A DNA stretch of 25,761 bases from a virus. The stretch lies in IMG/VR virus record IMGVR_UViG_3300035698_008883, positions 1 to 25,761 of that record. One strand, written 5' to 3'. Each line of letters opens with the position of its first letter. The first letter of the stretch is position 1. The notes beneath the pieces are model-generated. The model did no database searches, had not been told where the DNA came from, and worked only from the letters and a program-made list of their open reading frames with translations. The position numbers and the translations under genes are program-made. Of the stretch, positions 1-25,761 are shown one piece after another.

Positions 1-5
1 AGAGA

Positions 6-254
6 GTGGGTCGTTTATCAATCAAGATCCCACGAGTACCAAAGAACAAGAAGGAAGAAAGTCAGGTCCTTGCTGACTATCAGCAATTAGCCAATGATAC
101 GGTGGGAGCAATGCTTCAACACTTTGCGAATCCCAGTCAAGAGACCATGGGTCTTTGTGTCTCCAAGCTCACAGAAATTACCCAAATGAGTATCGGCATA
201 CAGAAGCGGATTCAGAATGGTAATCAGCTCAATGTGTTTGAGGAAAAATCATGA
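6..254 (+). CDS. Unknown small early phage protein (possibly 5'-partial)
   Basis: I do not recognise this protein. It reads 82 residues from a GTG at the window edge, so the true start could lie upstream. The first 20 residues are basic and the rest looks helical and amphipathic, with no catalytic motif visible. Its stop overlaps the ATG of the next gene (ATGA at 251-254), so it belongs to the same early operon. Its position upstream of the transposase matches where Mu-like phages keep small early genes. Function cannot be inferred. Confidence 0.6.
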   Translation: MGRLSIKIPRVPKNKKEESQVLADYQQLANDTVGAMLQHFANPSQETMGLCVSKLTEITQMSIGIQKRIQNGNQLNVFEEKS

Positions 255-1090
255 CAAAAAAAGCTGAAATAATTCCCTCTGGGGGAAAAAGTAAAACGCA
301 AGTTGTTGATAATATTGAATCGGGTGTATTCACCCGGGGGAAAAATGACAGCATGGAGAGCACTGCTGAAGTATTTGGCGCCATAAAACAGAATCGTCGC
401 ATGATTCAACTGGGTGGTGCCGCAATAACCATCGAATTAGCCAGGGTTCAGGCAGCATTTAAAGGTGAGAAATCACTTGATATCAATACAAGCCACACAT
501 CATTCAAAGAATATATCGAAGATGCAGGTTTGAATTACAAAACTGTCATGAATCAAATCGCACACATGAAAAAGGTTGGACCCGAATTGCTCCAAATGTT
601 TGAGCAGATGGGTGTACCGGTATCCCTGCAAAGACAAATAGAATCTCTTCCAGAAGAACTCCGTGACCAGGCGCTTGTCATTGTCTCAGATCCCAGTATC
701 CAATCCAGTGAAAATGTACGTGAGGTAGTTCGGGGTATCTATAAAGAAATGATTCGCCTGGAGGACAAGCTGAACGAGCCTGAGATCCGGGAGAAGGTCA
801 AGATTATTGAAGAGCGTGATCAAGCTAAACGCCACACCGAGCTGATCGAATCACGCATGATCGAAATGAATACCCAGGTGGAACGGGCTCAGGTCAAAAT
901 TAAAGATTTAGAAGCACTGGGAAAACCTGAAGCAAGGGCACTGTCGTTCAGGAATTTGAATGATGGTCTGGGTGCCATTCTGGAATACCTCGCGCAATCC
1001 CCTGACAGTGAAGATGATCCAGTCATCCGGGCTGAGAAAATTCGTTTCCAATCCCTCATGAATAAAGCAAAAGAATTGGGAATCAATTGA
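251..1090 (+). CDS. Unknown early phage protein with a long coiled coil
   Basis: This 279-residue protein is unassigned. The middle (about residues 75-150) looks helical and could hold a DNA-binding region, with segments such as YIEDAGLNYKTVMNQIAHM and VPVSLQRQIESLPEELR that recall ParB/KorB-like helices. This is only a resemblance. Residues about 165-225 are strongly charged and heptad-like, consistent with a coiled coil and dimerisation. It overlaps the preceding gene by 4 bases. The next gene starts at a TTG that overlaps its stop. An early DNA-binding or partition-like role is possible but unproven. Confidence 0.75.
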   Translation: MTKKAEIIPSGGKSKTQVVDNIESGVFTRGKNDSMESTAEVFGAIKQNRRMIQLGGAAITIELARVQAAFKGEKSLDINTSHTSFKEYIEDAGLNYKTVMNQIAHMKKVGPELLQMFEQMGVPVSLQRQIESLPEELRDQALVIVSDPSIQSSENVREVVRGIYKEMIRLEDKLNEPEIREKVKIIEERDQAKRHTELIESRMIEMNTQVERAQVKIKDLEALGKPEARALSFRNLNDGLGAILEYLAQSPDSEDDPVIRAEKIRFQSLMNKAKELGIN

Positions 1091-1287
1091 GACACAAAAC
1101 ACCAAAGCGCCGGTTCTTTGTCTATCGCATCGAAGACAAAACCAAATTTACAAATCCTGTAAAAAGTGAGGCGGCTGCCAGGCGTTCCAAAACGAATCTT
1201 CAAAAGCATTTTAATCACGAGCTGGCTGTGGGTTGGGAAGTCATCAATCCAGACGGTCAACTAAAAAATACGGAGTATCCAACATGA
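1087..1287 (+). CDS. Unknown small basic early protein (TTG start)
   Basis: This is a 66-residue reading frame starting at TTG, which overlaps the TGA of the upstream gene (TTGA). The product is rich in Lys and Arg, and its N-terminus (RHKTPKRRFFVYR) suggests nucleic-acid contact. It ends with another ATGA overlap into the next gene. Tight coupling on both sides and a protein-like composition support it as real, but I recognise no family. The TTG start is inferred from the overlap because no other start is available nearby. Confidence 0.55.
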   Translation: MRHKTPKRRFFVYRIEDKTKFTNPVKSEAAARRSKTNLQKHFNHELAVGWEVINPDGQLKNTEYPT

Positions 1288-1835
1288 AAACACCCTTTGG
1301 AGAACTGAAGTACACCAAACAGAAGATCCTCTATACACTGTACCAGGGGCGTCGCCAGAACGGAAAATTCAATTTGGCATCTTACAATCATAGTGGTGCC
1401 TGGATCTCAGGCGGATGGTTGCCCCTGTATGCTTTGCGTGGTCCCATCATTGGCGGTGATAGTGCTGGCCGTAGAGTGAGAGAGCTGCATGAGCTAGGAT
1501 GGCCTGTCATCAACAAGGAGCACAAATTTGTTGTTGGTGGCGTGAAACGCAGTATCCGCATTTATGCCCTGGGAGTTACTCCCTCCTCACTAGATTGGGA
1601 TTGGAAACGAATCATCCTGGAATGGCCAAATTTTCAACCTTCTTTTGATCACTTTGAGGATGAGCTTGAGATTAGTGAAAGCCCTCATGAAGTAGATCCA
1701 AAGCTGGCAGCAGCTGAAGCAATCACCGATGATTTGAAGGAGATGTTTCAAGCTGATGAAATGCCAACCCTGGAGCATATCTCAGGAATCCTTGACCGGC
1801 ATATACCACCCCAGCCTGTGGTGGTATCCCAATGA
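1284..1835 (+). CDS. Unknown early protein, possible winged-helix domain
   Basis: This is a 183-residue protein. I chose the ATG at 1284 because it overlaps the stop of the preceding gene (ATGA), although the frame stays open further upstream. Residues about 45-90 include GRRVRELHELGWPV, followed by a hairpin-like FVVGGVKRSIRIYALG. This has the look of a winged helix (recognition helix then wing), as in many small phage regulators. The C-terminal third is acidic. It sits in the chain of overlapping early genes. The DNA-binding assignment is inference from pattern only. Confidence 0.65.
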   Translation: MKTPFGELKYTKQKILYTLYQGRRQNGKFNLASYNHSGAWISGGWLPLYALRGPIIGGDSAGRRVRELHELGWPVINKEHKFVVGGVKRSIRIYALGVTPSSLDWDWKRIILEWPNFQPSFDHFEDELEISESPHEVDPKLAAAEAITDDLKEMFQADEMPTLEHISGILDRHIPPQPVVVSQ

Positions 1836-2014
1836 AAAAGCCCTACAGATACGATGAGTTATCCTCAGTTAAATGTACGCACCGGGGCTGTTCAAAACGC
1901 CTTAAAAAGAACCTGGTGGAACGAAAGGCCAACACCCCTCGATTTTGCTATAAGCACTTTGTGAAGCTCGTCTCAAATCCAAGAAGGCAAAGCCTGAAAG
2001 AGTTGGGTGTATGA
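1832..2014 (+). CDS. Small Cys/His protein, putative zinc-binding
   Basis: This 60-residue, very basic protein has Cys15, Cys20, Cys39 and His42 (C-x4-C, then C-x2-H), which could bind one zinc ion. No named family is recognised. It begins in an ATGA overlap with the previous gene and ends in an ATGA overlap with the next, so it is translationally coupled. A nucleic-acid-binding role is plausible from charge and the metal-binding pattern but is not shown. Confidence 0.6.
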   Translation: MKKPYRYDELSSVKCTHRGCSKRLKKNLVERKANTPRFCYKHFVKLVSNPRRQSLKELGV

Positions 2015-2235
2015 TGACTCGCATCTCAGACGAAAAGATGATCAGGAGTGATGCCCATACTTCAGTGGGTTATTTGAAAGCCTCCCTGCCACATCGAGCT
2101 GACCAGAGTTACCTGGCCAGGCTGAAAGCCTATTGTCTGGATCAGGGATTCACATCCAAAGCCAGGGTCGTCCAAACACGGATTAACCAACTGGAAAAAG
2201 CAGCACATAAATCTCAGAAAGTGCAGGTGTCATAA
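2011..2235 (+). CDS. Unknown small early protein
   Basis: This is a 74-residue protein of unknown function. Start codons at 2011 and 2014 are adjacent, and the first overlaps the upstream stop. Residues about 20-65 are helical and basic (ASLPHRADQSYLARLKAY and TRINQLEKAAHKSQK), with no recognisable domain. Its stop at 2233-2235 shares a base with the next ATG at 2235. It is supported by its place in an unbroken chain of coupled genes. Confidence 0.55.
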   Translation: MMTRISDEKMIRSDAHTSVGYLKASLPHRADQSYLARLKAYCLDQGFTSKARVVQTRINQLEKAAHKSQKVQVS

Positions 2236-2483
2236 TGGGTATGAACATGGCAAAAATGCAGGATATGGAAGAAGCGGAAATGCTACGGTCCCCCAAAGGG
2301 AAGGTCGTCTATATACCGTATGGCGAGGAATGGCGCGCGGCAATGAAAAAGCATACAAAAGAAGAAATCCTAGATTTGATTGTTGAGTGGAATCTGGCAC
2401 CGGATTTCAATCAAGCCCGCATCTATCAATTGCAGAGAGAGCTTGCCGATCTCAAGAGTGCCATACTTGGAGGCCGCACATGA
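2235..2483 (+). CDS. Unknown small early protein
   Basis: This is an 82-residue protein. Several Met codons fall within the first 15 residues (positions 1, 3, 5, 8 and 15), so the exact start is uncertain. The ATG at 2235 overlaps the upstream stop. The C-terminal half (IYQLQRELADLKSAILG) is amphipathic and may form a coiled coil. It ends in an ATGA overlap with the next gene. No family is recognised. Confidence 0.55.
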   Translation: MGMNMAKMQDMEEAEMLRSPKGKVVYIPYGEEWRAAMKKHTKEEILDLIVEWNLAPDFNQARIYQLQRELADLKSAILGGRT

Positions 2484-2707
2484 ACCGATTTCATCATATC
2501 GCAGAAAACGAAAACCCGGATCAGGTTCGCGCAGAAGTCGTGAAGTTTGTCCAGGATAACTATTCAACTGAAGAGATTCTGAGGAGAGTTCCCAGGAGTG
2601 TCGCTGATGCTTTCATGGGTGACTACCTAAGCGCCACAGAGCAAAGCCTGACACGCATTCATGCTCCAGAATCTGATATCGTTATTATACAGGGAAGCCC
2701 AGAATGA
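2480..2707 (+). CDS. Unknown small early protein preceding the transposase
   Basis: This is a 75-residue protein. The frame is open from 2387, but the ATG at 2480 overlaps the upstream stop (ATGA), so I take that as the start. The protein is mildly acidic with a helical middle (EEILRRVPRSVADAFMGDYL). Its own stop overlaps the transposase ATG at 2704, so it is translationally coupled to gene A. Function is unknown. Confidence 0.55.
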   Translation: MNRFHHIAENENPDQVRAEVVKFVQDNYSTEEILRRVPRSVADAFMGDYLSATEQSLTRIHAPESDIVIIQGSPE

Positions 2708-4290
2708 CATCTTTGATCAACTTGGATGAACGCCAACGCCGGATCGCCACAGAACGTGCGGATATACTTCGCCAATATCAGACTTTGAGAAGCAATGGCC
2801 TTCCAGCCAGAGACGCTCAAAAAGAAGTCGGGATCTCAGCTGCCACTTATTCACGTTGGAACAAAGCCTTCACACATGAAGGGCTTGCTGGTCTGGCAGA
2901 TCGCACCTCTGAACGCCGGGGTGGTGCCAGCATCATGGATGAAGATCATAAGCGCCTTCTCTATGCTACAGCACTGACTCAGCACCAACCCAAACTCCTC
3001 ACCATTTACCGTGATGAGTATATGAAATTCTGTGCTTCCCTGGAACAGCAGCCAGTCAGTTATGCCACCTTTCTACGTGAGTACAATAATATCCCAGAGA
3101 CTGTGAAAACCCTCTATCGCAAAGGCTCAAAAGCTTTTGCAGATAGTAATCCTTTTCATATCCGGGACTGGAACCAGGTTAAACCCATGGATGTGATTTT
3201 CAGTGATCATGTCGAGCTGAACTTCTTTGTATATCGCAATGGCAAAATGGTCCGTCCCTGGGTGACCTGGTGGATGGATGGCCATAGTAGAAAAGGTTTA
3301 TCCTGGGTCGTTACAACCAAGCCGAATCAGGACACTATTGCACTTTCGCTGCTGCATACAATTAAGAGGTATGGCACTCCGAATTCTGCTTATGTGGATA
3401 ATGGAAAAGATTACAAATCCAAGTCCTTGATGGGTGTGAATGCTGAAGGGAAACGAGCCTCGAAAATGGAGATCATCCTGGATGAAACCATGATCCGTGG
3501 AATCTTCCAATCCCTCCACATCGAACCCATCTTTGCCACCCCCTACAACGCCAAAGCCAAGCCCATTGAACCTGCACACAACTTCCTCCATAACCTGGCT
3601 AGAAAGATCGATTATGGCTATGCAGGAGCCTGTGTTGGGGACCGACCTGAATACATGAGTTCTGGTGTCAAGGTAAGGGGCCAGAAGAAGATCTATGATC
3701 AATCCAGGATACTGCGCTGGGAAGATGTCAATGATGTCGTGGATATCATGTTTGAGAAGTACAACGCCCACGATCACCGTGGTCTCAACCAGCAGCTCAA
3801 TGCATCCGAGATGACCCCGGATGCTGCATTCGATATAGGATTTGACCAGGAGATTTTCAACACCTGGGAGAACATGGTGGATGAACGAGATCTCACTCTC
3901 CTCATGATGCGGGTAGAGGGCAGGACCTACAAGGTTCACAGCAACGGCGTTTACTTCCATAAGAACTACTATTTCAATGATCATCTCCTGGCTAAAAACA
4001 TGGAGGGTCAACAAGTAATCATCCGCTACGATCCTGCTCAATCCAATGAGATCGGTGAACCTGATAAGCTGTATATCTATGATTCCAAAGATCGCTTTGT
4101 ATGTGGTGCTCCCATGCTGGGTAAGAACCATCCTACTGAGGCAGATGCTGAAGCGTTCGCCAAGGTCGCAGAGCGCAAGAAAATTCGCCGTGAAGTAACC
4201 CGCCAACACTATGAAGAAATGACACGATTGATGCCTGAAGTCAGTCTTGAATCCATGTCATTTTCCGATCAATCAAAAGGAGTAAACTAA
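2704..4290 (+). CDS. A: MuA-like DDE transposase
   Basis: This is the transposase that binds the phage ends, cuts them and joins them to target DNA for integration and replicative transposition. It has 528 residues, against about 663 in Mu A. An N-terminal helix-turn-helix (about residues 35-60, ARDAQKEVGISAATYSRW) precedes an RNase-H-fold core. Candidate catalytic residues are Asp168 (in FSDHVEL), Asp232 (in VDNGKDY) and Glu289 (in AKPIEPAHNF). Their spacings of 64 and 57 are close to the 67 and 56 of Mu A as I recall them. The C-terminal 150 residues hold the beta-barrel-like and basic region. The shorter N-terminus may mean that the enhancer-binding domain is reduced or absent. It overlaps both neighbours by a few bases. 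Confidence 0.93.
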   Translation: MTSLINLDERQRRIATERADILRQYQTLRSNGLPARDAQKEVGISAATYSRWNKAFTHEGLAGLADRTSERRGGASIMDEDHKRLLYATALTQHQPKLLTIYRDEYMKFCASLEQQPVSYATFLREYNNIPETVKTLYRKGSKAFADSNPFHIRDWNQVKPMDVIFSDHVELNFFVYRNGKMVRPWVTWWMDGHSRKGLSWVVTTKPNQDTIALSLLHTIKRYGTPNSAYVDNGKDYKSKSLMGVNAEGKRASKMEIILDETMIRGIFQSLHIEPIFATPYNAKAKPIEPAHNFLHNLARKIDYGYAGACVGDRPEYMSSGVKVRGQKKIYDQSRILRWEDVNDVVDIMFEKYNAHDHRGLNQQLNASEMTPDAAFDIGFDQEIFNTWENMVDERDLTLLMMRVEGRTYKVHSNGVYFHKNYYFNDHLLAKNMEGQQVIIRYDPAQSNEIGEPDKLYIYDSKDRFVCGAPMLGKNHPTEADAEAFAKVAERKKIRREVTRQHYEEMTRLMPEVSLESMSFSDQSKGVN

Positions 4291-5201
4291 TGGGCAAAAC
4301 AGTCCGAGTATTATTCAATGAATACATGGAGAATTCAGACAAATCACAGGCTGAAGTTGCACGATCAGTGGGTGCTTCGGCCACGGCTTTAAGCCAATGG
4401 ATCAATGATAAATATCCCGGAGATGTTGAGAAACTTGAGCTCAGAATGCAGAGCTTTCTCTCTCGTGAATTCACCAGGCAGACCTACCGGGTCCAGGAGA
4501 GTTTTGTGAGAACCGCTCAGGCTAAGAATATCACTGAGGTATTCAACTATTGTCACACACACCAGGACATGGGAGCCATCTATGGAAGCCCAGGCCTTGG
4601 CAAATCAATCACTGCAGTTGAATATCAAAATGAACATCCCGATGTAATCCTGATGACGGCGTTCAAGGGTTTCACCAAGACAGCCATCATTGTGAGTGTT
4701 GCTCAACACCTGGGCATGGCTTCACACCTCACTGGATATCGTCAATTTCAATTGATTACCAAAGTCCTCCAGGGCAGTGATCGTCTTGTCATTATTGATG
4801 AAGCCCAGTTCCTGGCCAATGACAGCCTGGAGATTGTGAGATCATTGCATGACCAGGCAGGAATAGGTGTGGTCTATATTGGTCAGCCCAGCATGCACCG
4901 CAGGATGATGGGTAAGGAAGCCGAATACTTTGCTCAGATCACCAGTCGTCTCGGTGTGAAACTGATCGTATCCCCACCAGAATTTGAGGATGTTTGTCTC
5001 ATTGCCCAGAGTTTTAAAATTAAAGATGAGAAGATCCACAATTACCTCTGGGAAGTCGTCAACATGGATCACTGGGGCGGGTCTTTCAGAAAAGTATCTA
5101 AGCTATTGAAGATGGCAATCAGGACAGCCAGCGCAAATAAACAAGATATCACAATCCCATTTTTAAAGGATGTAGGTCGCTTCATGATCTACGCAGATTA
5201 G
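4290..5201 (+). CDS. B: MuB-like AAA+ target-capture ATPase
   Basis: This ATP-dependent DNA-binding protein captures target DNA, stimulates the transposase and gives target immunity. It has 303 residues, close to Mu B (312). The N-terminal helix-turn-helix (about residues 17-40, KSQAEVARSVGASATALSQW) is followed by the Walker A motif GSPGLGKS (99-106) and Walker B LVIIDEAQ (Asp170-Glu171). The start codon shares its A with the transposase stop codon, the usual A-B coupling. The closest alternative is an IstB/TniB-type ATPase, but the N-terminal helix-turn-helix and the MuA-type partner favour MuB. Confidence 0.92.
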   Translation: MGKTVRVLFNEYMENSDKSQAEVARSVGASATALSQWINDKYPGDVEKLELRMQSFLSREFTRQTYRVQESFVRTAQAKNITEVFNYCHTHQDMGAIYGSPGLGKSITAVEYQNEHPDVILMTAFKGFTKTAIIVSVAQHLGMASHLTGYRQFQLITKVLQGSDRLVIIDEAQFLANDSLEIVRSLHDQAGIGVVYIGQPSMHRRMMGKEAEYFAQITSRLGVKLIVSPPEFEDVCLIAQSFKIKDEKIHNYLWEVVNMDHWGGSFRKVSKLLKMAIRTASANKQDITIPFLKDVGRFMIYAD

Positions 5202-5211
5202 GAGGCCAAGC

Positions 5212-5823
5212 ATGGCAAGGAAAAACGATAAAGGGGACTGGCTAGATCCACAGGGTAATGCCATCCCACCGAAGTATCTGAAAGCCCTGGACAAAAAGCG
5301 TGATGTCGTTGTGACCCGGTGCATCAACAAGGTAAGATCCCTTGAAAAGAGAATGCTCCAGGTAAAGCAGGATCTATTCAATGAGCTTGCAAAATACGAA
5401 GGACATGTTGCTGAGAAGTACGATGTGAAAGCAGCTACCGGTGGCAATCTCACACTGACCAGTTTTAGTGGAGATGTCCAGGTACAACGAACCATCCAGC
5501 AGAACAAAACATTCAACGAGCTTCTGGGTACAGCCAAGAGCCTGATTGATGAATGTTTGGTGAAGTGGTCTGAAGGTGCAGATCCCAAAGTTGTTGCTGT
5601 GATTGATCAAGCCTTCAATGTCAACCAGTCTGGCAAGGTGAATCACCAGGCTATCCTGGGTCTCAGGAAATTATCCTTCAGGAATAAGGAATGGAACCGG
5701 GCTATGGATATTCTGAACGAGGCTTATGTGGTCACGACTTCAGCTACATACATTCGTGTCCTGGAACGAGATGATGAGTCTGGTAAGTTCAAGAACATCA
5801 ACCTGAATTTCTCGAATCTCTAG
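5212..5823 (+). CDS. DUF3164 family protein of Mu-like phages
   Basis: This 203-residue protein has the features of the DUF3164 family, found after the transposition genes in Mu-like phages. It starts with a short W-x-D-P-x-G-N-x-I-P segment (DWLDPQGNAIPPKYLK). A long helical region follows, then a C-terminal half with WNRAMDILNEA and a beta-rich end (TYIRVLERDD). The biochemical role of the family is unknown as far as I know. A strong ribosome-binding site (AGGAGG) precedes the ATG. It follows B by 10 bases and ends where the next GTG begins. Confidence 0.85.
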   Translation: MARKNDKGDWLDPQGNAIPPKYLKALDKKRDVVVTRCINKVRSLEKRMLQVKQDLFNELAKYEGHVAEKYDVKAATGGNLTLTSFSGDVQVQRTIQQNKTFNELLGTAKSLIDECLVKWSEGADPKVVAVIDQAFNVNQSGKVNHQAILGLRKLSFRNKEWNRAMDILNEAYVVTTSATYIRVLERDDESGKFKNINLNFSNL

Positions 5824-6200
5824 TGCAGAATAGAACCCCAAGATGGACAAGCTTGAACCGGGCGTGTCACGCTCTCGCCGCTCAGCTCGACATGGATCAC
5901 CAACTTCTGAGTGAGATCTCGTGTCAAGAGCATGGTGTGGCTTCCTGGTCCGAGCTGGGGGTTCCTGAACTTATTACAGTTCGAGATCGATTAAAAGAAG
6001 AAGTCACGGAGCATTTCCGTTTATCGGAAAAGCAGCAGGGGGAAATCTACAAATACGGTTACAAGATCCTGCACCGAGATGCTCCCTGGATTCGTGGCTT
6101 CATCTTTAAACAAACTAGCACCCATAAACCAGTCCAGGATCTGAGTGGTGATGAGGCCAGCAAAGTGATCAGTGGCATGAGGGCTATCGCAGGAAAATGA
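5823..6200 (+). CDS. GemA/Mu gp16-like regulatory protein (DUF1018-like)
   Basis: This is a 125-residue protein starting with GTG at 5823, overlapping the TAG of the gene before. The C-terminal half resembles DUF1018 (Mu GemA, gp16): an LSEKQQGEIYKYGYKIL helix, an aromatic turn APWIRGFIF, then LSGDEASKVISGMRAI, the usual closing helix of that family. GemA in Mu influences host gene expression and DNA supercoiling. The N-terminal half is not typical, so the assignment is tentative. Its stop overlaps the start of the next gene. Confidence 0.6.
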   Translation: MQNRTPRWTSLNRACHALAAQLDMDHQLLSEISCQEHGVASWSELGVPELITVRDRLKEEVTEHFRLSEKQQGEIYKYGYKILHRDAPWIRGFIFKQTSTHKPVQDLSGDEASKVISGMRAIAGK

Positions 6201-6424
6201 ATTGTCCGAATTGTAAAAATATTGGATTCAAACCCTCTGAGGAATTTGTGAAACCACTCAAAAACCTCGGTGGAAAGAAGTCCTACGACACCACAGATGT
6301 CAGGCGCTATGTTTGTATGCAGTGTGGTTTTCGATTTTACACTTATGAAGCATACTCTCACCCAGTAGGTGATGGAGTTCGTAAGCCCACCAAGCAGGCT
6401 GAGCTGAAGTTTAGCAATGGGTGA
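6197..6424 (+). CDS. Stand-alone NrdR-like zinc ribbon protein
   Basis: This 75-residue protein carries a four-cysteine zinc ribbon: CPNC at residues 3-6 and CMQC at 40-43. The second half (TTDVRRYVCMQCGFRFYTYE) closely follows the N-terminal zinc ribbon of the NrdR repressor, where a basic VRR-x-x-C-x-x-C-G-x-R-F-x-T-Y-E pattern is typical. NrdR's ATP-cone domain is missing, so this is not NrdR itself. Small zinc-ribbon proteins in phages (Ogr, Com) control late transcription or translation. That role is inferred. Overlaps with neighbours indicate coupling. Confidence 0.75.
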   Translation: MNCPNCKNIGFKPSEEFVKPLKNLGGKKSYDTTDVRRYVCMQCGFRFYTYEAYSHPVGDGVRKPTKQAELKFSNG

Positions 6425-7124
6425 AGACTATCTCAAGGCCGTTGCTGAAGTTCTGAACGGTCTGGCCATCGATGATCACTACGATCAATTCAAATTTCAA
6501 ATCGTACAATTGCTCAAAGAGAACGCCTTCTCTGATGCTGATTTAAAGGCCATTAAAAAGGCCATTAAACCCTATTTAAAAGAAGAGATGTCCAAGTTCT
6601 GGAATGAGACCACACAAGCCTATGATGATGTGCTTGATGTGGTGAATACTCATTGGGCTGATATGGGTCCTGAGATGTCCATGGACAGTGCCAGGTTAGC
6701 TGGAGTTGGTAAAGTGGCCAGGGGCTATCTGGGTGACTATGAGCGTGAAACTGTGAAGAAGATTGCCAGGGCTGTGGCCAAAGGTCAGAAGAACAATGGG
6801 ACCTGGAGAACGGTTGCCAAAGAGATTTCCAAAATTGATAAACAGGCGAAGCACTATGCCAACACCATAGCCAGGACTCAGGTCAAAGCCGTGAGCAGAT
6901 CCGCCCTGGTGGAGAAAGCCAAACGTGCTGGAGTTGATTGGTATAAGTATGTAGGAATCAAGCGTGACTCTATCAGAGACTTTTGTCGTAAGCATCTGAA
7001 CAAACACTACACGCTAGCTCAGATCCAGGCCATGCGGAATGGCAACAGAGAACCGGTTGAGCTTTATGCCGGAGGTTGGAATTGTATTCATGATTGGCTG
7101 CCAGATCCGTTTTATAAACCGTAA
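6417..7124 (+). CDS. Mu F-like minor head (head morphogenesis) protein
   Basis: This 235-residue protein resembles the SPP1 gp7/Mu F head morphogenesis family. It has a long helical N-terminal region, an ANTIARTQVKAVSRSALVEKA segment (about residues 143-163) typical of the family, and a Cys/His-rich C-terminus in which FCRKH, then YAGGWNCIHDWLP, matches the closing C...C-x-H-x-W-x-P motif. Such proteins sit next to the portal inside the head. In Mu, F follows the portal gene. Here it ends the early operon, over 4 kb from the portal and on the opposite strand. No strong ribosome-binding site is visible and it overlaps the zinc-ribbon gene. Confidence 0.8.
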   Translation: MGEDYLKAVAEVLNGLAIDDHYDQFKFQIVQLLKENAFSDADLKAIKKAIKPYLKEEMSKFWNETTQAYDDVLDVVNTHWADMGPEMSMDSARLAGVGKVARGYLGDYERETVKKIARAVAKGQKNNGTWRTVAKEISKIDKQAKHYANTIARTQVKAVSRSALVEKAKRAGVDWYKYVGIKRDSIRDFCRKHLNKHYTLAQIQAMRNGNREPVELYAGGWNCIHDWLPDPFYKP

Positions 7125-7145
7125 ATAAAGATGGAAGGGGAAAAT

Positions 7146-7346
7146 ATGTGTGATATGTGTGGGTCCCAAGAGGAAGTCCAGGCGGCTGTGAACCGTAATT
7201 TAGGCCATGCCTCAGAAATATCTAAACTTGCGCAAAAGTATGAGGATATAGCATATAGAAAAATAAAACCTCATACAAGAGATATGAAAGAAATCGGCTG
7301 CCTGGCAAGAAACATTATTAAAATTTTAGCTGATGAATGGCTATAG
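7146..7346 (+). CDS. Unknown small protein with N-terminal CxxC
   Basis: I start this at the ATG at 7146 because AAGGGG lies just upstream at good spacing. An in-frame ATG at 7131 would add five residues. The 66-residue product opens with Cys-Asp-Met-Cys, a possible metal-binding or redox pair, followed by two helical, charged segments. The codons are more AT-rich than in the preceding genes, which suggests that it belongs to an inserted patch. No family is recognised. Confidence 0.55.
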   Translation: MCDMCGSQEEVQAAVNRNLGHASEISKLAQKYEDIAYRKIKPHTRDMKEIGCLARNIIKILADEWL

Positions 7347-7429
7347 TTAAAGGAATGGCACCTGGTATTGGTTCTGGATACAAGGGTGGACTAAAGCAGG
7401 GCTGGAGGTATTATGATACTTGGATTTAA
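7337..7429 (+). CDS. Possible 30-residue leader or small protein
   Basis: This short frame (MAIVKGMAPGIGSGYKGG, then LKQGWRYYDTWI) begins inside the end of the preceding gene and overlaps the start of the next one at 7413. It is Gly- and aromatic-rich and could be a small protein or a translated leader coupling the two genes. There is no clear ribosome-binding site for it. It could equally be chance, since the frame is only 31 codons long. Confidence 0.25.
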   Translation: MAIVKGMAPGIGSGYKGGLKQGWRYYDTWI

Positions 7430-7781
7430 CAAGAAATTTGTAGAGCCTATCAAAAAGGGTACAAAGATTCATACGATTAGAGAGGATTCTCACAACAGAT
7501 GGAAGCTTGGCATGAAGATACATTTTGCCACTGGAGTTAGGTCTTCCAGGTATTATAATTTTATGATGGGACGCTGCCTGAGTACACAAGCAATTCGGAT
7601 AGTCTATGTTGATGAGCCCATAATCCCACAAGTCTATGTTGATAACTCTCCCCTAAAAAACCATGAGGTGTGGGAGCTAGCAAGAAATGATGGCTTTGAA
7701 ACACTAGCTGAGTTTTTCGATTGGTTCAACCAGGATTTTTCAGGTAAAATTATTCACTGGACAGACTTTAAATATGTATAA
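7413..7781 (+). CDS. ASCH-like domain protein
   Basis: This 122-residue protein opens with ILGFNKKFVEPIKKGTKIHT and IRED, then WKLGMKIHFATG. This is the arrangement of a small beta-barrel ASCH-like (PUA-related) protein, where a K-x-G-x-K-x-x-T-I-R motif lines the RNA or nucleoside pocket. It ends in a conserved-looking GKIIHWTDFKY. Similar short proteins are common in phages but their role is unknown. ASCH domains are thought to bind RNA or modified nucleosides. A GGAGG ribosome-binding site precedes the ATG. The family call rests on pattern recognition. Confidence 0.6.
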   Translation: MILGFNKKFVEPIKKGTKIHTIREDSHNRWKLGMKIHFATGVRSSRYYNFMMGRCLSTQAIRIVYVDEPIIPQVYVDNSPLKNHEVWELARNDGFETLAEFFDWFNQDFSGKIIHWTDFKYV

Positions 7782-7827
7782 TAGCTGCGTGTACGGGTTT
7801 TGTGACTTGATAACTAAGGAGTAAGAT

Positions 7828-8211
7828 ATGAAAATCTACACAATAGGGTATTTAACCGGAATACGAACTAAGACGAATGCAAATCAACCCATTTTTACGC
7901 TTGCTAACATTGGAGAAAGCATCACTCTTCATCCTCCCCAATGTTTTTTGGCTAAGCGCGAAGCCGAAGCTCGTCTTAAATCTTTGGCTAATCCTAGTGC
8001 AGAATTGATTGAGCTTGAAGCCTCTCTTGGCGTAGCCATTGCAAAGCAGATGATTGCTGAGGGGTTGGAATTTATCATTAGTGATAAATTACGGGCAGCG
8101 ACTTTTGGCAATCAGCTATGGTATAAGCAAACAATTGATCCAAATTTAGGTCCCGGAGTAATCGATAAGGTTTTAGATGCAATTATACAAGCATGCAAAG
8201 AGCCAGACTAA
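7828..8211 (+). CDS. Unknown accessory protein
   Basis: This is a 127-residue protein with a strong AAGGAG ribosome-binding site before the ATG. It has a mixed alpha/beta look with an Ala/Glu-rich central helix (LAKREAEARLKSLANPSAEL). I see no motif or family. It is the last plus-strand gene before the terminator at 8236-8262, and base composition is more AT-rich than in the flanking phage genes. It is probably part of the small accessory cluster at 7131-8211. Confidence 0.6.
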   Translation: MKIYTIGYLTGIRTKTNANQPIFTLANIGESITLHPPQCFLAKREAEARLKSLANPSAELIELEASLGVAIAKQMIAEGLEFIISDKLRAATFGNQLWYKQTIDPNLGPGVIDKVLDAIIQACKEPD

Positions 8212-8235
8212 CCTCTATGGTTTGAATTGAAATAG

Positions 8236-8262
8236 AACCCCACCTTCGAGTGGGGTTTTTTT
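8236..8262 (+). terminator. Rho-independent terminator closing the early/accessory region
   Basis: A perfect 8-bp stem AACCCCAC/GTGGGGTT with loop CTTCGA is followed by seven Ts. The T tract is on the plus strand, so it stops rightward transcription. The minus-strand operon ends with its TAA inside the T tract (8261-8263), so the site separates two convergent operons. Confidence 0.88.
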
Positions 8263-8674
8263 ATCCCCTGAAGATCTCCAGGTGGATTGCTATGACGGTA
8301 TGTTTGGGGTCCTGGACAACCATCTCAGCAGTGATTTCCTCTGGCAGAAATGCCCAATCATTTTCATCTGTATCCTGGAAAGCCCGATTGGCTTTGAGGA
8401 GTCTGGCCAGGGAACCGGCAAGACTTAAATTGGTGTTGTCCTCACGATCATAGATCTGGCTGTCTACTGACGTAAGGATATCAAACTGATAGCTTTCTTC
8501 AATTGCAGCAGGATTCCCGTCAATAAGCATGATGTATGCGGCAGGGCTTTCTTTCCGAAGTTTGACAACATCCTTCACCTCTCCCCGATATGTGGCCACG
8601 GTTTTAAGGTTAGGTGTAGTTTGATCTTTGAAGGTTTCGATGTGAGCGACTAGAGCTAGTTGTGCCTTATCCAT
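8261..8674 (-). CDS. Mu gp37-like protein (DUF1834)
   Basis: This is a 137-residue protein from the ATG at 8674. I prefer that start to an in-frame ATG at 8692 because GGGGAG lies at good spacing upstream and it overlaps the preceding stop in the usual way. It looks like DUF1834 (Mu gp37), a small structural protein of the head-tail connector or tail region. The N-terminal helix (MDKAQLALVAHIETFKDQ) precedes alternating strands and YDREDNTNLSLAGSLARLLK. It is the last gene of the inverted operon. The exact virion role is not established to my knowledge. Confidence 0.78.
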   Translation of the reverse strand: MDKAQLALVAHIETFKDQTTPNLKTVATYRGEVKDVVKLRKESPAAYIMLIDGNPAAIEESYQFDILTSVDSQIYDREDNTNLSLAGSLARLLKANRAFQDTDENDWAFLPEEITAEMVVQDPKHTVIAIHLEIFRG

Positions 8675-9077
8675 TGAACCACTCCCCTGCAAATTTGCTA
8701 TCCTTGGCGGTCATGCGGATATCCTTTTCATCATCTGTATCCTCATCAGGTGTGGCATCAAATTCAAACTCGCCTTCCTTGTAGCGTTCCAGGAGTTTCA
8801 TGGCATCATCATAGTCTTTGAGGATCTGGGGTTTGTGTTCAAATTCAGCATCATCATGCTTGCGACCAAAGGCAATCTTTTTCACAATGGCCAGCAGGAT
8901 CTCATAGAGGTGATCTGTGAGCAGGGGTTCAGTTAAGTCCACCACATAGGCGGTCATCTTGTTTAAGGCTGAGTTAATCGCCGCTGTCACCAGGGCATCA
9001 ACAGCAGCTTCATCGTCACCCTCGAAGTAGCTTATATAGAGGGGGAAGTCTTGTTTGATTTTTTCTAAAGTGGTCAT
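8667..9077 (-). CDS. Mu gp36-like protein (DUF1320)
   Basis: This 136-residue protein resembles DUF1320 (Mu gp36), a probable head-tail connector component. The N-terminal half is helical (EAAVDALVTAAINSALNKMT, then HLYEILLAIVKKIAFGRKH), with an acidic, low-complexity tail (TPDEDTDDEKD). It overlaps gpG by 4 bases and the downstream gene by 8. The order gpG-gp36-gp37 within one operon supports a connector/tail-joining role. Confidence 0.8.
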   Translation of the reverse strand: MTTLEKIKQDFPLYISYFEGDDEAAVDALVTAAINSALNKMTAYVVDLTEPLLTDHLYEILLAIVKKIAFGRKHDDAEFEHKPQILKDYDDAMKLLERYKEGEFEFDATPDEDTDDEKDIRMTAKDSKFAGEWFNG

Positions 9078-9535
9078 TTGATTTCTCCTAATACTTCACT
9101 TAGATCCAGCTGGACCAGCTCAGCAACATTGCTTTGTTCGCCATCATTCAAGCCCCAGAACCGGCGCTTCACTTTTGATTTACCGGCTCCCATGATATTG
9201 TGATACCGTGAGATCCTGCGGTTGCGAGAGCCCCGGATATATACGGCCACTTTGCTGGAACTCCTTGACACGAGGTGATCAATGCCATGCATCATGCCAT
9301 CAATGTTATTGAACTCCAGGTTGACTGGATGCGTGGGCAGGTTCTCTTTTCTCCGACGTACAGCGTGACCTTCAGAGTAGTCCTGGAACTCATTACCATC
9401 GATATCCTTGCCCTCAGCTGTACGCTGTTTGATGAGGAAAGCAGCAGCCAGTCCCAGCTTCTCAAGCCGGGCTTTTTGTCCCAGGGATTTCAGTGCATCC
9501 CGGATTGGTTTTAGATGAGGCGTTTGCGTGGCCAT
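9074..9535 (-). CDS. G: Mu gpG-like virion morphogenesis (tail completion) protein
   Basis: This 153-residue protein fits the phage virion morphogenesis family (Mu gpG; related to P2 gpS), which acts in joining or finishing tails. It shows the basic N-terminal helix, a FQDYSEGHAVRRRKE stretch, and the family-typical KVKRRFWGLNDGE near residue 125. It overlaps the large terminase gene by 25 bases at its start and gp36 by 4 bases at its end, so all three are coupled. Confidence 0.85.
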   Translation of the reverse strand: MATQTPHLKPIRDALKSLGQKARLEKLGLAAAFLIKQRTAEGKDIDGNEFQDYSEGHAVRRRKENLPTHPVNLEFNNIDGMMHGIDHLVSRSSSKVAVYIRGSRNRRISRYHNIMGAGKSKVKRRFWGLNDGEQSNVAELVQLDLSEVLGEIK

Positions 9536-11040
9536 CTGCGTTGCTTCTGTGATTTGAATGAACCACTGCCATTTTTCAGGCTGATGTATTCATTTAGTTT
9601 CAGGTGTGCTGTTGCTTCAGAGTCCAAACCATCCAGGAAGCGGGGGTGCGGAGATCCGAATGAGAGATACCCTTTTTTGAACAGCTCAAAATCCTTGGTT
9701 TTTATTACCTCATCAGCATAAAGCAGCTTCCCGGTTTGATGGGGGTGAACCAGCGTTAAGCAGCGTTCCTCCTTACCATTACCGAATGAGCCCTTGAGCT
9801 GTTTGGCAGAGAATAACACAATGGGGATGGGTTGGTGCTTTTTCAACCAGTCCTTATAGTAGTTGTCTGCATAGTCCCATTGGGCAAAATCATTTTCAAA
9901 GAGGAGGGTAATCCAGTTGGGTATGTTATTGCGGAGTGCATCGATGTAATCAAAGACCTGTGGCCAGCCCTCTTTGCGCATGAACATATCCAGAACATAA
10001 TCCTTGCCATCAGAGCCCCGTCCCAGGGTGGTCATGGCTTTGTATGATGCAGCAGCTGAAGTTCCTCGTGATGGATCAAGAGCCGTGATAGCACCAATGA
10101 TTTGAATAGTATTAATGGCTACACCTCGAATCCAATCAGGATCAAATATTTCACCAATCTCAACCGGGTTATCCATGTAGTCACCATCCCAGACATGGGC
10201 GGGTAATCCAGCCTCTTTTTTATTCCAGTACGCTGTGGTATAGAGGGGGTGGCCTTTCCAGTTGGTTTTGTGCTTGGCATTGAGAGCTGGAAAGCTGAAA
10301 TAGTTTTTGGGGTGTTTGGTTCTCAGGGTGACAATGGGTGCATCGGGTGTGATGCCATTCCCCAGGACGTAGCTGACCCCTTCTGGCTCCATCTGTCCAG
10401 ATACTTCAGCTTCTATGTAATTGAGTACCTTGGCCACATGAATATCCGAATTGACATTGAGGGCACTGTATAGATCATCAGCAATGGAAATCACAAAGCG
10501 CCTGAAATGATCATCGTCTATAGAGCGAAGTCCGGTTTGTACTGAGGTGGCCACGATGTGAACATTGTTTATGATGTAGTGTCCCTTCTCATCCTGGATT
10601 ACTCTGGGAGCATAATCATACATGAGGGTTTTGTTGTTGGTAATCAGCCTGTAAATCTTGGCAGTCTTCTCCCTGGAGATCCCCAATGTCTCAGCACCAA
10701 TATTGACGACACCCCCACCAGAATGCACGACATGGCGAATGGCTTTGGCCACATAAACATAGGCAGATTTCCCACATTTGCGGTGGCCGGATAAATACCA
10801 CTCACCCTGATTTTTATGCTTAACCCATTTATGGAGATCATTGAATGGGCTAAAAAATATCTGGGGGAAATAGATTTGGCAGAATTTGAACTCATCAGCA
10901 TCCGCTTTGGCGCGTCTCTCTGCCTTTTTCTCAGGTGTCAGATCTGATTCAACATTTGACCCAACCAGCAGGTCATCAAGAAACTCCTCAAATCGGCGAT
11001 TCTGGGCGGTCAGTTGTTTATTGGGGGGATTTATCGACAC
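9511..11040 (-). CDS. Terminase large subunit (Mu gp28-like)
   Basis: This is the motor that packages phage DNA into the head and cuts it by the headful mechanism. It has 509 residues. The ATPase domain shows a Walker A-like GHRKCGKS at 85-92 and a hydrophobic strand ending in acidic residues, RFVISIADD (181-189), as Walker B. The RNase-H-like nuclease begins around ITALDPSRGTS with Asp322. It starts with GTG, preceded by GAGGTGG at good spacing. It lies downstream of the small terminase candidate, as in Mu, but on the minus strand here. Confidence 0.9.
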   Translation of the reverse strand: MSINPPNKQLTAQNRRFEEFLDDLLVGSNVESDLTPEKKAERRAKADADEFKFCQIYFPQIFFSPFNDLHKWVKHKNQGEWYLSGHRKCGKSAYVYVAKAIRHVVHSGGGVVNIGAETLGISREKTAKIYRLITNNKTLMYDYAPRVIQDEKGHYIINNVHIVATSVQTGLRSIDDDHFRRFVISIADDLYSALNVNSDIHVAKVLNYIEAEVSGQMEPEGVSYVLGNGITPDAPIVTLRTKHPKNYFSFPALNAKHKTNWKGHPLYTTAYWNKKEAGLPAHVWDGDYMDNPVEIGEIFDPDWIRGVAINTIQIIGAITALDPSRGTSAAASYKAMTTLGRGSDGKDYVLDMFMRKEGWPQVFDYIDALRNNIPNWITLLFENDFAQWDYADNYYKDWLKKHQPIPIVLFSAKQLKGSFGNGKEERCLTLVHPHQTGKLLYADEVIKTKDFELFKKGYLSFGSPHPRFLDGLDSEATAHLKLNEYISLKNGSGSFKSQKQRRWPRKRLI

Positions 11041-11057
11041 TTGCCACCTCGTGAGTT

Positions 11058-11086
11058 TTTAAACGGGGTTTAAACGCTTTTAAACG
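11058..11086. repeat. Three phased copies of TTTAAACG
   Basis: TTTAAACG occurs at 11058-11065, 11069-11076 and 11079-11086, that is at spacings of 11 and 10 bp, close to one helical turn. The array fills the gap between the small and large terminase genes and slightly overlaps the former's stop. It could be a binding array, perhaps for packaging initiation, but function is inference. Confidence 0.4.
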
Positions 11087-11556
11087 GAGTTCAGACCATG
11101 GAGGTTGAGTTGAGCATCCTTGAAGTCCTTGGAAATTTGAATCAGTCCTGGAGTGAGTAAATCTGGTTTTGTTTTCTGGATGAATTTCAGGAATTCTTCC
11201 AGCATGGAAAACATGGCGGGGATCTGACTCTTCTGAGATGAGATTTTCGTGAGTGAATTCAGGTATTTTGCCAGAGCATCGGCGGTTGAGTTGTCCTTGA
11301 TTCCATTATCAAGGAGTTCTGAGATTTTCTCCATGATCTTGGCCTCAATGGATCGAGGAGAAAGCTCTAGAATTTTGCGGTGTTGCCACTCTTTGCGAGC
11401 CTTCTCCCACTCACCGACTTTTGCCCACCTGGTAATCGTCTGCCAGCTGGGTTTGCCGTTCATGAGCAGGGCAATACTTCGGGGGGTCTTGCTTTCCTCG
11501 ATATAGAGCAGCTGACATTTCAGCCGCATGCTTTCAGAATAGTTTTTTCGTGCCAT
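11080..11556 (-). CDS. Putative terminase small subunit with helix-turn-helix
   Basis: This 158-residue basic protein has an N-terminal helix-turn-helix (about residues 8-50: LKCQLLYIEESKTPRSIALL, then PSWQTITRWAKVGEWEKAR), of the kind that starts many small terminase subunits, which recognise packaging sites. The C-terminal two thirds is helical and could oligomerise. It lies directly upstream of the large terminase, supporting this role (Mu gp27 position). Its start overlaps the last base of the portal gene. The specific family (DUF3486 or DUF1804) is not certain. Confidence 0.72.
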   Translation of the reverse strand: MARKNYSESMRLKCQLLYIEESKTPRSIALLMNGKPSWQTITRWAKVGEWEKARKEWQHRKILELSPRSIEAKIMEKISELLDNGIKDNSTADALAKYLNSLTKISSQKSQIPAMFSMLEEFLKFIQKTKPDLLTPGLIQISKDFKDAQLNLHGLNSV

Positions 11557-12665
11557 TAATAGCCACTCAGAGACCGGTCTTTTTTTAAGACCTCTTGACT
11601 GTCTGAAACCCTCAATCCCAGTTTGGCAAATTCGGAGGGGTCAACTTCACCTCCCAGATCTGCAAAGGACTGGATGATCTCCAGCTGGTCGGATATTGAA
11701 ACAGCATCTTTTTTGTCAATGACAAACTCAGGGGCTTCACCAACTCCAACATTACGAGACCAGATCATCTCCACCAGCTGCTGCATATATGGCTCGATGT
11801 AGTAGATGTCATCCAGGATAATGTCACGCTTGGCGTAATAGGTTGAGTTGTTTTCTCCTACCTGGAGTCCCGCTGAATTCTTTACCGCATTGGCATGACC
11901 AAGAATTGTAATAGCAAAGGCGGTATCACAAACGTCATTGAATTTGTCAAAGTCACCGGTTGTGCGGGCTGATTCTACTATCTCAATATCGGTATTGTTG
12001 GGCTTAATACCACGAGAACTGGAGGCAACTGCATTGACGGCTGTATTCAGCTCATCTATGATGGGTTGTTGTGCTCCAGGGGGATATGAACCCAGAATAA
12101 TTCCTTCTCCGAATCGCTCTAGGAAAGAGGCCCATGCTTCCAGGCCAAAGGTCTTGAGGATGTATTCACGCAGAACTGGAAGCAGGACAGGGATCTCATC
12201 ATTCAAGCATACCAGAGCGGTATCCTGGATCTCTTTGGTGGTTTTACCAAAGTCCAGGCGTAGCTCATCTTTGACAAATTTGAAATACTTATGAGGAAGC
12301 GGCTTGAATGAAACTGGGACTTGCCAACCGTCCACTATTTCCCATTCAAAGTCGATGACAGAAAAGCCTTTCAAGACACCCACCTGGATGGACTTGAATA
12401 GTTTTCTGGGTTTCAACTTCTTGATGATTTGGGAAATTCTGGCTGCATCATCTGCCCTGGTACCATGTGAAATTGTGAATTGTCGCTGGAACCCGGCTCG
12501 TCTCCCATTCAGGCATCCAAAAACTTGAGAGTCTGTTTCAGCGATATTCATCATCTCAATTAGATCTCGTGAATCTCCCCGCCTATAGGATTTATAGGCT
12601 CTATTATAGAAGCTGGGTGAGAACCGAACTACTGCATCGTGTATCTTTTCATTGACCTTTATCAT
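11556..12665 (-). CDS. Portal protein (Mu gp29-like, DUF935)
   Basis: This is the DUF935 portal, the dodecameric channel at the head vertex through which DNA passes. It has 369 residues from the ATG at 12665. The frame continues to an ATG at 12722 with GAGG upstream, but the extra 19 residues do not look like portal sequence and overlap a palindrome, so I prefer the shorter start although its own ribosome-binding site is poor. Typical features are an N-terminal helix, FEWEIVDGWQVPVSFKPLPHKYFKF near residues 107-131, LEAWASFLERFGEG, and the GENNSTYYAKRDI segment. It is the first gene of the inverted operon, followed by the terminase genes. Confidence 0.85.
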   Translation of the reverse strand: MIKVNEKIHDAVVRFSPSFYNRAYKSYRRGDSRDLIEMMNIAETDSQVFGCLNGRRAGFQRQFTISHGTRADDAARISQIIKKLKPRKLFKSIQVGVLKGFSVIDFEWEIVDGWQVPVSFKPLPHKYFKFVKDELRLDFGKTTKEIQDTALVCLNDEIPVLLPVLREYILKTFGLEAWASFLERFGEGIILGSYPPGAQQPIIDELNTAVNAVASSSRGIKPNNTDIEIVESARTTGDFDKFNDVCDTAFAITILGHANAVKNSAGLQVGENNSTYYAKRDIILDDIYYIEPYMQQLVEMIWSRNVGVGEAPEFVIDKKDAVSISDQLEIIQSFADLGGEVDPSEFAKLGLRVSDSQEVLKKDRSLSGY

Positions 12666-12710
12666 GACGCAAGTTAGACTTAGGTGAAATTTCCCCATCA
12701 AAGTAAAGGT

Positions 12711-12726
12711 TCGAATGTACATTCGA
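12711..12726. promoter_or_regulatory. Perfect 16-bp palindrome, candidate operator
   Basis: TCGAATGTACATTCGA is its own reverse complement over all 16 bases. It lies between the divergent portal and protease operons, just upstream of the preferred portal start. Position and symmetry suggest a site for a dimeric regulator controlling late genes. No protein is identified for it. Confidence 0.55.
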
Positions 12727-12737
12727 CCTCGGATAGT

Positions 12738-12770
12738 TGTGATAGGCTAAGCCCTTTGCCTAAAATCACA
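12738..12770. promoter_or_regulatory. Imperfect dyad with possible promoter before protease gene
   Basis: TGTGAT-AGGC at 12738-12747 pairs with GCCT-(AAA)-ATCACA at 12758-12770, leaving a 10-base loop. The same stretch holds a possible plus-strand promoter, TTGTGA (12737-12742), an 18-bp spacer and TAAAAT (12761-12766). If that is used, transcription would begin about at the GTG start at 12773. The promoter is a weak match; the dyad is directly visible. Confidence 0.4.
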
Positions 12771-12772
12771 GC

Positions 12773-13768
12773 GTGAAAAGAAAAACTACATACATCCGCA
12801 ACAACGACTCTCGGATTACACGGGGGACACTGAAGCCATCTCTGCGGTTCAATGCCACACCGGTTGAAGAACCCACTGAGGGCTTTATCAAGATCGCTCC
12901 CTTTGGTGACTTCCAAGGTCATCCCCAGGGCGGCTATGTTATGAGTAAAGAGCGAGCTGATGAGATGGTCAAGAACCATGGTATCATGGGCATTGATCTT
13001 CTTTTTGATTTTGATCATTCATCCCTCTGGGGTGAAACCAAAGCAGCTGGTTGGTCTGCCAACCTGGAAGCTCGTGATGACGGCTTGTATGTCAGTTATC
13101 CTGAATGGACCAAATCAGGTAAGGAAGCTATAGAGAATCGTGAATACCGGTATTTCTCACCGGTGTTTGATTTTATGGCTGAGGACCAGGAAGGCAAGAC
13201 AATCGGAGCCAGGTTCATTAGTGTTGCTTTGACAAACACCCCCTTCTTCGAGGGTCTGATAGATCCAGTGGGTAATTCATCAACTATGGAGAGTGATAAA
13301 ATGACTAAGAAACAATTAGAAAAATTGGGCTTGGATGAAAATGCCACTGAAGCTGAGATCGATGCTGCTTTAGATGCCCTTGAAGCCAAGGTGCCTGTTG
13401 AAGATCCAGAAGGTGAAGATCCAGAAGATGGGGAACCCACAGCCAATGCTCGCATGGATGCTCTGGAAAACCGTTTTGATAAACAGAACAAAGATGCAGC
13501 TGATTCCAAGGCTGAAGTCCTGGTAAACAGTGCCATCACCGAAGGCAAGATCCTGCCAGCTGATAAAGATATTTATATCAACTCAGCCAAGCTGGATTAT
13601 GACGCCACCAAAACCAAGCTGGAGGGATTGAAAGCCAATTCAGCCATGCCAAGTAAGCTGGCCACTCCTGGTGACGATGAGTTGGGTGGTAAGAAAGTAA
13701 ATAGCACTCAGGCTGCTGCAGACTTTTTCAAGGATGCTGGCCGTGCCCCAATAGGAAAGGCAAACTAG
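12773..13768 (+). CDS. I: Mu gpI-like prohead protease with C-terminal scaffold
   Basis: This 331-residue protein combines the prohead protease and scaffold, as in Mu I. The N-terminal half shows family features: FIKIAPFGDFQGHP, LLFDFDHSSLWGE (residues about 78-90, with an Asp-His pair), EYRYFSPVFDF and FISVALTNTPFF. The C-terminal half is charged, helical and Ala/Glu-rich, as expected of a scaffold. It starts with GTG without a clear ribosome-binding site, so the start is less certain. The next in-frame ATG is inside the conserved part. It precedes the major capsid gene by 2 bases. Confidence 0.85.
   Translation: MKRKTTYIRNNDSRITRGTLKPSLRFNATPVEEPTEGFIKIAPFGDFQGHPQGGYVMSKERADEMVKNHGIMGIDLLFDFDHSSLWGETKAAGWSANLEARDDGLYVSYPEWTKSGKEAIENREYRYFSPVFDFMAEDQEGKTIGARFISVALTNTPFFEGLIDPVGNSSTMESDKMTKKQLEKLGLDENATEAEIDAALDALEAKVPVEDPEGEDPEDGEPTANARMDALENRFDKQNKDAADSKAEVLVNSAITEGKILPADKDIYINSAKLDYDATKTKLEGLKANSAMPSKLATPGDDELGGKKVNSTQAAADFFKDAGRAPIGKAN
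13301..13768 (+). CDS. Candidate internal scaffold product (Mu gpZ-like)
   Basis: An in-frame ATG at 13301 (Met177, MTKKQLEKLG) follows GGAGAG at good spacing, exactly where the protease domain ends and the helical acidic region begins. In Mu, the scaffold Z is the C-terminal part of I made from an internal start. The same arrangement is likely here, giving a 155-residue scaffold. An alternative start is the ATG at 13286. This is inferred from the ribosome-binding site and the Mu precedent. Confidence 0.55.
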   Translation: MTKKQLEKLGLDENATEAEIDAALDALEAKVPVEDPEGEDPEDGEPTANARMDALENRFDKQNKDAADSKAEVLVNSAITEGKILPADKDIYINSAKLDYDATKTKLEGLKANSAMPSKLATPGDDELGGKKVNSTQAAADFFKDAGRAPIGKAN

Positions 13769-13770
13769 TC

Positions 13771-14706
13771 ATGAAACTAACACAAATTTCTCCCAGTGAT
13801 CCTGTAAGCATTCTTGCTTTAGAGGGTCTTTCTATGACTGCTCCGATTTTGGCAGACATGGAGTTTTATTCCAAGGCTGGTGCAGCTGATAGCATTAAAA
13901 AAGCTCGGAAAGCTGCTGCCAAAGCCAAGATCACCCGCTCTATAAATGAGGACAACGTTCCTGCAGCTCCTACCAACAGTTATGATCCAGTTGCAAAGAA
14001 GGTGGTTTCATTTGAGGCGATGGTCGATGTGGTGTTGGAAGATCGTGGCGAGGATCTTGAAACAGAACTTGCCCAGCAAACACGTCTTGAAGCAATTCAG
14101 GCCGGGTATCGGTTCCAGACCTTGTGTTTCACAGGTGATGTGGCTGGCGATGCTGAAGATTTCGACGGGTTCGAGAATCTAGTCCATGATGACTACACCA
14201 AGCAGGTGTCAACCAATGGAATTATTGTTCCTGTGGGAAATTCAGACGCGGTTATGGCTGCCCAAATGGTAGCCATCGAGGAACTCCAGAAGCTCTTTGC
14301 CATGATCCCTGGTGGAGCCAGTCATGCGTACATGAATGAGTATCTGAAGATTCGTATTCTGACAGTTGCAAAACACCTGGGGTATTATAGCCAATCAAAG
14401 GATGAGCTGGGTGCGGAGATCGAAAAGATTGGCAGCGTAATCATCCGTGGTGCAGGATATGCCGCTGATGGAACTCCCCTGCTTCCATTTGGTGATACTG
14501 TGGGCACCTCGGATATAACAAGTCCCATCTATACCACTCGCTGGGGTGAGGGCATCGACATGACCGCCCTGACTTCCAAGGGATTGGTTGGTCGCTATGC
14601 TGGCCAGGATGGAAACTTCCTTAAAAACAATGTCAATCTGGATATGGCCTTGGCCCTCCAGAACGACATGGCTTTGTATAAATCTGAAGGATGGAGACTG
14701 GTTTAA
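13771..14706 (+). CDS. T: Major capsid protein (Mu gpT-like)
   Basis: This 311-residue protein is close in length to Mu T (about 305) and follows the protease/scaffold gene as in Mu. It has an acidic-basic helical N-terminus (AGAADSIKKARKAAAKAKIT), a central FEAMVDVVLEDRG segment, the DFDGFENLV loop typical of HK97-type capsids, IPGGASHAYMNEYLKIRIL, and a C-terminal TTRWGEGIDM/GLVGR section. It would form the icosahedral shell. No strong ribosome-binding site is seen in the short gap, so it is probably coupled to the upstream gene. Confidence 0.87.
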   Translation: MKLTQISPSDPVSILALEGLSMTAPILADMEFYSKAGAADSIKKARKAAAKAKITRSINEDNVPAAPTNSYDPVAKKVVSFEAMVDVVLEDRGEDLETELAQQTRLEAIQAGYRFQTLCFTGDVAGDAEDFDGFENLVHDDYTKQVSTNGIIVPVGNSDAVMAAQMVAIEELQKLFAMIPGGASHAYMNEYLKIRILTVAKHLGYYSQSKDELGAEIEKIGSVIIRGAGYAADGTPLLPFGDTVGTSDITSPIYTTRWGEGIDMTALTSKGLVGRYAGQDGNFLKNNVNLDMALALQNDMALYKSEGWRLV

Positions 14707-14734
14707 TCCAGTCTCTATTCACACTGGAATAGAG
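14694..14734 (+). promoter_or_regulatory. Two overlapping, mutually exclusive hairpins after the capsid gene
   Basis: GAGACTGG/CCAGTCTC (14694-14701 with 14708-14715, loop TTTAAT including the capsid stop) is a perfect 8-bp stem. CTCTATTC/GAATAGAG (14713-14720 with 14727-14734, loop ACACTG) is a second perfect 8-bp stem that shares three bases with the first. No T tract follows. They may stabilise the capsid mRNA or tune the next gene, whose ribosome-binding site lies in the second stem. Confidence 0.5.
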
Positions 14735-14741
14735 GTTAGTC

Positions 14742-15125
14742 ATGGCTAAGAAATTCAAGGTTATCACACCAAACTCAAGCTTCACCGGTGTTCGGTGTGG
14801 TGTCAAGTTCAAGAATGGCTCTGCTGAGATCTCAAAGGCCAAAGCTGAAGTGATTCTCAAGAAGTATCCAAGCTATTCCTGTCCAGAGCTTGAAGACCAA
14901 ACCTCAGAAAATGAGAAGACTGGTCCAGAGCCCAAAAAGATTGAGGAGTACACAAAACAGATCCTCCTGGATACTGCCAAAGAGGTCATGGGTTGTGATT
15001 ACCTGGATCGTATGAACAAAGATGAGCTTGTTATAAACATCATTGATGATCTGGACCGACAAGAACTGGACAAACCTGAAATCAGAGCGGCGTTTCATGC
15101 CTACGCTCTGAGTCTTGAAAAATAA
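14742..15125 (+). CDS. Unknown head-region protein
   Basis: This is a 127-residue protein with AGAGG before its ATG. The N-terminal 45 residues form a small beta-rich unit (FKVITPNSSFTGVRCGVKFK, then GSAEISKAKAEVILKKYP) that resembles short phage proteins following capsid genes. The C-terminal part is acidic and helical, after a Pro/Glu-rich linker. In Mu the equivalent position is gp35. A capsid-associated or connector role is plausible by position but not shown. Confidence 0.6.
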   Translation: MAKKFKVITPNSSFTGVRCGVKFKNGSAEISKAKAEVILKKYPSYSCPELEDQTSENEKTGPEPKKIEEYTKQILLDTAKEVMGCDYLDRMNKDELVINIIDDLDRQELDKPEIRAAFHAYALSLEK

Positions 15126-15145
15126 ATACCCAACGTGACGGCGAG

Positions 15146-15182
15146 CGTGGTGGTGGGTTGCTTACTCCTTCCTGCCACCACG
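15146..15182 (+). promoter_or_regulatory. Stem-loop between head and lysis genes
   Basis: CGTGGTGG (15146-15153) pairs with CCACCACG (15175-15182) across a 21-base loop in the 74-bp gap before the lysis cassette. AAAAAC follows rather than Ts, so it is not a plain rightward terminator. It may be an mRNA boundary or processing element. Function is inferred from location only. Confidence 0.35.
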
Positions 15183-15199
15183 AAAAACTTTAAGGAACC

Positions 15200-15394
15200 A
15201 TGAAACGAATGAAGCTAATAGCAGCCTTTTTTGACAAGACGACCACCACTGCCGTTGCTGGTGGAGTCACGGCTACTGTGATGCCCTGGGTTGAACAGCT
15301 GACCGTTGTTTCACAGTTGATTGCTCAGTGGGTCGGTATTTCTATCGCGGTTGTAGTGCTAATCATTCGATTGAAGGAGATGAAGAAACCATGA
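15200..15394 (+). CDS. Holin-like small membrane protein
   Basis: This 64-residue protein has a basic N-terminus and one or two hydrophobic segments (AVAGGVTATVMPW and, more clearly, LIAQWVGISIAVVVLIIRL at about 39-57), ending in the charged KEMKKP. Its size, topology and position just before a secreted/membrane protein and a peptidase suggest a holin or holin partner that permeabilises the inner membrane. An AAGGAAC ribosome-binding site precedes the ATG. Its stop overlaps the next ATG (ATGA at 15391-15394). Confidence 0.6.
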   Translation: MKRMKLIAAFFDKTTTTAVAGGVTATVMPWVEQLTVVSQLIAQWVGISIAVVVLIIRLKEMKKP

Positions 15395-15738
15395 AACGTA
15401 CAACTCTCAATCTTTTGCTAGTCCTTGGAATTTTAACTGTCCTGGCTGTTGGTGTTTTTGCCAACCCTGAACCCGTGGCTCGTGAGATCGTCACAGATTT
15501 CATTATTGAGCCTGTGGATGTACCAAGTGAATTCAGTTTTTGGTCCATGTTTGAAGGGGCCGATTGGTATCAGAAGCTCCTTCTATACCTACCCATTTTT
15601 ACATCCATCATCTTTGTCCTGGATAAGATCGTGAAGTGGACACCCAACAAGTATGATGATGTCATCGTTGCGTTCATCAAGGGCATCCTGACTGCTATCT
15701 CAGGGAATAATTCCAGAAAGAAGAAGTCTCGTGGATAA
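15391..15738 (+). CDS. Secreted or membrane-anchored lysis-region protein
   Basis: This is a 115-residue protein from the ATG at 15391, chosen because it overlaps the upstream stop and has GGAG before it. The N-terminus is a signal peptide or membrane anchor (KRTTLNLLLVLGILTVLAVG, likely cleavage near VFA-NP). A second hydrophobic segment (LLLYLPIFTSIIFVLDKIV, about 64-82) is followed by a basic tail (NNSRKKKSRG). Two membrane segments in a lysis cassette could make it an antiholin, second holin or spanin-like protein. I cannot choose among these from the sequence. Confidence 0.6.
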   Translation: MKRTTLNLLLVLGILTVLAVGVFANPEPVAREIVTDFIIEPVDVPSEFSFWSMFEGADWYQKLLLYLPIFTSIIFVLDKIVKWTPNKYDDVIVAFIKGILTAISGNNSRKKKSRG

Positions 15739-16144
15739 GAAATATTTCAAAACCAAAGAGATCCAGACGGGATTCTCAAAGGTCGAATATCGGCTTCAGG
15801 TCATCGTCATGGCCTTAGCTGGTTTCATGGCCATGCGCTTTGGTCGTCAGATCGTGATCACCTCCACCTTTCGGAAAGATGACAAGGGAGTTCATGGATC
15901 TGGACATGGATGTGATATCCGGTGTAAGGACTGGAGTCCCCAGGAGCGTGAGGAAGCACAGGCTTTTTTGCAATCCATCCACTATGAAGGAAAATATAAA
16001 ACACTCCTGGTTCATGGTAAGGGTGATAACGTTCACTTTCATATCCAGACTAGCTGGAGACGACCTGGTATAATTTTTATCCAGAAAAATGTTCTGGATA
16101 TGATAGAGATCCTCAAGAAAGATCCTGAAAAGGAAGTAGCATGA
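15731..16144 (+). CDS. M15-type peptidase, probable endolysin
   Basis: This 137-residue protein has the zinc-peptidase pattern of small M15-like (VanY/DD-carboxypeptidase-type) enzymes. HGSGHGCDIR puts His55, His59 and Asp62 in place, and VHFHI supplies His102 or His104. It probably cleaves peptidoglycan peptides to release progeny. There is no signal peptide, which agrees with release through a holin. It starts at GTG 15731, overlapping the gene before, and its stop overlaps the ATG of the diversified protein. A structural role such as a tail peptidase is less likely. Confidence 0.75.
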   Translation: MDKKYFKTKEIQTGFSKVEYRLQVIVMALAGFMAMRFGRQIVITSTFRKDDKGVHGSGHGCDIRCKDWSPQEREEAQAFLQSIHYEGKYKTLLVHGKGDNVHFHIQTSWRRPGIIFIQKNVLDMIEILKKDPEKEVA

Positions 16145-17823
16145 GACGCAAGGTCCAGAAGGTTGGAATCAATTTCGGCACCATTGCAGAAGGTTTAGCA
16201 GCTGCAAAAGTTGGTGATCTGGTCCAGGTATTACCTGGTCAGTATGAGGAGGAAGATCTTCAACTCAAGAACGGTGTAAATATCGAATTCTTACCAGGTG
16301 CTGAGATGATCCAGTCTGCTGAATCTATTGCAGCTGAAGAAGAGTACACCGCTTTTACTGATGGTGGCGAAGATGTTGTTTGCTCAATCGGTGGCCGTCC
16401 CACTTACAATTTTTATGGTGCTTCAGAGTTGATCGAATTAACTGGAGCTGCTTCAGTAGTCACAATCTACGGTAAAGCTGAATATGTCTACACAGAGGCT
16501 TTTACTTGGGCGTCAGCCGCAAAACTTATCTTCGAACGCTCAGTTATGAGTGATGAGTTTGGCAATGTAATATTTCCTGGCAACCTCATCGTAACCGGCG
16601 GCATCTCAGCTGCACCATATTACGGTGTTTCCTGGGATGAATCAGCGGACAGTTACGCCCGTACCGGTGCATTGACAGGTGAGGCCACTGGCGAATCACC
16701 ATCACTATTCATGCCGATACACGCCGGGATGAAACGGTGTGTCCTGGATGATTCAGGAAACGTGCTTTATTTTCTTGATCCAGATGACAGTACTAAAAAG
16801 GACAATGGCCAACCCGCCACAATTGATGATGAATCACATGGCCAGGTTATGGTCCAGGTTCCTAAATTTTGGTTTAAATACAGCTATTCAGGAACAACCC
16901 ACACATGGGAAATTGCATCTGAGCCGGTAGACGGATTCACCATTCATCCCGCCTTTTTAAAAGATGGGCAGGAGGTTGATTCCCGCTATGTGGGTGCATA
17001 CGATGGCAGCCTCTACGATGCGAGCGCAGGGGCCATGGTCCCTAGTGGGTCCATTGTAACCAGTCTATATGCCGCCGGTGACAAACTGTGTTCTATCTCC
17101 GGGCAGTATCCCAAAACAAATGAAACCAGAGCCGAGAACCGAGGAGCGGCATCACAACGGGGAGCCGGTTGGCGAATGATGGATTATGATTTAATGAGTG
17201 CAGTACAATTACTCTACCTGGTTGAATATGCTGATTTCAATAGTCAATCAATGATTGGTAACGGTAGAACAACGCTATCAGGGGGCGGTTGGACAGCCGG
17301 TTCATACATCGGGATTGCAGGTTTATCCAATGGTGATGGCAATAGGACAAATTCAATTCATACCGGTGCATTGGGTGATACGGATTATATGACATACAGA
17401 GGAATTGAAAACTTCTTTGGGAATATCTGGATTTTTATTGATGGTGTAAACATCTACAATAATGAAGCCGGTGCATATAGCCGCCTGTTTGCCTGTAATG
17501 ATGAAGCCAATTTTGCAGATGACACCCAGGCCAATTATGAACAGGTTGGTGATTTAGTATTATTGGATGGCTATCAATCAACCCTGGCACAGGTCATGCG
17601 TGGCTTTTTACCGTTGACAGTTGGGGCCACAAGTTCAACAAAGGTCTCCGATTACTTTTATACCTACTATGACAATCTGGGAAGCGGCTGGACAGAGGAT
17701 TACCGGGTGCTCCTCTTGGGCGGTTGTGCGAGTGCCGGTTCGACGGCGGGCGTTTTCTACGTGAATGCGCCTTACGCTTCTTCGTATGGCACTGTGAGCG
17801 TTGGGGCGCGGCTGTGCTTCTAA
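16141..17823 (+). CDS. DGR target protein, probable receptor-binding/tail fibre with C-type lectin-like tip
   Basis: This 560-residue protein carries the variable repeat at its extreme C-terminus (residues 523-560). The N-terminal 60 or so residues (AAAKVGDLVQVLPGQYEEED and KNGVNIEFLPGAEM) resemble the opening of a beta-helix/pectate-lyase-like domain, which may attach it to the virion. Residues about 160-560 fit a C-type lectin-like (formylglycine-generating-enzyme type) fold, common in DGR targets: YYGVSWDESADSYARTG early on, FFGNIW late, then the RVLLLGG...VGARLCF end. Variable positions are 528, 529, 531-533, 544, 545, 549-551, 553, 554 and 557. It starts in an ATGA overlap with the peptidase. 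A receptor-binding role is inferred from family knowledge. Confidence 0.85.
   Translation: MRRKVQKVGINFGTIAEGLAAAKVGDLVQVLPGQYEEEDLQLKNGVNIEFLPGAEMIQSAESIAAEEEYTAFTDGGEDVVCSIGGRPTYNFYGASELIELTGAASVVTIYGKAEYVYTEAFTWASAAKLIFERSVMSDEFGNVIFPGNLIVTGGISAAPYYGVSWDESADSYARTGALTGEATGESPSLFMPIHAGMKRCVLDDSGNVLYFLDPDDSTKKDNGQPATIDDESHGQVMVQVPKFWFKYSYSGTTHTWEIASEPVDGFTIHPAFLKDGQEVDSRYVGAYDGSLYDASAGAMVPSGSIVTSLYAAGDKLCSISGQYPKTNETRAENRGAASQRGAGWRMMDYDLMSAVQLLYLVEYADFNSQSMIGNGRTTLSGGGWTAGSYIGIAGLSNGDGNRTNSIHTGALGDTDYMTYRGIENFFGNIWIFIDGVNIYNNEAGAYSRLFACNDEANFADDTQANYEQVGDLVLLDGYQSTLAQVMRGFLPLTVGATSSTKVSDYFYTYYDNLGSGWTEDYRVLLLGGCASAGSTAGVFYVNAPYASSYGTVSVGARLCF
17706..17819 (+). repeat. DGR variable repeat (VR)
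   Basis: This is a 114-bp segment at the 3' end of the target gene, ending just before its last codon and stop. It aligns without gaps to the template repeat at 17849-17962. All 19 differences are at adenines in the template (11 to G, 5 to C, 3 to T), and every G, C and T of the template is kept. The match ends at 17820, where C faces G in the template. Thirteen residues change and three changes are silent. Confidence 0.96.
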
Positions 17824-17856
17824 AATTTTACAGGTTTTTGCGGGAGCAGGTGCTCC
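17821..17856. promoter_or_regulatory. Palindromes between VR and TR, candidate DGR target-recognition structure
   Basis: The stop codon begins a perfect 10-bp palindrome, TAAAATTTTA (17821-17830). Further on, GGAGCA-GG-TGCTCC (17843-17856) is an inverted repeat whose right half lies in the first bases of the template repeat. In the Bordetella phage DGR a hairpin or cruciform just after the variable repeat helps retrohoming. A similar role here is inference. Confidence 0.4.
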
Positions 17857-17962
17857 TATTGGGCAGTAATGCGAATAACAGTTCGACGGCAGGCGTTTTC
17901 TACGTGAATGCGAATAACGCTTCTTCGAATGACAATGTGAACATTGGGGCGCAGCTATGCTT
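17849..17962 (+). repeat. DGR template repeat (TR), within the presumed template RNA
   Basis: This is the non-varied donor copy, 143 bp downstream of the variable repeat in the same orientation. It contains 28 adenines, of which 19 differ in VR. If read in the VR frame it carries nine AAT/AAC codons, eight of which are altered in the VR. AAY codons are typical of DGR templates because adenine changes in them cannot create stop codons. It would be transcribed, reverse transcribed with errors at A, and copied into VR. The template RNA probably extends toward the RT gene (to about 18066), where no other gene is seen. Confidence 0.95.
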
Positions 17963-18066
17963 GAAGTCGTAACCGTAAAAACCCTGCCTCTTGGCAAAAC
18001 ACAAAGCGAATCCCGCAAGGTGTTAGTAGATCCAATGGATCCGAAAGCTCTGGGAAATCCAAGCAC

Positions 18067-19026
18067 ATGAAACGCATTGGATATTTATACGAGGCTGTTT
18101 GCTCATTGGAGAATCTCCATGCAGCCCACAAACGGGCCAGCCGGGGCAAACAGCATTATAGGGAAGTGAAGATGATCAACGCCGACCCGGAAATGTATTT
18201 GCACCAACTAAGGGAAATGCTGGTCAATAAGACGTTCAAAAACTCGTCTTATACGAGCATGATCAAAAACGAATATGGCAAGGTTCGTAAAATATTAAAA
18301 CTGCCATATTTCCCTGACAGGATCATCCACCATGCCATTATGAACGTGGTCGAACCAATCTGGACAGCGCAACTAATCCGTGACACCTGGGCATCAATCA
18401 AAGGGCGTGGCATTCATAAGGGTGTCCGCAGGATCAAACAATCATTATTGGATAGAGAGAACACTCAATTTTGTTTAAAAATGGATGTCCGCAAATTTTA
18501 TCCATCAGTTGATAATGTGATCATGAAGCAGATCATCAGAAACAAAATAAAAGATGAAAATCTTTTGTGGCTGATTGATGAGATTATTGATTCATCGGAT
18601 GGTCTGCCTATTGGTAACTATCTATCTCAATTCATGTCAAACATCTACCTGTCAGGGCTGGACCACTGGATAAAAGAGACGTTACAAGCAAAATATTATT
18701 TCCGTTACTGTGATGACATGGTACTACTGGGTAGTAATAAAGCTGAGTTGCACGAACAGCGGAAAATGATTGGTGGCTATCTAAAAGAGAATCTGAATCT
18801 ACAATTAAAACATGATTGGCAGGTTTTCCCCGTGGATGTCCGGGGCATTGATTTTCTGGGATACAGATTCTTCCATGATTACACATTAGTGAGAAAATCA
18901 ATCGTCAAACGGTTCAAAAAGAAACATAGACAAAACAGCACTAAATCAATCCCGGCTTATTGGGGTTGGTTCAAATGGGCTGATTCACATAATTTGGTTA
19001 AAAAATACGAGGTGCAATATGGATAA
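18067..19026 (+). CDS. DGR reverse transcriptase
   Basis: This 319-residue reverse transcriptase copies the template RNA with errors at adenines. The N-terminal MKRIGYLYEAVCSLENLHAA is characteristic of DGR RTs. Palm motifs are in order: CLKMDVRKFYPSVD (Asp140), GLPIGNYLSQ (about 179-188, the DGR variant of RT motif 4) and the catalytic YCDD (214-217), followed by DFLGYRF. It lies 104 bp after the template repeat on the same strand. No maturase, endonuclease or long accessory domain is attached. Its stop overlaps the next gene by 8 bases, so the DGR and the downstream genes are probably cotranscribed. Confidence 0.95.
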   Translation: MKRIGYLYEAVCSLENLHAAHKRASRGKQHYREVKMINADPEMYLHQLREMLVNKTFKNSSYTSMIKNEYGKVRKILKLPYFPDRIIHHAIMNVVEPIWTAQLIRDTWASIKGRGIHKGVRRIKQSLLDRENTQFCLKMDVRKFYPSVDNVIMKQIIRNKIKDENLLWLIDEIIDSSDGLPIGNYLSQFMSNIYLSGLDHWIKETLQAKYYFRYCDDMVLLGSNKAELHEQRKMIGGYLKENLNLQLKHDWQVFPVDVRGIDFLGYRFFHDYTLVRKSIVKRFKKKHRQNSTKSIPAYWGWFKWADSHNLVKKYEVQYG

Positions 19027-19336
19027 GGGTGCGAGCATTCAAAAACCTGATTTAGTGGCAGCCAGAAACGGAATGGTTCAGATCCGTTATAATGTACAGT
19101 CCGTTACGGTTGGCGAGGGTGATGATCAGCGGGATGAGTATCAATATCAATATATTGAGGTCAACCCGAACTCCACCAGAAAGCAGATCATTGACGCATT
19201 AATCAGAGCAAAATATGATGTGAATGATGAGTTTGGATTGTTGGCCCTGCCATATGCAGATCCTGAATACGTGGCATATCGTGATTTTATTGCTGACTGT
19301 AAAACAATAGCCGATGAGGTGCTAGGTGTTTTGTGA
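19019..19336 (+). CDS. Unknown small acidic protein downstream of the RT
   Basis: This is a 105-residue acidic protein with GAGG before its ATG and an 8-base overlap with the RT gene. The middle is beta-rich (GMVQIRYNVQSVTVGEGDD), followed by helical segments (RKQIIDALIRAKYDVNDE and EYVAYRDFIADCKTIADEVL). It does not look like Avd, which is basic and four-helical. The pattern recalls small phage tail-fibre-associated proteins, but I cannot name a family. It could be a chaperone for the diversified protein or simply a tail-module gene. Confidence 0.6.
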   Translation: MDKGASIQKPDLVAARNGMVQIRYNVQSVTVGEGDDQRDEYQYQYIEVNPNSTRKQIIDALIRAKYDVNDEFGLLALPYADPEYVAYRDFIADCKTIADEVLGVL

Positions 19337-19626
19337 AAAATTTCGGAGATTTCGCAACCGAGGAACAGCCTCTGGATGGCGACAAGGAACGGATAGACAA
19401 CATTCTGAACCGGTTGATTTTAGTCACCGGCTTCAGGGTGAAAAATAGCCAATACAGTAAGAATGAATCGGGAAAGTATTTAACATTGCAATTCAGTATA
19501 GAGAATCAGACCAAAATAATATTCACCGGTTCGGATGTATTGATTGGCCAGCTGGAGAGATACGGTCCTGAGATTCCCTTTGCCGCGACCATCAGGAAAA
19601 TTAACCGGTATTATACCCTAGCTTAG
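19333..19626 (+). CDS. Unknown small phage protein
   Basis: This 97-residue protein overlaps the preceding gene by 4 bases and starts with GTG. The N-terminus is helical; the rest is beta-rich with alternating strands (LILVTGFRVKNSQYSK, KYLTLQFSIENQTKIIFTG, then IPFAATIRKINRYYTL). It could form a small barrel, possibly an OB-like fold. I recall the general pattern from phage hypothetical proteins but no function. It lies between the RT and the tail genes, so it could serve either. Confidence 0.6.
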   Translation: MKNFGDFATEEQPLDGDKERIDNILNRLILVTGFRVKNSQYSKNESGKYLTLQFSIENQTKIIFTGSDVLIGQLERYGPEIPFAATIRKINRYYTLA

Positions 19627-19640
19627 CGCTAGGAAAGGAG
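19617..19640 (+). promoter_or_regulatory. Hairpin and strong ribosome-binding site before the tail-tube gene
   Basis: CCTAGC (19617-19622) pairs with GCTAGG (19628-19633) around TTAGC, and AAAGGAG follows directly as the ribosome-binding site for the ATG at 19648. There is no T tract. The hairpin covers the stop of the previous gene and could mark a processing point or expose the ribosome-binding site. Confidence 0.35.
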
Positions 19641-19647
19641 TTATAAA

Positions 19648-20106
19648 ATGCGTTTACATGCACAAGATTTAATAATTGATGAAGCGGGAGAATCCGTAGC
19701 TACCCCCGTTTATCTCACCAATGAAGGTGTCACCGTAGATGTTGATCCTATCATCATAGAGGAGATGGGGTCAAAGTCCTCACTTCCAGTAAAACGGGTC
19801 GATCTGGGGGCCAAAATTGAGCTGAAGGCAGTCGCTTTGACTGATAGCCTTGGTGAGTTGGGTGATCAGCTCAACAGTGAAGATGCCTCCATGAAAGTCC
19901 AGTCAACCCGCATTAAAGTGCTGGATCTTTTTGATGCCACGTTCACTGTCAACAAATCAGATGGTAGTACTGAGACCTGGAAAGTCACCAACATGAATTA
20001 TTCAGGTAAGGTGAGCCAGGCATTCAAGCATAAGGAAAAGGTCTATGTACCGATCCACCTGCTGGCCACTGCTGATAGCGAACTCACTGCTGTGGTGCCT
20101 ATCTAA
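19648..20106 (+). CDS. Putative tail tube (major tail) protein
   Basis: This 152-residue, mostly beta-rich protein lies directly before the tail chaperone and tape-measure genes, where the tail tube gene normally lies. Features include the N-terminal RLHAQDLIIDEAGESVATPV, a long strand region around KRVDLGAKIELKAVALTDSL, and a C-terminal KVYVPIHLLATADSELTAV. It has a very strong ribosome-binding site (AAAGGAG), as expected for an abundant structural protein. Assignment rests on position and composition more than on recognised motifs. Confidence 0.6.
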   Translation: MRLHAQDLIIDEAGESVATPVYLTNEGVTVDVDPIIIEEMGSKSSLPVKRVDLGAKIELKAVALTDSLGELGDQLNSEDASMKVQSTRIKVLDLFDATFTVNKSDGSTETWKVTNMNYSGKVSQAFKHKEKVYVPIHLLATADSELTAVVPI

Positions 20107-20399
20107 TGCCTATCATACTCAAACTTCGCAAACCCACGCCCAAGGCCCTCAAGGTCTTCAAGAAACATAAGCTCCTTACTGATGGTAAAGGGAAGGAATC
20201 TGAATTCCAGGCCAGACTTGATCTGTTCATGAATGAAGAGGCTTTGAAAGAAGTCCTGGCTGTCACCTTCTCAAAGCAGTTCACAGATGAGGAATTTGAG
20301 AACCTTGATCTCCAGGCCGTAGGGGGTGGCATTGAGGATTTTTTCGTCTCATTGTTCGTGCCTTCCGGGAGGTCCGGGAAGCCGAGCAAACGTTCTTAG
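20106..20399 (+). CDS. Tail assembly chaperone (short, gpG-type product)
   Basis: This 97-residue protein lies just before the tape-measure gene. It is helical and charged (LKVFKKHKLLTDGKGKESEF, then EALKEVLAVTFSKQFTDEEF), as expected for the short form of a tail assembly chaperone, which coats the tape measure during tail building. Its start overlaps the stop of the tail tube candidate. Near its 3' end lies the slippery heptamer T_TTT_TTC, which gives a longer form by -1 frameshifting. Confidence 0.75.
   Translation: MPIILKLRKPTPKALKVFKKHKLLTDGKGKESEFQARLDLFMNEEALKEVLAVTFSKQFTDEEFENLDLQAVGGGIEDFFVSLFVPSGRSGKPSKRS
20339..20345 (+). other. -1 programmed ribosomal frameshift site T_TTT_TTC
   Basis: In the chaperone frame the codons TTT TTC (20340-20345) follow a T, giving the canonical heptamer T_TTT_TTC. 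After a -1 slip the frame stays open to a TGA at 20585-20587 that overlaps the tape-measure ATG. The -1 frame is closed by a TGA at 20333 just upstream, so the extension can only be reached by slippage near here. Confidence 0.82.
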
Positions 20400-20587
20400 A
20401 AAACCCGAAAGAATCAGAGCCACAAGAAGACTTAGCCTGGCACCGCCTGATACACAATCTGGTCGTGCTAGGCTTTGGTTCATATAGAGAGTGCGAGGAT
20501 GGAAATTTAGCTGATGCTTTGATCTTCCTCCTGCTTCGAACCAGGGAGACTGCGCAAGATAAAATCAGAAAACATCTAGACTCATGA
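20345..20587 (+). CDS. Frameshift extension of the tail assembly chaperone (gpGT-type)
   Basis: This is the -1 frame joined to the first 80 codons of the chaperone at the heptamer. It adds 80 residues to make a 160-residue fusion. The extension reads RLIVRAFREVREAEQTFLEN, then WHRLIHNLVVLGFGSYRECE and DALIFLLLRTRETAQDK, a normal helical protein with no start codon of its own needed. It fills the otherwise unexplained gap between 20399 and the tape measure. By analogy with lambda G/GT and Mu 41, both forms are needed for tail assembly. Confidence 0.8.
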   Translation, partial: RLIVRAFREVREAEQTFLENPKESEPQEDLAWHRLIHNLVVLGFGSYRECEDGNLADALIFLLLRTRETAQDKIRKHLDS

Positions 20588-23022
20588 GCGACTTCACAAT
20601 AAATATTAAACTGAACATGATCGAGTCCCTCGAAGGGGTCGATAATGCTGAGAAAAAGGTCTCCGGGTTCACCGGAAAGGCTGAGGTCGGATTTGGTTCA
20701 CTTATTGGCAAGATGTCAGCAGCTTCATTTGGGATCAACCAGATCTCACAAGTTGCTCAAAAGGGTATGGATATGCTATCCGCACCCCTGGATAAATTCT
20801 CTGAATACGAATCACGGCTAATCAATGTTAAATCTCTAGGTGTTGAGAACATCGAGGAGCTAGGAGATGCTGTTTTAGATCTCACAGGTCGCATCCCTAA
20901 AAGCGCCAACGAACTCTCTGAATCACTCTATGATGTGGTGTCAGCTGGTGTGGATTCTGCCGACCAGATGACCTACCTGGAATCAAATGCAAAAGCAGCC
21001 GTTGCGGGTCTCGCTGATACAGGTGATTCAATTGCTCTTTCCAGCTCAATCATAAAGGCTTATGGGAAGGACTGGTCTGAGACAGATAGTATTCTCGATC
21101 AAGCATTCATGACGGTGAAACTGGGTCAAACAACTTTTCCTGAACTTTCCACAAATATGAACTCTGTGACCCCACAGGCTGCTTCTTTAAATATCCAAAC
21201 TCAGGAGCTTTTTGGAACCTTTGCAACCCTCACCGGTGTGACGGGGAATGCTTCTGAGGTTTCCACTCAATTGAAGGGTGTGTTTACCGGACTTTCTGCT
21301 CCCACAAAAGAACTAACAGATCTGGCACAAAAGCATGGGTTTGCAACTGTTGAACAGATGACAAAGAGCAAAGGATTAGCTGGAGTCTTAGGCATTGTTA
21401 AAGATGCCACAGGTGGATCATCTGCCAAGATGAACGAGCTGTTTGGAAGCTCTGAGGCCGTCACCGCAATGTTGGCTTTGACTGGATCTCAATACGATAC
21501 ATTTATAGATAAAACCAATCAGATGAATGAGTCAACTGGTGCCATGTCTGAAGCCTTTGATGACAATGCAGCATCCTCAGAAAATGCTGAACAGATGCTC
21601 AAAAACAAATTTGATAAAGCTCTGATCGGACTAGGTGAAAGATTGATGCCTGTGAAGCTCTCTCTCATGGAGTTTGGCAGTGAGCTGATGGATGGTATTG
21701 ACTGGGAACCCATCCTCAATGGTATTGATACCACCATCATTTTCTTAGGTGATATGTGGAACTTTATTGAGCCACTAATCACCGCCCTGTGGGATCTCGG
21801 TGTTGCTGTTGCTAAGGCGGTTCCCTGGGATATCATTGGCAGTGCTATCGGTGTGATTGTTGATTGGCTGTCAAAGGCCATTTCAGGATTCACCAGGCTC
21901 CTCAAATTGGTTGGTCTACTGGATGAAGAAACAGCAAAAGTACCTGGAACATCAGAGGCTGCTTCAGTCGCTCATGATGGTGAAACAAAAGCAATCGGAC
22001 GCAAGGCTGATGCCATTGAAAGAACCACCAGGAAAACCCGTGAATTGAACGTGGAGCGCAGCAAGACACCACCACCGGTAGCTGCTGGATCTACACCCGC
22101 ATCAACTGGATCTACACCTGAACCAGAAGGCACTTCCTCAGATGAATCAAACCCGGTTGAGTTGGAACGCATCTCTCTGGAGGATCGTCTTGAGCTAAAT
22201 GATCTATACTTTCAGAATGCTCAGATCCTGGAGGAGGATTACTATCAGAACAAATTCACTCTCATGGATGAGTTGGCAGCCACCTATGATATAAACAATG
22301 CTGATGAGGTAAAGAATCACCTCAAGCTGACTGCTGATAAGCTCAAGGTTGAGAAGAAATATCAAGCCAGTAAGGGCAAGCTTGAGAAGAGTGCCTATAT
22401 GGGTACGCTCTCACTTTACGCCCAGATGCAAAGTGCTTTCCAGGGTAAATCTGAAGCCATGTTCAATGTGGGTAAAGCTGCCAGTCTTGCTCAGGCTGGA
22501 GTGAATACTTATGAGGCTGCTACGGCTGCCTTTAAATCCATGGTTGGTATCCCTGTTGTTGGTCCATCTCTGGGAGCTGCCGCTGCTGCTGCTGCTGTTG
22601 CTCTTGGCCTGGCAAATGTCTCAGAGATCGCCTCACAAAAATTTGAGAAACGAAAAGCTGGTGGGTTCCTGGGTGATGGTTCCAGAACCATGTCCACAGG
22701 TGATTTTGGAGATGGTGAGGATCTCATGATCATTGCCAATTCAAAAGAGTATATCATCAATGCTGAATCCACAGCACGTCACAGAGGACTCCTAGAGTAT
22801 ATCAACCATTACAACCCACCCAAGATGGCTGCAGGTGGTCTTGTGGGTGGTGGTGCAGGTGCTCCCTCACTTGGTCTTTCTCCGGATGATCTGGAAGACG
22901 CCATGCGCAGGGCTCTTTCGGATTCCACCATCAAGATCTCTGGTGAAACCAGACTTGATAATGGTGATATATACCTTTCCTGGGAGAGTGGAAAACTAGA
23001 GATCGAGGCGACCAGAGTATGA
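20584..23022 (+). CDS. Tail tape-measure protein
   Basis: This 812-residue protein sets tail length. The N-terminal 350 residues match the TP901-type tape-measure core: YESRLINVKSLGVENIEELG, LYDVVSAGVDSADQMTYLES, AYGKDWSETDSILDQAF and LFGTFATLTGVTG. Hydrophobic membrane-like segments follow at about 390-430 (WNFIEPLITALWDLGVAVAK), then a Thr/Pro/Ser-rich linker (about 495-520), a helical stretch and an Ala-rich segment near 655-685. The C-terminus has Gly-rich KAGGFLGDG and EYIINAESTARHRGLLEYI, common in this family. It overlaps the frameshift product and the next gene by 4 bases each. Its length is compatible with a tail of roughly 120 nm, if 1.5 angstroms per residue holds. Confidence 0.92.
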   Translation: MSDFTINIKLNMIESLEGVDNAEKKVSGFTGKAEVGFGSLIGKMSAASFGINQISQVAQKGMDMLSAPLDKFSEYESRLINVKSLGVENIEELGDAVLDLTGRIPKSANELSESLYDVVSAGVDSADQMTYLESNAKAAVAGLADTGDSIALSSSIIKAYGKDWSETDSILDQAFMTVKLGQTTFPELSTNMNSVTPQAASLNIQTQELFGTFATLTGVTGNASEVSTQLKGVFTGLSAPTKELTDLAQKHGFATVEQMTKSKGLAGVLGIVKDATGGSSAKMNELFGSSEAVTAMLALTGSQYDTFIDKTNQMNESTGAMSEAFDDNAASSENAEQMLKNKFDKALIGLGERLMPVKLSLMEFGSELMDGIDWEPILNGIDTTIIFLGDMWNFIEPLITALWDLGVAVAKAVPWDIIGSAIGVIVDWLSKAISGFTRLLKLVGLLDEETAKVPGTSEAASVAHDGETKAIGRKADAIERTTRKTRELNVERSKTPPPVAAGSTPASTGSTPEPEGTSSDESNPVELERISLEDRLELNDLYFQNAQILEEDYYQNKFTLMDELAATYDINNADEVKNHLKLTADKLKVEKKYQASKGKLEKSAYMGTLSLYAQMQSAFQGKSEAMFNVGKAASLAQAGVNTYEAATAAFKSMVGIPVVGPSLGAAAAAAAVALGLANVSEIASQKFEKRKAGGFLGDGSRTMSTGDFGDGEDLMIIANSKEYIINAESTARHRGLLEYINHYNPPKMAAGGLVGGGAGAPSLGLSPDDLEDAMRRALSDSTIKISGETRLDNGDIYLSWESGKLEIEATRV

Positions 23023-24218
23023 TGTTTGTATTCCAGATCGATGGGTCCACTGTCCCTGTTTACAACAAGCCTCGCATCCAACTGGCCAGCCGTGATAGTT
23101 ATGCCATTTTCCAGTACACTGCTCGCTCTGTTTCACTTTCAATTCTGGATACGGTTGCGATTAACTCAGCATCACGGTTGAAAATCTACCAGGATAGTGT
23201 GGCCACGGCCAATTTAATCTGGACTGGGGATATCGACTGGAATTCAAGGAAATCAGACTCCAAGACCAATATACTGCAGGTGACCTTCCTCCCTGACCAG
23301 GCAAAGCTCAAGACTACCAGCATGAACCAGACATACGCTGGTGATACTTTTGAGGATGTAATGGATGATATTGTGGCTGCTCTGGGTACTGGCTGGAGTT
23401 GGGACACCAACATGACTCTGACCCACATATACACTTATGACGAAGAAGACTTGGATGATACAAGTATACCCAATCCAAATAGCGCAGATGCTGTTTTAGT
23501 TGATGATCCATTCTTTGTTAAATCTGGATCTGATCCGTATGTAAAATACTGGTATGACCCAGCCATGATTTTCATGTTCTCTAAAATGTCAAGGGGTTCC
23601 TTTGGCAGTGGTGTCAGTTCAATTACTGGATATACTCAATTAATTCCTCCAGCCAATGTCATAACTCCCTTATCAGGAAATGTGGGTTATGGATACGATT
23701 ATGATGATGGACCCTATTTCATAGATCACCACATCTATTTCTTGGATGGGGAAACAGTTCGGTCTTACGGACCTCAAATACCAATCATGGGCCAAATGTG
23801 GGTTACATTGAATTCCAGTACAAATGTGTTAATCAAGGATTTGTGTCAAATTGCTGATGCCTATTTCTTTGTCCTGGATAAAACAATCTATCTGAACCAC
23901 AGGCATGGCGTATCACCACGTGCAATCACTGGATCAGTTGTTTCCAGAAAGACTACATATAGCGAGGTGGATCTAGTTCTGGATTTAAGTGTAGACTATG
24001 GTTTGTCAGCTTATATCTTAGGTGTTTTAGATACCTACTACTCCGATCATTATCCTGAGAATCGAACATTAAATACGCTTGAAATAATTAATCCCAGTGA
24101 ACGAGTGCTGCCTGGTGAGACCCTCATTCTGAATGGAGTGACCGAAGGAACAGTTAAAGGGGTTAGTTATAGCCATGATAGGATGAATGTTGATGTTGAT
24201 CGGATGGGATTAGACTGA
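23019..24218 (+). CDS. Putative tail-tip/distal tail or hub protein
   Basis: This 399-residue beta-rich protein starts in an ATGA overlap with the tape measure; two ATGs are adjacent (23019 and 23022). Directly after the tape measure, siphoviruses encode distal tail and tail-tip hub proteins. The N-terminal 100 residues (FQIDGSTVPVYNKPRIQLAS, SASRLKIYQDSVATANLIWT) look like a short beta-sandwich, and the C-terminus (ERVLPGETLILNGVTEGTVK) resembles hub proteins. The middle is rich in Tyr, Asp and Gly. No family is certain, so this is based on order. Confidence 0.6.
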   Translation: MMFVFQIDGSTVPVYNKPRIQLASRDSYAIFQYTARSVSLSILDTVAINSASRLKIYQDSVATANLIWTGDIDWNSRKSDSKTNILQVTFLPDQAKLKTTSMNQTYAGDTFEDVMDDIVAALGTGWSWDTNMTLTHIYTYDEEDLDDTSIPNPNSADAVLVDDPFFVKSGSDPYVKYWYDPAMIFMFSKMSRGSFGSGVSSITGYTQLIPPANVITPLSGNVGYGYDYDDGPYFIDHHIYFLDGETVRSYGPQIPIMGQMWVTLNSSTNVLIKDLCQIADAYFFVLDKTIYLNHRHGVSPRAITGSVVSRKTTYSEVDLVLDLSVDYGLSAYILGVLDTYYSDHYPENRTLNTLEIINPSERVLPGETLILNGVTEGTVKGVSYSHDRMNVDVDRMGLD

Positions 24219-24607
24219 TGCTGAATACCTCAAACAGTGTCGTTTTAAAGCTCGGAGTAACAACGGCTTTAACACTCGATGTGAATAGTGTTGAGTTTGA
24301 TTGGGAGCCCATAGGTGGTAAGGTTGAAGAGACTGAGGATTTCGAGCTGGTTGAGAATTGGTCTGACTACAGAATCATCATCAACCTGGAATTCTATTTA
24401 GAGCCTACTGCGTCTATCAGTATGGCCAAGACCTGGCTCCCAGCAACAAATAAGGTGATTCGCATCGATGGTGTCGATATCCCTGTTGTCCTGGATATGA
24501 AGTCGGTCAGTTTCAAGCACGTCATGAAGCGAAATTTTAAGTCCCTGGTGAAGCTCAAATTTAAGCATAAAGATCCCGGTTCTTTGCCGGTGACCCCACC
24601 ACCATAA
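24218..24607 (+). CDS. Unknown tail-region protein
   Basis: This 129-residue beta-rich protein overlaps the previous stop. It has alternating hydrophobic strands (SNSVVLKLGVTTALTLDVNS, YRIIINLEFYLE), a C-terminal run of basic strands (KHVMKRNFKSLVKLKFKHKD), and a Pro end. I do not recognise a family. Its position after the tail-tip candidate suggests a small tail component. Confidence 0.55.
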   Translation: MLNTSNSVVLKLGVTTALTLDVNSVEFDWEPIGGKVEETEDFELVENWSDYRIIINLEFYLEPTASISMAKTWLPATNKVIRIDGVDIPVVLDMKSVSFKHVMKRNFKSLVKLKFKHKDPGSLPVTPPP

Positions 24608-24654
24608 GCAAGGTGTAGGGAATTGAAAACCAATAACGATAAGGAGGACTCACA

Positions 24655-25008
24655 ATGAAAAGAATGAATCTGATTTTGATCCTGGTCATTGGGCTATTCG
24701 CTACCATGGCCATAGCCGATCCTGGACCTGTCACCGATATGGTGCTTCCAGACCTGGGATTTAATGAGGTTGCCCTGATTGGGGTAGGAATGGAGGTGGA
24801 GTTTGCGCGTGCACCTTCTCTAGATGATAACGGACTGGTGACTGATATCGCTTCGTTCGAATACATCGTCTATGCAGAGACAGCCTATAGTACACCAAAT
24901 TACTATTCAAATATTGATCTGGGATATATAGCCAAGGCAAAGCATCCAGCACGGATGAATGGCAAAGAATTACGAGTGTTGGAGTGTCGCTCTCAGTCAT
25001 GCACTTGA
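24655..25008 (+). CDS. Secreted protein, C-terminus probably replaced by a junction
   Basis: This 117-residue protein has a clear signal peptide (MKRMNLILILVIGLFATMAI, cleavage near IADP) and a strong AAGGAGG ribosome-binding site. The mature part is beta-rich. The last 15 or so residues (NGKELRVLECRSQSCT) read, out of frame, through DNA that in another frame encodes the remains of an adenine methyltransferase. The natural C-terminus was therefore probably lost when the two sequences were joined, around 24955-24975. The signal peptide resembles that of the protein at 15391 (MKRxxLxLxLVxG...AxP.PV). Confidence 0.55.
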   Translation: MKRMNLILILVIGLFATMAIADPGPVTDMVLPDLGFNEVALIGVGMEVEFARAPSLDDNGLVTDIASFEYIVYAETAYSTPNYYSNIDLGYIAKAKHPARMNGKELRVLECRSQSCT

Positions 25009-25516
25009 CCCAGGCTTCACAGAGATTCAGAGAGCAGCCAGGTTCATGTTTCTACTTCACAGATCCTTTGGAGCAATAGGTGGACATTTCGGGACGTCCA
25101 AAGTATCCCCGGTTAAGTCACAGCAGCACCTACTTAAGAAGATCGACCTGGTCAGCAAACGGCTGGACAAGACAATGATCGAGCATCTATCATTTGAGGA
25201 GCTGGTGGCCAAGTATGATGATCCGGGAAACTTCTTCTTTTGTGACCCGCCATACTTTCATGGCCATGACTATGATCTGCAATTTGATCACATGATGCTG
25301 TACGATGTTCTCTCAGAGATGGAAGGCAAGTGGTTACTCACCTATGATGACTGCCAAGAGGCTCGAGATCTGTTCCAGGGATATTGGATGAAATCGCTGG
25401 TCCGTCAAAAAGGGATCGATAGGAAGCATGGTGATATGGAATATAAAGAGGTTTTAATTGCCAATTATAAGCCGTTTAAACAGGGTTTAAATGAGTCGCT
25501 TTGGAGTGATGATTAG
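24959..25516 (+). pseudogene. 5'-truncated D12-class DNA adenine methyltransferase
   Basis: This 185-codon frame is the C-terminal part of a Dam/D12-type N6-adenine methyltransferase. TEIQRAARFMFLLHRSFG and FGTSK match the family middle, and the catalytic DPPY motif (in FFFCDPPYFHGHDY) is at residues 96-99, followed by GKWLLTYDD. The N-terminal methionine-binding part with the FxGxG/K motif, roughly 95-100 residues, is missing, and an in-frame TGA at 24956 blocks any upstream extension. It is probably inactive alone. It sits at the right end of the phage, where Mu keeps its DNA-modification genes, suggesting a decayed anti-restriction function. Confidence 0.75.
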
Positions 25517-25544
25517 TCTGGCCAGATTTGCGTCGATTGTGGAC

Positions 25545-25588
25545 GTTTCATTTAAAATGCAAAAAAGTTTCATTTAAAATGCGCGTCG
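25545..25588. repeat. Tandem 22-bp repeats, candidate transposase-binding sites at the right end
   Basis: GTTTCATTTAAAATGC occurs at 25545-25560 and 25567-25582, giving two 22-bp units. Twenty-two bp is the length of Mu transposase sites, and the first copy (with the C at 25544) resembles the MuA-site consensus as I recall it. The sites read outward on the plus strand, opposite to Mu R1/R2. Position after the last phage gene and before a host-like gene supports a right-end role. Confidence 0.5.
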
Positions 25589-25606
25589 ATAATGCGCGTC
25601 GATAAT
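25581..25606. repeat. Tandem 13-bp duplication GCGCGTCGATAAT
   Basis: GCGCGTCGATAAT is at 25581-25593 and repeated exactly at 25594-25606. A partial copy (GCGTCGAT) is at 25530-25537. The duplication abuts the second 22-bp unit. It may be part of the transposon end or a scar of insertion. The exact phage/host boundary cannot be set without the left end. Confidence 0.55.
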
Positions 25607-25623
25607 AGCGGTTAAAAAAGTTC

Positions 25624-25668
25624 TTGCACATCCTATTGTATTGGTGTTATAGTAATGTAGAACACCAA
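25624..25668 (+). promoter_or_regulatory. Sigma70-type promoter with GntR-type operator
   Basis: TTGCAC (25624-25629), an 18-bp spacer and TATAGT (25648-25653) form a good promoter. TTGGTGTT (25641-25648) and AACACCAA (25661-25668) are perfect 8-bp inverted arms with 12 bp between them, covering the -10 box. GntR-family repressors of the YtrA type often bind such sites before their own gene, so autoregulation is likely. Confidence 0.7.
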
Positions 25669-25683
25669 AAGAGGTGAAAGAAA

Positions 25684-25761
25684 ATGAACTTTGATCAAAA
25701 AACACCGATCTACCAACAACTGGCTGAGTCTATTCGCCAGGACATTCTCTCAGGGGCGCTG
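25684..25761 (+). CDS. GntR-family transcriptional regulator, N-terminus only
   Basis: Only the first 26 residues are in the window. MNFDQKTPIYQQLAESIRQD and ILSGAL is the standard opening of a GntR-family winged helix, most like the short YtrA subfamily, where the phrase P-I-Y-Q-Q-L starts the domain. AGAGGTG precedes the ATG. It is probably the first host gene beyond the prophage and autoregulated through the upstream inverted repeat. The rest of the gene, and hence its ligand class, is not visible. Confidence 0.8.
   Translation, partial: MNFDQKTPIYQQLAESIRQDILSGAL

What the first reader, a model, noticed from the sequence alone, without database searches (positions are those of the whole stretch)
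16141..19026. Complete diversity-generating retroelement inside a Mu-like prophage
A target gene with a C-terminal variable repeat, a template repeat 29 bp downstream and a DGR-type reverse transcriptase are all present and in order. VR and TR differ at 19 of 114 positions and each difference is at a TR adenine, which cannot be chance. The cassette therefore looks functional and recently active. A Mu-like phage with a DGR is known (Bacteroides Hankyphage), so the combination has precedent, but this one sits in a different gene order.
Basis: partly seen in the sequence, partly recalled or inferred. Interest (0 to 1): 0.9.

Follow-up and report, generated by a model that had tools for sequence, protein, structure and literature searches.

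The report
Active hypermutation cassette in Mu-like phage
This phage genome carries a complete, recently active diversity-generating retroelement that rewrites the tip of a probable host-recognition tail protein; the core is a known kind of system, but it lacks the usual helper protein (Avd) and travels instead with a small, uncharacterised OB-fold protein that elsewhere is fused to the same kind of reverse transcriptase.

Summary
Observation confirmed. VR (17706-17819) and TR (17849-17962) differ at 19 of 114 sites, all at TR adenines (p 3.4e-15). The reverse transcriptase is intact (YCDD, GxxxSQ) and resembles the BPP-1 DGR enzyme (E 2.8e-43). Relative L002 has an identical TR and a 99% identical RT; its VR differs from the window's at 17 sites, all TR adenines, against 1 change in 1,056 flanking bases. 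Five further relatives share one TR, and their VRs also vary mainly at adenines. The target's C-terminal part matches the Thermus DGR variable protein (C-type lectin fold, Z 17.1).

(1) There is no Avd gene. (2) The TR-RT spacer is Rfam RT-17 RNA. (3) ORF 19333-19626 (97 aa) is a predicted OB fold tied to DGRs: 71 of 76 viral loci found by this protein alone carry the RT, three are cut off by contig ends, two keep DGR remnants. It is fused to the RT in one contig and apparently in Hankyphage. The cassette also swaps between unrelated phages.

'Prophage' is unproven. This is a new member of the Avd-less DGR group; an OB partner in place of Avd is the testable novelty.

The parts
16141..17823 (+). 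Target gene, 560 aa, probable receptor-binding tail protein. N-terminal ~145 aa not shared with relatives; C-terminal ~416 aa conserved, C-type-lectin-like DGR variable protein
   Evidence: phrog_5302 tail protein 2e-95; AF2 model residues 195-560 match TaqVP 5vf4, Z 17.1 over 242 residues
16573..19620 (+). Exchangeable cassette: block shared with relatives, unrelated sequence on both sides
   Evidence: blastn blocks and 60-bp identity profile
17706..17819 (+). Variable repeat (VR), 3' end of target gene
17809..17819 (+). IMH-like 3' end of VR (CGGCTGTGCTT), fixed in all 8 VRs; inferred
17849..17962 (+). Template repeat (TR); identical in L002, one common TR in L005-L009
17952..17962 (+). IMH*-like 3' end of TR (CAGCTATGCTT); inferred
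17980..18070 (+). TR-RT spacer RNA, Rfam RF03020 RT-17
   Evidence: 43.1 bits, gathering score 40.4
17985..17996 (+). Conserved hairpin TGCC-TCTT-GGCA of the spacer RNA
   Evidence: alignment of 20 loci; matching pattern upstream of the RT in 51 of 86 loci
18067..19026 (+). DGR-type reverse transcriptase, 319 aa; YCDD at 18706-18717, IGNYLSQ motif
   Evidence: RVT_1 1.7e-14; phrog_1423 1.7e-115; PDB 8ub7 2.8e-43
19019..19336 (+). Small ORF, 105 aa, travels with the cassette; function unknown
   Evidence: weak phrog_11557
19333..19626 (+). OB-fold protein, 97 aa, DGR-linked candidate accessory protein (OB97)
   Evidence: linkage; fold; RT fusions
2704..5201 (+). Mu-type transposase A and ATPase B (context)
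   Evidence: DDE_2 4.7e-13, Mu-transpos_C 2.4e-11; Phage-MuB_C 8.6e-8
9511..14706 (.). Terminase, Mu-like portal (minus strand), Mu-like protease and major capsid (plus strand) (context)
   Evidence: Portal_Mu 2.9e-40, Mu-like_Pro 1.5e-37; phrog_38 and phrog_212
20584..23022 (+). Tail tape measure protein (context)
   Evidence: PhageMin_Tail 2.2e-29

Best explanation
A functional diversity-generating retroelement. RNA from TR plus the structured RT-17 spacer is copied by the RT, which misincorporates opposite template adenines; the mutated cDNA replaces VR, so the ligand-binding end of the C-type-lectin-like tail protein varies between phage lineages while TR stays constant, probably retuning host attachment. 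Shown here: the parts, the A-restricted VR variation against a constant TR in natural relatives, the lectin-like fold, the spacer RNA family, the absence of a detectable Avd, and the linkage of OB97 to DGRs. Inferred: that OB97 binds RNA or cDNA and serves the RT in place of Avd; that the target is the receptor-binding protein; the exact IMH. The confidence given is for the DGR itself; for OB97 as the RT's working partner it is about 0.6.
For: A-only VR/TR differences. Window vs L002: 17 VR changes, all at TR adenines, TR identical; 1 change in 1,056 flanking bp (Fisher p 4.6e-17). L005-L009, one shared TR: 21 of 28 A sites vary against 5 of 88 others (p 8e-13). RT matches the BPP-1 DGR RT. 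Target matches TaqVP. RT-17 RNA. OB97: 71 of 76 loci found by this protein alone have the DGR RT, the rest are truncated or DGR remnants; natural RT-OB fusion L077, OB i-E 2e-19, and Hankyphage RT C-terminus i-E 1.4e-7; OB fold pLDDT 93.8, with SSB-type OB proteins among the best structural matches; Avd model over cut-off in 0 of 50 OB-bearing viral records while BPP-1 scores 2e-32.
Against: Activity is inferred from relatives, not measured. OB97 function is inferred from linkage, fusion and fold only; structural Z scores (about 6) are middling and a shared OB fold does not prove nucleic-acid binding. Many records are fragments, so absence of Avd is tested only in what is held. A few VR changes in L005-L009 fall at non-A bases. 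No significant stem-loop was found after VR.
Confidence: 0.93

Rival explanations
1. The cassette is a relic: VR differs from TR through past activity, but the system no longer works.
For: Only one window sequence is available; decayed cassettes do exist (L081 lost its RT, L046 keeps only target and OB97).
Against: RT is intact and nearly unchanged in L002, where VR has 17 A-site changes and the flanks almost none, so VR changed much faster than everything around it since the split.
Confidence: 0.06
2. OB97 is a tail or lysis-region gene that is merely next to the RT, not a DGR accessory protein.
For: Other small ORFs (105 aa) also travel with the cassette; OB97 persists in two loci without RT.
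Against: It adjoins the RT across very different target types and in bacterial and archaeal viruses, changes order with the 105-aa ORF yet stays in the cassette, and is fused to the RT.
Confidence: 0.25
3. VR and TR are an ordinary tandem duplication that drifted.
For: Two adjacent similar copies.
Against: All 19 differences sit at one base type in one copy (p 3.4e-15), and relatives repeat the pattern.
Confidence: 0.005

Closest known systems
Bordetella phage BPP-1 DGR
   Same: Target-VR-TR-RT order; homologous RT (2.8e-43 to 8ub7); adenine-specific mutagenesis; structured RNA between TR and RT
   Different: BPP-1 has Avd and Rfam Phage_DGR spacer RNA; the window has no Avd, RT-17 RNA and an OB-fold ORF
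Bacteroides Hankyphage (p00) DGR
   Same: Mu-like transposable phage with a DGR on a tail gene (PMC6199706); its RT carries a C-terminal domain matching OB97 (i-E 1.4e-7) and no Avd by NF033474
   Different: OB domain fused, not separate; RT only 35% identical; DGR at the right end of the genome behind a very large tail gene, here between the small ORF 15731-16144 (possibly an endolysin) and the tail genes; papers label a small Hankyphage ORF as Avd (PMC6199706 by size and charge, PMC12135933)
crAssphage LMMB DGR (Wu lineage 3 as described in PMC7290462)
   Same: TG-VR-TR-RT without avd; C-type lectin target
   Different: RT about 41% identical with its own C-terminal extension, not significantly matched to OB97 by sequence
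ANMV-1 archaeal virus DGR
   Same: Homolog of OB97 directly after the RT (45% identity)
   Different: Archaeal virus; distant RT; its paper (PMC4372165) draws an Avd
Thermus aquaticus TaqVP (5vf4)
   Same: Fold of the target's C-terminal part, Z 17.1
   Different: 20% identity; a bacterial protein, not a phage tail protein

Membership tests
Diversity-generating retroelement | RT of the DGR clade with intact catalytic motif and SQ motif | tested here: met
   YCDD and IGNYLSQ read in the sequence
Diversity-generating retroelement | VR/TR pair with differences confined to TR adenines | tested here: met
   19 of 19
Diversity-generating retroelement | TR constant, VR variable across relatives | tested here: met
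Diversity-generating retroelement | Target with C-type lectin (or Ig) fold carrying VR | tested here: met
   TaqVP Z 17.1; the VR part itself (526-560) has low confidence
Diversity-generating retroelement | Structured spacer RNA between TR and RT | tested here: met
   RF03020 RT-17
Diversity-generating retroelement | IMH / IMH* at repeat 3' ends | tested here: inconclusive
   Fixed end differences fit; function not testable
Diversity-generating retroelement | Mutagenic retrohoming observed | not testable with these tools
   needs reads or culture
Avd-type DGR (BPP-1 type) | avd gene | tested here: not met
   NF033474 absent from the window, BPP-1 positive; the only other ORFs of the cassette are the 105-aa ORF and OB97
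Mu-like transposable phage | MuA and MuB transposition genes, Mu-type head genes | tested here: met
Mu-like transposable phage | Integrated prophage with host junctions | not testable with these tools
   window is the entire record
Wu et al. 2018 DGR accessory protein without Pfam assignment | Sequence homology of OB97 with that family | not testable with these tools
   paper not held; its existence is known from PMC10053308

The most novel reading that the evidence does not exclude
A large branch of DGRs, in phages of many bacterial phyla and in archaeal viruses, uses an OB-fold nucleic-acid-binding protein (OB97, separate or fused to the RT, as in Hankyphage) instead of the helical Avd protein, often together with RT-17-type spacer RNA.
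Probability: 0.5. Interest if true: 0.72.

Novelty: new member of a known kind. Interest (0 to 1): 0.5.

Why it matters
It adds a DGR whose activity is visible in nature, in a phage group with few DGR examples. About a quarter of DGRs are said to lack a known accessory gene (PMC7290462). The OB-fold ORF gives a concrete, small candidate for what replaces Avd there, supported by independent linkage and by natural fusions, and the locus links the Rfam family RT-17 to DGRs. It also shows that target tip, TR, RNA, RT and accessory genes move between unrelated phages as one block, joined to different tail-anchoring domains.

Tried and rejected
PF05635 as an Avd test: it failed on BPP-1 itself, so it was dropped for NF033474. 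The cr7_1 and LMMB RT C-termini as OB97 homologs: a cr7_1 RT model appears in the structure search, but sequence scores are no better than shuffles, so only a lead. BPP-1 bbp4 (overlaps brt) as an OB97 homolog: no similarity. Stem-loop after VR: not better than shuffles. Covariation in the spacer RNA: the hairpin is invariant, so no covariation. RT tree: the five Avd-type RTs group together (94/77) inside a spread of OB-bearing RTs, but with long branches and biased sampling, so not relied on. Whole-cassette composition: GC 0.447 against 0.456, not an outlier. Literature: Wu 2018 and the paper I believe described RT-17 (10.1093/nar/gkx699) are not held; no held paper found that names an OB-fold DGR protein.

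Full report
Observation. The repeat pair is exactly as described: VR 17706-17819, TR 17849-17962, 29 bp apart. All 19 mismatches lie at TR adenines, of which there are 28 in 114 bases, p 3.4e-15. The RT ORF 18067-19026 is intact, with YCDD and the IGNYLSQ motif. It matches RVT_1 (1.7e-14), phage RTs of phrog_1423 (1.7e-115) and the solved BPP-1 DGR RT 8ub7 (2.8e-43).

Activity. I found relatives in IMG/VR. L002 has an identical TR and a 99% identical RT. Its VR differs from the window's at 17 of 116 positions, all TR adenines, while the 359 bases before VR hold 1 change and the 697 after it none (Fisher p 4.6e-17). Five relatives with RT 76% identical to the window's, L005-L009, share one identical TR; their VRs vary at 21 of 28 adenine sites and at 5 of 88 other sites (p 8e-13). 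Five adenine positions are G in every VR. The last two (17810, 17814) make the 3' ends of VR and TR permanently different (CGGCTGTGCTT against CAGCTATGCTT), which fits IMH and IMH*; this is inference. Activity is shown for the lineage, not for this one contig in real time.

Target. The 560-aa target hits a phage tail family. The AF2 model is confident over most of residues 156-510 and poor over the N-terminus and the VR tip. Its best solved match is the Thermus aquaticus DGR variable protein, Z 17.1 over 242 residues, model 195-560. So the target is a C-type-lectin-like variable protein; that it binds the host receptor is inferred from position and family.

Cassette borders. Homology of L002, L003 and L005-L009 to the window runs from about 16573-16603 (inside the target gene, near the encoded sequence GNLIVTGGI) to about 19540-19620 (end of OB97), and flanking sequence is unrelated where it is held. 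The relatives read in full (L002, L006) have different target N-termini. The target tip, TR, RNA, RT and two small genes therefore move together between phages. Of 50 records checked, only the window and two others (behind L033 and L042) have a Mu transposase. The Mu-like record behind L033 keeps the DGR next to the same tail genes, with OB97 and the 105-aa ORF in swapped order. A comparable N-terminal shuffling of DGR targets within one bacterium is reported in PMC10907252.

Spacer RNA. 17980-18070 is Rfam RF03020, RT-17 RNA (43.1 bits). BPP-1 has the different family RF03022 Phage_DGR in the same place. The hairpin TGCC-TCTT-GGCA is invariant or nearly so in aligned relatives, and a matching pattern lies upstream of the RT in 51 of 86 loci.

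OB97, the unexpected part. The 97-aa ORF at 19333-19626 has no Pfam, NCBIfam or clear PHROG hit. A search of 2.9 million viral contigs with this protein family alone found 76 loci. 71 carry a DGR RT in the held flank. Of the other five, three are cut by the contig end, L081 keeps VR, TR and target but has lost the RT, and L046 keeps the target. Over 88 loci from all searches, OB97 adjoins or overlaps the RT in 49 and is one small ORF away in 28. Only two of 50,697 annotated phage records match the window's protein, both archaeal viruses and both directly after a DGR RT. In L077 RT and OB97 form one 439-aa protein. The Hankyphage p00 RT ends in a domain that matches the OB97 profile (residues 327-421, i-E 1.4e-7). 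The AF2 model (pLDDT 93.8) has the OB arrangement of five strands with a helix after the third; its best solved matches are OB domains including SSB (3lgj, Z 6.3), LEF-3 and PriB, and its best predicted viral matches are RT proteins. Z near 6 supports a shared fold, not a function.

Avd. The Avd model NF033474 finds BPP-1, BalMu-1, ACA2, YPCBV-1 and VP58.5 with E 3e-29 or better. It finds nothing over cut-off in the window, 47 further OB97-bearing IMG/VR records, vir525 and ANMV-1, nor in Hankyphage. None of the five Avd phages has a significant OB97 match. Other DGR phages tested (for example cr52_1, cr50_1, Perkons, Idris, Epona and a Helicobacter prophage) show neither by these models, so the split is not a complete classification.

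Known or new. DGRs, Mu-like phages with DGRs and avd-less DGRs of the order target-TR-RT are known (PMC6199706, PMC12135933, PMC7290462). PMC10053308 states that Wu et al. 2018 suggested one further DGR-associated protein without Pfam or CDD assignment. OB97 may be that protein; I could not read the paper, and from memory I think the authors called one such gene CH1. I therefore file the cassette as a new member of a known kind and put the OB-partner idea in the novel case.

Limits. The record is a 25.8-kb linear fragment with no host junction identified, so 'prophage' is unproven. Absence statements cover only the bases held. OB97's role rests on linkage, fusion and fold.

Noticed in passing
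window 8261-12722: Portal, terminase and further head genes lie on the minus strand between plus-strand replication and capsid genes, an arrangement that looks unusual for a Mu-like genome.
   Followed up: no
window 24959-25516: D12-class adenine methyltransferase ORF matching only profile positions 140-243 of 253; it looks truncated at its 5' end.
   Followed up: no
L081 3719-4288: RT lost while VR, TR, target and most of OB97 remain: a DGR caught in decay.
   Followed up: partly
L012 3523-4786: Apparently several VR-bearing ORFs served by one TR, with a different target type but the same RT-OB97 pair.
   Followed up: partly
L094 3001-4239 (crAssphage cr7_1): RT frame contains in-frame TAG codons (probably recoded stops) and a C-terminal extension; a cr7_1 RT model matched OB97 in the structure search, but sequence scores do not support homology.
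   Followed up: partly
window 19019-19336: 105-aa ORF that also travels with the cassette; similar-looking small ORFs sit after DGR RTs in crAss-like phages.
   Followed up: partly
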